Shown in pieces: positions 1-64,000 of a DNA stretch of 64,000 bases. Numbering within the stretch: position 1 is the first letter of the stretch; each line of letters starts with the position of its first letter. The DNA comes from Reichenbachiella sp. Its GTDB lineage: Bacteria > Bacteroidota > Bacteroidia > Cytophagales > Cyclobacteriaceae. The position numbers were made by a program, and so were the translations under genes. Where the stretch lies: positions 2,404,001 to 2,468,000 of the forward strand of contig NZ_JAWPMM010000001.1 in the NCBI RefSeq assembly GCF_033344935.1, read 5' to 3'. The notes below the pieces were generated by a model. It saw nothing but the letters and a program-made list of their open reading frames with translations, was not told the origin of the DNA and made no database searches.

Positions 1-1313
1 ATCATTTCAGAAGCCCATCTATTTGTTTCAAAATCGGCATTGCTTGCAAAAAATTTCAAATTGAGATTACCCAATAAGCTCTTAGCCATAGCTCTGGCAT
101 TATGGCCTCCCATAATGCAATAAAGGTTATTTAAATTTTGAGTGATGTACATTGTAGCCGCCCAAGAGCTGCGCGCCATGGCCTGAAAATCACTATCCCC
201 TTGAGGGTTACAAAATGCCTGATACTCGTCAATGAAAAGACAAGCAGGTTTGGGGGCAGGTTCTTCATTAACTTTCCGGCGCTGCATTGCACCTTGAAAC
301 TCACATTTGTAAATGGTTGCCGCAAAGCGACCAGCCAATCCAAATTTTTTAAGAGGAAAATCGACGATAACGATCTTTTTTTGTTCAATAATATTTTCAG
401 GTAGGAGGTCTTCGCTAAGACCAGCGGCAAATTGATTTTTTAAGATTCCATCATACTTAAAAGGATTAATCATTCCCATGAACGATTGAACTATAATGCT
501 CCGCGTTTTCTCAGATAATCTTGCAAATTCATTAAGCCAGAAATCTTCGGTAGTACCTGCATCTTCTTGTTCTTTCTCCGTCAAATCACGGCTTTGCATT
601 TTATGAAACACCTGAATGAAGTAGTTTGAAGCGATCCATTCTGCAAGTTCAATTCTGGCTTCCTCTCGTTTTTGGGGATCAATGCCTCGCTCTGTGGTAA
701 TGGTTCGGACAAGGTTGTTATAGTGTTTTGCTTCTTCCTCTATGAATGAGGTGGTTGCAAGCTTGCGCATATTGGAAATGCTGATTTCCTCTCCAGCCAA
801 TGCAAGTAAGGAGATAATACTGCTGATTAAATCTTTTAAAGATTCATCCCAATACGGGTCTTGATTATTGCCTCCACTGCCTGATAAGGATAGGCGGGTT
901 ATATCACGTAAGTTCATCAAAGCGTTATTAGTATTAAAAACATCTCCTGCACCTTCCCCTTTGCGTTGCATTTCGTACTCTAAAAAGTTGAATTCAAGTC
1001 CACTTGCCTTATTGAAGATGATCAAATCCTTTTCTCGTCCTGTGGCTTTAGCGTATTCTACCCACCTGTCTTTCTCATCTGGTTTTGCGCAGAGTACGCA
1101 GAAGCCAAATCCTGCTTTCAACATGGCTAGTGCTGCGTGTTTTCCCGCACCGCTGGATTTTCCGCTTCCCGTGCTTCCGGTTATTAGAGTTCCTTCAACC
1201 GCATCAGCCCATGTAATTATGGTCTTTGTACCTGGTACTTCATAAAGCGGTGTATCTAATAGGTTTTCGTGGCTCTGATAGCTCTTCTCTGAATTTGATT
1301 GAAACAGTTTCAT
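1..1313 (-). CDS. Type IV coupling protein (TraD/VirD4-like), 3' end missing
   Basis: The frame is open from the ATG at 1311-1313 to the window edge, about 437 codons, so the C-terminus is missing. Coupling proteins are inner-membrane or membrane-associated hexameric ATPases that pass the relaxase-DNA complex to the conjugation channel. Residues 46-54 read GSTGSGKSS (Walker A), IVIVDFP near residue 317 is Walker-B-like, and CLFIDEYQAF near 360 matches the DE-containing motif of TraD/TraG proteins. No N-terminal membrane segment is seen, so it is the soluble type or relies on a partner. It lies downstream of the relaxase and two small genes on the same strand, a normal mobilisation-operon order. 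Family assignment is firm; the exact subfamily is not. Confidence 0.88.
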   Translation of the reverse strand, partial: MKLFQSNSEKSYQSHENLLDTPLYEVPGTKTIITWADAVEGTLITGSTGSGKSSGAGKHAALAMLKAGFGFCVLCAKPDEKDRWVEYAKATGREKDLIIFNKASGLEFNFLEYEMQRKGEGAGDVFNTNNALMNLRDITRLSLSGSGGNNQDPYWDESLKDLISSIISLLALAGEEISISNMRKLATTSFIEEEAKHYNNLVRTITTERGIDPQKREEARIELAEWIASNYFIQVFHKMQSRDLTEKEQEDAGTTEDFWLNEFARLSEKTRSIIVQSFMGMINPFKYDGILKNQFAAGLSEDLLPENIIEQKKIVIVDFPLKKFGLAGRFAATIYKCEFQGAMQRRKVNEEPAPKPACLFIDEYQAFCNPQGDSDFQAMARSSWAATMYITQNLNNLYCIMGGHNARAMAKSLLGNLNLKFFASNADFETNRWASEM

Positions 1314-1332
1314 ATCTAAGTTCTTTAATTGT

Positions 1333-1992
1333 CTAATCTATTGTTCTGTCCATTCCTTTTGATTTGCGTAATTCTTTTGGTGAGGGTTCAGTCTCACTGA
1401 AATACTTGCTCAGTTTTTTCTTGATTTTGGATAAGGATTTCTGATCCAGTTCTGGCGTTTTCAGGCTTGAAGCCAGCGATAAATTTTCAGGATCAGCTTG
1501 TATTTTCTTGATCTGTTCCTTCGTCTGATCTCTAACATCCTTCACTGCACTATATTCAGCCATGAGGCTTCCAAGCTTCTTATAAGCTTTGGTTTTGTCA
1601 GATTGTCTGGTGGTATCTTCTAGCTTTAGCTCTTTATCTTTTTCATGGCTAAACCATTTGCTCAAATTTTCATGTCGTCGGTATTCACTTTTTGCTTCTT
1701 CAACAATACCGTCACGTAAATCTTGATCTGCTTGCTCTCTGGCGTATTTGATATTCTCGAAGGATGTATGGGGCAGGGCGGCTCTTATACCGTGAGCGAA
1801 GAACAGATCAGATTTAGCCCGCTTGTCTAGCTCTTCTCGCTGTTGATTTTGATAGCGTTTCTTGATTTTTTGAATCTTAAAGAACTGATTTTGATCCCCT
1901 TTGCTGTAGAGATCGAGACGGTTTTGGAACTCTTCTTCGGATAGATTTCTTGGTGTTAACCTGTATTTGTTATGTTTTTTGGATCCTTTCAT
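1333..1992 (-). CDS. Charged coiled-coil protein of the mobilisation operon, unknown function
   Basis: A 219-residue protein very rich in Lys, Glu, Gln and Arg with no hydrophobic segment. Most of it should be helical or coiled coil, for example residues 35-70 and 90-160. The N-terminus is basic (MKGSKKHNKYR), which suits DNA or acidic-protein contact. It lies between the coupling protein and a 143-residue unknown gene with gaps of only 6-19 bp, so it is probably co-transcribed with the relaxase. A relaxosome accessory role is an inference from position. I do not recognise the family. Confidence 0.7.
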   Translation of the reverse strand: MKGSKKHNKYRLTPRNLSEEEFQNRLDLYSKGDQNQFFKIQKIKKRYQNQQREELDKRAKSDLFFAHGIRAALPHTSFENIKYAREQADQDLRDGIVEEAKSEYRRHENLSKWFSHEKDKELKLEDTTRQSDKTKAYKKLGSLMAEYSAVKDVRDQTKEQIKKIQADPENLSLASSLKTPELDQKSLSKIKKKLSKYFSETEPSPKELRKSKGMDRTID

Positions 1993-1998
1993 ATCTCA

Positions 1999-2430
1999 TC
2001 ATTTTAAATATTCGCTTACTGCGTCTCCTTCGACTGTAATGTCTTTGACAAACGTGCTTGCCAAGCCGTCATCCTTGCCGGAAGCACTGGTTTTAACCCA
2101 GGCTAATAGCTCCTGAGTCAGGTTATCATGGATGGGGTCAAGGTTGCGGCCTGCAATGGTTATCAATAATTCATAAGCCTTGATGTATAGCAGGCTGCTG
2201 TCTGCCAATATGCTAATCGGAAGCATTGAATAGGAAATACCGTAGCGTTTTCCAGAGCGGAGAATGATTTCAAAGCGTTTGACCAACTCACCTTTTGCGC
2301 CAATGGCATAGAACTGGCCTGTCGTAGAAAAAACAGCAGGTGAACTTTGCTTTGAATCCTGATCTGTTGGTTTAGATTCTGCTGGAAATATCCCTCGTAA
2401 CTTCGTTCTGTCTTTGTCTTGATACCGCAT
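1999..2430 (-). CDS. Unknown protein following the relaxase
   Basis: A 143-residue protein with a polar N-terminal 35 residues and a more compact C-terminal part (residues 36-143) that mixes beta and helix. The start overlaps the 3' end of the relaxase gene by 59 bp in another frame, which suggests translational coupling, though a later non-ATG start is possible. No catalytic motif is visible. It is followed 6 bp later by the coiled-coil gene. A conjugation accessory role is inferred from position only. Confidence 0.65.
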   Translation of the reverse strand: MRYQDKDRTKLRGIFPAESKPTDQDSKQSSPAVFSTTGQFYAIGAKGELVKRFEIILRSGKRYGISYSMLPISILADSSLLYIKAYELLITIAGRNLDPIHDNLTQELLAWVKTSASGKDDGLASTFVKDITVEGDAVSEYLK

Positions 2431-5128
2431 AGTTTTCTATTTTCTTATTCATTGATTGGTGATGAGCACGTTGCTTTTGTTCAAGCAATCTGCGCTCATG
2501 TTCATTGGCAACCTCACGAGCCGTCTTGCGTTCTCCGCTTCTTACAATGGCTGATTTGAGTTCTTTCTTATCATCTGTGTATAGCTGGATTCGAGATCGT
2601 CCTCGCGAAACAGCTACATAGAAGGCTTGATCATTAATGGCACCACGGGATGCCTCACTCATGCTGATATACACATCCTGACACGTCTTCCCTTGAGCTG
2701 AAAAACTCGTAGAAGCATAATTGTGCGCTAAATGATAGCTATCCTTGGCAAGTGTTTTACCATTCTCCAATTTGATATCGCTACCAACAAAACCCTTTAC
2801 AATTTGAGGAGTACCATTATTGATCTTGGTCTTCTCCTTGGACTTCAAATTAACTGTCGGTTTAATCAAGTCACCAGTCGCTATATTGATTTTGGTCTTT
2901 TGGTAAATCGAATAATATTCGGGCTTGTCATGGGGCAGGGTTAGGACCTGTTTTGTTTTTAAGTCCCGAACCATAATCTTGTCTTTCTTCTCTCTCGGTA
3001 AGATTTCATAATGTGAGCCGGCCTTGAAGCCCGATTTGTTGTCCTTGGCTTTTTGATTCTTGATGAATCGCACGACATGGCCTTTTTGGTAATTCACCAA
3101 ATCCTTTTTCTGGCTCTCACTGAGTGATAAATCTTTGAGTGTATCAAAGGTTCTTTCTTGGCCTTTAATACGACCTGCTGCTTTTTGTTTTTTGCGAATT
3201 AATTCTGAAATCTGATCCTTCTCAAAATTTGTCGGGCTTACAATCAATGCACTGCGTTTAGCCTTTATTGATGCGATGTAATCATCGGCTATTTTGTTAA
3301 GCCTTTCATCATGATCCGGTATCTCTTGAACGGCCTTCATTTTCTTATCTAAAATCTGGTAGCCCTCAAGGGTCTTGCGGTTAGATATAAGATCGACAGC
3401 CTTTTTGTAATCCGAAGGCTGCTGTCTCATATTCTGCTTCACGTGAATGGTTTTGATTTTAGCCTGCTGTAGGATGCGAAGCGCATCTCCATATTCTCCA
3501 GGACTTGCATGTTGTCCAATGTTGCCGCTTAAAATGACTCTTGCATTTTGTTCTTTAGCAATTTTTAGAATTTCGGATTTGGTTTTCACGCCGCACATAC
3601 TGGCCTCATCAACACAAATGACATTTTCTCGAATTGATTGCTGTAATTCAGGGTTTATCAAAAAAGCAGCAATTGTCTGTGCCTCGGAAAAACCTTCTTT
3701 CCGAAGGACTTCAACAGCTTGTGATGAGGGGGCTATTGGAGTCATGATTTTGTTAACTGCTCTTAGGCCATCAGCTAGTTCTTGAAGCAAAGTCGATTTG
3801 CCTGAACCTGCTTTTCCTTCCAAAGCCACAATTTGATCGGAAGATGAAAGAATTTGCTTTACGGCATTCTTTTGATCCTTATTAAGGAAGTCTCGCTTGA
3901 TTTTATAGTCAGAATTAAGAGGCTTGAATTTGCCTTTTCCTTCGGTTGCGAGAGAGATCATAAAATCCTCAAAATGAACCATTTCTCTGGTTGTGATAAT
4001 GTTGATATTATTCTCTTCCGATTTTAAGATATTATCTCGGCTATTCAGTTCTTTCTCGAAATCTGCTGGGCTGTGACCGCTTCCAAAGCTCAAAGCCATT
4101 GCATGACCCAGCACGCGTTTTTCTTCGGCTATCGAATTCTTCTGAAGGAAATGGGAAAGACTTCGATCTATTGCCTCTTTTACAGATATTGAATTGGACT
4201 TGCCTTTATATTCTCCTTTGATGTTTTGCAGAGCCTCGAATTCTTCCTTGCTCAACTGGTCTTTCCAGAGATCGTAAAGCTTGTTTTCAGGCACAGATTT
4301 GTTCTTACTTACGCGGCTGAGTGCCGCTAATTTTGCTTTCTCTTTTGGATCGGTGACATTCTTTTCCTGCGCTAGACGATCCACGATTTTACTTCGCTCT
4401 GAAAACCGCTCCAAAATTGATTTCGGGACGCCAACAATTTCCCAGGCATCTTGCGTACGCTCGACCTTATAGCCAAGCTCAACCATCTTGTTGCTTAGGA
4501 TATTATGGAAGTAGGATTGCAGGTAAGGCGCTGACTTGAAGATCAGATATGGATCAATCGCTAATATCTTGTTTCGTTCTTTGCTGTAGGTAGCGGAGAT
4601 CAGAAAATTATGAATATGCTCCAATGGCTGTCCCGCAAAGACTTTTTTACCGTCGCTTCTAACATGTTCTACAGGTCTGCCGATCCTGTGATGAAATTCT
4701 GCCCAGCATCCATTGCCAGTGTGTTCGTAAAAGCGTCCGTATTGAGTGTTAGCTTGAGCTAAGATTAGCCGTTCAGCTTCAAGCATCATTTCACGATTTG
4801 CATACTTAAAGGCTGTTATGAATTCGGGATCATCTGTTAACGCTGAGAGAACACTAAAACTCTTTGGGGGCAGGGTGGTTATGTCCCAACCCACTTTTCG
4901 ATTATCCTTTGTTATCGGCGTTAAACGTTCTTTTGAGTCTGGAATTTGATTGTGAACTAAAGCATCAAAATTCTCTAAAGTAACGTTCTTAAGTCCTAAT
5001 CGTGTAGCCAGATTCCCGTTCCAGAAAGCTTCAATCTCTTCCTTGTAGTATTCACCTTGTTTTCTGAGTGAGGTCTTGTGATAGCCGGACGCGGCTTTCG
5101 CATTTGCTGAGGCTGTTATTCTCATCAT
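2372..5128 (-). CDS. MobF-type conjugative relaxase-helicase (TrwC/TraI-like)
   Basis: The protein nicks one strand at oriT, stays bound to the 5' end, and unwinds the plasmid for transfer. From the ATG at 5126-5128 it is 918 residues. Candidate catalytic tyrosines are Tyr16 and the pair Tyr27-Tyr28. The TrwC-type stretch VGWDITTLPPKSFSVL is at about 79-94, and the metal-binding histidines are at LEHIHNF (His171, His173). The helicase part has GKAGSGKST (Walker A, about residue 440) and the C-terminal motifs STSFSAQGKT and FYVAVSRGRSR. An in-frame ATG at 5216 would add 30 hydrophobic residues not expected ahead of a relaxase, so I prefer the inner start; the next codon is also ATG. No oriT was identified with confidence. 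Confidence 0.9.
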   Translation of the reverse strand: MMRITASANAKAASGYHKTSLRKQGEYYKEEIEAFWNGNLATRLGLKNVTLENFDALVHNQIPDSKERLTPITKDNRKVGWDITTLPPKSFSVLSALTDDPEFITAFKYANREMMLEAERLILAQANTQYGRFYEHTGNGCWAEFHHRIGRPVEHVRSDGKKVFAGQPLEHIHNFLISATYSKERNKILAIDPYLIFKSAPYLQSYFHNILSNKMVELGYKVERTQDAWEIVGVPKSILERFSERSKIVDRLAQEKNVTDPKEKAKLAALSRVSKNKSVPENKLYDLWKDQLSKEEFEALQNIKGEYKGKSNSISVKEAIDRSLSHFLQKNSIAEEKRVLGHAMALSFGSGHSPADFEKELNSRDNILKSEENNINIITTREMVHFEDFMISLATEGKGKFKPLNSDYKIKRDFLNKDQKNAVKQILSSSDQIVALEGKAGSGKSTLLQELADGLRAVNKIMTPIAPSSQAVEVLRKEGFSEAQTIAAFLINPELQQSIRENVICVDEASMCGVKTKSEILKIAKEQNARVILSGNIGQHASPGEYGDALRILQQAKIKTIHVKQNMRQQPSDYKKAVDLISNRKTLEGYQILDKKMKAVQEIPDHDERLNKIADDYIASIKAKRSALIVSPTNFEKDQISELIRKKQKAAGRIKGQERTFDTLKDLSLSESQKKDLVNYQKGHVVRFIKNQKAKDNKSGFKAGSHYEILPREKKDKIMVRDLKTKQVLTLPHDKPEYYSIYQKTKINIATGDLIKPTVNLKSKEKTKINNGTPQIVKGFVGSDIKLENGKTLAKDSYHLAHNYASTSFSAQGKTCQDVYISMSEASRGAINDQAFYVAVSRGRSRIQLYTDDKKELKSAIVRSGERKTAREVANEHERRLLEQKQRAHHQSMNKKIENYAVSRQRQNEVTRDISSRI

Positions 5129-5288
5129 GACGGTCTCGTTTTTAGTCTGTTCGGGATTGAAAAAGACGAGCATGAATAAAAGGCTGATGCCTGACGATAT
5201 GGTGCGCGTCTTTATCATTTAGATGTACTCGTTTTGTTCTCCTGTGTCAAGGGAAAAAGGAAAATATTCTTATCGCTGTTCATCGTTC

Positions 5289-6008
5289 TCATGCGTTTAA
5301 AATTGATCGTGTGTGTGCCTGATATGAGCGATCCAGAACTTGCTGTGCCAGTTCAGCGGAAGCTGTTGAGATCATGAAAATTCCAAAATGAGCATCTCCA
5401 ACATACTTCCATGCAGCAATGCCAATTCCGACAGCAATCGCGAAATCAAGCAGGCTACATAAAAATTCGTTTACAGGTAGAAATTTGGAAAGCCCTAATC
5501 CGATCCAACTCTGACCTCTCATGGTTAAGCTTGAATTTCCTTTCCCGATCCACACAGCAATTAAATGAGTCAGAGATGTAAGCGTAAATAGCCCTGTGTA
5601 AACCAGTAAAAACTTTGATTCCACATCAATAAAAGCTAGTTGGTAGAGTTCACTTGGCGTTTTGAAAAAAGGTAAAACAGGTACTAGGAACATGGCTAAG
5701 GGCTTCAAGAGAATAGGCACATGCGTACTATTGAAGCTAAGCGAAAAACTCAGGGCTGAACAAATGGCAAGGATACCTATGGTCTGACTTCCAGCCTTGA
5801 AACGAAATAGACACCAATGCATGGTTGCGAGCATGGCTTTGTTAAATCGTGCATATTGTTTCAGTAATAAAAGACACGTTTTCTCCCAATGCTTATTAAA
5901 AAATGTCTCCCAGAATGGAGAGGTATAAGCTCCCCAGATAATTGCATTATCAGAAATTTTAAGCGTCTTGCGAACCTGCATGTCCCGATTGGATTTATCC
6001 GTAATCAT
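5289..6008 (-). CDS. Multi-pass membrane protein of the conjugation region, unknown
   Basis: A 239-residue protein with a polar first 55 residues and then about four to five hydrophobic segments (roughly 72-92, 98-115, 130-152, 170-185, 186-202). The C-terminal 35 residues are polar. It sits upstream of the relaxase on the same strand and downstream of a secreted vWA protein, so it probably belongs to the same transfer module. Multi-pass proteins such as TrbL/VirB6 occur in such modules but are usually larger, and no family motif was recognised. An alternative start lies at Met10. Confidence 0.65.
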   Translation of the reverse strand: MITDKSNRDMQVRKTLKISDNAIIWGAYTSPFWETFFNKHWEKTCLLLLKQYARFNKAMLATMHWCLFRFKAGSQTIGILAICSALSFSLSFNSTHVPILLKPLAMFLVPVLPFFKTPSELYQLAFIDVESKFLLVYTGLFTLTSLTHLIAVWIGKGNSSLTMRGQSWIGLGLSKFLPVNEFLCSLLDFAIAVGIGIAAWKYVGDAHFGIFMISTASAELAQQVLDRSYQAHTRSILNA

Positions 6009-6050
6009 ATCCTTGAATTTTAGTTGTATAATTAGGTTTTAAGAGGGCTG

Positions 6051-6782
6051 CTAAAAGGCAGCCCTAGCTTGAAATGCACCGCCTTTGGCTTTTATGAGAC
6101 GTTCCCAAAATCGAGACATCCAAAGCTCCATATCCGTCTTACCCGGCGTAATCAAGATCACTGAAAATCCTGCCAGATCAGGAAGCAGGGCATCACGCTC
6201 CAAAGCCTCAACAATAGCATCAAAATCGGTTATGACCTGTGCAGGGTTATTTTTATAGCGCAGGGCGTTGAATGCTGAACTTACTTCGATTCCGTCCGAG
6301 AAAATGAAAAGAGTTTTACTGGAAGCGCTTGAATGAAAGTCCTTTGTGATGGCGACTATCGTTCGATATAAATTGGTCTGTTGCTCATCACATGGTTGAT
6401 CAGCTAGATAGTCCAAATCAACTTTAGCTTTGGCTAAAAATTGTCTCAGTGCTTTGTCGCGCTCAGAGCTAGATGCAAACCAGCTATCATCAGCTTTTTG
6501 TAATGGTGCTAAGCGTATCTCGGCTATCCTGCTTTCGCCGCACGTGGCGGTTCTGAAATTTACCCCTTGATCCGAGTCTTTAAGATCAAGATAGGTGATC
6601 ATTTTTCTAAAGATTGCATCTTCATCAAATGCTTTAGCCTCATTCGAGCTTTCACTAACATCGCGGATAATACCCACCTCTACGATTTGAGCAGTTAGCT
6701 CAGTTCCAATGAACATTAGGCTCAATAGCAAACCCACACCAACCTTGCTGGTTGTGATCTTTATATTTTGTATCTCTTTCAT
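6051..6782 (-). CDS. Exported von Willebrand A-like protein
   Basis: A 243-residue protein with an N-terminal signal sequence (hydrophobic residues 14-28 ending TELTAQ), so it should be exported. D41-V-S-E-S45 is a MIDAS-type DxSxS metal-binding motif, and the later strand LFIFSDGIE matches the second metal-contacting loop of vWA domains. This fold mediates metal-dependent protein contacts. Its neighbours are membrane proteins and the relaxase, so a surface or periplasmic contact role during transfer is plausible but inferred. Two cysteines (in TCGES and PCDEQ) could form a periplasmic disulfide. Confidence 0.7.
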   Translation of the reverse strand: MKEIQNIKITTSKVGVGLLLSLMFIGTELTAQIVEVGIIRDVSESSNEAKAFDEDAIFRKMITYLDLKDSDQGVNFRTATCGESRIAEIRLAPLQKADDSWFASSSERDKALRQFLAKAKVDLDYLADQPCDEQQTNLYRTIVAITKDFHSSASSKTLFIFSDGIEVSSAFNALRYKNNPAQVITDFDAIVEALERDALLPDLAGFSVILITPGKTDMELWMSRFWERLIKAKGGAFQARAAF

Positions 6783-6806
6783 ATTTGAAGTATTTAAAGT
6801 TGAAAA

Positions 6807-7544
6807 TCAGTTGATATAAGCTATCTCTATAGCCTGTGTTATGCGTAACCTTGCATTTTTATGCATGTCGAGTTCGTACTTGTAGTCATGCTCCATTCTC
6901 GCCAGCTTTTTCTCAAGCTCACGTGCTTCTTTTTCTAGGGAATTCAGGTGGTCTGTGACACGTCCTTCTGCTGTAATTGTAGGCTTGGCATTGGCACGTT
7001 CGAATCGACCTTTGAGAAGCAAAACACGATATTGAAAGGCTCTCCATAATTCGGACATGGATAAGCGACTTCTGAGCGGTTGAAAGTTCTTGGCATCAGA
7101 GTAATACAAGTAGCTCAAGAACACCGCAAAACCATACAAGAGTGTGATAAGGCCGGTAGCAATGATGTGCTTTTGTGATTCACGTCTTGGTGCTGAGTCT
7201 GGGTCAAGATAAAAGGTAAGGGGATCGGCTGCTTCTTGTCTGGCAACCTCAGCTTGTCCAACATAAATGAAGCTCAGCAGTCCTAATCCAAGAATGAAGG
7301 CAATGACAATGAGGTCATATCTCTTCTTCACCAAAAGCTTACCCGTAACCTTCGGAAGCACACTAAATAATGTCGCCATACCCAATGCCAGTATATTACC
7401 GAGTACGGGCATATCGAGCACAAGCGTGTAAAGTGGTTTGCTCAATGTATAATCTGTAACGAACAGAATTACACTGACCAGAAACAATACTGGCCAGGAC
7501 ACAATAAAGTCCTTCAGGGCATTTTTTAATTTGCTATCAATCAT
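6807..7544 (-). CDS. Membrane protein with C-terminal coiled coil
   Basis: A 245-residue protein from the ATG at 7542-7544. This ATG overlaps the stop of the upstream gene by 8 bp, a usual coupling arrangement; an upstream in-frame ATG at 7586 is less likely. There are about four hydrophobic segments (roughly 12-32, 38-62, 77-97, 127-147). A long Glu/Lys/Leu-rich helix follows from about 195 to 235 and should be a cytoplasmic coiled coil. No enzyme motif is visible. It is probably in one operon with the vWA protein and the small coiled-coil gene. Confidence 0.65.
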   Translation of the reverse strand: MIDSKLKNALKDFIVSWPVLFLVSVILFVTDYTLSKPLYTLVLDMPVLGNILALGMATLFSVLPKVTGKLLVKKRYDLIVIAFILGLGLLSFIYVGQAEVARQEAADPLTFYLDPDSAPRRESQKHIIATGLITLLYGFAVFLSYLYYSDAKNFQPLRSRLSMSELWRAFQYRVLLLKGRFERANAKPTITAEGRVTDHLNSLEKEARELEKKLARMEHDYKYELDMHKNARLRITQAIEIAYIN

Positions 7545-7968
7545 GGTCTTTTTGTTTTGATTGTGAATTGAATTTTTCCTGTTCATCTGCTTGTGCTTGT
7601 AGCTTATTCAGCTTGGCATTATGCAGATCAATGTGCTCGTAGACTTCATCCGGGATGATGGATTTTTCCGACTCAACATACTCAGAGAAGCGGGTTTTGA
7701 TATCTGATATTTTATCTTGGAGCTGGGTCAACTCGTTTTTTGTCAGCTTAATTTTCAAACTGTACTTTGCGTGTATTGTGCTCAGAGCTTCATCCAATCT
7801 TAGTTTGGCTTGCTTCTTAGTTATCCTTAGAGGGACTTTTCTTTTTTTGTTTCCTAATGCCGTTTCTACCCACTCTTTAATATGATCTTCGATGGTGAAA
7901 TCGTAATAGATATGGCGATCTGTAGTGTGAGTTTCTCCCTTTAAAAGATTGTCTAATAGTGTCCTCAT
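7537..7968 (-). CDS. Small coiled-coil protein, first gene of the leftward set
   Basis: A 143-residue soluble protein rich in Lys, Glu and Gln with heptad-like helices at about 50-100 and 108-135. It is the first leftward gene after the divergent intergenic region at 7969-8137, so it may head the operon that reaches the relaxase. Its start lacks an SD sequence. The function is not recognisable. Its 3' end overlaps the start of the next membrane gene, which points to coupled translation. Confidence 0.62.
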   Translation of the reverse strand: MRTLLDNLLKGETHTTDRHIYYDFTIEDHIKEWVETALGNKKRKVPLRITKKQAKLRLDEALSTIHAKYSLKIKLTKNELTQLQDKISDIKTRFSEYVESEKSIIPDEVYEHIDLHNAKLNKLQAQADEQEKFNSQSKQKDHD

Positions 7969-8004
7969 ATTGTCTAAATATTAGTATTCTAAATAAATCA
8001 ATAT

Positions 8005-8110
8005 GCTGTATTAATAATCATTACTGCATAATGAAGTAAACGTAGTAAAACAATTTATCAATTCCAAATACTGCTAAATGTTTGACATTACTAGGAATGT
8101 AGTTTACTTT
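8005..8110 (+). promoter_or_regulatory. Divergent control region with a sigma70-like promoter
   Basis: The stretch between two divergent genes holds TTGACA at 8082-8087, a 17-nt spacer and TACTTT at 8105-8110, reading rightward. An imperfect 9-bp inverted repeat (TATGCTGTA / TACTGCATA) lies at about 8003-8030. AGTAAAC at 8035-8041 is mirrored by GTTTACT at 8102-8108, the latter overlapping the -10. These are candidate operators. The promoter matches the style of others on this element. Confidence 0.5.
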
Positions 8111-8137
8111 TAAGGTTTGGACTTAATAATCAATTCG

Positions 8138-8836
8138 ATGACTAAAAAGCGAACGACAGAAGAAAAAAATACCAAATCTGTATTGGTGGTGAGGGAGATT
8201 TTCGTTGATGAAAATGATTTGTCAAATTTACAAGAGGACGCAAAATCCTATAATGGACTAGTGATAAATGAAAGCGCTAACGCCATTAAATTTGAAGCTT
8301 CTAAGTCAGCAGTATATGACAAGTTTGCTAGAGCGGATGTAGTCGATAAATATGGCTTCATAGTACCAACAGGCGACGAAGTTAGGTTTGCAGATACGAA
8401 AAGTATTGAAGAGGAGAAGAACTTGTCTAGTGGAAAAAAGAAACTCGTTGTAGATGAGAAATTAAAAAAGAAATATCCAGAATATTCAAGCGACATTAAG
8501 AAACTCTTTAATTCCTTTATGGGTGGGGATTTAGTTGAATTTGAAGATGCCATTGATCAAATTTTATCAAAAAAAGAGGAGGGACGTCTTTATAAACACG
8601 GTAATAGAGGAAACAAAGAAGCAGCTGATAACTTTGCCCGCGAAATGTTTCCTCATATGATTGAGGCAAAAAAGCACGCCAATACTTATGATGAAATCGC
8701 CCATTATTTTAATGCAATACTAAATCTAAGAACTAGAAGAGGTAAATTATTTAATAATACGGCTGTCATACGTCTTGAAAGGAAACAAAAGGAACTCGGT
8801 TTAAAACCGGATCAAAATTATCCAGAAGTCAACTAG
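8138..8836 (+). CDS. Unknown cytoplasmic protein
   Basis: A 232-residue protein starting MTKKRTTEEKN; an in-frame upstream ATG at 8117 would lie only 7 nt after the predicted -10 element. It is acidic and basic in blocks with no membrane segment. The N-terminal half (15-90) looks like a small alpha/beta domain; residues 105-232 are mostly helical and end in a basic stretch (LRTRRGK, RLERKQK). No catalytic motif is visible. It begins a rightward pair with the following small gene. I do not recognise the family. Confidence 0.6.
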   Translation: MTKKRTTEEKNTKSVLVVREIFVDENDLSNLQEDAKSYNGLVINESANAIKFEASKSAVYDKFARADVVDKYGFIVPTGDEVRFADTKSIEEEKNLSSGKKKLVVDEKLKKKYPEYSSDIKKLFNSFMGGDLVEFEDAIDQILSKKEEGRLYKHGNRGNKEAADNFAREMFPHMIEAKKHANTYDEIAHYFNAILNLRTRRGKLFNNTAVIRLERKQKELGLKPDQNYPEVN

Positions 8837-8864
8837 GTTTGATGCTAACCCACACCTAAAATAA

Positions 8865-8893
8865 TTGACATAAAAACAAAAGTCTGCTAGATA
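8865..8893 (+). promoter_or_regulatory. Sigma70-like promoter
   Basis: TTGACA at 8865-8870, a 17-nt spacer, then TAGATA at 8888-8893. It precedes the AGGAGG ribosome binding site of the next gene by about 20 nt. The -35 is perfect and the -10 is weak. Confidence 0.45.
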
Positions 8894-8925
8894 AACCTCC
8901 ATTCTGGTAAATGAGGAGGAAGTCT

Positions 8926-9294
8926 TTGAAAGACGAAAATAAATTAGAAGGCAAGCTTAAAACACTTGTCGTGGCTTTTGAGAAGACAAGTTCTGATAAT
9001 GACGAAACAGAAGTTGAGGCCATGATCTCACTTCTGGAAAAGTATAATTGGGATATTAAAGCAGTTGACCTAACTGTAAAAATTATAGGATCAGGACCGT
9101 TGATGACTTTTGAAGATTCTGACTATTTTAATAGAACCTGGAAGAAAGCAAACCAATCGGAACCTAAGGCTCAACTGACCGAAAATGAGAAATTGGATAG
9201 AGTTATTGAACTCTCGAAGAGCGATGCATTTGGATGTGATCACAATCAAATTAAAATGATCGCTGAAACTTTAAAGCTTAGTGATCCTTCTTAA
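8926..9294 (+). CDS. Small unknown protein, TTG start
   Basis: An in-frame ATG at 8911 would place AGGAGG (8914-8919) inside the coding sequence as Arg-Arg codons. That hexamer sits 6 nt before an in-frame TTG at 8926, the ideal spacing for a ribosome binding site, so I take TTG as the start (122 residues). The protein is soluble, mostly helical and polar. Residues 25-50 and 85-122 may form two small helical units. Its 3' end overlaps the convergent AraC-type gene by 17 bp. The function is unknown. Confidence 0.62.
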   Translation: MKDENKLEGKLKTLVVAFEKTSSDNDETEVEAMISLLEKYNWDIKAVDLTVKIIGSGPLMTFEDSDYFNRTWKKANQSEPKAQLTENEKLDRVIELSKSDAFGCDHNQIKMIAETLKLSDPS

Positions 9295-10516
9295 GGATTA
9301 TCTCCTTAGCCAAGGTTTTAAAATCCTCTGAATTCCAATCCTCATCTTCCTCGGATTCGTATAGCTTGTCGCTTTCCGCCTTAAAGCTCAACAAGCATTT
9401 CTGAATTTGTTCGGTGTGCATGGATTTCGTCACTTTTAAAGTTTTTAAGTCAAGGAATGCTCCAGGGAACTCTGAAATATCCTGATCGTGCAGATATGGG
9501 TGATCTATGAGATAGAAAAGTAAATCTGTTAATGCAGTATTGTTGGGATCAACCAAAATTTTTGATAATGTCAAGCTTACGGCCTCATAATTGTCGTTGC
9601 GAATATCCCTGTTGAGTTCAGAGATAGTTGCCATTTCAATATTGAACTTCTTTAGAAATTCGGTCTTGTACTTGTCCAGGAGTTCATTTTTGAATTCTTG
9701 GAAGAATGGATCAGTTGCCTTGATAAAATCGGAGTCCTGATCAATCTCAACAGCTTCGTTAGGCATTTCTGCTACTTCATCATCAATGAAAAAGGGCTTG
9801 CAGGCTGACAGGTAATTGCCATAATTTTTAATGCTCTTTGTAATGTCAATGTAATGCTCATGTCCTTCAAGGTGAGCATGGAGATTGGCAAATAGCAAAA
9901 AGTAAATATCTATCTTCGCAGGGAGTGCACAATCCATTCCGTCAAGGCCGTTTTTAATCCCATATTCCAAGATCAGGTTAGATGTTAGTGCTTCTGTTTC
10001 CGGATCGACCCATATATTGAACGAGTGTGAAGAATCAAACCCGAAGGGGTGAACTTGAAGAATTGTATTTTCAACAGTATAGGTGATCCACTGATTTAGT
10101 AGAGATTCCTGTTTTACCTCAAACTTTATGTGTCTCAAGATAAACCGAAGCAGGATTTCATTGAGTTGATTTTGAGACCTCCATAATGGGTCGAAATCAT
10201 CAGCATTACTGTTAGCCTGATTGTTTTTTGCATAGCGTGCGTAATTATTGTGAAAGGTTCTGACTGAACAGGTCATATTTAGTAGCTTACGAATCGCTTT
10301 TATAGTCAGAGAGGGGTCTTCTTCTTTTAGTGAATAGGCCATTTCCATCTTGCGCTTTAATATGTAGCGCTGAGGTGTTTCATCCAATCGTGCTTTAAAA
10401 TCTCTGTACAGTTTCTTGCTAGAGACCGAAAATTGAGTTTCAAGCAAGTGATCTGGATAAGGTATTTCTTGGGCATGTGCGTCGATGTAGGTAATGACTT
10501 CAGTTAGATATTCCAT
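9278..10516 (-). CDS. Large protein with N-terminal AraC-type DNA-binding domain
   Basis: A 412-residue protein whose first 100 residues read like an AraC/XylS double helix-turn-helix (FKARLDETPQRYILKRKMEM, then SLTIKAIRKLLNMT... SVRTFHNNY). Most AraC regulators carry this at the C-terminus, so the order is unusual. Residues 110-412 contain no motif I know; they are acidic and mixed helix/strand, ending EDEDWNSEDFKTLAKEI. No membrane segment. It sits just beside the attachment region and integrase, so control of element genes is plausible but inferred. The start has no SD. Confidence 0.6.
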   Translation of the reverse strand: MEYLTEVITYIDAHAQEIPYPDHLLETQFSVSSKKLYRDFKARLDETPQRYILKRKMEMAYSLKEEDPSLTIKAIRKLLNMTCSVRTFHNNYARYAKNNQANSNADDFDPLWRSQNQLNEILLRFILRHIKFEVKQESLLNQWITYTVENTILQVHPFGFDSSHSFNIWVDPETEALTSNLILEYGIKNGLDGMDCALPAKIDIYFLLFANLHAHLEGHEHYIDITKSIKNYGNYLSACKPFFIDDEVAEMPNEAVEIDQDSDFIKATDPFFQEFKNELLDKYKTEFLKKFNIEMATISELNRDIRNDNYEAVSLTLSKILVDPNNTALTDLLFYLIDHPYLHDQDISEFPGAFLDLKTLKVTKSMHTEQIQKCLLSFKAESDKLYESEEDEDWNSEDFKTLAKEIILKKDH

Positions 10517-10573
10517 AAAAAGCGTTTATTTCAAAGTAAAAGAGTTCACAAACTAAATTCAACTTGGCCTCTA

Positions 10574-10611
10574 TGAAGATTTTGGACAGTGGTGTGAAGA
10601 TTTTGGACAGT
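10574..10611. repeat. Two 17-bp direct repeats with 21-bp period
   Basis: A 17-bp unit containing GATTTTGGACAGT occurs at 10574-10590 and again at 10595-10611. The 21-bp period is two helical turns, so a bound protein would sit on one face. It is near the attachment core and could be accessory integrase or excisionase sites. Confidence 0.6.
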
Positions 10612-10626
10612 ATCTTGTTAAATCTA

Positions 10627-10647
10627 GTGCACGGATTTTGCACGGAT
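10627..10647. repeat. 21-bp direct repeat, copy 1 (candidate integrase arm site)
   Basis: A 21-bp sequence made of two TGCACGGAT units is identical to 10917-10937. The two copies flank the tRNA-Ser fragment and lie 290 bp apart. Tandem short sites on both sides of a core are typical of arm-type sites of tyrosine recombinases; that role is inferred. Confidence 0.6.
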
Positions 10648-10767
10648 TGCCCTCAATGTTCATTGTATGTTCCCTATCTGTTCCTCTGATTTTGGAGCGG
10701 TAATATTCAAAAATGGAGGTGTTTTTCAGAGAGCTGGTCGGCTGAAAAGCCGCAGTCAGTAAGGAAA

Positions 10768-10831
10768 TGGCGGACACTGAGGGATTCGAACCCTCGATAG
10801 AGTTATTAACCCTATACTCCCTTAGCAGGGA
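10768..10831 (-). other. tRNA-Ser(GCU) 3' fragment, integrase attachment core
   Basis: On the minus strand this reads as the 3' part of a tRNA-Ser. The anticodon loop CTGCTAA (anticodon GCT at 10824-10826) is followed by GGGAG, a long variable arm, a perfect T stem-loop (GAGGG TTCGAAT CCCTC), the acceptor strand AGTGTCC, discriminator G and an encoded CCA. The 5' half is absent: no GGACACT acceptor partner exists upstream, the anticodon stem has an A-A mismatch on its 5' side, and the stop codon of the integrase gene lies only 6 bp upstream. This is the form expected for an attP or junction site of a tRNA-targeting integrase. It is not a working tRNA. Confidence 0.85.
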
Positions 10832-10836
10832 TGCAA

Positions 10837-12039
10837 TTATAGCCATTGAGAAATGGCTTCAAAGTCTTTCTCAGTAAGGCTTTTAGTGGTGTTTGACTTG
10901 TAAGTTTTGTCATGTTGTGCACGGATTTTGCACGGATCGGTTAAATCATCTCTTAAGCCAACCGGGTTAGGTAACTGGTTTATCGCTTCAATCAAACTCT
11001 TTCTTGGAAGGTGGGTATAATGCCTACTCATCTCGTTTTCAGAGGCATGACCAAGGATTTCATCTTTAATCATTTCACTCACGCCACCAGGCCAAATTAA
11101 ATATGTAGAAACGGTGTGCCTTGCAACATAAGGAGTAATACTAATCCCCGATCTCTTTTTAGCTGAATTGATCGGGCAAGCCATTTGCCCTCCAGAATTA
11201 TAAATTATCCGTCCGGCTTTATTATACTTTCTATTCGATGGGTAGCGCTTTCCAAGCGTATTCAAAAATACATGCTCATTATTCTGCTCTTTTAAAAAGC
11301 TCATTAATGGCTTTATACATTTATGCATTGGAATTCCTCTTGGCATATCTGTTTTGGTTTCATCCAAGGCAATCCAATCGCATTCAGGATTAAGGCTGTG
11401 AGTTTCTAGGTCAAATGCTTCAAGGGGTCTACATCCTGTCCAAAAAAGAAAAAACATCACTTTTGCTGCTGGATAAGAAAGAGCATTAATAAAGCTTATT
11501 GCATCTTCATAGGTGCAAGGCTTACGAGATCGAGTCTTAGATTTATTTCGCTTGGGGCGTTGCCACTCAACATAGGGGCATAGGGGTTTCTGGCCTTTGG
11601 TATTATGCTTCCAAACAGCAATAAAGGGAGTCCAAAACTGTCGGTTTTGAGTATCAGGTGTACAATGCCCGTACATTTCATGGGCTAGGTCGTTGAGTTG
11701 TTCTTGATCAATTTCTCTTATTTTGAAATGTCCAAGTCTTCCGATTAGTCCTGTCCATTCACCTCCCTTGTATTCACCTAAGTAGCGAGGTGATCCACCT
11801 GCTTTTAGATAGTTTAGGGCTGCATCAAGAAAGGTGGCTGAGTAGGCTTTTCCATAGATATAAGCTTCTCTAAGTTCGGAGATGCGGCGATCTCTATAAT
11901 CCTTGATTTGAGTAGAGGGTGTCTTTAAACCCTTGTGAGGTATTCCTGAGCTTTCATAGATTTCTTGACCGTGGATGGTACCTCGAACGTACCAGTTTGG
12001 TGACTTTGGTTTTTTGAATATTTTAAGTTCATTTGACAT
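10837..12039 (-). CDS. int: Tyrosine recombinase/integrase
   Basis: It catalyses site-specific strand exchange between attP and the tRNA-Ser target. From the ATG at 12037-12039 it has 400 residues: an N-terminal arm-binding part (about 1-60), a core-binding domain (60-165) and the catalytic domain (180-345). Catalytic residues visible are Arg204 (TGCRPLEAF), Lys229 (DETKTDMPRG), Arg307 (PYVARHT), His331 (ILGHAS) and the nucleophile Tyr341 (RHYTH). The usual first His of the HxxR box is Tyr304, an oddity known to be tolerated in some family members. The gene ends 6 bp from the tRNA-Ser fragment, and its 3' end contains one 21-bp repeat copy. An in-frame ATG at 12075 is less likely. Confidence 0.9.
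   Translation of the reverse strand: MSNELKIFKKPKSPNWYVRGTIHGQEIYESSGIPHKGLKTPSTQIKDYRDRRISELREAYIYGKAYSATFLDAALNYLKAGGSPRYLGEYKGGEWTGLIGRLGHFKIREIDQEQLNDLAHEMYGHCTPDTQNRQFWTPFIAVWKHNTKGQKPLCPYVEWQRPKRNKSKTRSRKPCTYEDAISFINALSYPAAKVMFFLFWTGCRPLEAFDLETHSLNPECDWIALDETKTDMPRGIPMHKCIKPLMSFLKEQNNEHVFLNTLGKRYPSNRKYNKAGRIIYNSGGQMACPINSAKKRSGISITPYVARHTVSTYLIWPGGVSEMIKDEILGHASENEMSRHYTHLPRKSLIEAINQLPNPVGLRDDLTDPCKIRAQHDKTYKSNTTKSLTEKDFEAISQWL
10917..10937. repeat. 21-bp direct repeat, copy 2, inside the 3' end of int
   Basis: Identical to 10627-10647 and containing two TGCACGGAT units. It encodes part of the integrase C-terminal tail beyond the catalytic tyrosine, so it may be a binding site that is also read as protein. 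Confidence 0.6.
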
Positions 12040-12224
12040 TGTGTTAATTGTACCACTTGTTCGGGCGGAAGGCACCAGATTTCCTTGTTTTTGATATAAA
12101 AAACATGTGGAATCATTCCAGATTTTCTAATGAGTTTTCGGACTTTTCTTTTTTGAGCTAGAGGCGATAAATCCGTCAGAGGTTTTCCGATTTTTTTCGC
12201 GACTTCGAGTTCAGATAAAAGCAT
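11925..12224 (-). CDS. Small DNA-binding protein, possible excisionase
   Basis: A 99-residue protein whose N-terminus (LLSELEVAKKIG) resembles the winged-helix start of excisionase/AlpA/MerR-type proteins. It is followed by a basic helix (QKRKVRKLIRKSG) and a beta strand with tryptophan (IKNKEIWCLPPEQV). Its last 38 codons overlap the integrase N-terminus in another frame, so the two are translationally linked. Such small basic proteins next to an integrase commonly set recombination direction. The ATG lies 6 nt after a near-consensus -10 element, so the mRNA may be leaderless. Excisionase identity is an inference. Confidence 0.6.
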   Translation of the reverse strand: MLLSELEVAKKIGKPLTDLSPLAQKRKVRKLIRKSGMIPHVFYIKNKEIWCLPPEQVVQLTQCQMNLKYSKNQSHQTGTFEVPSTVKKSMKAQEYLTRV

Positions 12225-12228
12225 CGTA

Positions 12229-12259
12229 GGACTATAGTCCTAATTCTTTAGTATGTCAA
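12229..12259 (-). promoter_or_regulatory. Sigma70-like promoter with palindromic operator before the excisionase-like gene
   Basis: On the minus strand TTGACA (12259-12254), a 17-nt spacer and TATAGT (12236-12231) form a near-perfect promoter. The -10 lies within the perfect palindrome GGACTATAGTCC (12229-12240), a likely autoregulatory operator. The -35 overlaps the end of the HNH gene. The ATG starts at 12224, at the expected transcription start. Confidence 0.65.
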
Positions 12260-13086
12260 GCTAAGAGGGATTCAAAATCGTCATGATTGACTAGTTCAAG
12301 TTCAAGAATGGCTTTCCAATGATTGATACCATATTTTAATCGTCTTTCGTTAGTCGATTGCTCCACAATCGTTTTAAATTTCTCTATGCCTAATTGTGGA
12401 ACCGTGTATTTGGCAGAGGAAACAATTGGGTCAATGACCTCATTAGAATTTTCTCTGAACCTTTTAAATAAATCTAAATTCTCATAATGTGACTGTACTA
12501 GATTGGAAAAATTATCATCCAAGGCTGATCCGTCTATTGAAAAAATCGGAATTGGATACGACTCGAATTCTACCTGTAAATATTGAGCTTCTGGTAGTAT
12601 GTCGTAGTACAAGTTAAGAAAGGCTCTTTCGCCTTCGATCAGCCATTGATCGCCTTTTTGTCCGTTACAGCTAAAACAGCAGGGAAGTAGATTAATTGGG
12701 TTAACGACGAACTCAGGGAATTCTTCTTTAGGTACTATATGGTCGAATGAATGCACAGGTTCAATCGTGCACATCTGGCAAGTGTTAAATTTTCTTTCAT
12801 CCTTTGTTGTCAGCAATACATTGAGTTCTTGCAGGATTTTGCTTTTGTAGCGATATAAGGATAAGAGATCAGTCTTTTGCTGTCCAGAGTACCCATATGG
12901 AGCAATAGATTTAAGATTATCTTCGTTCAACAACTCTGCATATTGCTCAAATACTTCTTCTATCTGACCATCCAGTGCATTTAGGCGTTCCTTATATTCA
13001 GGGTCACTCTTTTTGCTGTATTTCTTAGAAACAACAGTTTTATGAAACTCATGGCAATCCTCACCATATGGCTCTAAATTTATCAT
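12256..13086 (-). CDS. ptuB: HNH endonuclease of a Septu-like pair (PtuB-like)
   Basis: A 276-residue HNH-family nuclease. A zinc-binding knuckle is visible (C103-Q-M-C106 with C137-F-S-C140). The catalytic stretch is FDHIVPKEEF (Asp115-His116), then NPINLLP, matching the H-N part of the motif. The N-terminal 100 residues are helical and the C-terminal 130 are unrecognised. Its ATG overlaps the stop of the ATPase gene (ATGA), so the two proteins are made together. In Septu anti-phage systems an ATPase and an HNH nuclease form a complex that degrades nucleic acid. This pairing, size and order fit. The symbol is by analogy. Confidence 0.75.
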   Translation of the reverse strand: MINLEPYGEDCHEFHKTVVSKKYSKKSDPEYKERLNALDGQIEEVFEQYAELLNEDNLKSIAPYGYSGQQKTDLLSLYRYKSKILQELNVLLTTKDERKFNTCQMCTIEPVHSFDHIVPKEEFPEFVVNPINLLPCCFSCNGQKGDQWLIEGERAFLNLYYDILPEAQYLQVEFESYPIPIFSIDGSALDDNFSNLVQSHYENLDLFKRFRENSNEVIDPIVSSAKYTVPQLGIEKFKTIVEQSTNERRLKYGINHWKAILELELVNHDDFESLLA

Positions 13087-15071
13087 TCGCTCTCTTCAAA
13101 AATACTGTTTACAAAAAGCCTTAGATTCAGGCTGACAGGAATATTATCGCTCTGGATGGCCTCAATGATTTCATCGGCATTTTTTTCCTTTCGCTTTAAT
13201 CGTCTTATTATTTCTTGGTAATGTTTTGGGATTTCATTTGTCCCAAAAACTTCTTCTGTTATATCGGATAAATTAGCACCAAAAGATTCCAATCCGATTT
13301 TCCTGATTGCTAAGGAGTCCTCAACTCTGTCAAAAACATAGACATTTCTGGAGAGTAACTCTCTAATTATAATTGGTGAATGAGTCGTAAGAATGCAAAA
13401 GGATTGAAACCTTTTAACCAACTCGTAAATAGTATTCATTAATTGAGCAATAGCATTGGGATGTAGGTGAGTTTCTGGTTCATCGAAAAGCAGTAGCGAG
13501 TCATATCGGATATGAGCAATAATATTTGTTACGGTTTCTAGTAGTATTCTTTGGCCTGAGCTAAGTTCTCTACGCATTGAGTTGAGTTTCTCAATGTTTA
13601 CCTTGGGCTTACCTAAATCATCACGCCCGAAAATCCCTAGGAGATAAGATTCAGGAAGAAATTCACTTAGGATTTCTTCCCAATCTTCAACCCGTTCTAA
13701 TTCCTCTATTCGCTTCCTTGTATGTCCAAATTTGATGGCTCGCCCTCTATCATCACCCATGTCACCAGTTTCATCTCTTAGACTACAAAAGGTGTAATCT
13801 ATATTAATACCGGATTTGCTTGGCTTGAAAGTGTCGAATGGGCTATATGATAATGCGATTATTTTTGAGAATAACGGAGTTGCGCTATCAAAGAACTCAT
13901 CATTTTCTTCGGCTAGGTCACGAGGTAATTGGGAAATGAATTGTGTCTTTCCAACCCCATTTTTACCAATGATGGCGCATATTCTATTGGGTATTTCAGA
14001 AGTATCCTCAAAATCGAAATTAATTCTTATTGGGGGAATCTCGGCATCACCAAATTTTGGAGAAAATAGATGGGTGAACGTGTACATATCAGCACGTGTT
14101 CTACCACTCAGTTCAAATCTTACTTCTCTAAGAATTCTTTCAGCTTTGTCTTCTCTTATAAGGGAGTTTTTGAAATAGCTCTCCCTTTCAAAAATGTCAG
14201 AAATATCTGTGAAGAATGCAGCATCCCTTAAAGCGAATAGTATTGACCTGAATTTGGCCTTATACTCCTCTTTAAGATATTCATAATATGCCTTGCTTTG
14301 TCCCAGGCTACAAAAGGAATCATCTAGTTCAGTAAAAGATTCGGGTAGAATCGGGTGAAAATTTTGAAAGTTGCCATCTTTATCTTGGTGCTCTGAATAA
14401 TTGCTAGAATCGTTCGTAATAATTTTAAGCTCACCAAATTTATCCAGTTCACCGTCAGAATCTCTGTAAACCAAATTGCAACGAGATTTTAAGGAATAAT
14501 CATTCCACCAATCAAAGTCGCGAAAGTCCAGGATGAATATATCTTTTTCTTCGGGTTTAAACTCGTTCAAATCCTTAACCTCATAGTTGGGAAAGAACCT
14601 GATGTTGTTTTTCACGACACCTGTTGGGTATTTGTTGTTAGGGTCGTAGTTGGATAATTCAAATATTGGATTGTCGTCGTTGTCAAATCCAGAAGTGTCT
14701 AGGCTGAAGCCTTCTTTATTAAGTTGAAAGTTTATTTCATCAGCAAGATTAAGCCTTTGTGGTTCCGAAGGCTGAAAGCCGGGGCTTACAAGATATTCCA
14801 GCAGCTTAACTAGTTTATCACCTTCGGTAACATCAAATCTGGTAAGCAGTGTGTATTCTAGTTCCCAGTCATTATTATGGACAAGATGTTTAACAGCATC
14901 TCCGTAAGCGTCTTTATATCTCGAGTCTTCTGATGGTTTAGTTCTAAGATTAAATACATGATCAAGCAGATCAATTATTCCTTCATCATGTGATCCATAA
15001 AACACCGATGGATTGGCTATCAATCCCTTAGCTATTTTTATTTTCTTTTCTCGGTTTAGGTTGAAGGTCAT
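13083..15071 (-). CDS. ptuA: Septu-like ATPase (PtuA-like) with long N-terminal extension
   Basis: 662 residues from the ATG at 15069-15071 (SD-like GAGAAG just upstream); an in-frame TTG at 15107 is a weaker start. The ABC-type ATPase is in the C-terminal half: Walker A G369KNGVGKT376, signature LSSGQR near 505, Walker B LLLFDEPETHLHP, and the H-loop in LTTHSP. About 340 residues precede it. Residues 60-130 (helical, with LEYLVSPGFQ and INFQLNKEGFSL) resemble AbiJ N-terminal-type modules, which Septu ATPases are not usually described as carrying. The gene heads a two-gene defence operon inside the mobile element. Confidence 0.72.
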   Translation of the reverse strand: MTFNLNREKKIKIAKGLIANPSVFYGSHDEGIIDLLDHVFNLRTKPSEDSRYKDAYGDAVKHLVHNNDWELEYTLLTRFDVTEGDKLVKLLEYLVSPGFQPSEPQRLNLADEINFQLNKEGFSLDTSGFDNDDNPIFELSNYDPNNKYPTGVVKNNIRFFPNYEVKDLNEFKPEEKDIFILDFRDFDWWNDYSLKSRCNLVYRDSDGELDKFGELKIITNDSSNYSEHQDKDGNFQNFHPILPESFTELDDSFCSLGQSKAYYEYLKEEYKAKFRSILFALRDAAFFTDISDIFERESYFKNSLIREDKAERILREVRFELSGRTRADMYTFTHLFSPKFGDAEIPPIRINFDFEDTSEIPNRICAIIGKNGVGKTQFISQLPRDLAEENDEFFDSATPLFSKIIALSYSPFDTFKPSKSGINIDYTFCSLRDETGDMGDDRGRAIKFGHTRKRIEELERVEDWEEILSEFLPESYLLGIFGRDDLGKPKVNIEKLNSMRRELSSGQRILLETVTNIIAHIRYDSLLLFDEPETHLHPNAIAQLMNTIYELVKRFQSFCILTTHSPIIIRELLSRNVYVFDRVEDSLAIRKIGLESFGANLSDITEEVFGTNEIPKHYQEIIRRLKRKEKNADEIIEAIQSDNIPVSLNLRLFVNSIFEESE

Positions 15072-15405
15072 TCTTCTCTTTCTAAAGATTTTATGTGATG
15101 CTTCCAAGATAATATTAAAATCACAATTACCTATTTTGTGTGAATATTTATCAATTTCTTCATTGTTTCATATGGCGCATGTTGAACTCGTTTTGCTTTG
15201 CGTCAAAATCAGGGATTTGATCTCCCCTGACGTGATGTCTGATAGAATTATAAGCACTTTGAGATTGTTCACTTTCTAAGGTTGAAACAAGTAGTTCAGT
15301 GACCCTTTAATGCACCGAAGTAGCACCTCGCCATAAGCCAACTATTTATGATAATTATCGTTAGCAATACTTGACACTGTACCAATAAAGTTGTACACTT
15401 GTAGT
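15072..15405. other. Intergenic region between ptuA-like and toxin genes
   Basis: No gene is supported here. It holds the divergent promoters of the two modules. A short hairpin (TCAGGG 15209-15214 with CCCTGA 15225-15230) lies in the middle. No T-run follows, so it is not a clear terminator. Confidence 0.4.
15371..15399 (+). promoter_or_regulatory. Sigma70-like promoter of the toxin-antitoxin pair
   Basis: TTGACA at 15371-15376, a 17-nt spacer, then TACACT at 15394-15399. The toxin ATG begins at 15406, the expected start of transcription, so the mRNA would be leaderless. GTAC repeats at 15379-15382 and 15393-15396 may be part of the antitoxin operator. Confidence 0.6.
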
Positions 15406-15810
15406 ATGGATGAATTGCCCGAATACATAGCCTATCAAGGTGATGAATATCAAATAGAGTTCTATTTCGATGAGAAGGGTAAAAGTCAAGCAAGAGAGTA
15501 TTTGACGAACATGGAAGCGTCAGATGCTAAGAAGTTTGCTCATCTTCTCCAAATGATGGGAGATGTCGGGCAAATAAAGAACGAACAGAAGTTTAGGAAT
15601 GAAGGGGATAAAATCTATGCCTTCAAGCCTCAACCTCATAGGTTTTTATGCTTTTTCGTTAGTGGTAAGAAAATCATTATCACTAATGCTTTTATCAAGA
15701 AACAGCAAAAATTGCCCAAGTCAGAAAAAGACCGGGCATTGGATAAAAAACTGGATTACGAAACACGAAATAAGAAAGGAACATATTATGGAGAAGAAAA
15801 CGAAAAATAA
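15406..15810 (+). CDS. RelE/HigB-type toxin
   Basis: A 134-residue protein of the HigB/phage Gp49-like branch of the RelE superfamily, mRNA interferases that cut mRNA at the ribosome. The core (residues 14-110) has the expected order: QIEFYFDEKGKSQAREYL, then HLLQMMGDVGQIKNEQKFR, then IYAFKPQPHRFLCFFVSGKKIIITNAFIKK. The last strand and the Phe-Lys-Lys ending are typical. The C-terminus is basic. The next gene, overlapping by 23 bp, is an XRE-type antitoxin. Toxin before antitoxin is the HigBA order. Start chosen at the first ATG; a TTG at 15391 overlaps the -10 element. Confidence 0.8.
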   Translation: MDELPEYIAYQGDEYQIEFYFDEKGKSQAREYLTNMEASDAKKFAHLLQMMGDVGQIKNEQKFRNEGDKIYAFKPQPHRFLCFFVSGKKIIITNAFIKKQQKLPKSEKDRALDKKLDYETRNKKGTYYGEENEK

Positions 15811-16102
15811 ATTCGGGTCTGCATTCGGCAAGTTCTTGGATGATCCTGATTTCAAGAAAGACTATGATAAGGAGTTTAAGGAATTCGCCTTATCCGAACT
15901 TTTGATGACTTTAATGGATAACGAAAAGCAAAGCGTGCGAAAGCTTGCCGAATTGGCAGGAATTTCACCGACAACAATCCAGAATATAAAGTCAGGCAAA
16001 AACTCGGATGTGAAGCTCAGCAACTTCCTTAATATTATTGAGGCATGTGGTTATAGACTTGAGTTGGTAAAAGGCGAAAAGAGCCTTTCGCTTTCTGCCT
16101 AG
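15788..16102 (+). CDS. XRE-type antitoxin (HigA-like)
   Basis: A 104-residue helix-turn-helix protein starting MEKKTKNKFG, overlapping the toxin stop. The helix-turn-helix is VRKLAELAGISPTTIQNIKS at about residues 50-69, followed by a helical C-terminus (LNIIEACGYRLELV) typical of the family. It should bind the toxin and repress the shared promoter. The overlap assures co-translation. In mobile elements such pairs stabilise inheritance. Confidence 0.8.
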   Translation: MEKKTKNKFGSAFGKFLDDPDFKKDYDKEFKEFALSELLMTLMDNEKQSVRKLAELAGISPTTIQNIKSGKNSDVKLSNFLNIIEACGYRLELVKGEKSLSLSA

Positions 16103-16104
16103 TT

Positions 16105-16539
16105 TTATAGTTCGCTTAGAATAGAATAAAAGCCATCATTAGTGACTATCAAATGATCCTCTAAATCAATACGCAGCAATTTTCCCGCCTTATAGAATTG
16201 CTCGGTAAGATGAATGTCGGCCTTACTCGGTTTTAAATTCCCAGAAGGGTGATTATGAGCAAGTATAAAGCTGTTGGCTCGTCTTTTAAGGGCAATGGCG
16301 AAGACGAGTCTCAGATCGACTGTAGTTTCCGAGAGGCCACCTTTCGAGATCGAGGCGATAGACATAAGCCTAAGCTGGCGATCCAAAAACATCGCCTTGC
16401 ATTCTTCGATTAGCTCGATCTGATCTTGATCCCAGCTCTCCAGAAATATTTCATAAGCATCTTTGGCACAAGTAATCTTTGGCCTTTCATGGGCTTTGAG
16501 CTTGTTTCGATAAGTAAGCTTTACTTCTTCAATATGCAT
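16105..16539 (-). CDS. RadC-family JAB/MPN domain protein
   Basis: A 144-residue protein. The JAB-type metal motif is clear: AHNHPSGNLKPSKADIHLT at about 93-111 (His-x-His followed by Asp), with a preceding acidic residue in EECKAMFLDR. RadC-like proteins of this size without the helix-hairpin-helix part are common on plasmids and integrative elements, usually beside antirestriction and single-strand-binding genes, as here. The true biochemical role is not settled in the literature. It overlaps the preceding small gene by 19 bp. Confidence 0.82.
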   Translation of the reverse strand: MHIEEVKLTYRNKLKAHERPKITCAKDAYEIFLESWDQDQIELIEECKAMFLDRQLRLMSIASISKGGLSETTVDLRLVFAIALKRRANSFILAHNHPSGNLKPSKADIHLTEQFYKAGKLLRIDLEDHLIVTNDGFYSILSEL

Positions 16540-16709
16540 ATTTGTACTTCCTCAACATTGTATATTTCCCAATGACTGCTACCCTCTATTTCAGTGAATT
16601 CACTGCCACATAATTGAGATGCTATCTGTTCAGCTTCCTTCTGGGTATTGGCTCTGATTTGTACCTGTAGATAGGTGCGCATTTCGGCCTTTGCTATAAA
16701 TGTTTTCAT
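16521..16709 (-). CDS. Small unknown protein with strong ribosome binding site
   Basis: 62 residues from the ATG at 16707-16709, which is preceded by TAAGGAG at ideal spacing; an in-frame upstream ATG at 16784 has no such signal. The protein is small, alpha/beta (MKTFIAKAEMRTYLQVQIRA, then a helix with QKEAEQIA), with a C-terminal strand. It lies between the 147-residue gene and radC in a leftward operon. The function is unknown. Confidence 0.6.
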   Translation of the reverse strand: MKTFIAKAEMRTYLQVQIRANTQKEAEQIASQLCGSEFTEIEGSSHWEIYNVEEVQICILKK

Positions 16710-16719
16710 TAGTGACTCC

Positions 16720-17163
16720 TTACAGGATATCGAATAGTTCGGGTTGATGGGCGAGTAGATCATTAACATGTCTCTGATTAGCAAAGCCGTTAAGTAGGTG
16801 ACTGACTTTAAGGCTCATGGACACATGGATGTCTTCACATTTTGGATTTTCAAGGTCTATTGAATTAGACTTTCGGAATTGATTGAATTCAAAAACTACC
16901 CTGCGGTATCGACTAATATCCTTATTCAGGCTTAGCCTAATATCAGCTTGAAGTTTTCTAAGTTTTTGATTGTTACCCGCAGACTTTTCAATATCATCCT
17001 TGAGGTAGCCGTATCTATCTGGCTCTTGCATTAATGTCCAAATCTCTTTTACCGACATTGGCGTACCGCCCAAAACGTAATACCAAGGATGCCCTGAGCA
17101 ATAGGACATTTTTCCGAATTTCACTTTGTATTTATCTTTCATCTGGTCGTATCGCTTGGCCAT
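16720..17163 (-). CDS. Unknown protein of the ardC-radC operon
   Basis: 147 residues, basic N-terminus (MAKRYDQMKDKYKVKFGKM), no membrane segment, mostly helical after residue 45. The start codon overlaps the stop codon of ardC (TAATG), so translation is coupled. No motif is recognised. Its place in a block of antirestriction and single-strand DNA genes suggests a role just after DNA entry; that is inference. Confidence 0.6.
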   Translation of the reverse strand: MAKRYDQMKDKYKVKFGKMSYCSGHPWYYVLGGTPMSVKEIWTLMQEPDRYGYLKDDIEKSAGNNQKLRKLQADIRLSLNKDISRYRRVVFEFNQFRKSNSIDLENPKCEDIHVSMSLKVSHLLNGFANQRHVNDLLAHQPELFDIL

Positions 17164-18074
17164 TAAGCAAACTCCTTCTGGAAATCATTGAGGTATTGGC
17201 TGGCTTTTGCAGCCTGTGCCGAGGCTTTAAAAATGAGGGTCTTGTCATTGCGCAAGGCAGACAGCCAACTCTTGATATAAAGCGCATGATCTTTTGGCTG
17301 CGTTTGCTTGATATTGTGCTGAGCGCATAGAAACGCTGCGCCAAGCTCCGCGATCAATTCCTCGAACGCATAATTCTCAATGGCTTTTTTATTTGGATCA
17401 TTTTTGCGATCCAGCCGCTGCTTTGCGCCCGTCCAATGCGTCAATTCATGGAGGAGGGTGGAGTAATAATTCTCTGTAGCACTTGCTTGGTCGGTTTCAA
17501 AGAACAGGGATGTTTCTGGCATGTTGATGTAATCGCCGAGTGGTGAATAAAAAGCTTCATCACTATCTGTTCGAATATCCGCGCCTGTGCTTCGGCAAAA
17601 TTCATCGACCAATGATAGGCGTTCAACCTTATCAATTTCTGGTAGTTGTACTTGGTTAACATCTTCAAAGCCTTCAACCTGAGAGGCGTTGAATACTACA
17701 TATTGCCGAAGCATCGGGATCTTCATTTCTTCTTTATCACCCGACTCGGTTTCGTTTTCTTTAGTAAGGGTTTTATAGAAGATAATGCGAGAGCCTTTTT
17801 CACCTTTTTTGACGGACGCACCGGCTTGTTGCCATTGCTTGAAGCTTGCCCATTTATTAGAGCGCAGGGATTTTGATTTCTGATTGAACCAAAGCGCAAG
17901 AATATTGATGCCTTGATACTGGTTCTTTGTTATCGGGTTTTCAGGAATGCCGAGGGCTGCAAGATTAGCAAAGGGCGGCTGGTAGTCCTTTAGATCAACT
18001 TCATCCAATAAGGTGATGATGTTGTTTGTGATTTCCTGTTGAATGTCTGGCTTTTGAGTTCTGGCATGAGACAT
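17163..18074 (-). CDS. ardC: ArdC-like antirestriction protein
   Basis: 303 residues. The N-terminal domain (about 8-120) resembles the single-strand DNA-binding part of ArdC/TraC primases (PFANLAALGIPENPITKNQYQGINILALW, then FKQWQQAGASVKKGEKGSRIIFY). The C-terminal domain has a zinc metallopeptidase signature HELTHWTG at about 218-225 with a downstream Glu-rich helix (FEELIAELGAAFL). ArdC protects incoming single-stranded DNA from restriction. The ATG is preceded by AAAAGGAG, a strong SD. It is flanked by ssb and radC, as on many conjugative plasmids. Confidence 0.9.
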   Translation of the reverse strand: MSHARTQKPDIQQEITNNIITLLDEVDLKDYQPPFANLAALGIPENPITKNQYQGINILALWFNQKSKSLRSNKWASFKQWQQAGASVKKGEKGSRIIFYKTLTKENETESGDKEEMKIPMLRQYVVFNASQVEGFEDVNQVQLPEIDKVERLSLVDEFCRSTGADIRTDSDEAFYSPLGDYINMPETSLFFETDQASATENYYSTLLHELTHWTGAKQRLDRKNDPNKKAIENYAFEELIAELGAAFLCAQHNIKQTQPKDHALYIKSWLSALRNDKTLIFKASAQAAKASQYLNDFQKEFA

Positions 18075-18148
18075 AATATTTTGCTCCTTTTAAAAAAAGT
18101 GGAGGAAGCAGGGGAGATGTGCTTCCTCCATAGTTTGGGGGCTGAGAG

Positions 18149-18565
18149 TTAGGGCATTGCAGGCTCGTTTTGAGCTACTGTTTCTGGTTGAGGTTCGTTG
18201 TTTTGAACGGCTTTCTTCTTGGTCACTTTGTAAGCAAAAGTGGTCACGGCTGTTTCTTTATAACCTTCGGCAGTGTCAACGCTTTTGGAATTGTCTTCGC
18301 CTTTGATATATGCCCAATCACCTTTTTTCAGGTCTTTGGCCTGTGCGAAGGCATCAGTAAGATTGCTGGATACAAGAACATTGAAGTAATTGACCAAGGT
18401 CTTAACCCCGTCATCACTTTCATATTGCTTGTTTGTTGCTAGTCTCATACGAACAAATTTTCCATTAGCAATCAGCTCAGCATCTTTAACTAAACGTCCT
18501 GATTTCATCGAGATATTTGTATCTGCAAAAAGTTCGTTTTGGTTTTCTTTGGTTTGTTCTGACAT
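18149..18565 (-). CDS. ssb: Single-stranded DNA-binding protein of the element
   Basis: 138 residues with an OB-fold core at about 18-115 (GRLVKDAELIANGKFVRMRLATN, then LVNYFNVLVSS, KDLKKGDWAYIKGE, VTTFAYKVT). The tail is Pro/Gln/Glu-rich and ends EPAMP rather than the acidic DDDIPF-type tip, so it may not recruit host repair proteins. The ATG has a strong SD (AAAGGAG). Plasmid Ssb proteins coat the entering strand and dampen SOS. A strongly folding stretch lies directly upstream. Confidence 0.82.
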   Translation of the reverse strand: MSEQTKENQNELFADTNISMKSGRLVKDAELIANGKFVRMRLATNKQYESDDGVKTLVNYFNVLVSSNLTDAFAQAKDLKKGDWAYIKGEDNSKSVDTAEGYKETAVTTFAYKVTKKKAVQNNEPQPETVAQNEPAMP

Positions 18566-18609
18566 AGTTTTTCTCCTTTATGTCTTTGGTTAAAACACCT
18601 TTGTAAAAG

Positions 18610-18647
18610 GGGTTATGGGGTTCGCCATAACCCTTGCCATGTGGCGA
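18610..18647 (-). promoter_or_regulatory. Two mutually exclusive hairpins in the ssb leader
   Basis: GGGTTATGG (18610-18618) pairs with CCATAACCC (18625-18633). The left part of the second arm, TTCGCC (18621-18626), can instead pair with GGCGAA (18642-18647). The two stems share bases and cannot coexist, an arrangement seen in attenuators. No function is shown. Confidence 0.45.
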
Positions 18648-18664
18648 ACAGGGGGTGAGCAAGA

Positions 18665-18762
18665 CGCAAGGTCAAAAAAACAACAAGGGGGATCACCCAC
18701 TTTGCACAAATGCAATGCGGAAAAGTGGGGAAATGTTTTTTTGCTGTTAAGAGAACCTTGCG
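18665..18762. other. Nested three-stem foldback upstream of ssb
   Basis: Three perfect arms are nested in order: CGCAAGGT (18665-18672) with ACCTTGCG (18755-18762); CAAAAAAAC (18673-18681) with GTTTTTTTG (18735-18743); CCCACTTT (18696-18703) with AAAGTGGG (18722-18729). A further 8-bp hairpin sits at 18755-18773 and competes with the outer stem. The stretch is non-coding and richer in GC than its surroundings. Likely meanings are a single-strand promoter or origin (Frpo/ssi-like), part of oriT, or a structured RNA. Confidence 0.6.
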
Positions 18763-18780
18763 CCGCGCGAGGTGGAACGC

Positions 18781-19134
18781 CTAAAGCTTTTCCTTGGCAA
18801 GTGCCAGTCGCTCTGCTCTTGATATGTCCATGCTTTTAGCTGCCATCGAGATCATGTCAGCTGTACAGGGCATCCTACCGCCTAACACAAAGCTCCGAAG
18901 TGCATCTGAATAATGCTCCAGGGCTTTACGCCAGTCGATAAAATGCTCACCTGACAAATCTTCCAGACGGTCGAATATACGTCCGGCATCTGCACTGATG
19001 TCGCAGATCATATCTTCCATCGTGAGATCGAGATCTCGTGGAAGGTTATTGTCGTTAGCATGTTCAGTTAGTGGGTATAGCCTTCCAGCTATGCGGGCGA
19101 CTATTTCGCCATAATACAGAGTATTGTTACTCAT
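18781..19134 (-). CDS. Unknown small protein
   Basis: 117 residues, soluble, acidic, mostly helical (MEDMICDISADAGRIFDRLEDL and ERLALAKEKL). The upstream sequence has GAGGAG and AGAGG close to the ATG. On the minus strand a candidate promoter (TTGACG, 17 nt, TGTAAA) lies about 60-90 nt upstream. It precedes the structured region and ssb. No family is recognised. Confidence 0.55.
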   Translation of the reverse strand: MSNNTLYYGEIVARIAGRLYPLTEHANDNNLPRDLDLTMEDMICDISADAGRIFDRLEDLSGEHFIDWRKALEHYSDALRSFVLGGRMPCTADMISMAAKSMDISRAERLALAKEKL

Positions 19135-19307
19135 CCTCTATTTACTCCTCACACAATGAGTTACACATTTACTGATTTCAGGAAAATATTCCTATAATCA
19201 ATTTACAATCACGGGTTGTAGCAGCGTCAATTGCTGGAGTCAATAGGTAAAGTTCACTTTTTGTTCTTCTTTTTTAAAAGAGGGTACATATGTATGTCGA
19301 GCTGTAA

Positions 19308-19547
19308 TTACAGTCCCTTAAAGAACTCTTCTAATGTAATGTTGTGAGGCTTTAAAACTTTGATCAAAGTTTTCATTGTGATATTGGCGTGACCTTCTTC
19401 GATTTCCCAATATTGCTTGGGCTGCATTTCAAGCTGATGAATGGCAAACCCTACGTAACCGCCAGTAAACCCACCTTTTTTACGAAGTTCTTTTAGTCTG
19501 GCTCCAAGAGCTTTCAAAAGGTCATCTATGGCTTTTTCATCTTTCAT
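19308..19547 (-). CDS. Small XRE-like regulator
   Basis: 79 residues resembling a minimal Cro/XRE helix-turn-helix protein: LGARLKELRKKGGF, then VGFAIHQLEMQPKQYWEIEEGHANITMKTLIKVLKPHNITLEEFF. The order of helices and the W-x-I-E-x-G turn fit the family. The start is followed upstream by an array of TTATAA-centred palindromes, so it probably represses itself and perhaps the divergent gene. Confidence 0.68.
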   Translation of the reverse strand: MKDEKAIDDLLKALGARLKELRKKGGFTGGYVGFAIHQLEMQPKQYWEIEEGHANITMKTLIKVLKPHNITLEEFFKGL

Positions 19548-19575
19548 AGTACGAGATCAAAAGACGAGAAATGCG

Positions 19576-19637
19576 TTATAAAAATCAGCGTGTTATAACA
19601 CGTAGTAAGAAAATTTCCATTATATTGCGTCTTATAA
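19576..19637. promoter_or_regulatory. Operator array upstream of the XRE-like gene
   Basis: Three TTATAA-centred sites occur at 19576-19581, 19593-19598 and 19632-19637. The middle one is a perfect 14-bp palindrome CGTGTTATAACACG (19589-19602). The third is GTC-TTATAA-CTCGC, also near-palindromic. They lie in the divergent region between two genes and overlap where the repressor promoter should be. Confidence 0.55.
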
Positions 19638-19685
19638 CTCGCAGTAATGCAAACGTTAATTTTTTAAGAAACGGTTTGAAACCCC

Positions 19686-19715
19686 TTGTACACAAAGGGT
19701 AAAAGCTGATATAAA
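19686..19715 (+). promoter_or_regulatory. Sigma70-like promoter for the exported-protein gene
   Basis: TTGTAC at 19686-19691, an 18-nt spacer and TATAAA at 19710-19715. The ATG follows at 19744 with a weak SD (AAAGG). It points away from the XRE-like gene. Confidence 0.4.
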
Positions 19716-19743
19716 GTATGTTGGTATAAAAGGATTAAAGGCC

Positions 19744-20274
19744 ATGAATAAGAAGCAAGCTGTACTACTATCATTGATGTTGACCTTTGGCGCTGCTGTC
19801 GCGAACGACAATGGCGGTAAAGAGCCAGGCACAAAGACCGCAGTTGAAAATAATGAGGCACGTCCTCTTAATGCGCCTATTGTTAAATCAGGCCGCTCTA
19901 ATGATGCTTCTGAGGCATCTAAAGCAGGTAAGCTTGCTATTCACATTTATGGTGGTGAGAAGGCTGAACGCTCCGCAGAAGAAAATGCTAAAATTCTAGC
20001 AAATGCCTTTGCTGACCGACGTTTTACGGATAAGCCCATGTACATTACGGCGACCCATGAAGAAACAGGTGAAGAGCGCGAAACTCTGGTCACAATCTAT
20101 ATGGATGGAGTTCGTTATTCAAAAAATATTAATAGCAAAATCGTTAATGCTTTTTCTCCAAGACAAATTGGCGGAGCCATTGACATAATTGCAGAGGAAT
20201 TTGTTGATGAACACGGCAACCATCTGGTCATACCAGAAAATGTTGAGCCTGTAGTTGTAGCGAGTATAAATTAA
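19744..20274 (+). CDS. Exported protein of unknown function
   Basis: 176 residues with a clear signal peptide (MNKKQAVLLSLMLTFGAAVA, cleavage likely after AVA). A linker follows to about residue 60. Residues 62-176 form an alpha/beta domain (KLAIHIYGGEKAERSAEENA, then MYITATHEETGEERETLVTIYMDGV). Cleaved product should be periplasmic. The stop codon abuts the stop of the convergent gene with no spacing. No family is recognised. Confidence 0.6.
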   Translation: MNKKQAVLLSLMLTFGAAVANDNGGKEPGTKTAVENNEARPLNAPIVKSGRSNDASEASKAGKLAIHIYGGEKAERSAEENAKILANAFADRRFTDKPMYITATHEETGEERETLVTIYMDGVRYSKNINSKIVNAFSPRQIGGAIDIIAEEFVDEHGNHLVIPENVEPVVVASIN

Positions 20275-21051
20275 TTAACCGAACGGATTAGGCGAATTTG
20301 AAGGCGTGCTTGAAAATGGATCAGGTGCGCTTTTATTTTGATTATCCAGATCAAATGGATTTTGCTTATCATTTGCGGCCAAATTAAATGTCTCCGAAAC
20401 CGTACCAAGAGTGGCGTTTTCAACATCATTTACAAATCCTACATTGGCATCCTTCTTAACGTCTGAAAATACCTCGTCAAAGTCTATACCCTCAATACCA
20501 CTTTTGCTCATAAGCTCCTGTAGTGCCTGCTTTTGCTCGTCTGTAAAACCATGTTCTTCATCATAGTCTTTCGCAAGCTGGATCAGCTCGTGCTTTAGTG
20601 TTTCTTTTGTGAATTCGTCTAAATCTTGAAGTTCTGGATCAAGCTTCTGGAAATCTTCATTGTTCATCGCTGCAACATCATCAGCATTCATATCATAGTC
20701 ATTAATCAGGATTAGTCTGTATTGATCCCAATCTCCGGATTCAAAGGCCGCCTGTCTTCGGCTCTGTCGATCTGCCACCCTGTTATAATCATCCAGCTTG
20801 TCACCGAAATCATCCATAAAGGCTTTGAAGTCCTTATTGCCTTCCAGTAGGAGCTTGAGATTTTCATCACGCTCTTTCTTCTTTTTCTCGGAAAGCTCAT
20901 TATTACCGCCTGCATTGGACGCACTGCCTTTGGCAATCAGGCCAACCTCATCAGCCTTGCCATTCAACGTATAATTAAAGCTCGTCTGCTCATTATGTTT
21001 CAGACGTTCTTCACTTTTTATCTGTCTTGAATTTTCATTTTCGACTGTCAT
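20275..21051 (-). CDS. Unknown protein with disordered ends
   Basis: 258 residues from the ATG at 21049-21051; an in-frame GTG at 21066 is an alternative. The first 70 residues are polar and probably disordered, 70-195 are acidic and helical (KDFKAFMDDFGDKLDDYNRVADRQSRRQAAF, then EFTKETLKHELIQLAKDYDEE), and the last 35 are Ser/Pro/Asn-rich with repeated NPF/DPF motifs ending NPFG. Low-complexity tails of this kind suggest a scaffold or a secreted/partner-binding protein, but nothing shows the function. Confidence 0.58.
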   Translation of the reverse strand: MTVENENSRQIKSEERLKHNEQTSFNYTLNGKADEVGLIAKGSASNAGGNNELSEKKKKERDENLKLLLEGNKDFKAFMDDFGDKLDDYNRVADRQSRRQAAFESGDWDQYRLILINDYDMNADDVAAMNNEDFQKLDPELQDLDEFTKETLKHELIQLAKDYDEEHGFTDEQKQALQELMSKSGIEGIDFDEVFSDVKKDANVGFVNDVENATLGTVSETFNLAANDKQNPFDLDNQNKSAPDPFSSTPSNSPNPFG

Positions 21052-21258
21052 GTCTTTTTTTTCCACCAGCTTCTTTATTCACACTAAGACTGACTTCTTC
21101 CCCTCGTTAATTGCACTTCCATTCCCAAAATCTATTTTTCCCCATTGCCTAAATGACATGACCATTCTCACAGATAAATATGAAAATGCCGTAAATTATT
21201 CATAGCCTTTAGCCTAATTTGTATCTAATCTTAATGGTCTATTAAGAATTAAGCCTAT

Positions 21259-21984
21259 ATGCTTGATTCTATGCCTAGAAAACCTGCTCTTTCAGATATA
21301 GATTTCAATGAAAATCCAGATGCCTATAAGGTCTTACTGGATGAAAACAAGCGCACGGGCATAGGTGCAGTTGGTCTTGCAAAAATTGATTTTCTACCGC
21401 AGAGCCTAAATCATAGTCGCATCCATAATATATTGATGGGACAGGTCAAGCACCCTTCAAAAGAAGAATATGATGCACTGATCAAAGCCTATAGCCTGTT
21501 CCCTACATTGCAGCGCATTAAGCTCACCCCCCAGAAGATTAACAAGATGAAATCCCTGATCGAAGAGAAGGGGATTAAGAAGGCTGATATATCCAAGGCT
21601 ACCCCTCGATATTACGGCTTTAATATTCAAATCTTAAAGAATTGGCTTTCAGGGGAAACGGAAACTGCGGATAAGAATAGTTTCGATGCGGTTTTGAGCT
21701 TCATTGAAGCTTACGAACCACCAAAAAAGGTTCAAATATCAGATCGACGTAAATCACCCCGATTGGTTGAGATAACGCCCGAGTACCTGGAAAAGCTTGA
21801 AGCAGAAATCAAAAGAACGAATTTCGAACCTTATGTCCTTTTGAAACGATTTAGGATCGATCATATAAAGGCAGTCATGATCCATGATTGGCGCGGCGGT
21901 AGGCGTAAGAAGGTACGCCCTGAAAATCTATCCACTATTCTTGATGCTTATGCCACGCTACCAGATGCGGGCCTACTTTCTTAA
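21259..21984 (+). CDS. Triple helix-turn-helix repeat protein
   Basis: 241 residues built from three related units of about 60-65 residues. Each ends in a similar block: HNILMGQVKHPSKEEYDALIKAYSLFP (about 57-83), ILKNWLSGETETADKNSFDAVLSFIEAY (about 129-156) and VMIHDWRGGRRKKVRPENLSTILDAYATLP (about 206-235). Units two and three both begin with ITPxxLxxL-like residues. The pattern (LKNWLSGxT...) is that of Cro/XRE-type DNA recognition helices, so one chain may bind three half-sites. It is probably a regulator of the element. An alternative start is ATG 21271. Confidence 0.55.
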   Translation: MLDSMPRKPALSDIDFNENPDAYKVLLDENKRTGIGAVGLAKIDFLPQSLNHSRIHNILMGQVKHPSKEEYDALIKAYSLFPTLQRIKLTPQKINKMKSLIEEKGIKKADISKATPRYYGFNIQILKNWLSGETETADKNSFDAVLSFIEAYEPPKKVQISDRRKSPRLVEITPEYLEKLEAEIKRTNFEPYVLLKRFRIDHIKAVMIHDWRGGRRKKVRPENLSTILDAYATLPDAGLLS

Positions 21985-22043
21985 AATGGTTCCAATGGAG
22001 TAATCTGATGAGACTTCCATAAATCTTGATATTTAATTTCTGA

Positions 22044-22349
22044 ATGAAGTACACTGATAAGATGAAAGCATCACTTGCCTTAAATCACAAAGATCAAATC
22101 GCACTCTTTTATGATGAGCCACTTAACATTTCACCTCAATGGGTATCCATAGATATTGATTTGGGTGAAATATATGTTGGTGGTGATGATACTGAGAGTA
22201 AAACAATCAAGCTTGATAAAGTAGATCCGCGTATCTATCAAAGAGTTAGATCAGAATCTCGAATTCTTCTTATTCAGCTTGATAATACAGAAAAGCACGA
22301 ACCGGTAGGTTCGGTCTTTGTCCCGTTAATGATTGCTCAAAAACTGTAG
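22044..22349 (+). CDS. Small unknown protein
   Basis: 101 residues, soluble, with a predicted beta-rich middle (WVSIDIDLGEIYVGG, then KTIKLDKVDP) and a C-terminal strand-helix. An internal start at Met7 (22062) is possible. No motif is recognised. It lies between the triple-repeat regulator and a 230-residue unknown gene on the same strand. Confidence 0.5.
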   Translation: MKYTDKMKASLALNHKDQIALFYDEPLNISPQWVSIDIDLGEIYVGGDDTESKTIKLDKVDPRIYQRVRSESRILLIQLDNTEKHEPVGSVFVPLMIAQKL

Positions 22350-22423
22350 ATCACATTAATCGATTCTTAATCATTTCGTTTTAAAATAAACGAGTGATTA
22401 GAGAATGAGGAAATGGTTGAGCA

Positions 22424-23116
22424 ATGACTAAAGATAATTCCAAAAATGAGCAGGATGAGCTTTTCTGGTACTTGAGATCAAAGGGGCAGGGTGTTGGAGT
22501 CTCAACCACTTATGAGAGAACGGAATTTGGCAAACATATAGACCATATGAACGCTTTCTATGGAAGCTTATCTCCAGACCAGCAAGAGGCATTTGTTGAT
22601 CCATTTTCTGACGAACAGGAAATGGCAGAATTTGAAAATTCTTTGACATCCGGTCAACTAGAATTTTGGGGTATTATCAAATCAGAAGCTGAAAATTTGA
22701 ATGGGTATGCCATCCCTGATGAGGATATAAGCGAAAGTGATTTAGCAATGAGTAGCCTTCGTACAATGCTTGATTTGGGGCTATCGGATAATCCGGAAAT
22801 CAGAGCCATACAAAACCAAACAATTGAAAATCTAGGCGGTGTGGAAGCCGCCATGAAATTGGCGGAAGACACGATAAATCCAGACTTTGAATTAAATCCA
22901 GCAGTTGAGGCAAATCTAATCGATGCCCAAAATGGAGAACATGAGTATTTCGAACATAATAATGTCGTTGAAAGTTTTTTTGAAGGTCAACCATTTGAGG
23001 TAGCAGGGTCATTGCAAGGAGGAGTTTTGCCAGATCAAATGATAGATAAGACGGAAGCACCAACAGTCGAAAGTCCAGGCATCCAAATTGCTCCTTTAAT
23101 TCCAGATGGCCCATAA
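22424..23116 (+). CDS. Unknown acidic protein at the edge of the element
   Basis: 230 residues, strongly acidic, no membrane segment. The first 150 residues are helical; residues 160-230 are likely disordered (Pro, Glu, Asn, Gly). A GAGG sequence lies about 14 nt before the ATG. This is the last gene before the two-component pair of chromosomal type, so the element probably ends close after it. The function is unknown. Confidence 0.52.
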   Translation: MTKDNSKNEQDELFWYLRSKGQGVGVSTTYERTEFGKHIDHMNAFYGSLSPDQQEAFVDPFSDEQEMAEFENSLTSGQLEFWGIIKSEAENLNGYAIPDEDISESDLAMSSLRTMLDLGLSDNPEIRAIQNQTIENLGGVEAAMKLAEDTINPDFELNPAVEANLIDAQNGEHEYFEHNNVVESFFEGQPFEVAGSLQGGVLPDQMIDKTEAPTVESPGIQIAPLIPDGP

Positions 23117-23149
23117 TTTGGTTAGAGATTTAAAGTTAAACTATCTCGA

Positions 23150-23902
23150 TTAAATCAACTCTTTATCAAAAAAACGATCAAGGCCGCTTCTTCTTCGGAC
23201 GGAAACGGGTATTTTTTCATTGTTAGTTAATAAAACAAAGGAGCTGTTTTTCCTTTTCACAAACTTTTTCACGTGATCCATATTAACCAAATGAGATTGA
23301 TGAATCTGATAAAAGTCCTCCAAAAGGTCATCGTAATGTTTAAGCGTCTTGGTGATCAAATGTTTGTCACCGTTGAATAATATGATAGTGCAATAATTTC
23401 CAGCTCCTTCAAAACGCAGAATTTCACCCATTTTGAAACATAATCTCTCATTCGTTGAAGATATTATTAATTTCTTTTCTGATGAACTCAAAGTTTCTTG
23501 GTTGTGAATTAAAGTTGCTAAGCGCGAGTCTGTGTCTCGAATTTTTTTGTTTTGGAGAGACCTTTTTAAAGCAATTTCTACATCATCAAAATCTACTGGT
23601 TTGAGCAGATAATGAACAGCACTATACTCAAATGCTTTTACAGCATATTCATTGTGTGCTGTGATGAAAATTACATCAAAACTGATATTTTCTAGATTTT
23701 GAAGTAAATCGAAGCACGAGCCGTCCTTCAATTCTACATCCAAGAAGATAAGGTCGGGAGCAAGCTTGGGTAAGTTTTCAGACGAGTCCTTGATATTATC
23801 GAACTCTCCTATAATTTTGATTTTATTTGAGCTTTTTTCAAGAGCCCTTTTTAATCGTTCAATACAATGATTTTCGTCTTCAATTATAACGGCTGTAAGC
23901 AT
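23150..23902 (-). CDS. LytTR-family response regulator
   Basis: 250 residues. A CheY-type receiver occupies 1-125 with phosphoacceptor Asp in LIFLDVEL (about 55), the Thr/Ser position in VIFITAHNEYAVKAFEYSAVHYLLKPV and Lys in the final KPV. Residues 145-250 are a LytTR DNA-binding domain (ILRFEGAGNYCTIIL, KHYDDLLEDFYQIHQSHLVNMDHVKKF). It is separated by 2 bp from the sensor kinase gene and should be its partner. Such pairs are abundant in Bacteroidetes. The signal and targets are unknown. Confidence 0.9.
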   Translation of the reverse strand: MLTAVIIEDENHCIERLKRALEKSSNKIKIIGEFDNIKDSSENLPKLAPDLIFLDVELKDGSCFDLLQNLENISFDVIFITAHNEYAVKAFEYSAVHYLLKPVDFDDVEIALKRSLQNKKIRDTDSRLATLIHNQETLSSSEKKLIISSTNERLCFKMGEILRFEGAGNYCTIILFNGDKHLITKTLKHYDDLLEDFYQIHQSHLVNMDHVKKFVKRKNSSFVLLTNNEKIPVSVRRRSGLDRFFDKELI

Positions 23903-23904
23903 AG

Positions 23905-25677
23905 TTAAAATTTAATTTGATACGGAATTGAAATTATAACCCTTAACCCTTGTTCTAAATCCTGCAATTCAAAATGGGTCTTTTGATTGGTCAGTTGGTT
24001 TAAATAATCAATTCGGTTTTGCGCTATTTCCATTCCCATTGATTTTCCCTTGTGTGAGGGGGTGGAGATGAACCGACCAATACCATTGTCTTCTATGATG
24101 CAGGTGAGTCTTTCTTGATTTTCCAGATACATATTTACTGAAATTTCTCCCAAACCATCTTTCTTTGAAATACCATGTTCAATACTATTCTCAAGAAACG
24201 GCTGAATAAATAAAGAAGGAACCAAGGTGCTTTCCTTATTAATTTCTTGATCAACTTCAATATCAAACTTTAGTGTATTATTGAGACGGAGACTTTCAAT
24301 TTCAACATACGTTTTTATAAGAGTAATTTCTTCGTCTAACATAATCCAATTTTCCGTTGAGTTTTCGAGTATCGACCTCATCAATTTTGAAAATTTAACC
24401 AAATAATTGCTGGCCTTTTCTGCGCCATGTTTGAACATATATTGATCAATGGAGTTGAGCGCATTGAAGATAAAATGCGGATTAATCTGAGCTCTCAGAG
24501 TTGTTAGTTTTGACTCAGCAAGATTTTTTTTGAATTCAGATTCTTTTCCTTTGGAAACGACTTTTTGTTTTTGCCAAACTAAGAATGATATCAAAAAGAG
24601 TGCTCCGATAATTCCTCCACCAGAAATCAGGTAAGTTTTATTAATAAGTTTTTGTTTTGAGATTTCCGCCTGAGCAAGAAGGTCTTTGCGTTCACTTTCA
24701 AATGCCAGATCCTTCTTGGTAAACTCCACTCTTCGATCGGAAGCCGTAATACTATCGTTGAGTGATTTAAACTGCTCATGAGCGGAAAGAGCTTCTTTAT
24801 ATTTTTTTTTTGCTTTATAGGCATCATAGAGTGTTGCATACAAGCTTTTTTGGACAAAAAGGTTGCCCTGTAATGTGGGTAGCTCTAAAGCATTCGAAGC
24901 ATAAGATTCAGCTAAATCATACTTTTTTGCTTTCAAGAAAACTTCACTAGCATTTAAATATGCTGTTGGCCTGACAATTTCAATCTGGTGTATTTCAACC
25001 AATTTCAAGGCATTTTGAATAGAAATAGTAGCTTCTTCAAAGTATCCCGCCCTTGATAGGACTAATGAAAGGTTGCTAAGCGAATTTGCTTCAACAGGAA
25101 AGTTCTTTTCTGAATGTGCACGATGAATTGCTTGTTTGTAATAATACGCAGCGGAATCTAACTCATTAAGTTCCCCGAATACATTTCCGATCAGTTGCTC
25201 CGGTATGGCATAACCGTCAAATTCATTCAAAACCCTTTTGAAAATCTTCAAAGCCAGGTCATAATCCTGTTGCTCAGTATAGATAGTGCCTATATTTAGC
25301 AGACTGCCAACCATGTGTTTTTTTAGGGAAGAATGCCGATCTGTTATGGACACAGCTCGCTGGTAGTATTCTAATGCCTTTATCGATTCTCCGTGTAGAT
25401 AATGATGAATGGTTGCAATTCTTTGGTTAGCAATGATTTGTCCCAAAGGGTACTCAATTTCCTCTGCAATTTGTAGTGTTTCAAAAGCATACTCCAATAA
25501 AGTAGAATCCGAGGGTCTGCTATAAATGCAATGTTTTGAAAAGGTATTACGCAAGTCAACATATAGCGAGTCATGGACTTCTTTGTTTTCAATTTCAATT
25601 TGCAGCGAGTCAAGAATTGGAACTTGTGCGATAAGTGAGTGTGCTCCAATAAGGAAAAAGTAGGCTAATCTGATCAT
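23905..25677 (-). CDS. TPR-containing sensor histidine kinase (LytS-like)
   Basis: 590 residues: signal peptide (MIRLAYFFLIGAHSLIAQ), a periplasmic TPR array (about 40-330), one membrane span (TYLISGGGIIGALFLISFLVW, about 349-369), a short coiled coil and a His-kinase domain. The phosphoacceptor His is in LRAQINPHFIFNALNSID (about 403). The ATP site shows PFLENSIEHGISKK and CIIEDNGIGR. It should sense an external cue and phosphorylate the adjacent LytTR regulator. Two inverted repeats lie upstream. There is no SD, as usual for Bacteroidetes. Confidence 0.9.
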   Translation of the reverse strand: MIRLAYFFLIGAHSLIAQVPILDSLQIEIENKEVHDSLYVDLRNTFSKHCIYSRPSDSTLLEYAFETLQIAEEIEYPLGQIIANQRIATIHHYLHGESIKALEYYQRAVSITDRHSSLKKHMVGSLLNIGTIYTEQQDYDLALKIFKRVLNEFDGYAIPEQLIGNVFGELNELDSAAYYYKQAIHRAHSEKNFPVEANSLSNLSLVLSRAGYFEEATISIQNALKLVEIHQIEIVRPTAYLNASEVFLKAKKYDLAESYASNALELPTLQGNLFVQKSLYATLYDAYKAKKKYKEALSAHEQFKSLNDSITASDRRVEFTKKDLAFESERKDLLAQAEISKQKLINKTYLISGGGIIGALFLISFLVWQKQKVVSKGKESEFKKNLAESKLTTLRAQINPHFIFNALNSIDQYMFKHGAEKASNYLVKFSKLMRSILENSTENWIMLDEEITLIKTYVEIESLRLNNTLKFDIEVDQEINKESTLVPSLFIQPFLENSIEHGISKKDGLGEISVNMYLENQERLTCIIEDNGIGRFISTPSHKGKSMGMEIAQNRIDYLNQLTNQKTHFELQDLEQGLRVIISIPYQIKF

Positions 25678-25746
25678 AAATTTAAGTACGAGCTAAACAA
25701 TCAATAAAGATGTTTATTTATTCGGCTATTCGCCAGTCAAGAGCGG

Positions 25747-25857
25747 ATTACCGACCGGTAATTAGAATAACTTTTCAAAAAATGATTACGAATACAGCTA
25801 ATTTACTTTCAGATACCAAAAAATGAATGACGATTAATAACTAGTGGCTACACTAGT
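25747..25857. repeat. Two inverted repeats upstream of the kinase gene
   Basis: ATTACCG-AC-CGGTAAT at 25747-25762 and ACTAGTG-GCTA-CACTAGT at 25840-25857 are both perfect. They lie in the 261-bp gap between the divergent kinase and secreted-protein genes and may be regulator sites or, for the second, a small hairpin. Confidence 0.4.
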
Positions 25858-25938
25858 ACGCCGGATGAATAATTTTCCACTTTTTTTGTATGAGCCTAAT
25901 AATTAGGCTAGTTTATCTTTTCATACATCGCAGTTCGC

Positions 25939-27840
25939 ATGAGACCATTATATCTTTTATTTATCGGTATACTTATCGGTTTATCGTTTTCAGCGTCGAG
26001 TCAAAGGGCGCAAATTTTTCCAGGAATATATCGAGCGAAAATGATTGTCCCTGTAGCCAAAAAAAAGGGGAAGAAACCAAAGCCTAAGGAAGTATTTGTA
26101 TCAATCTATAGGCTAAAATATACCTTTGCGACAAGTGGTAAAAAAACTAGACAAATCGATTTTTTTAAGTATATAGAATATTTTGAAGGAGAACGAACAA
26201 GAGAATTAATATTTGAGAGTAATATGATAACTCAGAATGAAGCTCGGACTGAAGCCGGTATGTTACATGTAACTAAGGATATACTTAATTCTTATAAGAC
26301 TTACACGGATTTTGAATGGATAAAATTTGATCAGAATAAAAAATTCTTTGCTGATTTTGATAGAGAAGATGGCCAGAATTTTATCAACGCCTATTATAAA
26401 AAAATATATAGCATACCTGCTGGACAACATTATTCAAGCAAATGGAGTGAAATATTTGATATCCGAGACATTGATTTTATTAAAAAACTAAAAATAGTAG
26501 GTGTAGGAGATAAGAAGACAATCGATGAATTTGTTGACTTAAAGCATCATGTAGATGAACAATTAAAGTCCCACATTGATTATACCGCCGAAGCATCAGC
26601 ATTAAAAAGAGAAAATGAATATTTACTTAATGATTTAGGTAAAAATATTTTAAACTCTTCTTATCATTCATTGAGTGTCTATCAATTTTACGATGAAAAT
26701 GGCTCATCTCTCATTAATGCCAGGGTAGGCAAAGAAACTTATTATTCTAACAAAGAGTATGATGACAAAACTTACTATGTTCACAAGTACCTACTTTTAA
26801 AGCACTATGAAAATGATAAAATTCTTAAAGAAGTGTATTTAAGACCAATTGATGTCAATAGTGATATCTATAACCCTCATATTTTTCTCATGGAAGTTGT
26901 CAAAGACTCTCTCCCTTTTGTTATTCCATATCAAAAACTTGTTATTGATCACTCTGGAACTAGCAAGCTGAAAATTTATGGTTTAAAGGGTAGTTGTAAT
27001 AAAGTAGAAAATTTGGAAAATTTCTATCCAGAAAGGTCTACTGATGTACTCAATCTGGCCTATGTAAAAAGGGAAAGAACAGGAGAGTTAATCAAAAAAC
27101 AAATCTATAATGATCGGAGATTCGAGCACATGATACTTACTACTGAGCTTCCCATCAGGAAAGAAAAATTTCTGATCGAGAAAGAAAAATTTCAAACATA
27201 CAGTCAAAAAGAGGCTCAAGACGAGAAACTAAGACTACTAGAGGAAAAGAAGCGCGATAGACTTGCCAAAGAAAAGTATATAAAAAAACATGGTTTCTTT
27301 TTGGAAACCAAGGAATTAAAAAACTCAGATTTAGTCCAGAAAATTTATGAAGGCAATTTCGACAGAGTCTTATTTAATCGGAATGATCTGCAGTTCACAG
27401 CAATGATCTTCAATTATATGAATTACTTCGCTAAGAACTGTTCTTCAAGCCTTCCAAATAACAAGGTTCAAATTTACAGAGACGTATGTAGCAAGGAACG
27501 GGTTACTAGGGACGGGTATGGTGTTGAAATTCGAAGAACTTGTGTAGAATGGACAGAGCAGGGAACGGAGTATTATGCTTCTCCCAAACTATACGAAGCC
27601 TATAGAACAATAAAAAATATTAATAGTAAAGAAGCATTGAAAAATGTCCTAAGTATTTGGACTCAAGGCATGAATAATAGATCTGTATCAAAAGAGATGT
27701 CTTCTTTAAAAGCTGATATGGAACAGATTATTGAACTTAATGGCTGCAATAATAAAGCACTAAAGCGATTTGAAGAAAACCTAATAAGGTTTGCCAATGA
27801 TCAACCACCAATGAAACTTGATGGCTCAATTGGAAAGTGA
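25939..27840 (+). CDS. Large exported protein, unknown
   Basis: 633 residues with a signal peptide (MRPLYLLFIGILIGLSFSASSQ). The rest is Lys/Tyr/Glu-rich without membrane segments. Residues 420-450 form a charged helix (KFQTYSQKEAQDEKLRLLEEKKRDR), and a four-cysteine stretch appears at about 496-535 (KNCSSS, RDVCSKER, RTCVEW). The C-terminal 90 residues are helical. I do not recognise the family. It may be a secreted or periplasmic protein of the flanking chromosome. Confidence 0.62.
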   Translation: MRPLYLLFIGILIGLSFSASSQRAQIFPGIYRAKMIVPVAKKKGKKPKPKEVFVSIYRLKYTFATSGKKTRQIDFFKYIEYFEGERTRELIFESNMITQNEARTEAGMLHVTKDILNSYKTYTDFEWIKFDQNKKFFADFDREDGQNFINAYYKKIYSIPAGQHYSSKWSEIFDIRDIDFIKKLKIVGVGDKKTIDEFVDLKHHVDEQLKSHIDYTAEASALKRENEYLLNDLGKNILNSSYHSLSVYQFYDENGSSLINARVGKETYYSNKEYDDKTYYVHKYLLLKHYENDKILKEVYLRPIDVNSDIYNPHIFLMEVVKDSLPFVIPYQKLVIDHSGTSKLKIYGLKGSCNKVENLENFYPERSTDVLNLAYVKRERTGELIKKQIYNDRRFEHMILTTELPIRKEKFLIEKEKFQTYSQKEAQDEKLRLLEEKKRDRLAKEKYIKKHGFFLETKELKNSDLVQKIYEGNFDRVLFNRNDLQFTAMIFNYMNYFAKNCSSSLPNNKVQIYRDVCSKERVTRDGYGVEIRRTCVEWTEQGTEYYASPKLYEAYRTIKNINSKEALKNVLSIWTQGMNNRSVSKEMSSLKADMEQIIELNGCNNKALKRFEENLIRFANDQPPMKLDGSIGK

Positions 27841-27859
27841 AAGCAGGGGGAAGCAATTA

Positions 27860-28690
27860 TCATTCGATTTTCTCAAACTCAAGAAAACGAACAAGTTCTT
27901 TTATGGCTTTTTCAAAGTCATAGCCAAAGAGTTCTTCATTTGACTTCCCCTTTGTTAAGGTCAAATGTTTGTTGCTGAAAAAGTAGGTCACCATCTTGTT
28001 CTTTTTGCCATGGCTGATACCCATACGATCCATGCTAGAATTCTGGATCAAGTCATATAATGGAAGTTTCAGAATATCCAATTCCTTCATTTCATTAGCG
28101 AGGTAAAAGATCGTGCTAACATCATTGGCCTCAAATTTTCCTTCAATCCGAACATAGTGATTGTTGCGGTCTTTGATTTTTAGGATTTGGTTAAAAGTTG
28201 AGATGCCTCTCTCATTCTTTCCCGAATGATCTGAAGCATTATAAAGTAAATAGCATTTTCTGTTGGGTGCTTGTTGTACCAGAGTGTTGCAGGTCATTTC
28301 ACCTGTTCGCAAACCATGAATGAGTTCGTGAAATTGTATTTCTCCTTCATTTTCCCAGCTTTTAATAAAGTCTTTGGCAACCTTCTCTTCCAAGCCCTTA
28401 TCAATGCTCAAGTTTAAGGTATGACCACTATAGAGTTTAATACCATAACCAAGTGCATTATCTGAGTATTGTGGAACAATGAGCTGCCCCCGCCGCATAT
28501 GATTAGGACGGAGCTGAGCCGAAGCTTCGGGTTCAATGGTTGGCATATTTGGGAAGGGATGGTTTGTCTCTTCAAGATCAATAGAAATCACCGGCTTAAC
28601 TTTGAATATCTCGTTTGGAGGTGTCTGTTGTGCAAAAAGAGAATTAGCCATCACAAGAGTACAACCAACAAATCCGCTAATGAGAGTCTT
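27860..28690 (-). CDS. Exported protein, unknown
   Basis: 276 residues from ATG 28688-28690 with a signal peptide (MKTLISGFVGCTLVMANSLFAQ). The mature part is beta-rich with KLYSGHTLNLSIDKGLEEKVAKDFIKSW and a C-terminal stretch of charged residues. No membrane segment and no motif. An upstream in-frame ATG at 28717 would bury the signal peptide. Its stop lies 20 bp from the stop of the convergent gene. Confidence 0.6.
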   Translation of the reverse strand, partial: KTLISGFVGCTLVMANSLFAQQTPPNEIFKVKPVISIDLEETNHPFPNMPTIEPEASAQLRPNHMRRGQLIVPQYSDNALGYGIKLYSGHTLNLSIDKGLEEKVAKDFIKSWENEGEIQFHELIHGLRTGEMTCNTLVQQAPNRKCYLLYNASDHSGKNERGISTFNQILKIKDRNNHYVRIEGKFEANDVSTIFYLANEMKELDILKLPLYDLIQNSSMDRMGISHGKKNKMVTYFFSNKHLTLTKGKSNEELFGYDFEKAIKELVRFLEFEKIE

Positions 28691-28830
28691 CATGATTTTT
28701 GAGAGCTTCTGAAACAAATAGTACGATCAGATCAAAGTTACTTTTTCAGATGAAGTATTCACAATTGATACGTCTTTGAAATAAAATCCAGTTCACATCA
28801 TCCCATTTCTTTCCGATAAGCCGCAAAGAG

Positions 28831-28920
28831 CTAAGCATAAAGGACTAAGACAAAAGGAAACGGAATAAACGAGCGGGGGGTAAAAGCGTTGGCTTTATGC
28901 CGTAGTCTTTTGTCGTGTCC
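28831..28920. repeat. Interleaved inverted repeats with pseudoknot-like topology
   Basis: Two 8-bp arm pairs alternate: GCATAAAG (28835-28842) with CTTTATGC (28893-28900), and GACAAAAG (28849-28856) with CTTTTGTC (28907-28914). Both sides repeat with a 14-nt period. The arms cannot nest, so an RNA would form a pseudoknot or switch. It is non-coding and locally GC-rich. Confidence 0.45.
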
Positions 28921-28981
28921 GGTGCGGGCTATCTTTGGCGCAACTGAATAGAAATGGTGTTTTATCTATTGACAATCAACT

Positions 28982-29800
28982 CTAGGATAAGTCCATACTT
29001 GTATGACGTTTTATTACTTCGGCTATGTCAGGGCGAGATGATTTAATCACATTGTTAAAAACATCTTGAATAGGAGGAGAAACCCACTTTTCAGAACCTT
29101 CTGGAGGAGTCATGCCCATTTCAAGATGATCCATATAATCGCTTGACATCATATAATGACCATTAAGGAAAAACAAATAGGACAAATGCTGAATATAGAT
29201 TTGTTTCAAGTCCTCAGAGAAAACACTCAACATGTTTTCACGAATGTTATTACCTAGATGAATACGGTTGTCGTTGTGTAACACATATCTAAAGAAATTG
29301 TAATGTGTATGAGCATTACACCGATCTCTAATCTTTTTGTATCTATCATCATTCCTTAAAAGCTCCATAATTGGTTTGAGCCTTTCTGATTTGTAGATGT
29401 ACTGCGTCATGACACGATAATCTGGAATTCTACTATTGCCTTTCATCCAGTCATTGATTTCATTTTGGGCGTGAGTTTCAATGGTGTACTCTTGCTCTAG
29501 ATAAAGATTGCAATAGATGTTTATGATTGTTGAATCAAATAGTTTTCTAAGGAGAGCATAAGCATCATTGATGCGTCCTGATTTTAAGGTCAGGTTAATG
29601 GATTCCAGCGTTCCTTGAATGGATGAATACACATAGCTATCAAGGTTAATAATACTTACAGCACCCGGCTTAATGAAGCCCATTATTGAGAATGATAGAG
29701 AGTCATAAAAGGAGTTATACTCATCGAGTTGTTTGAAGATTGGATGGGTCTTGTATTCATCACTTAATTCAAGATTACTTTCGAAATTGAAACTATTCAT
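28982..29800 (-). CDS. Unknown helical protein, possible HEPN-like
   Basis: 272 residues, soluble, almost all helical. IRDRCNAHTHYNF (about 170-182) has an Arg-x5-His spacing, like the catalytic Rx4-6H of HEPN RNases, and it sits late in a helix as in that fold. The rest shows no other motif. HEPN identity is a tentative idea, not a finding. The gene stands alone between two structured intergenic repeats. Confidence 0.5.
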   Translation of the reverse strand: MNSFNFESNLELSDEYKTHPIFKQLDEYNSFYDSLSFSIMGFIKPGAVSIINLDSYVYSSIQGTLESINLTLKSGRINDAYALLRKLFDSTIINIYCNLYLEQEYTIETHAQNEINDWMKGNSRIPDYRVMTQYIYKSERLKPIMELLRNDDRYKKIRDRCNAHTHYNFFRYVLHNDNRIHLGNNIRENMLSVFSEDLKQIYIQHLSYLFFLNGHYMMSSDYMDHLEMGMTPPEGSEKWVSPPIQDVFNNVIKSSRPDIAEVIKRHTSMDLS

Positions 29801-29898
29801 ACCAGCTACCTATAATTTTATCTATTAAGATAATGTAAGGTTTTCCTTAACTCTACAAATATGAATAGATATATCACAACCACTTATGGAAGTTTAAG

Positions 29899-29972
29899 GT
29901 AAGCGTTAGGGATAGAGCCAGCTACCGTGTAGCGGCGATAGCCCGACCCGCAGGGGAACGCCCAATATTTCT
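29899..29972. repeat. GC-rich intergenic hairpin element
   Basis: A compact GC-rich block in AT-rich surroundings begins GCGTTAGGGATAG and ends GAACGCCC. It contains the hairpin GCTAC-CGT-GTAGC and the string GATAGCCCGACCCGC. Similar strings ending AACGCCC occur between genes in many Bacteroidetes as I recall them; this is from memory and not verified. Confidence 0.4.
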
Positions 29973-30078
29973 AACAGAATACTTAATTTCTTTTTTTAGG
30001 GTTAAAAGTTAAAGTTCAGTTATTATTTATGAATTAGTTGAATGAGATTTATAGCTGTTTTGACCTAAACATTAATAC

Positions 30079-31266
30079 ATGAAGGAAGGATTTGAATTTT
30101 TTTTAGAAGAATATGTAGAGAAAAAGCAAATAGCGTATGATGAAACAAATGAAATTAGAATAGAAGTTTCTACTGATAAAGCAGAAGAGATTGTTGTTTT
30201 TTTTATCACTCTTCAAGAAAAAATAATCGAAACAAACGAGAAGAGTCCTGTTTCAGTACATATGTACTCTAAGAAAATCAGCTCAAACATATTGTTATTC
30301 GGTTTTGAAGCAAATTTTGCTATTAATTTCTATAACATCGAGTTTGATGCATGGTTGGACTTTGAAAACGCTGTATTCAAGGAGAATGTTAGGTTTCATG
30401 AATGTGACTTTTATGCCTGTAATTTTGAAAACACAACATTTGAAAGTCTTGTAGATTTCTATCAATCACACTTTCATAATGATACAAAATTTTCGCTCAC
30501 AGATTTTCTAGATAGAGCAATTTTTTCTGAAACAGTTTTTCATGAAGGAGTAATATTTATTTATATCAGGCCTGGGTCTGACACTTTCATATCTTTTGAG
30601 AGAGCCACTTTTAAAAAGGGGCTTGACCTATCTCGATCAAATTTAAACAATGCAAATCTTCAATTTTTTGGAATGAGAATGGAAGAGGATAAAATTGAGG
30701 TACTGTTAATGATTCCGTTTTATACTAACTCAAAGCATAAGAATATTCAATCTGCTCAAAATTTTAGAGAGACCTATAGGCTTATTAAACATGAGCATGA
30801 GAAAACTTCTAATAGTGTAGAATCTATTAGATACAAAATACTTGAGCTTAAAGCATATAAATATGAATTAAAATTAAGTAAAAACTATCAATTTTGGAAA
30901 AAGCAGTATTGGAGGAGGGGACAGGATAGGGCTTCACTTTTTTTAAACAGAGTGTCTAATTCTTATGGTACAAATTGGGCTAGAGCATTTTTATTTACAA
31001 TTGGTTTTGCACTGCTTTTTTTAACTATCTATTACCTGATATTTAGATTTGACTCCCATGTCGAACAAATCCCAGATTTCGGTATGGTCGTAAATTCGCT
31101 TTTATACCTATTTATCTTGACAAAATGGGACTTTATGAGCTTTTATTCTTATTACTGCAATTATGAGCCAGATTGGGTTTTGTCATGGTTATTTATAACT
31201 CGGCTGGTAATAGGATATGGGGTCTTTCAGTTTGTTCAAGCATTCAGAAGATTGAATAGGAAATAG
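30079..31266 (+). CDS. Pentapeptide-repeat membrane protein
   Basis: 395 residues. Residues 90-205 show pentapeptide-like periodicity (FENAVFKENVRFHECDFYACNFENTTFES, ATFKKGLDLSRSNLNNANLQF), which folds as a right-handed beta helix. A linker helix follows, then NSYGTNWARAFLFTIGFALLFLTIYYLIF and two more hydrophobic stretches near 340-390, giving about three membrane spans. This combination is a known uncharacterised membrane family. It has no catalytic motif. It stands alone with its own intergenic region. Confidence 0.75.
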   Translation: MKEGFEFFLEEYVEKKQIAYDETNEIRIEVSTDKAEEIVVFFITLQEKIIETNEKSPVSVHMYSKKISSNILLFGFEANFAINFYNIEFDAWLDFENAVFKENVRFHECDFYACNFENTTFESLVDFYQSHFHNDTKFSLTDFLDRAIFSETVFHEGVIFIYIRPGSDTFISFERATFKKGLDLSRSNLNNANLQFFGMRMEEDKIEVLLMIPFYTNSKHKNIQSAQNFRETYRLIKHEHEKTSNSVESIRYKILELKAYKYELKLSKNYQFWKKQYWRRGQDRASLFLNRVSNSYGTNWARAFLFTIGFALLFLTIYYLIFRFDSHVEQIPDFGMVVNSLLYLFILTKWDFMSFYSYYCNYEPDWVLSWLFITRLVIGYGVFQFVQAFRRLNRK

Positions 31267-31366
31267 CTACCGAGTTTTACTGACAGCCGTTGAGTATTCC
31301 ATATTCATTACTGTTTAATGAATTTGAAAAGTAAGCGCAGTTGGGAATTCAACCTAAAAACTACAC

Positions 31367-31606
31367 TTACCACTTGAGCCCAGAATCATTGAACGTATTT
31401 GGGAATTTTTGCATTAAATCATTGACTTCACCAATACTTCCTCCTGGTAGCGAATTATCAAACATACCCAGTGTAGTCTGGCCATGGTAAGGGATGTGAT
31501 CTGCCGTACGTTGTCCATTCCACCTGCCAGTAAGGTGAGGGTTAGGATCACTTGAAACATGTATTCTATCTCCTTTCATCGAAAAATTATCTGGAATATC
31601 TATCAT
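31367..31606 (-). CDS. Small unknown protein
   Basis: 79 residues, polar, rich in Gly, Asn, Pro, Asp and His, mostly coil and short strands (KGDRIHVSSDPNPHLTGRWNGQ). No signal or membrane segment. It is divergent from the Hsp70-like gene, whose start is 91 bp away. I do not recognise it and the coding call itself is moderate. Confidence 0.45.
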   Translation of the reverse strand: MIDIPDNFSMKGDRIHVSSDPNPHLTGRWNGQRTADHIPYHGQTTLGMFDNSLPGGSIGEVNDLMQKFPNTFNDSGLKW

Positions 31607-31696
31607 GATTTTGAAGTTATGTAAAACATATCTAACTTATTTAACGATTTTTTTATCATAGAGTTATTATAAGACTACACACCTAACCCTAAATAA

Positions 31697-33178
31697 ATGA
31701 TTGTTGGCATTGATCTGGGTACGACTAAATCTGTCATTGGCTACTGGCACGAGAATAAACCTAGAATCGTTCAAGCCAGAGGCACTCAAAGCTTACCCTC
31801 AGAAGTTTTTTTCTTAAATGACAAAGTTGCGGTTGGGCATCAACCCACAGAAAAGGAATACACCTATGTGGCCGGATTCAAAAGGCATCTTGGAAGAGAT
31901 CAGACTATCCGTATAAACTCAACACAAAGAACTCATCCACAATATGTAGCAGCCATTATTCTCAAGGAGCTCGTATCTCTCGCAGAATTGGACATGAAAG
32001 AGATGGGTTATGAAGAACAAGTAGACGAGGCTGTTATCGCCATTCCATCCCATTTTGATATATCCCAGAGGAGAGCCACATTGGAGGCGGCCTCCATTGC
32101 AGGTTTAAAGGTGAAAAGATTGATTAATGAAGCCACTGCTTCAGCATTAGAATATACAAGAAATCGCAACATTGGTGAAAAGTTATTGGTCATAGACCTT
32201 GGAGGTGGCACCTTAGACCTTTCTTACATTGAAACCATAAGTGAAGATAAAGAGCCAGACTCAGCTGCTCTACAAGTTTTAAGAATCGAAGGCGATACAT
32301 TTCTTGGTGGTCTGGATTTTGACCTCAAAATAAGAAATTGGCTCCAGGAGCAACTATTGGAGCAATTTGGCACAGAAAACATTGACCAAGCACTAAAAGA
32401 AAGCGGCACAAAAACAGACCATGACCTTCAAAAGGAAATAGCCGAGAAGAAGAAACGGTTAAGTGATCAAAAAGAAATTAGACTTCATGTACCCGCTGGA
32501 ATTATCAAAAACGGTGTTGAAATATTACCAGAGTTCATATTAACAAGAGAGAAATTCCTAGACATTACTGAACCTTTGATGAAACGAATCGTGACCAAGG
32601 TCAAGCCGCTTCTCAATTCAGAAAACAAGACCAAAGTACTATTGTTAGGCCGTGCAGGACACACCTATGGGCTTAAATCATACCTAGAAGAAAAACTCAA
32701 TATTACTTGTTATCGAGATCTAGACGCGGAGACTTGTGTGGCCAAAGGCGCTATTATTCAAAGTGCCATTTTTACTGGCGCATTGAAAGAAAGACTGGTT
32801 ATGGAAGTGCTTCAAGACAATTATGGTGTTGAGCTAGAAGATAATGGCTATCATATATTTCTCCATAAAGGAAAAATCATTCCGGCCAATGCAGCCTATG
32901 AGTTTCAGCCCAATAATAAAGAGGCAACTGAATTAAGGGTAAATATTTTAAAGGGAGGGCATGCAAAAGCATCAAAAAATACCTTAGTTCAAACGATTGT
33001 CATAAAAAGGCCGTCTGACAAAGATCAGAATAAAATAAAAATAGACTTCAAAATGAATACGGATATGGTTCTTGAGGTTGATATACAAGGATCAAGTTTC
33101 ATCATTTCTTCACCAGATGGTTTAAGCAATGATGAGGTAAGTAAATACAAGCAAAGCATCTCTAAAAAGAGCAACTAA
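31697..33178 (+). CDS. Hsp70/DnaK-like ATPase without lid
   Basis: 493 residues. The actin-fold nucleotide site is complete: phosphate 1 loop GIDLGTTKS at about 4-12, LINEATASALEY at about 139-150, phosphate 2 VIDLGGGTLDLSY at about 165-177, and the adenosine loop LLGRAGHTYGLKSYL near 315. A short beta-type region follows (about 390-493), but the alpha-helical lid and C-terminal motif of DnaK are missing. It is therefore a divergent Hsp70-type protein, not the housekeeping chaperone. It begins a five- to six-gene rightward run of mostly unknown proteins, for which it may act as ATPase switch. Confidence 0.85.
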   Translation: MIVGIDLGTTKSVIGYWHENKPRIVQARGTQSLPSEVFFLNDKVAVGHQPTEKEYTYVAGFKRHLGRDQTIRINSTQRTHPQYVAAIILKELVSLAELDMKEMGYEEQVDEAVIAIPSHFDISQRRATLEAASIAGLKVKRLINEATASALEYTRNRNIGEKLLVIDLGGGTLDLSYIETISEDKEPDSAALQVLRIEGDTFLGGLDFDLKIRNWLQEQLLEQFGTENIDQALKESGTKTDHDLQKEIAEKKKRLSDQKEIRLHVPAGIIKNGVEILPEFILTREKFLDITEPLMKRIVTKVKPLLNSENKTKVLLLGRAGHTYGLKSYLEEKLNITCYRDLDAETCVAKGAIIQSAIFTGALKERLVMEVLQDNYGVELEDNGYHIFLHKGKIIPANAAYEFQPNNKEATELRVNILKGGHAKASKNTLVQTIVIKRPSDKDQNKIKIDFKMNTDMVLEVDIQGSSFIISSPDGLSNDEVSKYKQSISKKSN

Positions 33179-33552
33179 GTAAAGTATAGATAAATACGCA
33201 TGAGCCGTCATGCAAGCATTGTGTCTCTAATTTCTTCTATAATCACAAGGTAATCAGGAAAAAAGACCCTGATTTTGATAAGACGAATTTTTTAAATAAA
33301 TTAGTTTGCAGCTTTTTTGAGAGACAACACCTAACACTGTTGCTATGAGACTCAAAAATTGCGCAGGTGTACCCGCAAATGGGCAGCATTCCTATCCATC
33401 AATTACCATCATATTTTTGTTGATCACCAACTCCGCAGGTTTGATCTTATCAGTCCTAGAGAAAGATATATCCCATCTTATTTTAATATCTAGTAATAAG
33501 CAGAATCACGAAGAATAAACCACAAAACATGTAAACCTAAACTTAAATAACC
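33179..33552. other. Intergenic gap with a possible 57-codon ORF
   Basis: This 374-bp stretch separates the Hsp70-like gene from the rest of the cassette. An ORF at 33345-33518 would encode 57 residues with one hydrophobic segment (SITIIFLLITNSAGLILSVL). It has no SD and no known relative; I treat it as possible only. No terminator is clear. Confidence 0.3.
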
Positions 33553-33924
33553 ATGGCAATTCACACCTTTAAAGTTACCGTCACAGGTAAGGGCAAATTA
33601 TGGAGCGTTAAATTTTACCCTGAAAATGATCAGGATTTTTCACTGGGATTTTCAAAATCACCTGATTTCAAAACTTGGAAATCTGATGAGTTTTCAATTG
33701 ATGTTGAAGGAGATTTTGACTATCAACTCATCGTTGGCGGTCCAAGGAATACTGGCTTTGAGCTAGGCATTGAAATTAAGAACGAGAATGACTGGAAGGA
33801 CTTGGTAGAAGAAAAAGAGGGTAAAATCAGTGAAGGCTGCACTGGTGGGTCAAAAAACAAAGGATGCATTGTAGATAGCGTATCCATCCCTTCGGATGTT
33901 CAACCAGAAACCCCGATCACATGA
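33553..33924 (+). CDS. Small beta-rich protein of the Hsp70 cassette
   Basis: 123 residues. Residues 1-95 alternate strands (HTFKVTVTGKGKLWSVKFYP, SIDVEGDFDYQLIVGG) and look like a beta sandwich. The last 30 residues are flexible and hold two cysteines (GCTGG, KGCIVD). No signal peptide. The stop overlaps the start of the next gene by 4 bp, so they are coupled. It could be a client or adaptor of the Hsp70-like protein. No family is recognised. Confidence 0.6.
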   Translation: MAIHTFKVTVTGKGKLWSVKFYPENDQDFSLGFSKSPDFKTWKSDEFSIDVEGDFDYQLIVGGPRNTGFELGIEIKNENDWKDLVEEKEGKISEGCTGGSKNKGCIVDSVSIPSDVQPETPIT

Positions 33925-34823
33925 AGCGCAGTTATCTAATATCATTACTTACTGTTGTGAGTCACACTCTGTTGGCTCAATACAATGTCATGCAAGACGG
34001 TGAAGGCAAATCGTCCTTTCCTGTATTCGAGAACAATACTTTAAATGTGAATGCACAGGAAAAAAAGATAGCCTTTTCTATAACTTTCCCAGAAATGCTT
34101 CCTGATAGCGTATGGAATTTTGGGGCTTTATCTTTATCCCTAAAAGGGAAAGACAAATCTTTTCCAATAGTAAAAAATGGCATTTTTAATTTTGAGGGGA
34201 ACCTGACCTATGCCCATACCTGGTATTTAAATCAGCAAGCCAAAAGCGCTTTTTATGTTGTTGGAAATCTAGGTGTAAGTCGTTTACAAACCTATGACAG
34301 TACCCAAATTTCGGGTGAACAAATAGAGACTCAATCTCCATTGAATAGCTATGTGCAAGTTGGCTTTATTGACGATGCCCTAACGAGTTTTGAAAAAGGA
34401 GGGTTGATATTTGGATTTGGTTTTAGGCTAGGTTGGTCTGACAATGTCTCAGGCCTGACCTCTTATGAATTCTTTACCCCAATTGCTAACGGTCAACAGA
34501 TCATTACCCCTGATGCAAAGACCGTTTATTTGGCTCAGGAATACGCAGAGAATATTTTCAATACCTCTACGATGTTAGATATTGGTTTGAATACCAATGG
34601 AAGGATTAATCCGATGTTACATGTCAGGCATAACACCCTTGAGGAAGGTGATAATAAAACCAATCTTGGTATTGGCTTTTACTTGTCAGAAAAGGATGCG
34701 CCTTTAAATGCCGTTTTTGGTATTCAGGGATTTATCAATGATCTCAATGATAATGCCGAGAAGGATACCAGCGCATGGGAACGTACGACGATCAATCTAG
34801 TTGCAGGATTCAAACTAAAATAA
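33921..34823 (+). CDS. Exported beta-rich protein, probable outer-membrane barrel
   Basis: 300 residues with a signal peptide (MKRSYLISLLTVVSHTLLAQ). The rest is rich in alternating aromatic and polar strands (FEKGGLIFGFGFRLGW, TNLGIGFYLSEKDAPLNAVFGIQGF) and ends TTINLVAGFKLK, a typical terminal barrel strand. This suggests a 10- to 12-strand outer-membrane barrel. It lies between cytoplasmic and inner-membrane components, so the cassette may span the envelope. Confidence 0.65.
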   Translation: MKRSYLISLLTVVSHTLLAQYNVMQDGEGKSSFPVFENNTLNVNAQEKKIAFSITFPEMLPDSVWNFGALSLSLKGKDKSFPIVKNGIFNFEGNLTYAHTWYLNQQAKSAFYVVGNLGVSRLQTYDSTQISGEQIETQSPLNSYVQVGFIDDALTSFEKGGLIFGFGFRLGWSDNVSGLTSYEFFTPIANGQQIITPDAKTVYLAQEYAENIFNTSTMLDIGLNTNGRINPMLHVRHNTLEEGDNKTNLGIGFYLSEKDAPLNAVFGIQGFINDLNDNAEKDTSAWERTTINLVAGFKLK

Positions 34824-34828
34824 CCATT

Positions 34829-35698
34829 ATGAACATGCAAATGCTTCCAAATGATTCATTAGAAACTAAACTTAGTGCAGCTGATTCATTGCAAATAGCT
34901 AAAGAAGTTGCTGCCAAATTCGAAGTGAGTGAAACGATATTTCCAACAGGTTCTTTGGTTGTAGGTGCTTTCGTTTTGCTTGGGTTCTTTGTGGTTCTTT
35001 ACCTTGTCCTATCCAAGATCAAAGATGATAATAATGCAACTAGACATTCTTTGGGGTTAATAGTCATTTTCCTTGCCATTGCCTCCATGCTGGTGATTGG
35101 CCTGTATGCTATAAATGCCGCTCCAGATAATGACGCAGCAAAAGACATTTTCAACCAAGTACTGCCTGTTGTGGCCGCTTGGGTGGGTACAGTCCTTGCG
35201 TATTTTTTTGGCAGGGAAAATTTCGAATCTGCCTCTCAAAAGTTCGGAGAATTGCTGGATCAGGTTTCTCCAAAGAAATTAGCCAAGGCCATTAGTGTAG
35301 AGCAGGTCATGATCGTTTATGAGTCCATATTTTTCGAAGTGGACACAAGTAAAGACATGACAGCGACTATAGAGATATTAAACACGTACAATAAATCGCG
35401 TTTTCCCATTTTCACAGGTCTCAACCATGATAAAGTCGTTTCACTTTTATATCGAGATGACATGATAGCATATATGTCAAAACAAACTGCGACTAAAAAA
35501 ATAGCTGATTTTATCAGTGAAGGAAAAGAGAGGAAATTCATTACCATCAGCAAAGAACGCACCCTTAAGGAAGTCTCTGATTTGATGAGTAAAGAAGATG
35601 TGCAAGACGCTTTTATAACAGCAGAAGGAACGCCAAAAGGACGGGTAGATGGATATATTACCCTCAAGTTAATTGATCGATTTTTACAGAAAGAATAA
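34829..35698 (+). CDS. Inner-membrane protein with CBS-like cytoplasmic domain
   Basis: 289 residues from ATG 34829, just after the previous stop; an upstream in-frame start at 34775 would overlap that gene. Membrane segments are at about 38-60, 73-95 and 110-128 (AAWVGTVLAYFFGREN). The cytoplasmic part (about 150-289) looks like a CBS pair: ISVEQVMIVYES, then a strand-helix, then FITISKERTLKEVSDLMSKEDVQDAFITAEGTPKGRVDGYITLKLIDRFL. CBS domains sense adenine nucleotides, which would suit an Hsp70-type partner. Confidence 0.65.
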   Translation: MNMQMLPNDSLETKLSAADSLQIAKEVAAKFEVSETIFPTGSLVVGAFVLLGFFVVLYLVLSKIKDDNNATRHSLGLIVIFLAIASMLVIGLYAINAAPDNDAAKDIFNQVLPVVAAWVGTVLAYFFGRENFESASQKFGELLDQVSPKKLAKAISVEQVMIVYESIFFEVDTSKDMTATIEILNTYNKSRFPIFTGLNHDKVVSLLYRDDMIAYMSKQTATKKIADFISEGKERKFITISKERTLKEVSDLMSKEDVQDAFITAEGTPKGRVDGYITLKLIDRFLQKE

Positions 35699-35716
35699 CC
35701 AGACGACCTAAATTTT

Positions 35717-36910
35717 ATGATTAAGAAAAGGACTCTTTACCTTTGGGGGAAAAGAAATGGGATTAACCGTCATACCATCAGAAGATCATGTATCTATTTG
35801 GGATCGGTTCTTTTTGCTCTTTTTTTAGCGATCTACCGAGAAGAAATTTTAACAGGGACGAAGGTCTTTTTCGCCACCGTATTCTCAGATGATCTGGTGT
35901 TTGCTTCGCTAAATGTAAGCTGGATAGCCTTGCTATATTACTTATCCACCTTTATCTGGGTTGTATTTGTTTCCGTCCATTATGGATTGATCAATAAAAG
36001 TGGAGAAGCCCGTGTTCAGAGTGCTATTGACGAAGTGGAAAATCATGTACTCAGTGCCGTTGACGATATAAAATATGCGATATATAAAACGCCAAACATG
36101 GAAGCTCTTTCGAATGCTGTTCCAGATTTCCGAACGACGATTTACCTACTTAAACGGTTAGAAGCCTTAAAATCAAGTGATCCAAGTCCAGAGTCTAAAG
36201 AAAGGTGTGAAAGCATATTCAATGAAATCCTTCATCGTGGCTGTCAACTTCTTGCTGATTTTATGCGAAAGGACATTGAACAATTTAGTGCCAATATCAT
36301 GATTGGTATTGAAAACACGAAAGAAAACGAAGTGTTAATGGAGAAAGTCAGGAAGCTCAATAAAAACACACCAGTTCCTAGGCATTATATTGCCAATCGT
36401 TACATTATGTGTGCCTTAATATCGGCCAATAAGCTTCATTTTCCAATTGGAAATGGAAAAGTCACCAATATGGTCTCGATGGTGTTACGTGATGATATTG
36501 AAGAATTGGATCAAATTCCTGGTCCCTGCCTAGCTTATAGAAAAGGTGAATATATTATCCCGAATACAGTAGCAATAGAGAAGGAATTTCAACATTTGCC
36601 GGACAGGGTACGTAAACAGACGCAAAAGTTTTATAACGATAGGAGTAATAATTTTTTGAGTTTAGCCTCTTTTGACTTATCTTTTGATGAGTTTAAGCGA
36701 TCAGAAGAGGCAAAAGTAACGACTCGACCGAGGTCGGTTGGAGTCGTAAATTTTTTCTATGAAAAAGAGAATATAATTAGTGCGGACAGTGAGTTTCATG
36801 CTGCTTTTTCAGCTGTTATACAGCCTATTTTAGTTTTGTTGGCTGAAGAGTTGTGGTACTATATTTGCACTTATAAGGAAGAAGTCGTCACCGAATTTTT
36901 TACCGATTAA
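35717..36910 (+). CDS. Two-span membrane protein with GAF-like C-terminus
   Basis: 397 residues. Two membrane spans are at about 25-45 (SCIYLGSVLFALFLAIY) and 70-92. The remainder is cytoplasmic. Residues 340-390 (SVGVVNFFYEKENIISADSEFHAAFSAVIQPILVLLAEEL) resemble the end of a GAF domain, where a final strand is followed by a helix against the domain. It is the fifth gene of the cassette. The function is unknown; a signal-receiving membrane protein is plausible. Confidence 0.58.
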   Translation: MIKKRTLYLWGKRNGINRHTIRRSCIYLGSVLFALFLAIYREEILTGTKVFFATVFSDDLVFASLNVSWIALLYYLSTFIWVVFVSVHYGLINKSGEARVQSAIDEVENHVLSAVDDIKYAIYKTPNMEALSNAVPDFRTTIYLLKRLEALKSSDPSPESKERCESIFNEILHRGCQLLADFMRKDIEQFSANIMIGIENTKENEVLMEKVRKLNKNTPVPRHYIANRYIMCALISANKLHFPIGNGKVTNMVSMVLRDDIEELDQIPGPCLAYRKGEYIIPNTVAIEKEFQHLPDRVRKQTQKFYNDRSNNFLSLASFDLSFDEFKRSEEAKVTTRPRSVGVVNFFYEKENIISADSEFHAAFSAVIQPILVLLAEELWYYICTYKEEVVTEFFTD

Positions 36911-36920
36911 AGGAGGATAA

Positions 36921-37166
36921 ATGTCAGATACAAATCAAGCCCCGTCAGTTCGACCTGAGACCCTGGAAGAATTCAACGAAATGGTTGATGCTATTAAAGC
37001 ATTAAACGAAAAGCGCAGAAATCAAATCAAAGAAGCGATCAGGCAAAATAATGGCTCTGTTGTGATAAATGATGGTTTTGGTATATCTATTATCAATGGT
37101 AATGAAAATACCCAAGAGGAAATTTTCCCAGATGCTATCGAATATACTGATAGTCTTGAGCCGTAA
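36921..37166 (+). CDS. Small protein ending the Hsp70 cassette
   Basis: 81 residues, helical in the middle (ETLEEFNEMVDAIKALNEKRRNQIKEAIRQNN) with a C-terminal acidic tail. The ATG is preceded by AAAGGAGG at good spacing, a rare strong SD on this chromosome, so the protein may be needed in quantity. No motif is known. It follows the membrane gene by 10 bp. Confidence 0.6.
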   Translation: MSDTNQAPSVRPETLEEFNEMVDAIKALNEKRRNQIKEAIRQNNGSVVINDGFGISIINGNENTQEEIFPDAIEYTDSLEP

Positions 37167-37170
37167 TTTA

Positions 37171-37389
37171 TCATTTAGTTGACATCACGGTTAACCAAAT
37201 AATAAGATCATCTGCTTTCTTTACAAATGATTCGTCAAATGTCTTAAAATCTGAATCATTAAACTCCGTCAGAACTTTTTCGATCTGGGATTTCTTTGCG
37301 ATTGATTCAAGGCTATAACCCGCCCATAAATCAGCAAGGGTATATGTTTCACTTTCCAGCAAAATAGCCTTATATGCTATTGGTCTCAT
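37171..37389 (-). CDS. Small unknown protein convergent to the cassette
   Basis: 72 residues, helical, acidic, no motif. Its stop lies only 4 bp from the stop of the 81-residue gene. It could be a separate small gene. The coding call is moderate. Confidence 0.4.
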   Translation of the reverse strand: MRPIAYKAILLESETYTLADLWAGYSLESIAKKSQIEKVLTEFNDSDFKTFDESFVKKADDLIIWLTVMSTK

Positions 37390-37527
37390 TCTTTTTTCTT
37401 AAAGAAGTTATAAGCTTTAATAGCTCCAATCTCTAATTTTCATGTTGCCAGTTGTCACGTTTAAACTTAAAATGCATATTGATTTTCCAATTGGTCATTT
37501 TTGATTATTAAACATCATTTCCAAATT

Positions 37528-40500
37528 TTACTTTGATATCAGTTTTAGGTTAATCAAATAAATCAACCCCAATCGCTCCGATGCCTGTTCTAATTTATTG
37601 CGCCAACTCAAAATTTCATCATAGTTCAGGCTGACACTGAAAATCTCCTTGCCTTCTTCATTAGGAGTTGGAAGTACTGCTTCGGCAACTTCGCGAAGTA
37701 GCTGAAAGTATTCCTGTTCCAGCTCATCAAACTCAGTTTTACCTTCAAAATAATTCAATTGTTCACCTAAATTTCCCGTCAATTTAGAAAATGCATTGTT
37801 TGCTTTATCAATAGCATTTTGTATTTGTTTTTTCACGATCTCCTCCTCGATAGCTGAATGACCATCTAGACTAGCCAACTCGTGCAGCTGGGCAGCGACT
37901 CCAACCGCAACAGTCAATTCTTGATACCATTTCGTCATGAATTCGACAAAAGCAACTTTTCCGCTTAAATCAGGTTGAATAAATAAACCTACCTTCTCAA
38001 TTATTTCTTCGTCAATTTCCTGAGGAAAAAATGCGTGAGACTGCAACTTTTCGATATTTCCTAGTGTAAATTGATGCAATTTGAATCTGTAAGTTCGCTT
38101 GTGATAAACCTGACCTAAACAAGAAGGAATAATCCAAAACTCATTATAGTTCAAATCCAACATCAAATGCTTCAAGCTTAAATATTGGCATGTGCCTATG
38201 GCATCCTTGAGTAGTTGTAGACAAATAGCCACTCCATTAAACTGGTCAATGACGTCTACAAGATCGGCAACGAGAATCAATCTTTTATATTCCGCTTCGA
38301 AATGTGCTTCAATTTCAATCAGATGGCCGCTTTCTTCTGCCTTCTTGTCACAATCCCTTTTAATTCGACGTTCAAAATCATTCTTTAACTTCTTTAAATA
38401 GATGGAAGATTCCTTAATAACACCTTTTTTTAAAGGCATTGGCATGGGGTGGACAACGTGCTTCCAGCCAAAAGCTATTGATCTTAAAATATGTTCTTCC
38501 TTCTCCTCAACATTCTTCAACTCAACGGGATCCACGTACTTGCCAAAGTAATTTCCAAACGAACGTTGAAAAAGAGCCAGCTGCTTATGGGCTTCCATGA
38601 TATTTACCAATGAAATACGAACAACATCTCTTTTTTTACCCAGTGCTAGATGAAGTTGATAAAAGATTACCTTAGCTGACTGCCAAAGAAAATTGTTAAG
38701 TGAAGTGAAATATTCATTATGATCATCCCGATACGCTTTGAACTTTTTGTTCAAAAGTGAATGAGCGTTTCCCTCAGTTAAAACCTTTTTTTTTGCGTTT
38801 TGGTCACTTCCTTCGGCCACAAGACCCAATGAATCAGAAATACTTTGTGGGAATAAAATTTTGAATTCTAAAGCCAGTTCAACATTAACAAGTTCACTAG
38901 CATATTGAACAAAAACCGCTTGTTTTCTTCCTTTTCTAAAATATTCTTCCAAAACATTTAGAAAAGGTTCTAGCCTCGAAATAGCTTTCTTTCGCATAGA
39001 AAGCACTTGATCTACAAATTCAGTCCAATCAACAGGACGCCTTTCATAAGTAAACAGGTTTTGGAGAGTGTTATTAAGGGAAACCAAGTACTCAATTGGA
39101 TTATTCTCGGTTGAGATTTGTGCGTTTGAATCGTCATGATCAGTAGAAACAAAATGTAGTTTGTGTCCATATCCTTTGGCGCCATGATTGTTTAAATAGG
39201 GCAACCCATAGCGCAAGGCATCAATTATTTCCAATTTTCTTAAGTGGGGAATATTCCCTTCATCTTCAAAATCGTTAAAAATATCTAGTATAAAATGTGC
39301 CTTAATCCAGCCATCTTCCCTTTCAATTAACCCAATCTCATATTTTTTATGAAGTCTTTCCAAAAAAACCTCTTCACAACTCAAGGCAATGGCTTTGGAC
39401 TCATCTGAGTAGCAATGAAGGCCAAATAAGGCACGGGAAGAAGCATGTATTGACAAGTGTTGAATTCCAAACTTTATTTCTTTTTCATTGAGCGGAATCG
39501 TCTTGTCCGGCAATAAATAGCTTATCCAAAAAAGAAATTCACCCATCGCCTCTAAGGCCTGATCACCTTCAACAGATTTAACTTCGATCTCAACTACCTT
39601 CAACCAAGCTGTGGCAATACTGAAAATTGCAGACTTGGAGACTCCATGACCTTTGAATAATTGTTTTTTTACCTGATATTTCTCATTCCAGTTTTCATCT
39701 TCCTTAAGAAACTTAATAGATTCGACGGTTTCTGAAAAATTTAGATAAATCTTAAGCGCCAATAGCTCTGAGTCGTCTTTGTAGAGACCCTCAATCAACT
39801 GCTCATGATCTTCAGTGAAGGTTTTAATGCCCAACCAAATCAATGCCTTGCAAATACCGCGATAAGCAACATAGTCATTCCATTGATGATCATTCAAAGC
39901 CTTCATAATTGTTGGCCTGGATATCGATATATTTCGAAAAACATTGGTCAATAAAACAAACAAGTCTGCCTCCTCGACCAACTTTAAGCTTTGTATACAG
40001 GTGGCTTCCAAATCAGTATCACCAATATGAAGTAGTTCACTGATAAGGGCAGACCTTATCGGATGTAGCCCAAGCAACCAGAACTCATTTTCGGAAAATT
40101 GAAGCAGATATTCGCCTTTTAGAAACTCCACAGCGAGCCGCAATTTTGTCGAAATTTTTGCCTTCCTAATCTTGTCCACTTTGACCCTGGCTGCATTGTT
40201 GTCTGAAAAAGAAACGATTTTCAAAAGTTGAATGAACTCGGGGTTTTCATCCTCAATTCGATTGAGCTGGCTTTCAATTCTTGATTTCAGCGTCTTACCT
40301 TGATTGATCAGATAAGTGAATTCCAACAATGGTCCATGACCCCCAAAGCGCAGCCACACCTCATCAAAATCAGTGAAATTATGATCATCCAAACGACTAT
40401 TGAGTCGTTGATAGATTGATTTTGCTTCTTCCTCAGTCAACCTTAATTCAACATCTCCAAAACTGAATGCTGCCTCTTTTTCTGGTGTTCTGTTCCAATC

Positions 40501-41607
40501 TTCCTCCCTAATGGTGATTAGAAATTTGAAGTTGCTGCCAGATGCAAAGTCCTTTAAAATTTGAAGCCAGTTTTGATTACCGGGTATAACATCAATGTAG
40601 ATCAAAATGGGTATCTCAAGCGATTTTGAAATAGCGTTTAAAGCTTGAATTTGTTCTAAGGTGGCTTGGAGTCTATCCAACAATATCACCTCATATGCCA
40701 AAGCAGAGTAATCCTTAATAAATCGATAAGCCAAGGCGCTTTTTCCTTGTCCTGAAGCACCATGAACAATAACAGCATCCTTAGTTTTAAAAAATTGAGC
40801 AACTTCATAAAGCTTCTCCTCTCTTTTTACATCCAGTCCGGCTGAAATATGATCATAAGTAGCTCCAACTCCCTCGAAAAAACCATTGCTCAATTGATCA
40901 ACAGCATTATCTTGTTGAATCCTCGTTTCAATTTTACGAATTGAGGAGTGTAGGTGGGTGTGATATTTTTCTCGTTCGGCTACGAACTTTCCTATATCAT
41001 TGAGCTTAGCAAATAAAATTTCTTGGGTAATTTCACCACCTTTTTCTGATAAGAAAAAAAGCCAATAATGCAAATATTCAATTGCGTGATCCGCATCAAT
41101 GGCTACGGCTTTCGCTTTGATTAAATCGATGGTCCGATGTTGATAATCCTCTTCTGAGGCGGTCTCAAATGATGTATTGGACTGAAGATACTTTAACTGA
41201 TCAGGTGAAAAATCGAAATTTTTAAACTTCTGCTCAAAGCCTTTGAAGTCAGTTTCCGGAGCAAAAAGTTTGATTAGACCCTCACTAATATTTCCAAAAC
41301 ATACAAGCTTAAGTTTAGGATTATTACCATTTTCAAATGTCTGTACTGCACGATGAAAAAAGGATGTTTTACTGTTTGTCTGAATTAGATCGGAAAATGA
41401 AAGCGTGCCAGTAGTAGATTTTACCTGGATACATTCCTGAAGTGTTTCGCTCTCATTGAGAATATCTAGATCTTCAATTCCCTCTGGAATGTATTTTAAC
41501 TCCTGATTTTGATCTTCTAATATTCGACATATCGAATATAATGCCTGAGTCCTATAACCCTTTAGTGAGCTAATGGCACCACGATTGCCATCTGTAATCT
41601 CTTTCAA
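37528..41607 (-). CDS. STAND-type NTPase fused to a Cap4/DUF4297-like nuclease
   Basis: 1359 residues. N-terminal residues 8-70 follow the DUF4297/Cap4 PD-(D/E)xK pattern: GNRGAISSLKGYRTQALYSIC, then E42-GIEDLD48-I, then CIQ61VK63ST. A P-loop NTPase follows: HGASGQGKSALAYRF at about 282-296 (Walker A), ILIYIDV near 335 (Walker B) and LITIREEDWNR near 366 (sensor). The remaining 900 residues are helical repeats with no known motif, a normal place for a sensor. Nuclease-STAND-sensor is the Avs anti-phage layout, where phage protein binding triggers DNA degradation. It is a single-gene unit. Assignment to a particular Avs type is not possible by eye. Confidence 0.72.
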   Translation of the reverse strand: MKEITDGNRGAISSLKGYRTQALYSICRILEDQNQELKYIPEGIEDLDILNESETLQECIQVKSTTGTLSFSDLIQTNSKTSFFHRAVQTFENGNNPKLKLVCFGNISEGLIKLFAPETDFKGFEQKFKNFDFSPDQLKYLQSNTSFETASEEDYQHRTIDLIKAKAVAIDADHAIEYLHYWLFFLSEKGGEITQEILFAKLNDIGKFVAEREKYHTHLHSSIRKIETRIQQDNAVDQLSNGFFEGVGATYDHISAGLDVKREEKLYEVAQFFKTKDAVIVHGASGQGKSALAYRFIKDYSALAYEVILLDRLQATLEQIQALNAISKSLEIPILIYIDVIPGNQNWLQILKDFASGSNFKFLITIREEDWNRTPEKEAAFSFGDVELRLTEEEAKSIYQRLNSRLDDHNFTDFDEVWLRFGGHGPLLEFTYLINQGKTLKSRIESQLNRIEDENPEFIQLLKIVSFSDNNAARVKVDKIRKAKISTKLRLAVEFLKGEYLLQFSENEFWLLGLHPIRSALISELLHIGDTDLEATCIQSLKLVEEADLFVLLTNVFRNISISRPTIMKALNDHQWNDYVAYRGICKALIWLGIKTFTEDHEQLIEGLYKDDSELLALKIYLNFSETVESIKFLKEDENWNEKYQVKKQLFKGHGVSKSAIFSIATAWLKVVEIEVKSVEGDQALEAMGEFLFWISYLLPDKTIPLNEKEIKFGIQHLSIHASSRALFGLHCYSDESKAIALSCEEVFLERLHKKYEIGLIEREDGWIKAHFILDIFNDFEDEGNIPHLRKLEIIDALRYGLPYLNNHGAKGYGHKLHFVSTDHDDSNAQISTENNPIEYLVSLNNTLQNLFTYERRPVDWTEFVDQVLSMRKKAISRLEPFLNVLEEYFRKGRKQAVFVQYASELVNVELALEFKILFPQSISDSLGLVAEGSDQNAKKKVLTEGNAHSLLNKKFKAYRDDHNEYFTSLNNFLWQSAKVIFYQLHLALGKKRDVVRISLVNIMEAHKQLALFQRSFGNYFGKYVDPVELKNVEEKEEHILRSIAFGWKHVVHPMPMPLKKGVIKESSIYLKKLKNDFERRIKRDCDKKAEESGHLIEIEAHFEAEYKRLILVADLVDVIDQFNGVAICLQLLKDAIGTCQYLSLKHLMLDLNYNEFWIIPSCLGQVYHKRTYRFKLHQFTLGNIEKLQSHAFFPQEIDEEIIEKVGLFIQPDLSGKVAFVEFMTKWYQELTVAVGVAAQLHELASLDGHSAIEEEIVKKQIQNAIDKANNAFSKLTGNLGEQLNYFEGKTEFDELEQEYFQLLREVAEAVLPTPNEEGKEIFSVSLNYDEILSWRNKLEQASERLGLIYLINLKLISK

Positions 41608-41759
41608 GCCAAAGTTTATTGTGTTATGTGAGAGTTGTAATATAACCCTTGTTACAATTGGATTAAAATAACTGATCTAATAATTTCCACAATCTCCGTT
41701 ATCACGTTGCAAGCCCAGTAGTAATCAAATTGATACAGTTGCGTATCACATGTAAGATG

Positions 41760-42419
41760 TCATATTTCGTGCACAACTTCGAATTGCATCGCTTCTGCCA
41801 CCGTAGGGCTCAACCATTTTGGAAGCCATGATAAAAATGCTGTTTTAATACCTTTTCGTAAAATGCGTCTTCCAAACTTTGTGCTAAGTTCCCATATTGG
41901 ATCACTCTCATCCTCGTTGCATTTTTTAGCGAATTCAAATACATTCTCAGCAATCGATGTCGGAGTTGGTGGATTCTTTAGAAGACTTAGTTCTCTAAAA
42001 TTGATTCTTAGCAGTCGATGAAAGTCTAATTTAGCTGCATTTTCATCGAAATAGGCATTTATAAGTATTAAGGTGGGGTCGCCGTTATATGACCAGTCAG
42101 TAGTATTCTCAATATCTTCGACAATCTCCACAAAAGCGGAATGAGAAAAACCCCATTGAAGATCATCTATATAAGCGTCAACGGCAATGGTGCCATTTTC
42201 GAAGTCTACAGGAATGTACCCCGCACAGAAAAAATCTGCGTAATAATCCGACCTGTAATGCCAGTAATTTAAGTGAGGAAGAATATCAGATTTAGTCAAT
42301 TTATCTTCAGGCCTAGCTAGGAGAATCCCTGTCAGAACAACATCCTTGCGCTTATATTTTTCTCTGAAAGCCTTGGTAAGCCTATCCTCAATATCAGCTT
42401 TTGAATGAAAGACATTCAT
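41760..42419 (-). CDS. Unknown protein upstream of the STAND gene
   Basis: 219 residues, soluble, aromatic-rich and acidic (LPHLNYWHYRSDYYADFFCAGYIPVDFENGTIAVDAYIDDLQWGFSH at about 48-94). The C-terminal 50 residues are helical. No catalytic motif and no membrane segment. It is on the same strand as the STAND gene but 152 bp upstream, so a shared operon is uncertain. Confidence 0.55.
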   Translation of the reverse strand: MNVFHSKADIEDRLTKAFREKYKRKDVVLTGILLARPEDKLTKSDILPHLNYWHYRSDYYADFFCAGYIPVDFENGTIAVDAYIDDLQWGFSHSAFVEIVEDIENTTDWSYNGDPTLILINAYFDENAAKLDFHRLLRINFRELSLLKNPPTPTSIAENVFEFAKKCNEDESDPIWELSTKFGRRILRKGIKTAFLSWLPKWLSPTVAEAMQFEVVHEI

Positions 42420-42904
42420 AGAATTATATCCAATTTCATTATTAAAGACTGAATATCGTTAATATTGAAATTGGATGGAAGCCATTTTTGAATATTTTTC
42501 ATAAATTATATTATAGCAATCAAGCAGAGTGACAATGTGTTATTTTCCATCCATTTCCTGTCTTTTCAAATGATGGGAAGCATTTTATATCTTTTTCCTA
42601 TCTGAGATGGGAAAAAACTGAGAAAGTGACATATTTTTGTCCGTTCTTTGTCCGCGAAAACCAGTGGTAATCAAAAATAGAGCTTTGCAGGCTTGGAAGA
42701 AGGTTTTTAAGTCAAACAAACATGTCATGTAGAAAATATTGTGCTGTTGGAGAGGAGAGGATAAATCAATCAAATCTTTTACCTGCTTTTGTGTATAGCT
42801 TCAACAAGCTTTAATAAAGTATCTTTGTTCAGCTCAATGAATTGGAAATTATATTCCTATGATATTGAAGTCCTCACGTATTCCATAAAAGCAAAGCACT
42901 GATT
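42420..42904. other. Long gap without a supported gene
   Basis: This 485-bp AT-rich stretch holds no supported gene. A weak foldback (TTTCC...GGAAA around 42594-42614) and poly-pyrimidine runs are present. It probably contains the promoters of the divergent genes. I see no RNA gene. Confidence 0.35.
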
Positions 42905-43465
42905 ATGAAGTTATACATCAAGTACATGGTCAGTTTGCGGTGCAAAATGATGGTTAAAGAAGAGCTTCTGAAGCTCGGGCTTCACTATGTGGTTGTTGAC
43001 CTTGGGATGATTGAAATTTTAGAGGACATCACTCCTGAGCAAAGACTTCAGCTAAAGCAGAACCTGATGAAGTCAGGGCTAGAATTGCTTGATGACAAAA
43101 AAAGCATATTAATAGAAAAGATTAAGAATTTAATCATTGAGATGATTCACTATACTGATGAATTGCCAAAGGTTAATTATTCTGACTACATAAGCGAAAA
43201 ATTGGGATATGACTATACCTATCTGGCTAATATTTTTTCAGAAGTAAAAGGCATTACTATTCAGCAGTTTATCATCTTGCACAAAATAGAACGAGTGAAG
43301 GAGTTACTTATTTATGATGAGCTCAATCTGACCGAAATTTCTTATAAGTTACACTACAGCAGTGTCGCACATCTGTCCAATCAATTCAAAAAAATCACGG
43401 GATTGACACCTACTTTCTACAAGCAACTCAAAAATAAGCGAAAAGCTAATTTGGAGGATTTATAG
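42905..43465 (+). CDS. AraC-family regulator with ferredoxin-like N-terminus
   Basis: 186 residues. The C-terminal half (about 85-180) is an AraC double helix-turn-helix: YISEKLGYDYTYLANIFSEVKGITIQQFIILHKIERVKELL, then LTEISYKLHYSSVAHLSNQFKKITGLTPTFYK. The N-terminal half (about 3-75, VSLRCKMMVKEELLKLGLHYVVVDLGMIEIL) resembles the small ferredoxin-like domain found in a common Bacteroidetes AraC type. The ligand is unknown. It may control the neighbouring prohibitin operon. Confidence 0.8.
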   Translation: MKLYIKYMVSLRCKMMVKEELLKLGLHYVVVDLGMIEILEDITPEQRLQLKQNLMKSGLELLDDKKSILIEKIKNLIIEMIHYTDELPKVNYSDYISEKLGYDYTYLANIFSEVKGITIQQFIILHKIERVKELLIYDELNLTEISYKLHYSSVAHLSNQFKKITGLTPTFYKQLKNKRKANLEDL

Positions 43466-43633
43466 AAGGGAGTATGATATGGTCTTTAAAAGTCTTGCTT
43501 GATCCTTTGTTTGTCATTAATAGCGCAACCAAAGATGTTCTACCAGAATTTTTTCAAACGTGAGATTTATGTAACTCAAGTCCAGGCTTGTATAACATAG
43601 TCTGTCGAGCCAATTTCATCTTTGCAATAAAAG

Positions 43634-44491
43634 ATGAGAGCCATAGATAACTCAGATATAAATGATATCAAAAATGTTTTTTACAATAGTAATTGGAGGA
43701 AGTTATTCATTGTAGGGTTAGTTCTGGTCTTGGTTTTTTTGTTTAAACCATGGGTTCAAGTTGGAGCTGGAGAGAGAGGGATCGTTCAGAATTTTGGGGC
43801 TGTTCAGGATCAAGTCTTGAATGAAGGAATTCACTTTCTTCTGCCTGTGATGCAAACGGCTATTTTGATGGATGTAAAGATTCAAAAGGCCATCACGGAT
43901 GCCGCTTCTGCATCTTCCGACCTTCAAGACGTCGCCCTTTCGGTCGCCCTTAACTATCATATCATTCCAGATAAAGCAAACATTGTCTATCAAACGATTG
44001 GCGTGCAATTCAAAGAACGGATTATTGATCCAGCCATTCAGGAAGTAATGAAAGCGGTATCTGCCCGGTATACGGCCGAAGAGCTAATCACAAAGAGACC
44101 CGCAGTGAGTACAGAAATGCAAGAGTCATTGACTACTCGATTGCTTGCATCAAACATCTCTGTGGATGCCTTCTCAATTATATCGTTCAGCTTTTCTCAA
44201 ACATTTACGGATGCAATAGAAGCAAAACAAACTGCTGAACAAAATGCATTGAAGGCCAAAAGAGACTTGGATAGGATAAAGGTAGAAGCCCAACAAACTA
44301 TAGCTGCCGCAACGGCCGAAGCCGAGGCACTAAGATTACAAAAAATGAATATTTCACCAGATCTGATTGAATTAAGAAAAATTGAAGCTAATCTCAAGGC
44401 CATAGAAAAATGGGATGGTATTTTGCCAAAGGTCACGGGAGCTGGAGCTATTCCATTTATTGGAGTAGAGAAAGTGCTGAGTAAGAAATGA
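43634..44491 (+). CDS. Prohibitin/SPFH-domain protein
   Basis: 285 residues: one membrane span (LFIVGLVLVLVFLFKPWV, about 24-41), then an SPFH/prohibitin domain (VGAGERGIVQNFGAVQDQVLNEGIHFLLPVMQ, about 43-200) and a coiled-coil tail (EAKQTAEQNALKAKRDLDRIKVEAQQTIAAATAEAEALRLQK). Prohibitins form large rings that organise the inner membrane and control proteases. The stop overlaps the next start by 4 bp, so it leads a three-gene membrane operon. Confidence 0.88.
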   Translation: MRAIDNSDINDIKNVFYNSNWRKLFIVGLVLVLVFLFKPWVQVGAGERGIVQNFGAVQDQVLNEGIHFLLPVMQTAILMDVKIQKAITDAASASSDLQDVALSVALNYHIIPDKANIVYQTIGVQFKERIIDPAIQEVMKAVSARYTAEELITKRPAVSTEMQESLTTRLLASNISVDAFSIISFSFSQTFTDAIEAKQTAEQNALKAKRDLDRIKVEAQQTIAAATAEAEALRLQKMNISPDLIELRKIEANLKAIEKWDGILPKVTGAGAIPFIGVEKVLSKK

Positions 44492-44751
44492 TAGGCGTAT
44501 TCAGGGATTTAGGTGCATTTACTGTGATTGTCTTCTTTGTGCTAGTTCATTTTTTCACTGGAAGTATTCGTGAAATACATAGGTACTTCATGATAAAAAA
44601 AGATTACTCGGATTATAATAATCGCTCTTTGCGCTTCAGCGAACGCTTCAAGCATAATTTTTCTAGAATTATTTTTACCTCGACTACATTTTATATTTCG
44701 GCTTCCATAACCATTATGGCATTTTTGATATTTCTACTCTTCAACCATTGA
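44488..44751 (+). CDS. Small two-span membrane protein
   Basis: 87 residues with hydrophobic segments at about 8-24 and 66-85 and a basic stretch between (RYFMIKKDYSDYNNRSLRFSERFKHNFSR). It overlaps the prohibitin stop by 4 bp (ATGA) and is probably translated with it. No family is recognised. Confidence 0.6.
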   Translation: MIGVFRDLGAFTVIVFFVLVHFFTGSIREIHRYFMIKKDYSDYNNRSLRFSERFKHNFSRIIFTSTTFYISASITIMAFLIFLLFNH

Positions 44752-44753
44752 GA

Positions 44754-45314
44754 ATGCCGAACATGTCTGGGCGAAGGGTGCCATATGATCTGAAGTGTAA
44801 TTTCGAGGAACTAAAAAATATATATCAACTCGAATTACTTGAACTCAGAGCATTTAATAGGAAAGCGACTTTAAAACTGCTACTAATTGCGTTGCCTTTG
44901 CTGTTGATAGCCATAGCTCTATTCAGCTTTGAATTTGGCAAGCATCATATTATTCCATGGTATCTTATCTCTGGTTTTGCTGGTCTGTACTTTATTTTCA
45001 GAGTCATTATTCTTCAGATTAATTCTCACACAGTATCTACTAGAGCAAACTCTAAGGTAGATAAATACCTCAAGGGAATCACAAGAACAAATTTGACAGT
45101 CTTTCAAATGTCGAATGAATCTTTAGAGATTTATATCGAGGGTAAACTGGAATCTGAATGCAACTGGTCTGAATTGAACATGATAATTGAGAAGGAAAAG
45201 TATTTCTATTTATCGTTTAATAAAGGCAAGATTATATTGATTCCTAAAAATGCAGTTCAACCGAAATTCTATCAAGAATTATTGCTTATGGCAAAGACTA
45301 AGGTTGTTATCTGA
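44754..45314 (+). CDS. YcxB-like membrane protein
   Basis: 186 residues from ATG 44754, right after the previous stop (TGA 44749-44751). Two membrane spans lie at about 40-60 and 70-90. The C-terminal domain (about 115-180: LTVFQMSNESLEIYIEGKLESECNWSELNMIIEKEKYFYLSFNKGKIILIPK) matches the beta-rich YcxB-like fold. It is the third gene of the prohibitin operon. The role is unknown. Confidence 0.6.
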   Translation: MPNMSGRRVPYDLKCNFEELKNIYQLELLELRAFNRKATLKLLLIALPLLLIAIALFSFEFGKHHIIPWYLISGFAGLYFIFRVIILQINSHTVSTRANSKVDKYLKGITRTNLTVFQMSNESLEIYIEGKLESECNWSELNMIIEKEKYFYLSFNKGKIILIPKNAVQPKFYQELLLMAKTKVVI

Positions 45315-45490
45315 GCGACAAAACCCATAATATCAAGGCTTCCTTACTTCATTTAATTCCTTGCATAGAAGTGGGATATATGTAATGTTGATAAGCCAGG
45401 GTGTAACACATTACTTGCTGAATAAATCGACTTTTGTGTGGAATAAAAAACTGCTGTTGTAGTGACTCATTACTTATAATTATAACAATC

Positions 45491-45607
45491 ATGTCAAAAG
45501 AAAAAGAAGGCAAGAGTAAATCAGGCAAGAAAGCACCTGAGAAGACATTAAAAGAAAAACGGGCAGCAAAAGCAGCCAAAAGAAAAGAGAGAAGCAAAGG
45601 AGAGTAA
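45491..45607 (+). CDS. Short Lys/Ala-rich protein
   Basis: A 38-residue ORF, MSKEKEGKSKSGKKAPEK... ending AAKRKERSKGE. It is extremely basic and likely disordered or nucleic-acid binding. Similar tiny Lys/Ala-rich proteins occur beside small stress genes in Bacteroidetes as I recall; unverified. It precedes the cupin gene by about 40 bp. Confidence 0.55.
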   Translation: MSKEKEGKSKSGKKAPEKTLKEKRAAKAAKRKERSKGE

Positions 45608-45649
45608 AACCGAGGCCAATTGAATGAAGTAGAGATATGGCAGAAATTA

Positions 45650-46000
45650 ATGAATAGTACAGAACTCGAGAAATCGGCCAATCATCGACTAGTCGATATG
45701 GTTGGATATGAGAAGGGATCGGTGGTCACCAAATTCATCTTGAGAAAAAAAACTGGCACCATAACTATTTCCTCTTTCGATGCGGGCCAGTGTATACCTG
45801 TTAGGGCATCTCCCTTCGATCATATGATTCAAATCCTAGAGGGAGAGGCCGAAATTATTATAGACGAGGCTTCTACTACATTGATTGCAGGGGAAGCAAC
45901 GGTTATTCCAGCTCATATTTGGAACAGTATAAGGGCAAAACAAGCATTCAAAATGTTATCAATCATTATAAAAAGTGGCTACGAAGACGTTAGCCTGTGA
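45650..46000 (+). CDS. Small cupin-domain protein
   Basis: 116 residues from the ATG at 45650; an in-frame TTG at 45620 would add ten residues. The jelly-roll motifs are visible: VRASPFDHMIQILEGEAEIII (motif 1, with only one of the usual histidines) and AGEATVIPAHIWNSIRA (motif 2). The metal site is therefore incomplete. Binding or sensing is as likely as catalysis. It is followed closely by another small gene. Confidence 0.75.
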   Translation: MNSTELEKSANHRLVDMVGYEKGSVVTKFILRKKTGTITISSFDAGQCIPVRASPFDHMIQILEGEAEIIIDEASTTLIAGEATVIPAHIWNSIRAKQAFKMLSIIIKSGYEDVSL

Positions 46001-46021
46001 AATTTAACAAGTAAAGCCAAG

Positions 46022-46204
46022 ATGGAAGATGATGAAAATAAGTACCGAGTGGGCGATTCAGTTTATGCGAAAGCTACTCCGGATATAGAATTGATTGTGA
46101 GGAGATACATCAAAAGAATCTATTACTGTACAGTGCTGGGCCATCCGGATGCCAAAGATAGGGTGCTATTCGAAAGGGAGATTTTAAATAAAGACGCTCA
46201 GTAG
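46022..46204 (+). CDS. Small unknown protein
   Basis: 60 residues, beta-rich with a KOW/SH3-like look (YRVGDSVYAKATPDIELIVRRYIKRIYYCTVLG). No motif beyond that. It is 21 bp after the cupin gene and on the same strand. Similar small proteins are frequent in Bacteroidetes. Function unknown. Confidence 0.6.
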   Translation: MEDDENKYRVGDSVYAKATPDIELIVRRYIKRIYYCTVLGHPDAKDRVLFEREILNKDAQ

Positions 46205-46274
46205 AGAAAATATTTGACTCTATCAATTACGCCAATTCAGACTCACTGGCTGTTAAAATAAACACAAGAAAATT

Positions 46275-47357
46275 ATGAAAACAACAGCCCTTATTTATTA
46301 CGAAAACGGATTTAATAAATCAGATGGTAGTCTAGTTCATTGCTTGGTACAGTATTCTCAAAAATATAATATTGTTGGCGTCCTTGATAGCACAAAAACT
46401 GGTCAGGATGTTGGGCAATTATTGGATGGCATATCCAACGGAATTCCAATATACAAGAGCACTGAATACGCAATAAAAAGATTGAATGCCCGGCCTGAAT
46501 GCTTTATCTATGGAGTTTCATTCTCAGGCACCAAAGTGGAAGAAAAAGAAAGGCACATTTTCTTCGAAGCCATGAAGTATGGCATGCATATCATCAATGG
46601 AACGTCTCAATTTTTTACTGATGATAAAGGGTTTGTTGATTATGCAAAAAAGTATCAGGTAACAATTACTGATGTGACAAAGCCCGTACCCAGAGATCAA
46701 CTACATAACTTCACTGGGCGGATTCAAGGCATGAGTACACCGGTTATTGCGATTTTAGGAACGGATAGCAGCATTGGTAAATGTCTTGTAGCTCAGAAAT
46801 TAATTGAATCATTCAAGGAAGAAGGCCTATTGGCTGGTTTTGTGGCCACAGGGAGGACTGGTTTGCTACTGGGAGCAAAACATGGAGTCGCAATAGATCA
46901 ATTGACTTCAGAGTTTGCTGTGGGTGAAATAGAACATGCGATTTTAGAGGCTGATGAAGGTCAATTTTATGATCTGATTATTATAGAAGGACAGGCGCCA
47001 CTTAGTCATCCTTCTGCTACTTCAACTTTTGCTATTCTCAAGGGTGCACTCCCTGATGCTATAATTGTGCAACATGCACCCAAACGAAGGCATTACGATA
47101 CGCATCCTGATATATCTATCCAATCTCTCCAAGCTGAAATCGATTTCATTGAAGAATCTGCAGGCCCGTATGTAATGGCTATTACGATCAATCAAGAAAA
47201 CATGTTGGAAAAGGAAATCGATGATGTGATTGAAGAATATGAGGAGGTTTTTCAAATTCCAGTTACTGATGTCATGACTCATGGTTGTGATAAACTTATC
47301 AACCAAATTTGCCAATTGTTTCCTGATTTACAGCACCTTAGAAATTCGATTATATAA
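46275..47357 (+). CDS. DUF1611/DgcN-family protein, copy 1
   Basis: 360 residues. The family includes DgcN, a D-glutamate N-acetyltransferase that opens a D-Glu catabolic route. The N-terminal domain is Rossmann-like (VGVLDSTKTGQDVG). The C-terminal domain has a P-loop-like GTDSSIGKCLVAQKL at about 157-171, ATGRTGLLLGAKHGVAID and IIIEGQAPLSHPSATS. It is about half identical by eye to the copy at 48500, so the two came from a duplication. Substrate is inferred from the family. The stop overlaps the start of the next gene. Confidence 0.82.
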   Translation: MKTTALIYYENGFNKSDGSLVHCLVQYSQKYNIVGVLDSTKTGQDVGQLLDGISNGIPIYKSTEYAIKRLNARPECFIYGVSFSGTKVEEKERHIFFEAMKYGMHIINGTSQFFTDDKGFVDYAKKYQVTITDVTKPVPRDQLHNFTGRIQGMSTPVIAILGTDSSIGKCLVAQKLIESFKEEGLLAGFVATGRTGLLLGAKHGVAIDQLTSEFAVGEIEHAILEADEGQFYDLIIIEGQAPLSHPSATSTFAILKGALPDAIIVQHAPKRRHYDTHPDISIQSLQAEIDFIEESAGPYVMAITINQENMLEKEIDDVIEEYEEVFQIPVTDVMTHGCDKLINQICQLFPDLQHLRNSII

Positions 47358-47542
47358 TGAACATAACAAGAAGTTGGCGAGAACAAATGGTCATGCTCAA
47401 ATGGAGATTTCCAGCACTATGCGATGAGGATTTTCATTTTGAAGAAGGACAACGAGAGTCTATGCTTAATCTGCTTATGGTGAAGCTGAATAAAACCAGG
47501 ATAGAATTAAATGTCATTCTTGATGAGTTACAAACTTATTGA
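47357..47542 (+). CDS. CsbD-like small stress protein
   Basis: 61 residues matching a common small Bacteroidetes type: MNITRSWREQMVMLKWRFPALCDEDFHFEEGQRESMLNLL, then LNKTRIELNVILDEL. This resembles CsbD-like general-stress proteins, which have the same W-x-x-x-x-x-K-L-K opening. The start overlaps the previous stop (TAATG), so it is translated after DgcN copy 1. Confidence 0.65.
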   Translation: MNITRSWREQMVMLKWRFPALCDEDFHFEEGQRESMLNLLMVKLNKTRIELNVILDELQTY

Positions 47543-47639
47543 TCTGTCGTTCCTAATATCTCATTTGCTCAAATCATGAAGTTTTGGCTCTGAGCAGATG
47601 GCCTACATCAGCCTAACTAATAGCTTTTATTTATTTTAT

Positions 47640-48140
47640 ATGACCAAAGCAAGCAAGCTCATAGAGCAAATCAGGTACAAATTCAGAAGAAACATGGTAG
47701 CCATCCTGAAATCCCATGATTCCGAAAGAAAGGTGGCATTTAGTTTTGCTTTAGGTACGTTTATTTCTGCTTTTCCTACCCCAGGATTTAGTGGCGTTAT
47801 TGTGGTTTTACTAGCCATTTCTTTTAAAAGACTAAACAAGTTTGCTATGATTTTATCCTTACTTGTATGGAATACTTTTACCATGATACCCTTATATTGG
47901 ATCGCAGGTCTAATCGGCAGCTTTGCGTTTAATCACTCCGAAACTGTACTCTTCAAATATGCCTGGCTAAATACCGCCATTCAGTTTTCCAAACAATTTT
48001 TGATCGGAGGATTGATCGTCATACCACCATTCATTTTTTGCAATTATTGGCTGATTCTTTCCTTAGTAAGGAAAATTAAAGATAGAAAAGTCAATCTATT
48101 AAGTTTAAACACTAAGACATCGGTAGGGTGGTCTGGTTAG
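47640..48140 (+). CDS. DUF2062 membrane protein
   Basis: 166 residues from ATG 47640; an in-frame ATG at 47598 is possible. The DUF2062 signature is clear: SFALGTFISAFPTPGFSGVIVVLLAISFKRLNKFA, then VWNTFTMIPLYWIAGLIG, with three to four membrane spans. Members often lie near glycosyltransferase or envelope genes. Biochemical role unknown. Confidence 0.8.
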   Translation: MTKASKLIEQIRYKFRRNMVAILKSHDSERKVAFSFALGTFISAFPTPGFSGVIVVLLAISFKRLNKFAMILSLLVWNTFTMIPLYWIAGLIGSFAFNHSETVLFKYAWLNTAIQFSKQFLIGGLIVIPPFIFCNYWLILSLVRKIKDRKVNLLSLNTKTSVGWSG

Positions 48141-48499
48141 CATTATAGACCTGCAACCCATTGAGACTTTTTCAATCCGGATAGACAAGTATTTGTATGG
48201 GAGTCGTACCGCTTGCTTTTCAGAAGTGTGATTTGTGTAAACCTCCGATTTGAATATATAACTGATCTGGCAAACAATTGACGATTTTTGTATAGTGAGC
48301 CAGTGCTCATGCTTCTACATTCTTGTTTAGACAACAGTGCAGCCATCTTCTGGCTAGTAGTTCGAAATTCGATAACTCAGAAATGAGTGTTTGTCTATAC
48401 AATACTGCCTTTTATTATTATCAGACATGAAATACATGTTCAATATCCGATTTTGGAAAAGATCTGATACGCTGATTTCAAGCAATAAATTATATCAAA
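48141..48499. other. Gap before the second DgcN operon
   Basis: The 359 bp hold no supported gene and no clear repeat. It should contain the promoter of the downstream D-amino-acid operon. I see no TAnnTTTG match that convinces. Confidence 0.3.
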
Positions 48500-49594
48500 A
48501 TGAAAATGACTGCATTAGTCTATAGCGAAAATGAGTTAGGAAAACTAGATGGTAAAGTGGCCAATGGCTTGGTGAGATACTCTGAAAAATATGAAATTAA
48601 AGGGGTAATAGATAGCACGAAAAATGGACAAGATGCAGGTGAATACCTTGACGGAATAAAAAATGGGGTACCAGTTTTTGGGAGTATTGATCAAGCGATC
48701 ACATCATTGAATCAAACACCTCAATTTTTCATATACGGCATTGCGCCACTGGAACCATTTCTGAATGTTAAGCAAAGGAATGTAATTATCAGTGCGATGC
48801 AATCTGGAATGAATATCGTGAATGGACTACCTGAGTTTTTTACCGATGATGATGAGTTTGTTCAATTGGCTATTCAATATGGTGTGACCTTGAGTGACAT
48901 TAGAAAACCACCGGCACGAAAAGATCTTCATATTTTTACCGGACGAATTCATGCTGTCAAAACTCCGATCATCACTGTCTTTGGAACTGATTGTGCAGTG
49001 GGTAAAAGAACTACAGCCGTCAAATTAGTAGAGGCATTAAAAGGAGAAGGCATTGAGGCTGTTTTTATTTCAACCGGACAAACTGGGTTGCTTCAAGGCT
49101 CCAAATACGGGATAGCCGTAGATGTACTGAGTTCTGGATTTTCTACCGGTGAAGTCGAAAACGCTATTCTAAATGCCGTTGAGCATGAAAACCCTGATAT
49201 AATTATCGTGGAAGGGCAAGGTGCATTGAGTCATCCAGCTTTTACTTCTTCTACCGCCATTATCCGTGGAGCTATCCCCAAAGCCGTTATAGTACAGCAT
49301 CCTCCTAAAAGAGTTAATCATTGTGATTATCCATCGATTCCTATGCCCACACTGGCCAGTGAGATTCATTTGATTGAAACCTTTTCAAATGCTAAAGTGA
49401 TTGCCATTACAATCAATCATGAAGATATGACTGATCAGGAAGTGGATCAAACAGTATTGAATTATGAAGAAGAATACCATTTACCCACTACAGATGTACT
49501 AAAACATGGGTGTGGGAAATTGATAAAAAAAATATATGAGATATTCCCGGAGCTTGCTAAAAGGAACCAAGCGGCATGTCTAGTCCAGAAATAG
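48500..49594 (+). CDS. DUF1611/DgcN-family protein, copy 2
   Basis: 364 residues, clear paralogue of the 46275 copy with the same blocks: VIDSTKNGQDAGEYLDGI, GTDCAVGKRTTAVKL (P-loop-like, about 158-172), STGQTGLLQGSKYGIAVD and IIVEGQGALSHPAFTSS. DgcN proteins acetylate D-glutamate. This copy is the first gene of a tight run with an amino-acid racemase and a D,D-dipeptidase, so it is the likelier working copy in D-amino-acid use. The next gene overlaps it by 19 bp. Confidence 0.85.
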   Translation: MKMTALVYSENELGKLDGKVANGLVRYSEKYEIKGVIDSTKNGQDAGEYLDGIKNGVPVFGSIDQAITSLNQTPQFFIYGIAPLEPFLNVKQRNVIISAMQSGMNIVNGLPEFFTDDDEFVQLAIQYGVTLSDIRKPPARKDLHIFTGRIHAVKTPIITVFGTDCAVGKRTTAVKLVEALKGEGIEAVFISTGQTGLLQGSKYGIAVDVLSSGFSTGEVENAILNAVEHENPDIIIVEGQGALSHPAFTSSTAIIRGAIPKAVIVQHPPKRVNHCDYPSIPMPTLASEIHLIETFSNAKVIAITINHEDMTDQEVDQTVLNYEEEYHLPTTDVLKHGCGKLIKKIYEIFPELAKRNQAACLVQK

Positions 49595-50715
49595 TCATCG
49601 ATTTGGAGAAAATTGCCAGTAACGCCCATGTAGTTAAAGCACTTTTTGGATCTAGGGGAATCAATATTTTTGCTGTCACCAAGGCTGTAGGAGGGGATCC
49701 CAGTTTAGCAAATATTCTGGTTAACAATGGACTCAATTTTCTTGCAGATTCAAGGATAGCTAACATCAAACGGGTATTGGATGCTGGAGTACGTGCTAAG
49801 TTCCTTTTGCTTAGAACACTGGCTAGCGAAGTGGATTCTGTTGTGAAATATGCCGAAATAAGCTTGAATAGTGACATTGCAATTATTCGGTTATTGTCAA
49901 AAGCGGCAGAAAAAGAGAACCTGATTCATAAGATCATTCTGATGATCGAGATGGGAGACCTAAGAGAAGGAGTGATGCCCATCGATCTCAATGGCGTGGT
50001 AAGGAAAATACTAAGGTTGCCAAACATTAAGCTGGTCGGAATCGGAACCAATTTAGCCTGTTTTGGAGGGATAAAGCCCAATGCTCGAAAGATGAGAGCA
50101 CTATCATCATTGGCCGTAGATCTTGAGAAAAGATTCAATATATCATTGCCCATTATCTCAGGTGGCAATTCAGCCAATTATCATTGGTTTTCAAAATCAG
50201 AAATATTGGGGAGAATTAACAATTTTCGTTTGGGAGAATCCATATTTCTAGGCCGTGAAACTTTAGAAAGAATAGCCATTCCTGATTTACATACCGATGC
50301 TTTTTCGTTGTCTGCTGAGGTCATAGAAACAAGTCTTAAGCCCTCTCTTCCCTTTGGAGAGTCTGGTTTAGATGCGTTCGGCAATAAGCCTGTTTTTGAA
50401 GATATAGGCCAGATACAACGAGCCATTTTAGCTATAGGTAAGTTGGATGTGCAGACGGATCAATTAATACCCCCTGAAAATATGGTCATACTTGGTGCCA
50501 GCAGTGACCATTTAATTATGAATACCCAAGATAAAGTGCTGAAGGTGGGAGACAGAGTCAGTTTTGGTCTAAATTATGGAGCCTTGCTTTCAGCTATGTG
50601 CTCACAAACAATTTCTAAAAAATATATCAATGCGAATAAATACCGACCAATATTGCAAAATGGTGGAGGAAAAAGACTTGAATCACAAGAAACTTTTTCC
50701 ATCCATCAAGATTAG
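49576..50715 (+). CDS. PLP-dependent amino-acid racemase (alanine/ornithine racemase family)
   Basis: 379 residues. The N-terminal PLP-barrel is recognisable: VIDLEKIASNAHVVK, then IFAVTKAVGGDPSLA with the PLP lysine (about 36), LADSRIANIKRVLDAG, IEMGDLREGV and ISGGNSANYHWF. The C-terminal beta domain is shorter than in Alr. Enzymes of this group interconvert L- and D-amino acids. It overlaps the DgcN copy 2 gene and the dipeptidase gene, so all three should be made together. The exact substrate is not predictable. Confidence 0.82.
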   Translation: MSSPEIVIDLEKIASNAHVVKALFGSRGINIFAVTKAVGGDPSLANILVNNGLNFLADSRIANIKRVLDAGVRAKFLLLRTLASEVDSVVKYAEISLNSDIAIIRLLSKAAEKENLIHKIILMIEMGDLREGVMPIDLNGVVRKILRLPNIKLVGIGTNLACFGGIKPNARKMRALSSLAVDLEKRFNISLPIISGGNSANYHWFSKSEILGRINNFRLGESIFLGRETLERIAIPDLHTDAFSLSAEVIETSLKPSLPFGESGLDAFGNKPVFEDIGQIQRAILAIGKLDVQTDQLIPPENMVILGASSDHLIMNTQDKVLKVGDRVSFGLNYGALLSAMCSQTISKKYINANKYRPILQNGGGKRLESQETFSIHQD

Positions 50716-51328
50716 AGAAGATCATTCTCCGATGAAGAGTTTATTGGGTGCGGGATTCAATTTGGTCTATGAGCCATCTATGAAAGAGAACTACAGGTAT
50801 TTGGTACGTGAGCCTATTTTTGAAAAAATAGGGAGAATTAGTCGGGCGCTGGATGAAGACCATAAACGTTTGATTATCCGCTCGGTATGGAGATCTTTCG
50901 ATCACCAAAAAATGTTGTGGGATGAATGTGTTGCTCTCCAGCTTAAAAAGCATCCAGATATGGGAATTGATGAAATTCATAGCATCGTTTCTTATTTCAT
51001 TGCGCCGGAAAAGGAATCAACACATACAACAGGTGGAGCGGTAGATGCGCTTATCTATGATCTGAAGGCAGACTGTGTGATGGATTTCGGAACCAACGAT
51101 GGATTGAAAATTGACCTGAATAAAAAGTGTTATCCATATCATCCGGAAGTATCAACGGAAGCGAAGGAAAATAGAGCACTTCTTATAGGTCTTTTTGAAG
51201 CAGAGGATTTTGTAGTGGACTTGAAAGAATACTGGCATTTTGATTTTGGAAATGCTGGATGGGCACTGGAGAAGGGAAAAGATGAAGCCTTTTATGGTAT
51301 TATAGAAGGCGAGCCAGAGATTGTCTAA
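50660..51328 (+). CDS. VanX/DdpX-like D,D-dipeptidase (peptidase M15D)
   Basis: About 222 residues from ATG 50660, overlapping the racemase gene; 50630 is an equally possible ATG. The zinc site shows ESTHTTGGAVDALIYD (His, Asp ligands, compare SxHxxGxAxD) and later LKEYWHFDFGNAGWA (catalytic Glu and third His ligand). VanX-type enzymes cut D-Ala-D-Ala or related dipeptides, freeing D-amino acids. With the racemase and DgcN proteins next to it, the likely job is recycling of cell-wall-derived D-dipeptides. No signal peptide, so cytoplasmic. Confidence 0.82.
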   Translation: MVEEKDLNHKKLFPSIKIREDHSPMKSLLGAGFNLVYEPSMKENYRYLVREPIFEKIGRISRALDEDHKRLIIRSVWRSFDHQKMLWDECVALQLKKHPDMGIDEIHSIVSYFIAPEKESTHTTGGAVDALIYDLKADCVMDFGTNDGLKIDLNKKCYPYHPEVSTEAKENRALLIGLFEAEDFVVDLKEYWHFDFGNAGWALEKGKDEAFYGIIEGEPEIV

Positions 51329-51424
51329 TTAAGAACTACCTCAAACAGAGTTTACGGGAAGTATCTGTTTAGATCAAAATGATGCGATACCGATCCTAAT
51401 TTCCCTTGTGATTAGTTATTCATT

Positions 51425-51860
51425 TCAATCCAGATAATCCGATGGTTGTTAGCCAAATCCCTCTTTGTAGCTTTTTGTGAAGTAGCTCAAGTAATTGAAT
51501 CCTCCCGCATAAGAGATTTCAGAAACGGTAGGTTATTCCTTGTTTTCGAGCATTTGTAGGGCTTTCCTTAATCTGCATTCCTTGATTTATTGCATCAGAG
51601 AGAGGCCTGTGTTGCTCTTTATTTTTCTATAAACACTGCGTTTGCTTTGACCTGTAAACTCTACTAATACATCTGGCTCTATTTTCTCTTTGGTGTGATC
51701 GCTTTGATTAAATTTTCCAAACACAAATGAGAGATCCTTTTCTGGAATACCTATACTGTTGTATTTGATGAGGATATGTATTTTGTCCACATCTTCCCGA
51801 ATTTTGACCTTCATCAGGTGTGAATTTAATGGTACTTGTCAGTAGATTTCTCTATCAACC
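51425..51860 (-). pseudogene. Decayed hybrid sensor kinase/AraC regulator
   Basis: On the minus strand remnants appear in order: an ATPase piece (STIKFTPDE, then after a frameshift VKIREDVDKIHILIKYNSIGIPEKDLSFVFGKFNQSD), a deletion, then an AraC piece (LVEFTGQSKRSVYRKIKSNTGLSLMQ, stop, IKECRLRKALQMLENKE, stop, TVSEISYAGGFNYLSYFTKSYKEGFG, stop, QPSDYLD). Three in-frame TAA codons and the frameshift make it dead. It was a hybrid two-component regulator of the one-protein type common in Bacteroidetes. The most N-terminal part is gone. Confidence 0.85.
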
Positions 51861-51888
51861 TAGACTTGAATGGCCTAAATGAATACTT

Positions 51889-54105
51889 CTAAAACTGTTT
51901 TAAAAAAGTAAGCTTTCCGATGAACTGCTGTTCGCTAAAAGGATCATCCAGTCCATCGATTTGGGTATCATTGAATACCAGGTATAGAAACGATAACGGC
52001 TGATACTCCCAGCTCGCACGTACATTCCATCGTCCTTGTTCGTCGAAGGTATTGTATTGATAGAAAGCCGAAAGCTGAACCCTTGGGTTCAATGCAAATC
52101 GTGAGCCTATGGTGGTCAAATGTGTTTTCAACTGCTGTGGAACCTCTCCAATATCTGTTAGCTTGTTGTATTCATAATCGACGGTAAGAGCAGCATGTGG
52201 AATAGCGGCAATTCTTAGCCCTCCTTCAATGGTTGTTCTTTTCCCATTGTAAAATCCGCCCCAATTTATACTGCCTGTTAGAGAAACTTTGGCCGACTGA
52301 TTAGTCCTAAAGTTGACCTGCTGCCTGGTATAGTAATAGTCCCCTTCAGGTATGGAAAGGCCCAGTGGAGCAAAACTGAAATTGATGTTTTGCCAGGTTG
52401 GGAATATGGCGTATTGCAAGAAACTGTTGTCTATGAAGTAGATATAAACAGGGAATAGGTAAATATTGGCTTGTTGGAAATTGTCAGGAGAATCAAAATC
52501 ATGGTAATAATTTATAAAAGCCCCAGGATCCCATCTCCTGATCCATGATATGTTTTTTGGTCGCCAGATATAATATCCTCCCGGGCTGTGATTGATTACA
52601 TTCTTTTGGAAAACGAAGCCCATATCAGGGTTATAGTCTTCCGAGACGAAATTAGTGCGCCAGCCAACATAATATTTGTTGCTATTGGCACCGGCGAAAA
52701 AAGTTCCTGCTATTCCAAGAGTGTCATTCGAGTTGTCTCTAGATCCAGAAATGAGATAAGAAACTTCCCATTCGTCATTTGGTCTGATAAAACCATCTAG
52801 TGAGACGGTGGTATTGTTGCTTTGTTGAGCTCCTAATTTAGTGGATTGTTGATCCAGCCGATGGGTAACCATGACGCCCACGTTGTTTTCATTGCCATAG
52901 TTCTGAAGGTATCGTCCAGCCATAAAGCTAGCACCGGGAGATTTATCCGTTTCGGCCTGGTGGATGTATAGTCCTGCAATGGATAGTTTTTCATTCCTCA
53001 TCGTATACCGTGTGCCAGCGTCAATTCTGGCTGGCTCGGCATTAAAGCTACCATTTAAGCCAATCTTTCGACTAAAGAAAGGTACGACTGAATTATTATT
53101 TGCTCCAGCCCATATGCCTGAGTTTTCGAGAAAGAACTGTCGTCTTTCGGGGAAGAAAATATTGAACCGTTCGAGGTTGTTTACTGCTCTGTCTACGTCT
53201 GCCTGGGCAAAGTCAGTGTTGAAGGTGAGATCCAAAACAGAATGAGAGTTGATGGCCCATTTTACATCTCCTCCAAGTTTCAACTCGCCAGTAGAATTTT
53301 GAGTATCTCCGTCTTCGGTTTGATCATATTGATAAAGTGTGTAGGGTTCAATTCTGACATTGGCACTCGGTTCTGGCAGCTCCAATCCTTCCAGGCGAGC
53401 TGCATAAGTCATTCGGTAGGGCGAAAAGGATTGCGGTATCGCAGGAAAAACCGTTTGCTCGTAATCTCTCCGAGCTAATCGGCTAAAGGTGATTCCCCAA
53501 GTTGGGGACTGTCCATCTGGCACTTCGTCGTAGCGAATGGACTTGAATGGAATGGCAAACTCTGCAAAGTAGCCGGAGTCGGTGCGATGGGTTCGTACTG
53601 ACCAAAGTGCATTCCAATCGTTGTCTGTATTGCTGTCGTTAAAATTCTGAAGGTCACGTTGATTACCATAGGGAGTGGTTTGAAACGAGACGCAATATTG
53701 CTTTAGATTTTGAGGATCCAATTGAACGAAAAAGATATCATTCTCTCCCCATTTGAAATCGCGTCTTAAATCTTGTACTCTGATGCCTTTTCGTCCCAAT
53801 GAATCTTTGCAAAAGGCTCCAACATAGAGATTCTTGTCATCATACAATAGACTGACTTTGGTGTCATACAAATAGTCACCTCCTTGTCTAGGCTCCATTT
53901 TAAAGAAGGAAGTTATGACCTCTGCTTTTTGCCAATCTGATTCATTGAGTTTGCCATCTATTTTGATTTGACCAGCAGCTTTGGAGGCTACCACTAAGGG
54001 TGCCTTTTCGGGAGGAGAGAAGTTTTGGTCCTCCTGGGCAAATAGATTGGAGACGCAGAGGAATTGCACAATCAGGAGTATATGAAAGGTTATGAACTTT
54101 GCCAT
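51889..54105 (-). CDS. DUF5916 exported protein with CBM9-like N-terminus
   Basis: 738 residues with a signal peptide (MAKFITFHILLIVQFLCVSNLFAQ). Residues 45-240 form a CBM9/DOMON-like domain (IKIDGKLNESDWQKAEVITSFFKMEP, SLLYDDKNLYVGAFC, GYFAEFAIPFKSIRYDE). The rest is a beta-barrel-like DUF5916 region ending in FIGKLTFLKQF, a typical outer-membrane barrel strand. The family is common in Bacteroidetes and its substrate is unknown. It stands alone beside the pseudogene. Confidence 0.85.
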   Translation of the reverse strand: MAKFITFHILLIVQFLCVSNLFAQEDQNFSPPEKAPLVVASKAAGQIKIDGKLNESDWQKAEVITSFFKMEPRQGGDYLYDTKVSLLYDDKNLYVGAFCKDSLGRKGIRVQDLRRDFKWGENDIFFVQLDPQNLKQYCVSFQTTPYGNQRDLQNFNDSNTDNDWNALWSVRTHRTDSGYFAEFAIPFKSIRYDEVPDGQSPTWGITFSRLARRDYEQTVFPAIPQSFSPYRMTYAARLEGLELPEPSANVRIEPYTLYQYDQTEDGDTQNSTGELKLGGDVKWAINSHSVLDLTFNTDFAQADVDRAVNNLERFNIFFPERRQFFLENSGIWAGANNNSVVPFFSRKIGLNGSFNAEPARIDAGTRYTMRNEKLSIAGLYIHQAETDKSPGASFMAGRYLQNYGNENNVGVMVTHRLDQQSTKLGAQQSNNTTVSLDGFIRPNDEWEVSYLISGSRDNSNDTLGIAGTFFAGANSNKYYVGWRTNFVSEDYNPDMGFVFQKNVINHSPGGYYIWRPKNISWIRRWDPGAFINYYHDFDSPDNFQQANIYLFPVYIYFIDNSFLQYAIFPTWQNINFSFAPLGLSIPEGDYYYTRQQVNFRTNQSAKVSLTGSINWGGFYNGKRTTIEGGLRIAAIPHAALTVDYEYNKLTDIGEVPQQLKTHLTTIGSRFALNPRVQLSAFYQYNTFDEQGRWNVRASWEYQPLSFLYLVFNDTQIDGLDDPFSEQQFIGKLTFLKQF

Positions 54106-54182
54106 AAGATTATTGTTCTAATTTTAGAAGGATCTGATTCGACTTTTAGAGAATTTTTTAGGTATTTAATTGTACTAACTGA

Positions 54183-54575
54183 TCAGTTTGTAGATTTTTT
54201 GAGGTATTCATACCTCATATACTTCCAATTGACAAAGTGTGCACTAGCGATGGCTACCGCACCAAGGGTTGAAAAAGCGATTTCGAACCACTCTGAACTA
54301 GAAGTATGACCAAACAGGATGAACACAAAGCCAATGACTACAATGATCAAGGCCAGTGGACGATGATGGCATCTTTTATAGCCAATGATTAAAGCATAGG
54401 AGGCGATGTTCAAACTAAAGAGAATCAGGGTAATTTCAATCCAGGGGTTATTGAGGTAGCCTAACCCTGAAAATGATGTAAAGCTGATTAAAAGTGGAAG
54501 ACCGCCACAATGTATCGCACATAGTAACGAAGATAGGAATCCTACAAGGTCGAGACTTATAAAGATGTTTTTCAT
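54183..54575 (-). CDS. MerC-domain membrane protein
   Basis: 130 residues with four hydrophobic segments and the CAIHC motif (SLLCAIHCGGLPLLI, about 17-31) of MerC-like metal-transport proteins. MerC moves mercuric ions in classical mer operons, but Bacteroidetes members without other mer genes seem linked to other metals, perhaps zinc. Two perfect 15-bp palindromes of Fur/Zur type lie 16-69 bp upstream, which supports metal control. Substrate is inferred. Confidence 0.78.
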   Translation of the reverse strand: MKNIFISLDLVGFLSSLLCAIHCGGLPLLISFTSFSGLGYLNNPWIEITLILFSLNIASYALIIGYKRCHHRPLALIIVVIGFVFILFGHTSSSEWFEIAFSTLGAVAIASAHFVNWKYMRYEYLKKSTN

Positions 54576-54590
54576 TGGTATAGTTATAAA

Positions 54591-54644
54591 TGCAATATTG
54601 TTGCAATTATATAATTTGCAATTTAAAAATGCAATATTGTTGCA
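54591..54644. promoter_or_regulatory. Two Fur/Zur-type operator boxes
   Basis: TGCAATATTGTTGCA occurs twice, at 54591-54605 and 54630-54644, separated by an AT-rich stretch that holds TATAATTTGC and a half-site. TGCAA and TTGCA halves are spaced as in Fur-family boxes. They lie between the divergent MerC-like gene and the exported-protein gene and could control both. Confidence 0.7.
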
Positions 54645-54742
54645 TGAAATGAGAGATAAGTTTAATATCGCACTTTGGGTAGGGATAGGAATGAGTTCAA
54701 AATATTTCTAAATTTATGTTTCGAAATCAAAGCACTATCACC

Positions 54743-55453
54743 ATGCATACAATTAAACCATTTGCCGCTTTTGTCATAGTTGTTTTTTTTACCATTCCTA
54801 CTTTAGCACAAGATGCTATTTCAGCTAAGGTGTCTACGCTTCATCATTCTGAAAAGAGTAAAATCAGGAAACCACTTTATGAATTTCTAAGCACTTGGAA
54901 TACAACGGCTCCCCAACTAAAACCTGCGGAGAAGGCTATTGCTGCAAAAAAGAAGGAGAATCGGCAGAACGGTAAAGATCCGTTAGCCGGTACTAAAAAA
55001 ATGCAGGAGAAATACGAAGAGCTGGTTTATCAAGATGGAACAGAGCGCTCATTTATTGCTGAATCTTTTGCGCTTCCTATGCAGCGAGAATTGGAAGTGA
55101 AAGGAGCTTCATTGGAGGCTGAGGATATCTATGCCGTTCATTATATCACCAAGTTTGTCTTAGGCGTTCCGAGATTTAATCATGGAGAGTTGGACATCAA
55201 TGATTTGGACCAAATTGATTCAGAATTGACTAAACTTATTGAAGCCTATCCGGACAATGATGCGCACAATCAGGAAGTGGATGGACATGTTATAGATGTA
55301 TTCAGAGAAGAAGCGCAAGCCTTTTATAATTCCTACGTAGCTGAAAACAAGGCACAATACAAAAAAGGCAAAGGAGCTAAGGGCTCTGAGTTAACCAGTA
55401 TGAATTGTGGAGAAAAGTACAAGCTGTTGAAGGATCAGGGGATCATGCATTGA
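54743..55453 (+). CDS. Exported protein, possibly metal-controlled
   Basis: 236 residues from ATG 54743 with a signal peptide (MHTIKPFAAFVIVVFFTIPTLAQ); an upstream in-frame ATG at 54716 is less good. The mature part is charged and helical with blocks KPAEKAIAAKKKENRQNGKDP and EDIYAVHYITKFVLGVPRFNHGELDINDLDQID. The divergent neighbour has Fur-type boxes, so this gene may share that control. No family is recognised. Confidence 0.62.
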   Translation: MHTIKPFAAFVIVVFFTIPTLAQDAISAKVSTLHHSEKSKIRKPLYEFLSTWNTTAPQLKPAEKAIAAKKKENRQNGKDPLAGTKKMQEKYEELVYQDGTERSFIAESFALPMQRELEVKGASLEAEDIYAVHYITKFVLGVPRFNHGELDINDLDQIDSELTKLIEAYPDNDAHNQEVDGHVIDVFREEAQAFYNSYVAENKAQYKKGKGAKGSELTSMNCGEKYKLLKDQGIMH

Positions 55454-55571
55454 GTATAGAGCTATTGTTAGCTTTTGATTCTACAAGAACTGATCTTGGC
55501 GTCCATATTGTTTTGTTACAGAAAGTATCCTAGCTAATTTTGAATCTTGAATTTCAAATCTTGAATTTAGA

Positions 55572-55940
55572 ATGAATAACGATCCTGAATTAAGCGGCAA
55601 ATACCTGGGAACTATCACTCAGGACTTTATCAAAGTATCAGATAATCTAAAAGAAGCTTCTTATCAAATCAGAAGTAGAGGCTTTTCCGAATATCCCATA
55701 TTCCCAATTGCCAAAACGGATGTAGGCGTGGGGCAGATTTTGATCAAGCAAAAGGAGCTCGATGCGGAATGGAATTATTCAGCTTCGTATTTGGATGAGT
55801 TTGTTCAGCGTGATCTAGTGAAAGAAAAAAATGTCGATATCTTCAAGGAAGCCTATAAAAATCCAGATGAGTTTTGTTGCTTGTTTGTGGTAGATGAGAA
55901 ATTCACCAATTTCATTTTCATTCCTTACCCGGAGGATTGA
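55572..55940 (+). CDS. Small protein leading the glycosyltransferase operon
   Basis: 122 residues, soluble, alpha/beta (YLGTITQDFIKVSDNLKEASYQIR, then YPIFPIAKTDVGVGQILIK, then FCCLFVVDEKFTNFIFIPYPED). A conserved companion of envelope genes in Bacteroidetes as far as I can recall, with unknown role. Its stop overlaps the next start (TGATG). Confidence 0.6.
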   Translation: MNNDPELSGKYLGTITQDFIKVSDNLKEASYQIRSRGFSEYPIFPIAKTDVGVGQILIKQKELDAEWNYSASYLDEFVQRDLVKEKNVDIFKEAYKNPDEFCCLFVVDEKFTNFIFIPYPED

Positions 55941-56638
55941 TGCCCAAACCTCAAATCGTAGATGTGATCATTCCCGTGCTCAATGAGCAGAATGCAGTAG
56001 GGATGGTCATTGATGAAATACCCAAAAACCGCGTGAGGCATATCATTGTAGTAGACAATGGTTCTACGGATGATACGATAGAGGTAGCCAAAGAGCGAGG
56101 AGCTGTGGTACTGGAAGAAGCGGCACGTGGGTACGGTAATGCTTGTTTGAAAGGAATGTCCCATATAGCTGATCTGGATGAGCCCAAACCTGATACAGTC
56201 GTGTTTTTGGATGGTGATCATTCTGATTTTCCAGAGTTCATTCATGCGCTGTTAGAACCTATTCGAGTGGGTAATGCTGATCTGGTGATTGGTTCCAGGG
56301 CTTTGGGTAAAAAAGAAAAAGGTTCCATGACTCCCCAACAGATTTTTGGTAATTGGTTGGCTACTTATCTTTTGCGAATTTTATATAAAGTACAATACAC
56401 CGATTTGGGGCCATTCAGAGCTGTTCGATATGAAAGTTTGTTGGCGATGGACATGCAGGATAAAACCTATGGCTGGACGGTAGAAATGCAATTGAAAGCA
56501 GCCAAGATGAAAATGCAAATAGCCGAGGTGCCGGTGAACTATCGCAACCGAATTGGTGTATCAAAGATATCCGGAACTATTAAGGGCACCCTATTAGCCG
56601 GATACAAAATCATTCAAACGATATTTAGATATTTGTAG
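55940..56638 (+). CDS. Family 2 glycosyltransferase (DPM1-like)
   Basis: 232 residues from ATG 55940, preceded by GGAGGA. The GT-A fold is clear: VDVIIPVLNEQNAVGMVIDEIP, VVDNGSTDDTIEVAKERGAVVL, and the metal-binding VFLDGDHSDFPE with a later GSRALGKKEKGSMTPQQIFGNW. This matches dolichyl- or polyprenyl-phosphate sugar transferases that load a sugar onto a lipid carrier at the membrane. It is followed without a gap by a processive GT2. Confidence 0.85.
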   Translation: MPKPQIVDVIIPVLNEQNAVGMVIDEIPKNRVRHIIVVDNGSTDDTIEVAKERGAVVLEEAARGYGNACLKGMSHIADLDEPKPDTVVFLDGDHSDFPEFIHALLEPIRVGNADLVIGSRALGKKEKGSMTPQQIFGNWLATYLLRILYKVQYTDLGPFRAVRYESLLAMDMQDKTYGWTVEMQLKAAKMKMQIAEVPVNYRNRIGVSKISGTIKGTLLAGYKIIQTIFRYL

Positions 56639-58093
56639 ATGGAGTGGATCATAGTGGTCGTTTATTGTACGGCTTTGTTAGCCATATTTTTGTTCAGCTT
56701 AGGGCAGTTGCACCTGACTTGGGTATATACTCGTCCATCATCCAAAATAACCGCTTCGTTTGACAATACTTACGAGCCAGTTGTTACTGTTCAACTTCCT
56801 ATCTATAATGAAAGGTATGTTGCCGAAAGGCTGATTGACTGTGTCGTCCAACTAGACTATCCCAAAGATAAACTTGAGATTCAGATATTAGATGACTCTA
56901 CCGATGAAACGATCAATATCATTGAAGGAAAAGTTAAGCACTATCAGAATCTAGGATTTGATATTCAACAGGTTAGGAGAGATGACCGAAAGGGATTTAA
57001 AGCTGGTGCCTTGGCCTATGGTACTTCCATTTGCAAGGGCGAGTTTACTGCTATTTTTGACTCTGACTTTTTACCCAATCCTGATTTTATCAAAAGAACG
57101 GTAGGTTATTTTGTGAATGAGAAGATAGGTATGGTCCAAACTCGCTGGGGCCATGTCAATAAAAATTATTCTATTCTGACAGAGATGCAAGCTTTTGGCT
57201 TGGACGCTCATTTTACAGTAGAGCAAGGAGGACGGAATCGCTCCGGTAGCTTTATGAACTTTAATGGAACGGCGGGTATTTGGAGAAAGTCATGCGTGTT
57301 GGACGCAGGAGGGTGGTCGGCGGATACCTTGACTGAAGATTTGGACCTGAGTTATCGAGCACAACTCAAGGGCTGGCAATTTCAATTTGATGAAAGCGTA
57401 GAGTCGCCGGCCGAACTTCCAGTTATCATGTCGGCGATCAAGTCTCAACAATATCGATGGAACAAAGGTGCTGCTGAAACGGCGAAGAAAAATCTATTCA
57501 ATGTTTTTCGGTCTGATCAGTCTTTTAAAACAAAAGCTCATGCTGCTATGCATTTGTTGAATAGCAGTGTGTTTGTGCTACTGCTCGCGGCATCTATCTT
57601 GAGCATCCCTATGCTGTATATCAAAAGTTCCAATCCAAATTTGGAGTGGCTATTCAATTTGGGAAGTTTGTTCTTGATTGGTTTCTTTTCGATAGCTGCT
57701 TTTTACTATGTAGGATTGAAGCAAATAGTCAAGGTGAAAACTAAATCCACTTTCTTGAAGAAATTCCCACTATTTCTATCCTTTTCCATGGGATTGGCTT
57801 TACACAATGCGGTCGCAGTGATGGAAGGTTTTTTGGGCTTTAAGACGCCGTTCATTAGGACACCAAAATTCAACATTACGAAAAGATCTGAAAGCTGGTC
57901 CAACAATCAATATATAAAACCCAAACTGACCTGGGGGACACTGGTCGAGGGGATGTTGTGTGTTTATTTTATCTGGGGCATTGCCTCTGCTTGGATGCTG
58001 CATGATTTTGGGCTGATCATTTTTCATATCATGTTGGCTATAGGATTTGGCATTGTATTCTTCCATTCATTGAAACACATCAAGCATGCCTAA
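56639..58093 (+). CDS. Cellulose-synthase-like family 2 glycosyltransferase
   Basis: 484 residues. An N-terminal span (5-25) is followed by the GT2 core: VQLPIYNERYVAERLIDCVV, ILDDSTDETINI, IFDSDFLPNPDF (metal Asp), WSADTLTEDLDLSYRA (catalytic TED) and the QxxRW motif QQYRWNKGAAE. Four to five membrane spans close the protein. This is the layout of processive polysaccharide synthases or glycolipid synthases. It starts 1 bp after the DPM1-like gene. Confidence 0.85.
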   Translation: MEWIIVVVYCTALLAIFLFSLGQLHLTWVYTRPSSKITASFDNTYEPVVTVQLPIYNERYVAERLIDCVVQLDYPKDKLEIQILDDSTDETINIIEGKVKHYQNLGFDIQQVRRDDRKGFKAGALAYGTSICKGEFTAIFDSDFLPNPDFIKRTVGYFVNEKIGMVQTRWGHVNKNYSILTEMQAFGLDAHFTVEQGGRNRSGSFMNFNGTAGIWRKSCVLDAGGWSADTLTEDLDLSYRAQLKGWQFQFDESVESPAELPVIMSAIKSQQYRWNKGAAETAKKNLFNVFRSDQSFKTKAHAAMHLLNSSVFVLLLAASILSIPMLYIKSSNPNLEWLFNLGSLFLIGFFSIAAFYYVGLKQIVKVKTKSTFLKKFPLFLSFSMGLALHNAVAVMEGFLGFKTPFIRTPKFNITKRSESWSNNQYIKPKLTWGTLVEGMLCVYFIWGIASAWMLHDFGLIIFHIMLAIGFGIVFFHSLKHIKHA

Positions 58094-59384
58094 AAAGCCT
58101 TTGGGGTTTAAAACCGGCTGGCTTATTCTGGGATTAGTTATTCCAATGCTTTGTGTGCATTATGGATTCGAAAGAAGTAGCTCGTGGCTGGTTCCAATCT
58201 ACGGAGTTGCTTTTGTTTTTTACCTGCTCATCATTTTTAAAATTGATTTTAGTTTCACTCAGTTGGTAGTCACCGCATTGCTGATTCGATTGCTTTTGTT
58301 TTTTGGAGCTCCATGCTTGTCTGATGATTATTATCGCTTCATTTGGGATGGACAAATTTGGTCAGAAGGGATTAGTCCTTATCAGTCTACGCCAGCGGAT
58401 TTGGTGGATGATCTGACTAATCAATATAATGATCTATATAAGAAATTAAACTCACAAACATACCACTCCACTTACCCGCCTATTAGTCAATATATCTTTG
58501 CCATTCCAGCGCTTTCTGGCATTAATGATGTTTTCTGGTCTGCGATGGTGATGCGATTCGTACTGTTGCTATTTGAAATGGGAGTCATCTATCTGCTATT
58601 TCAAATGACTAGAAGTGCTACACATGTTTCGCTGTATGCTTTAAACCCTTTGGTCATACTCGAATTGACTGGAAATATTCACTTTGAAGGAGTGGTAATC
58701 TTTTTTATTCTATTGGCCTGGTGGTTTTACGAACAAAACAAATGGGTAAGAGGAGCCATGGCCTTGTCTTTTGGCGTATTAGCCAAATTGACTCCATTGA
58801 TGTTCTTGCCTTTGCTCATTAAGAAAATGGGTGTTCAAAAATCATTATTGAGCTATTCGGTTATAGGTGTTAACATGATCATATTTTCGTTGCCTTTTTT
58901 GAATTTAGAAATCATTAATGGATTAGGTAATGGCTTAGACCTGTTCTTTCGAAAATTTGAATTTAATGCCGGCATCTTTTTTCTGACTAGGGAAGTAGGG
59001 TTTTGGGTCAAGGGATATGATATCGTACAGACTGCTGGTCCTTGGCTTACTGTCATTGCCTTTGTGCTCATTGTTGGGTATTCCTTATTTGCGGTCAATG
59101 ATCAAACCGGATGGGCGAAAGCGTTTACTGTCGTATTATTCATTCAGCTGATTTTTGCTACTACCGTACATCCTTGGTATGTTATTCCTTTAGTGGCATT
59201 TAGCTGTTTTACAGGTTTTGCTTTTCCGGTCATGTGGTCAGGGATAATATTTATATCATACCTGGGCTATTCTGATAGTAGCTATCAGCATCCGATGGGT
59301 TGGATAGCACTGGAGTATATTTTGGTCATCGGTTTAGCTGTTTATGAAATATTGAAAAATAAACCTTTGTTAAAAAATGTCTAA
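58086..59384 (+). CDS. GT-C mannosyltransferase-like membrane protein
   Basis: 432 residues with about ten membrane spans. The catalytic loop SDDYYRFIWDGQIW at about 78-91 holds the acidic pair typical of lipid-linked sugar transferases (GT-C), and HPWYVIPL near 360 is also typical. It takes sugar from a polyprenyl-phosphate donor, which the DPM1-like enzyme two genes upstream would make. Overlaps both neighbouring genes by 8 bp, so translation is coupled. Confidence 0.78.
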   Translation: MPKKPLGFKTGWLILGLVIPMLCVHYGFERSSSWLVPIYGVAFVFYLLIIFKIDFSFTQLVVTALLIRLLLFFGAPCLSDDYYRFIWDGQIWSEGISPYQSTPADLVDDLTNQYNDLYKKLNSQTYHSTYPPISQYIFAIPALSGINDVFWSAMVMRFVLLLFEMGVIYLLFQMTRSATHVSLYALNPLVILELTGNIHFEGVVIFFILLAWWFYEQNKWVRGAMALSFGVLAKLTPLMFLPLLIKKMGVQKSLLSYSVIGVNMIIFSLPFLNLEIINGLGNGLDLFFRKFEFNAGIFFLTREVGFWVKGYDIVQTAGPWLTVIAFVLIVGYSLFAVNDQTGWAKAFTVVLFIQLIFATTVHPWYVIPLVAFSCFTGFAFPVMWSGIIFISYLGYSDSSYQHPMGWIALEYILVIGLAVYEILKNKPLLKNV

Positions 59385-59967
59385 GGAAGCACTGATCATT
59401 TTTGCGAAGAACCCAGAGTTGGGGAAAGTAAAAACTCGGTTGGCTAAAGATGTAGGGGATGAGGCCGCGCTTGATATATACCATAAGTTGCTAGCTTATA
59501 CGCAAGAACAAACCGCAAAAGCTCAGATTGATTTAATCGTGTATTATACGACACACATAGATGAGAAAGATAACTGGATAAATACTCAAAAGAAGCTTCA
59601 ATGCGTAGGAGAATTGGGCACTAAAATGGCTCAGGCCATCAGCAATGAATTAGAAAAGTATGAAAAGGTCTGTATCATCGGAACAGACTGCGCACAACTC
59701 AAATCATTTCATTTAAAAGAGGCATTCCAAAAATTAGAAGAAAATGATTTTGTAATTGGGCCAGCTAACGATGGCGGGTATTACCTTCTCGGTATGAAAT
59801 CATTTGAGCCTTCCCTGTTTGAAGGAATTGATTGGAGTACTGACAAAGTATTCAGTCATACTATTAAGGCTATTTCGCTGCTAAATAGAAGTTATGCTCA
59901 ACTACCTGAACTAATTGATGTAGACACCATTGAAGATTGGAATAAGGTGCAGGAAAATTTCAAGTAA
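59377..59967 (+). CDS. TIGR04282/DUF2064 glycosyltransferase
   Basis: 196 residues. The family signature is visible: ALIIFAKNPELGKVKTRLAKDVGDEAALDIYHKLL, CIIGTDCAQLKSFHL and VIGPANDGGYYLLGMKSFEPSLFEGIDWST. Members are GT-A-type nucleotidyl/sugar transferases first linked to arsenosugar clusters, but they also sit in glycolipid operons without arsenic genes, as here. It ends the four-gene glycan operon. Confidence 0.85.
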   Translation: MSKEALIIFAKNPELGKVKTRLAKDVGDEAALDIYHKLLAYTQEQTAKAQIDLIVYYTTHIDEKDNWINTQKKLQCVGELGTKMAQAISNELEKYEKVCIIGTDCAQLKSFHLKEAFQKLEENDFVIGPANDGGYYLLGMKSFEPSLFEGIDWSTDKVFSHTIKAISLLNRSYAQLPELIDVDTIEDWNKVQENFK

Positions 59968-60006
59968 AAAAATTACATTTGGGCTTTTGAATCAAAATCA
60001 TTTGAA

Positions 60007-60588
60007 ATGAAAAACAGTATTTATTTTCTAATTGGATTTGTAATTTTTTTAGCTGCATGTGATTCTGGTGTAGTCACCTCCGGTGGAGCCGAGAGCTTGA
60101 ATAACTTACCTGATTATGCGGAAAGAGTGGAGTTTGATCATATGCCAGGATTAATCAAGGCTACCATTCATTTTGGAGAAAAGGTTGAGCAGCAAGGAGA
60201 GTATTTTAATGGGTTTAGAAATGGAAGCTGGATTACTTATCATCCGAATGAATTGGTGAAATCAATTTCTACCTATGTGAATGGAACCATGCATGGTACA
60301 CATTTGGAAATGGATGACAAAGGCAAACTGACTTTGAAGGCTTACTATGTAAATGGAATCGAGGAGGGTGAGTTTATCTATTACAATAATGGAGTGATCA
60401 CTGAAAAAAGAAACTATGTGGCTGGAGAGTTCCAAGGAAAGCGTTCTCAATATTATGACAACGGCAAGATCATGGAAGAAAGTAATTGGTACGATGGAAA
60501 GATGCACGGGGCAGCCAAATGGTATGATCAGAACGGAAATGTGACGCTTGAGTATGAATACAGTAACGGTGTACTATTGAAAAACTAA
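60007..60588 (+). CDS. MORN/YwqK-like lipoprotein
   Basis: 193 residues with a lipobox (VIFLAACDSG, lipidated Cys about 18). Residues 55-190 are six or seven repeats of about 23 residues (EYFNGFRNGSWITYHPNELV, TYVNGTMHGTHLEMDDKGKL, YYVNGIEEGEFIYYNNGVI...), a YwqK/MORN-type beta meander. Many are misnamed antitoxins in databases. Here it should be a surface or periplasmic lipoprotein. It follows the glycan operon by 39 bp and may have its own promoter. Confidence 0.82.
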   Translation: MKNSIYFLIGFVIFLAACDSGVVTSGGAESLNNLPDYAERVEFDHMPGLIKATIHFGEKVEQQGEYFNGFRNGSWITYHPNELVKSISTYVNGTMHGTHLEMDDKGKLTLKAYYVNGIEEGEFIYYNNGVITEKRNYVAGEFQGKRSQYYDNGKIMEESNWYDGKMHGAAKWYDQNGNVTLEYEYSNGVLLKN

Positions 60589-60626
60589 ATAGTTTTTGTT
60601 TATCTGCTCATTGCCAAAATCAATCT

Positions 60627-60655
60627 TTTGGCCTTAACTATTTCTACTATATTTG
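60627..60655 (+). promoter_or_regulatory. Bacteroidetes-type promoter of trxA
   Basis: TTTG at 60627-60630, a 17-nt spacer and TATATTTG at 60648-60655 fit the sigma-ABfr-type consensus TTTG/TAnnTTTG. The trxA ATG follows at 60695 with an A-rich leader and no SD. Confidence 0.75.
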
Positions 60656-60694
60656 CGTTTTTCGATGCATAACAATATTTAAATAACAATAGAC

Positions 60695-61018
60695 ATGAAC
60701 AAAGCAGTAGAAATTACAGACAGCAACTTCAACGACGTATTATCAACCGATCAACCAGTATTGGTGGATTTTTGGGCAGAATGGTGCGGACCTTGTAAGA
60801 TGATTGGACCTGTAGTGGAAGAGCTTGCTGGGGATTACGAAGGGAAGGCAGTTGTAGGAAAAGTAGATGTTGATTCTAACCCTGAAGTGTCTGCTAAATA
60901 TGGCGTAAGAAGCATCCCAACTTTGCTTGTATTTAAAAATGGCGAAGTGGTAGATAAGCAAGTAGGAGCGGTTCCAAAAAATGTATTGGCTGGAAAATTA
61001 GATGCTCAGTTGGCTTAA
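60695..61018 (+). CDS. trxA: Thioredoxin
   Basis: 107 residues with the full thioredoxin fold: VLVDFWAEWCGPCKMIGPVVEEL (redox Cys in WCGPC at about 29-33), VDVDSNPEVSAKYGVRSIPTLLVFKNGEVV with the cis-Pro, and a C-terminal helix. It reduces disulfides in the cytoplasm with thioredoxin reductase. It has its own Bacteroidetes-type promoter and a strong terminator. Confidence 0.96.
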   Translation: MNKAVEITDSNFNDVLSTDQPVLVDFWAEWCGPCKMIGPVVEELAGDYEGKAVVGKVDVDSNPEVSAKYGVRSIPTLLVFKNGEVVDKQVGAVPKNVLAGKLDAQLA

Positions 61019-61031
61019 GCCTCCATTATAT

Positions 61032-61080
61032 AAGACATAAAAAAACCATTCCGATTATCGGAATGGTTTTTTTATGTCTT
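61032..61080. terminator. Bidirectional terminator with a perfect 23-bp arm
   Basis: The sequence 61032-61054 is the exact reverse complement of 61058-61080 with a three-base loop TTA. A GC-containing core (CCATTCCGA) is flanked by A7 on one side and T7 on the other. It can terminate in both directions and lies between the convergent trxA and DUF2911 genes. Confidence 0.93.
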
Positions 61081-61085
61081 TAGTC

Positions 61086-61625
61086 TTACTCTTTAGTTAT
61101 TGGTATCCTTATCATAGTGGTATCCCACCCCATATTTAAGTATAAACTTGTAGAATCAGTATCAAAAGTCATTGTGAATTGCTCTATTGTATTAGGGTTG
61201 GTCCGAGTTGGAATATTCACTTTCAAAACATCGAGCGCATAGTCCGGTTCGAAATAGCCAAATTCACCCAGCTGACTGTTTAAAGAAATTTCCCATTTAC
61301 TTTTGTAGGGTACAGCGTACATCCTATATCTTCCAGCTGCTACTGACTCTCCTGCAAAATTTACATCTTGACTAAAAGTTATTTCTGTAGCATCATTTGC
61401 TCCTAATCTCCAATACTTGCCATAAGGAACTAATGCCTCCTCAATCTCTTCACCAAAGATTAATCTACCCTTTTTGTAGGGTTGACAGTAATCAACTGAA
61501 ACTGTTAAATCTCCCAAGCTCCTTTCAGTGGTAGTTAATGGACTGTGTGATCGCGTAGTGAGTACACCGTAAGCGAAATATGCTACAAATGCGACGACCA
61601 ATCCAATGATTACTTTTTTAAGCAT
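61086..61625 (-). CDS. DUF2911 exported protein
   Basis: 179 residues with an N-terminal hydrophobic anchor or signal (KKVIIGLVVAFVAYFAYGVL). The DUF2911 signature is present: VDYCQPYKKGRLIFGEEIEEALVPYGKYWRLGANDATEITFSQDVNFAGESVAAGRYRMYAVP. The fold is a beta sandwich of unknown role, common in Bacteroidetes. It ends near the shared terminator. Confidence 0.88.
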   Translation of the reverse strand: MLKKVIIGLVVAFVAYFAYGVLTTRSHSPLTTTERSLGDLTVSVDYCQPYKKGRLIFGEEIEEALVPYGKYWRLGANDATEITFSQDVNFAGESVAAGRYRMYAVPYKSKWEISLNSQLGEFGYFEPDYALDVLKVNIPTRTNPNTIEQFTMTFDTDSTSLYLNMGWDTTMIRIPITKE

Positions 61626-61686
61626 AGCGTTAGTTGTTTTTGTTTATCAAAACTAGTGAAATTATATAGGCTAAAGTTCTGTAAGA

Positions 61687-64000
61687 CTATCCTTTATTGC
61701 AAATCTGTTTATAAGCACAATACTGACATTTTTGCTCATCTTCGGTCTGTGAAAAGGGGATATCGGGGTTGAACATTTCTGTGAGTAAGTAAAGCAGTAC
61801 CTCTTTGAACTCTTCTTCAAAGTCAGCATAGTTGAGCACTAACCTGTTCTTGCGATCGATGGTTTGCGTAATTAAAGCATCGAATTTATCGTCAAACAGA
61901 TCTTTACTGTTGAATAATCCTGGCTGAATGGGGCGTTTTATGTCCGGGTGGTTCTCTTTATAAAGTAGGCAATAGTAGAAAAGTTGAAATACTGCTTTGT
62001 TTCTTTTGTTCGACTTGCCGTCAATCAAATCGAACATCAACCCGAACTTTCTGTCGTCTCTCCCAGATTTATAGTCCAGGACTCTTACTGTTTCGCCATA
62101 TTCGTCGATCCTGTCAATGACACCCTTGAGGCCAACCTTCACACTTCCATCGATGGTTTCTATAGGGAAGTCTACAAAGTAATCCGTGGCTTCTAGTCCT
62201 AGAATAGTAAAAGGTGAATGAGATTCATCAAAAACCAAAATACGTTGCATATAAGATTTGATGACCTCATAGGCTATTAATTGACGTCCGGTTTGTACAC
62301 GTTCTTCAGAAAGTTTTTGATCTTTGAAGGACTGTCGAATGGCTTGATCTAATTCAGTTTTAGAATGCTTGATATCTTCTGCCGTCCAATGCTTTTTGTT
62401 TTCATACAGGTGCTCCATGGCGCCATGTAAGAGGTTGCCAAACAACGAGGGATCCATGTCTTCCAATAACTCATCGGGTTCCTTGATTTTTTCGATGTGC
62501 TGAAAGTAGAACTTAAGCTTGCAGTCTATATAAGTATTCAGAGCTGAAGGAGATAACCTTTTGATTGGCTCAGACTCAGTACTTAGAAATTCACCTAACT
62601 TATTCAGTACCTCTCCTTGTTTTTGAATAGTGATTTCTGGCGACGATTCGGCCACAATTGGGTTCACTAGAGCCGAGGTATTAAAGGCAAGGTTAGACTC
62701 AAACTGTAACTGCCGCACATATCGACTTAGTTCACCATTATGATTGAATTCAGATATGTTGTTGTACGAGATCCAAAGGTTTTCTGCACTATGCAACAAA
62801 CGATAAAACAAATAAGACTGCATAGCATCTTGATGTTCGACCGTAGGGAGATCAAATGCTTTTCGAATATTGTAGGGAATGAAAGAGGTGTTTGAGCTGT
62901 CTTTGGGCCACTTTCCTTCATTCATTCCTATAATTAGAACATGCTTGAAAGAAAGATTTCTGGTTTCTAAAATCCCCATCATCTGTATGCCTTGTTTGTG
63001 GTCTCCAGATAGCGGCAACTTAAGGGTATTTCCTAATTTTAGAAAGAGCCTGTTAAATGAGGTAAAGCTGAGTGCTACGCCATGCTGTTTTAGGGCAGAG
63101 TCGATCCTTTTCAGCGTGCTATGAATCAACACTGCTACAGAACGGTCTATGTCAGTGAGATTATTGAATTCCAATTCGCTGAAGAATGCAATGAATTGAG
63201 TGAGGAGCTCTTGTGTAGTCTCAACTGATTTTAGAATTGTACCGAGCTCTGGGAATTCTTCTATAACGTATTCAACCGATGGATATACGTTATTGTTTTT
63301 AATACCAATCGAATCAAACTTGTTGATTCGTTCTTGAGTAATGTTAAGCAGGTCATTGTATTCAAGGATGTTCAGCACTTCTTTATGCAATATTTTTTTT
63401 AAACCATTGGACTGATACTTGTCATAGAGTGAAATGGCTTTTGAGATGAAAAGATAGATTCTGGATTGGGCAATTGGCCATCCCATTGTCACGTTTGCTT
63501 TTTCAATTTGCTCGGGTAGGGCATGCAATACATTCTGAAGTAATGATTCATCCGTAAGAATGACAAGTAATTCTGATTGCTCAGCACTTGAAAGAGACAA
63601 CTTCTCAATTTTTTGAGCAGCGGCTTTAATTTGCCCCATTCCAAAAGGAGCTGACAGAACGTCAATAGATAGACTGGCCTCATTGATCGTTTGTTTTAGA
63701 TCCCTTGTGATACTTGCTTTGAAATGCTCATCAGCTGCATATTCCCTAAAAAAAGTGCCTGACTCCTGATTGTTATCATTGAAGTAATACTCATCCACAT
63801 CCCAAAAGATGTCCGCTGTACCAAATTCTAAATAAGACTTGATGATCTTTTCTTCAGCTCTGGTCAAGGCATTGAATCCGGCAAACCAAATAGTTGTTTC
63901 TTCGGAAGAAACTTGATCCGCATATTCGCGAAACATTCTTCCTTTATAGATCAATCCACTTTCGTCTAAAAGCGCATTGAATCGAGCGTATAATTCAGCA
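61687..64000 (-). CDS. AddB-like helicase-nuclease subunit (PD-(D/E)xK), N-terminus missing
   Basis: The frame is open to the window edge, about 770 residues of the C-terminal part. The middle is a degenerate helicase domain (HVLIIGMNEGKWPKDSSNTSFIPYNIRKAFDLP, YLFYRLLHSAENLWISYNN). The C-terminal nuclease shows GLKGVIDRIDEYGETVRVLDYKSGR with the Asp and DYK catalytic residues. Cysteines in YIDCKLKFYF and CQYCAYKQIC would hold an iron-sulfur cluster as in AddB. It should work with an AddA-type subunit in double-strand break repair. An apparent start at 63954 is a TTG inside the reading frame. Confidence 0.85.
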   Translation of the reverse strand, partial: AELYARFNALLDESGLIYKGRMFREYADQVSSEETTIWFAGFNALTRAEEKIIKSYLEFGTADIFWDVDEYYFNDNNQESGTFFREYAADEHFKASITRDLKQTINEASLSIDVLSAPFGMGQIKAAAQKIEKLSLSSAEQSELLVILTDESLLQNVLHALPEQIEKANVTMGWPIAQSRIYLFISKAISLYDKYQSNGLKKILHKEVLNILEYNDLLNITQERINKFDSIGIKNNNVYPSVEYVIEEFPELGTILKSVETTQELLTQFIAFFSELEFNNLTDIDRSVAVLIHSTLKRIDSALKQHGVALSFTSFNRLFLKLGNTLKLPLSGDHKQGIQMMGILETRNLSFKHVLIIGMNEGKWPKDSSNTSFIPYNIRKAFDLPTVEHQDAMQSYLFYRLLHSAENLWISYNNISEFNHNGELSRYVRQLQFESNLAFNTSALVNPIVAESSPEITIQKQGEVLNKLGEFLSTESEPIKRLSPSALNTYIDCKLKFYFQHIEKIKEPDELLEDMDPSLFGNLLHGAMEHLYENKKHWTAEDIKHSKTELDQAIRQSFKDQKLSEERVQTGRQLIAYEVIKSYMQRILVFDESHSPFTILGLEATDYFVDFPIETIDGSVKVGLKGVIDRIDEYGETVRVLDYKSGRDDRKFGLMFDLIDGKSNKRNKAVFQLFYYCLLYKENHPDIKRPIQPGLFNSKDLFDDKFDALITQTIDRKNRLVLNYADFEEEFKEVLLYLLTEMFNPDIPFSQTEDEQKCQYCAYKQICNKG

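Follow-up and report, generated by a model that had tools for sequence, protein, structure and literature searches.

Five close-packed rightward genes of Reichenbachiella sp. (33553-37166) form one apparent unit, and its core is a protein with three predicted membrane helices followed by a tandem CBS pair, here called TM-CBS. Coordinates refer to the window, i.e., the whole stretch of 64,000 nucleotides that was analysed. The reading tentatively preferred, to which a probability of about 0.4 is assigned as a whole, is that these genes make up a single accessory envelope unit working as an adenine-nucleotide-responsive inner-membrane switch, tied to an envelope output of the defence or lysis type. 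TM-CBS belongs to an unnamed family with 100 relatives found across many phyla, whose distribution is patchy (3 of 395 genomes of the phylum), and in a minority of loci its gene adjoins defence-type or wall-hydrolase genes.

Layout of the unit and its Hsp70-like neighbour

All six genes predicted by the initial annotation are present in the list of open reading frames, with the same coordinates and on the forward strand. The gene of a small soluble protein of 123 amino acids (33553..33924), described in that annotation as a beta protein, overlaps by 4 nt (33921-33924) the gene of an exported protein of 300 amino acids (33921..34823). TM-CBS (289 amino acids, 34829..35698) starts at an ATG placed 5 bp past the stop of the exported-protein gene or, alternatively, at 34775, in which case the two genes overlap. 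A gap of 18 bp leads to a second membrane protein of 397 amino acids (35717..36910), and a further 10 bp, including an AGGAGG motif, lead to a small protein of 81 amino acids (36921..37166). Both the proposal of one unit after 33553, made from overlaps and tight spacing, and that of a strong Shine-Dalgarno sequence before the last small gene are thus borne out. From the stop of the Hsp70-like gene (31697..33178) to the start of the small gene there are 374 bp, and therefore the close-packed unit comprises five genes and not six. On the opposite strand, a convergent and separate gene outside the unit (37528..41607) encodes 1359 amino acids with a DUF4297-like N-terminus (PADLOC, E 1e-6) and a match to Pfam nSTAND_NTPase5 that stays below the cut-off (E 7e-7, 29.5 bits vs 34); this is the STAND gene that had been placed alongside the cassette.

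The 493-amino acid Hsp70-like protein matches Pfam HSP70 (E 5e-62) and, in PADLOC, PDC-M61B (E 5e-4). Its ATPase domain is present, with IDLGTT and DLGGGT motifs that align with DnaK, and the alignment covers DnaK residues 4-484 (to 484 or 515, depending on the template), with the beta substrate-binding domain kept. The helical lid is missing, as the protein ends at residue 493, where the lid starts; since the alignment with DnaK stops at that point, the initial description of a lid-less Hsp70-like ATPase is correct. The same annotation had put this protein at the centre of a six-gene sensing system, in which it would be an ATP switch steering the assembly of the envelope parts. Consistent with this proposal are its position on the same strand as the small gene, the YegD-like Hsp70-family frame that starts about 85 bp past the TM-CBS match in a relative from Rubrivivax (locus record L052) and the Hsp70 variant described for GAP1-N2 conflict systems in PMC7159879. 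However, that frame belongs to a different subfamily and is the single case of an Hsp70-family gene of any kind detected by tblastn in the 85 TM-CBS locus records. Moreover, no orthologue of the lid-less protein was found in 197 other genomes of the class; the best matches kept as loci there, self excluded, belong to frames 634 to 688 amino acids long, as in DnaK. Nor was one found in five genomes that carry TM-CBS relatives, in which the frames of six matches measure 623 to 642 amino acids and that of one weak match measures 426. In relatives, the Hsp70 and the other genes occur separately, an outcome that the initial annotation had itself named as refuting its proposal and that applies to the Hsp70 part. 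Because no orthologue was found in either set of genomes, the Hsp70-centred arrangement is unsupported; such a system has a slim chance, and for the lid-less Hsp70 the most likely status is that of a neighbour separate from the unit.

TM-CBS and its partner proteins

The predicted model of TM-CBS (pLDDT 78) consists of three long N-terminal helices, which are hydrophobic according to hydrophobicity analysis, followed by the CBS pair. Foldseek aligns the latter with known CBS pairs (e.g., 3oco, E 1.5e-7, probability 1.00, TMt 0.78), and the Pfam CBS score is just below the cut-off (22.5 vs 24 bits); the protein is therefore a membrane/CBS-like one, as had been annotated. An adenine nucleotide is the probable ligand of this pair. 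From an evolutionary perspective, the window protein groups with those of L040 and L086 and four others (100/84). Five residues are invariant in the 75 aligned members (75/75): four of them (W118, G120, T121 and A124) belong to the last membrane segment, and the fifth, R191, to the CBS part.

CBS pairs mostly regulate transporters and enzymes, and the best Foldseek match of TM-CBS is the Mg transporter MtCorB. It would be consistent with these points that the unit is an ordinary module of envelope homeostasis or transport, with no role in defence, in which TM-CBS would be a nucleotide-regulated channel accessory comparable to parts of CorB/CNNM or CLC, a porin would be encoded by the exported-protein gene, and the nearness of effector genes would reflect shared genomic islands. 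The membrane part also matches Pfam Cation_efflux, below threshold (18.7 vs 26.6 bits). Against this explanation, which is judged rather unlikely, no transporter membrane domain scored above the Pfam cut-off in the TM-CBS proteins scanned, and the superposition on MtCorB has an rmsd of 18.8 over 283 columns and therefore rests on the CBS pair. The patchy spread of the family in the phylum argues in the same direction.

The partner proteins of the unit are less easily classified. The 123-amino acid protein has no family match in Pfam, PADLOC, NCBIfam or PHROGs, and the 81-amino acid one has weak and unconvincing family matches. The exported protein begins with a signal-peptide-like sequence and shows a weak porin-like match, below the cut-off (E 0.024), and it is a probable outer-membrane protein, for which the annotated barrel is putative. 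Small and exported proteins near TM-CBS recur in Bacteroidota (L040, L167, L063 and L078); the exported proteins of these four loci constitute one family, in which the window copy is not counted, and the 4-nt overlap between the two genes is the same in the window, L040 and L167. Pairs of this kind lie within two genes of TM-CBS in 6 of 8 cases, window included, vs 69 of 194 close pairs, which lends slight support to the association, the length limits of the pair rule having been chosen after the examples were seen and the L063 pair being missed by it. In the second membrane protein, two hydrophobic segments lie near the N-terminus and a marginal one near the C-terminus, and 394 other genomes of the phylum gave no relative of it; its annotation as a membrane protein stands, while the GAF-like part was not recovered in any of the same four databases, and its model (pLDDT 40) is of no use for fold assignment.

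Gene neighbours of the TM-CBS relatives

The genes that adjoin TM-CBS in its relatives include SIR2-like, TIR, STAND, trypsin/NucA, phospholipase and peptidoglycan hydrolase genes. Of the 85 locus records, 8 have a SIR2-like gene no more than two genes (about 2 kb) away from TM-CBS, six by Pfam above the cut-off (L009, L033, L057, L058, L067, L076) and two by tblastn (L069, L070), and the same tblastn found no SIR2 farther from TM-CBS in those records. In L009 and L058, TM-CBS is followed by SIR2 and then by nSTAND1. A TIR gene stands beside TM-CBS in L091 and a Tle1-like phospholipase gene in L044. In a Pfam tally, SIR2_2 occurs in 4 of 139 near genes (same strand, at most two genes away) and is absent among the first 25 families listed for 139 far genes (either strand, at least six genes away, drawn from 318), two sets that are not fully matched because their strand and distance rules differ. 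The window itself, L002 and four close relatives of L059 were also kept out of the tally, as were open reading frames of <90 or >900 amino acids or cut by a contig end.

The ORF-based counts rely on longest-ORF gene calling, which fails on GC-rich loci, so that genes are missed there; in fact, the YegD-like frame of L052 and the SIR2 genes of L069 and L070, missed by ORF calling, were recovered by tblastn on the DNA. Eleven records with no profile TM-CBS among their ORFs were left out of these counts (L007, L008, L011, L012, L035, L041, L049, L051, L052, L069, L070). With duplicates or fragments dropped (L001, L003, L004, L005, L006, L010) 76 loci remained, including the window; the count of close partners kept L003 (77 loci). 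According to the latter, 40 of 77 loci have no close partners, and genome G843 (L167) carries a membrane protein, TM-CBS, a small protein and an exported protein with no recognised effector alongside. Both observations favour the transport module, while the SIR2 genes, all found near TM-CBS, speak against it.

Wall-hydrolase genes bear on a further explanation, namely that TM-CBS is a holin-like pore former, in which a nucleotide change would open the inner membrane and a partner, a wall hydrolase elsewhere and the exported protein here, would complete lysis. A GH46-like gene occupies position +1 from TM-CBS in 6 loci (ORF-based count), amidase genes are near it in L034 and L044, and two VanY are among the near genes of the Pfam tally. 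Polar residues are conserved in the last membrane segment, and there are sub-threshold matches to Phage_holin_2 (Pfam, E 0.0013, 19.3 vs 32 bits) and to a PHROG holin (E 0.0088). However, no holin family scored above the cut-off in Pfam or PHROGs, and the weak matches may reflect mere hydrophobicity. Furthermore, Pfam reveals no wall hydrolase in the window unit, and searches of phage records and of IMG/VR, at the sensitivity applied, gave no TM-CBS relative; a holin-like role has a slim chance.

In the preferred reading, that of a nucleotide-responsive envelope switch, TM-CBS would be the core, sitting in the inner membrane with its CBS pair facing the cytosol and an adenine nucleotide as predicted ligand. 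A change of ligand would alter the state of the conserved membrane segment, and the envelope part of the output would come from the exported protein with its small partner and from the second membrane protein. Stress or infection may trigger this switch, in a defence or self-lysis type of response. This is suggested by analogy, since TM-CBS in some relatives adjoins NAD-consuming SIR2 or TIR genes, or nuclease, phospholipase or peptidoglycan-cutting genes, and on this basis a defence role of the unit is plausible. A broader proposal, which appears distinctly unlikely, is that TM-CBS proteins make up a widespread but so far unrecognised class of switches for immunity or suicide, in which a CBS-gated helix bundle would sense a nucleotide change caused by infection (e.g., loss of NAD or ATP by SIR2/TIR) and open the envelope with wall hydrolases or, in Bacteroidota, with a dedicated outer-membrane protein and its small partner. 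A membrane CBS family of patchy distribution that, in several phyla, stands beside SIR2, TIR, STAND, phospholipase or wall-hydrolase genes would represent a new coupling of nucleotide sensing to the envelope, and it raises the question whether a membrane CBS pair turns the loss of NAD or ATP into permeabilisation.

Comparison with known systems

The view that the cassette corresponds to no named system is supported, as no full match was found in Pfam, NCBIfam, PADLOC or PHROGs; for the five unit genes PADLOC 2.0.0 gave no convincing match and a single hit to CARF_TM (E 0.027) for TM-CBS. Upstream, at 30079-31266, a pentapeptide protein is encoded that bears a weak resemblance to HalA (20.9 bits vs a cut-off of 250); with respect to Hailong, the likeness is limited to this protein, and no recognisable partner enzyme is present among the ten window proteins scanned. 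CorB/CNNM and other CBS-pair transporters share with TM-CBS the order of its parts, membrane part first and CBS pair second, and differ from it in the transporter membrane domain, of which Pfam gave no match above the cut-off in TM-CBS.

GAP1-N2 conflict systems employ chaperone-type switches, including HSP70 without the peptide-binding domain (Kaur et al. 2020, PMC7159879). The window resembles the GTPase-HSP70 systems of this group in having a chaperone-type Hsp70 variant, whereas in its Hsp70 the beta substrate domain is retained and the gene stands apart from the unit, and no GTPase, GrpE or FNIII protein, the partners in GAP1-N2, was detected by Pfam among the ten window proteins scanned. 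The term CBS is absent from the text of PMC7159879. System 3 of the same authors (trypsin + NucA) has no core match by Pfam among the ten window proteins, and the window unit gave no match to a protease or a nuclease. In the relative L040, by contrast, a trypsin-NucA protein and a Tle1-like phospholipase are encoded together with TM-CBS and the small and exported proteins. According to the DefensePredictor paper (2026), no characterised defence system contained CBS domains before its own DS-11 (PMC13092281). In DS-11 (CBS-HEPN), as in the reading of TM-CBS given here, an adenine derivative is the proposed ligand of the CBS domain, which would control an immune output; DS-11 is a one-protein system, whereas TM-CBS, in which Pfam finds no HEPN, has membrane helices and keeps the company of envelope genes.

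The CBS protein and its gene unit

The six open reading frames that the initial annotation had joined in an Hsp70-centred cassette were all recovered by ORF calling in the window. The last five encode a small protein, an exported protein, a membrane protein with a CBS pair (TM-CBS, 34829..35698, plus strand), a second membrane protein and a small protein of 81 aa. In the window sequence the first two of these genes overlap by 4 nt, the remaining gaps are 5, 18 and 10 bp in order, and 374 bp separate the end of the Hsp70-like gene (31697..33178, plus strand, 493 aa) from the first of them; 33553-37166 is therefore treated as the unit, with the Hsp70-like gene as a neighbour. The final 10-bp gap, ahead of the 81-aa gene, holds an AGGAGG (36911-36923), an unusual ribosome site in a phylum where such sites are rarely used.

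The structure model of TM-CBS (289 aa) starts with three long helices, followed by a C-terminal domain with block pLDDT values of at least 80. The compact Foldseek matches of this model are CBS pairs (3oco, E 1.5e-7, probability 1.00), and a PDB-sequence profile search likewise retrieves CBS proteins. A genome-contig scan with a four-member alignment as query gave 100 relatives, 80 of which were kept, from Bacteroidota, Pseudomonadota, Cyanobacteriota, Chloroflexota, Acidobacteriota, Planctomycetota, Actinomycetota and other phyla, as well as one archaeal MAG. Across 75 aligned members, four residues of the last membrane segment (W118, G120, T121, A124) and one of the CBS part (R191) never vary.

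On the most likely reading, the CBS pair would sense an adenine nucleotide, and TM-CBS would relay any change both to its own membrane segment and to its partners in the envelope, with a role in stress, defence or lysis. Gene packing, CBS fold, family and neighbourhoods are observed; to the reading as a whole, with its putative ligand, predicted topology, possible gating and presumed joint action and purpose, we give roughly two chances in five.

The Hsp70-like gene and the surroundings

The Hsp70-like protein matches Pfam HSP70 at 5e-62 and can be aligned to DnaK from the first strand through the complete beta substrate domain, ending at the expected start of the lid, so that its description as lid-less is borne out. 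Some match was found in 189 of 198 class genomes, own genome counted; no orthologue was found among class genomes, the best non-self match scoring 158 bits versus 1079 for self. Those ranking highest among the listed matches (loci L115 to L143) sit in DnaK-sized frames of 634 to 688 aa, and the own genome has one further match, in a 641-aa frame. Seven matches occur in the genomes of five TM-CBS relatives (loci L040, L086, L022, L013 and L015): six have frames of 623 to 642 aa, whereas the seventh, a weak one, has a 426-aa frame. By tblastn, one of 85 locus records (the 80 from the contig scan plus L002, L009, L114, L167 and L168) has an Hsp70-family frame: in L052 (Rubrivivax, 9854-12009) it starts about 85 bp past the TM-CBS match and encodes what we take, from its sequence, to be a YegD-like protein. 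This adjacency is a hint, not a link.

Convergent to the unit, on the minus strand, lies a DUF4297-like and STAND gene (37528-41607), which looks like a defence gene in its own right; a 219-aa gene (41760-42419, minus strand) lies on its upstream side. On the other side, a pentapeptide-repeat protein (30079-31266) matches HalA, the Hailong effector, below threshold. As to the accessory nature of the region, the block 42905-47542 has counterparts in a genome of the same family (G662), two genes at 86 and 82% identity and the others at 39-69%. The G662 genes preceding this block match window genes 46275-50715, a short gene at 19308, or nothing, with no match to window 25-42 kb; a search of 20 other genomes of the family did not find the gene at 25939-27840.

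Effector and wall-hydrolase genes beside TM-CBS

TM-CBS stands in a close-packed same-strand run in 37 of 77 locus records, the other 40 being without one. Its recurrent partners form two groups, immune or suicide-type effectors and wall hydrolases. SIR2-like genes were found by Pfam in L009 (fused to TIR), L033, L057, L058, L067 and L076, and by tblastn in L069 and L070, in all eight loci at most two genes or about 2 kb from TM-CBS; tblastn with the six Pfam-found genes as queries gave no match farther away in the 85 records. A motif scan over 288 near and 943 farther genes gave seven matches; five are SIR2-like genes, each within two genes of TM-CBS, and the other two were judged by eye to be unrelated.

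L009 and L058 share the order TM-CBS, SIR2-type gene, nSTAND1 gene; the SIR2-type gene of L009 is SIR2-TIR, and in L058 (395-6136) the nSTAND1 gene carries TPR-S and patatin domains. In L009 an island rich in TIR-type genes (142-4395 and 12090-14957) flanks the cassette of genome G033; one gene matches the Thoeris ThsB TIR model and further ones appear TIR-like by eye, one with WD40-like repeats. A TIR gene is present at L091 and a possible one at L032 (E 0.0011). In L032 and L114, TM-CBS is followed, at once or one gene later, by a pair of small uncharacterised genes (146/163 and 223/209 aa); the two loci were judged alike by eye. In L040 (Flavobacterium, 9974-15674), TM-CBS heads a row with genes for a small protein, an exported protein and trypsin-NucA; a Tle1-like phospholipase gene, four genes away from TM-CBS, completes it. 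L044 also has a Tle1-like gene.

As for the wall hydrolases, GH46-like genes are the immediate 3' neighbours of TM-CBS in six loci, all from Bacteroidota and five closely related, and amidases are found at L034 and L044 and, by eye only, at L037. A Pfam tally compared 139 near genes (same strand, within two genes of TM-CBS) with 139 far ones (six or more away, either strand). The near list is topped by SIR2_2 and PG_binding_1 (4 each), then UPF0047 and Amidase_2 (3 each), and includes two VanY genes, one of which we take to be that of L022; SIR2 and wall families are absent from the far list's first 25 families, all these counts being small numbers. PADLOC SIR2 models behave like Pfam SIR2. 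Counting against the wall-hydrolase pattern, amidase-like genes in L085 also occur far from TM-CBS.

Distribution and published systems

The spread of the family is patchy. Of 295 class genomes, three have a TM-CBS match at E 1e-61 or better; at E 1e-3 any match is found in 17, those beyond the top three being at 4e-5 or weaker with partial profile coverage. It occurs in 3/395 phylum genomes (E 1e-6) and in 3/199 genomes of the genus of L040, including L040's own (E 1e-10, one a short frame). Phage records searched with the window protein, and IMG/VR searched with the alignment, yielded no relative.

Among the best open-access matches listed, no paper describes the family by its title or the start of its abstract. 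By term search, the word CBS is absent from the main text of Kaur et al. 2020 (PMC7159879) and from the main text, as covered by that search, of a 2021 death-domain paper (PMC8195603). The former reports a trypsin-NucA system as well as variants of HSP70 that occur with GTPases. The DefensePredictor paper (PMC13092281) states, where it treats CBS domains, that no characterised defence systems with such domains existed, and reports DS-11 (CBS-HEPN).
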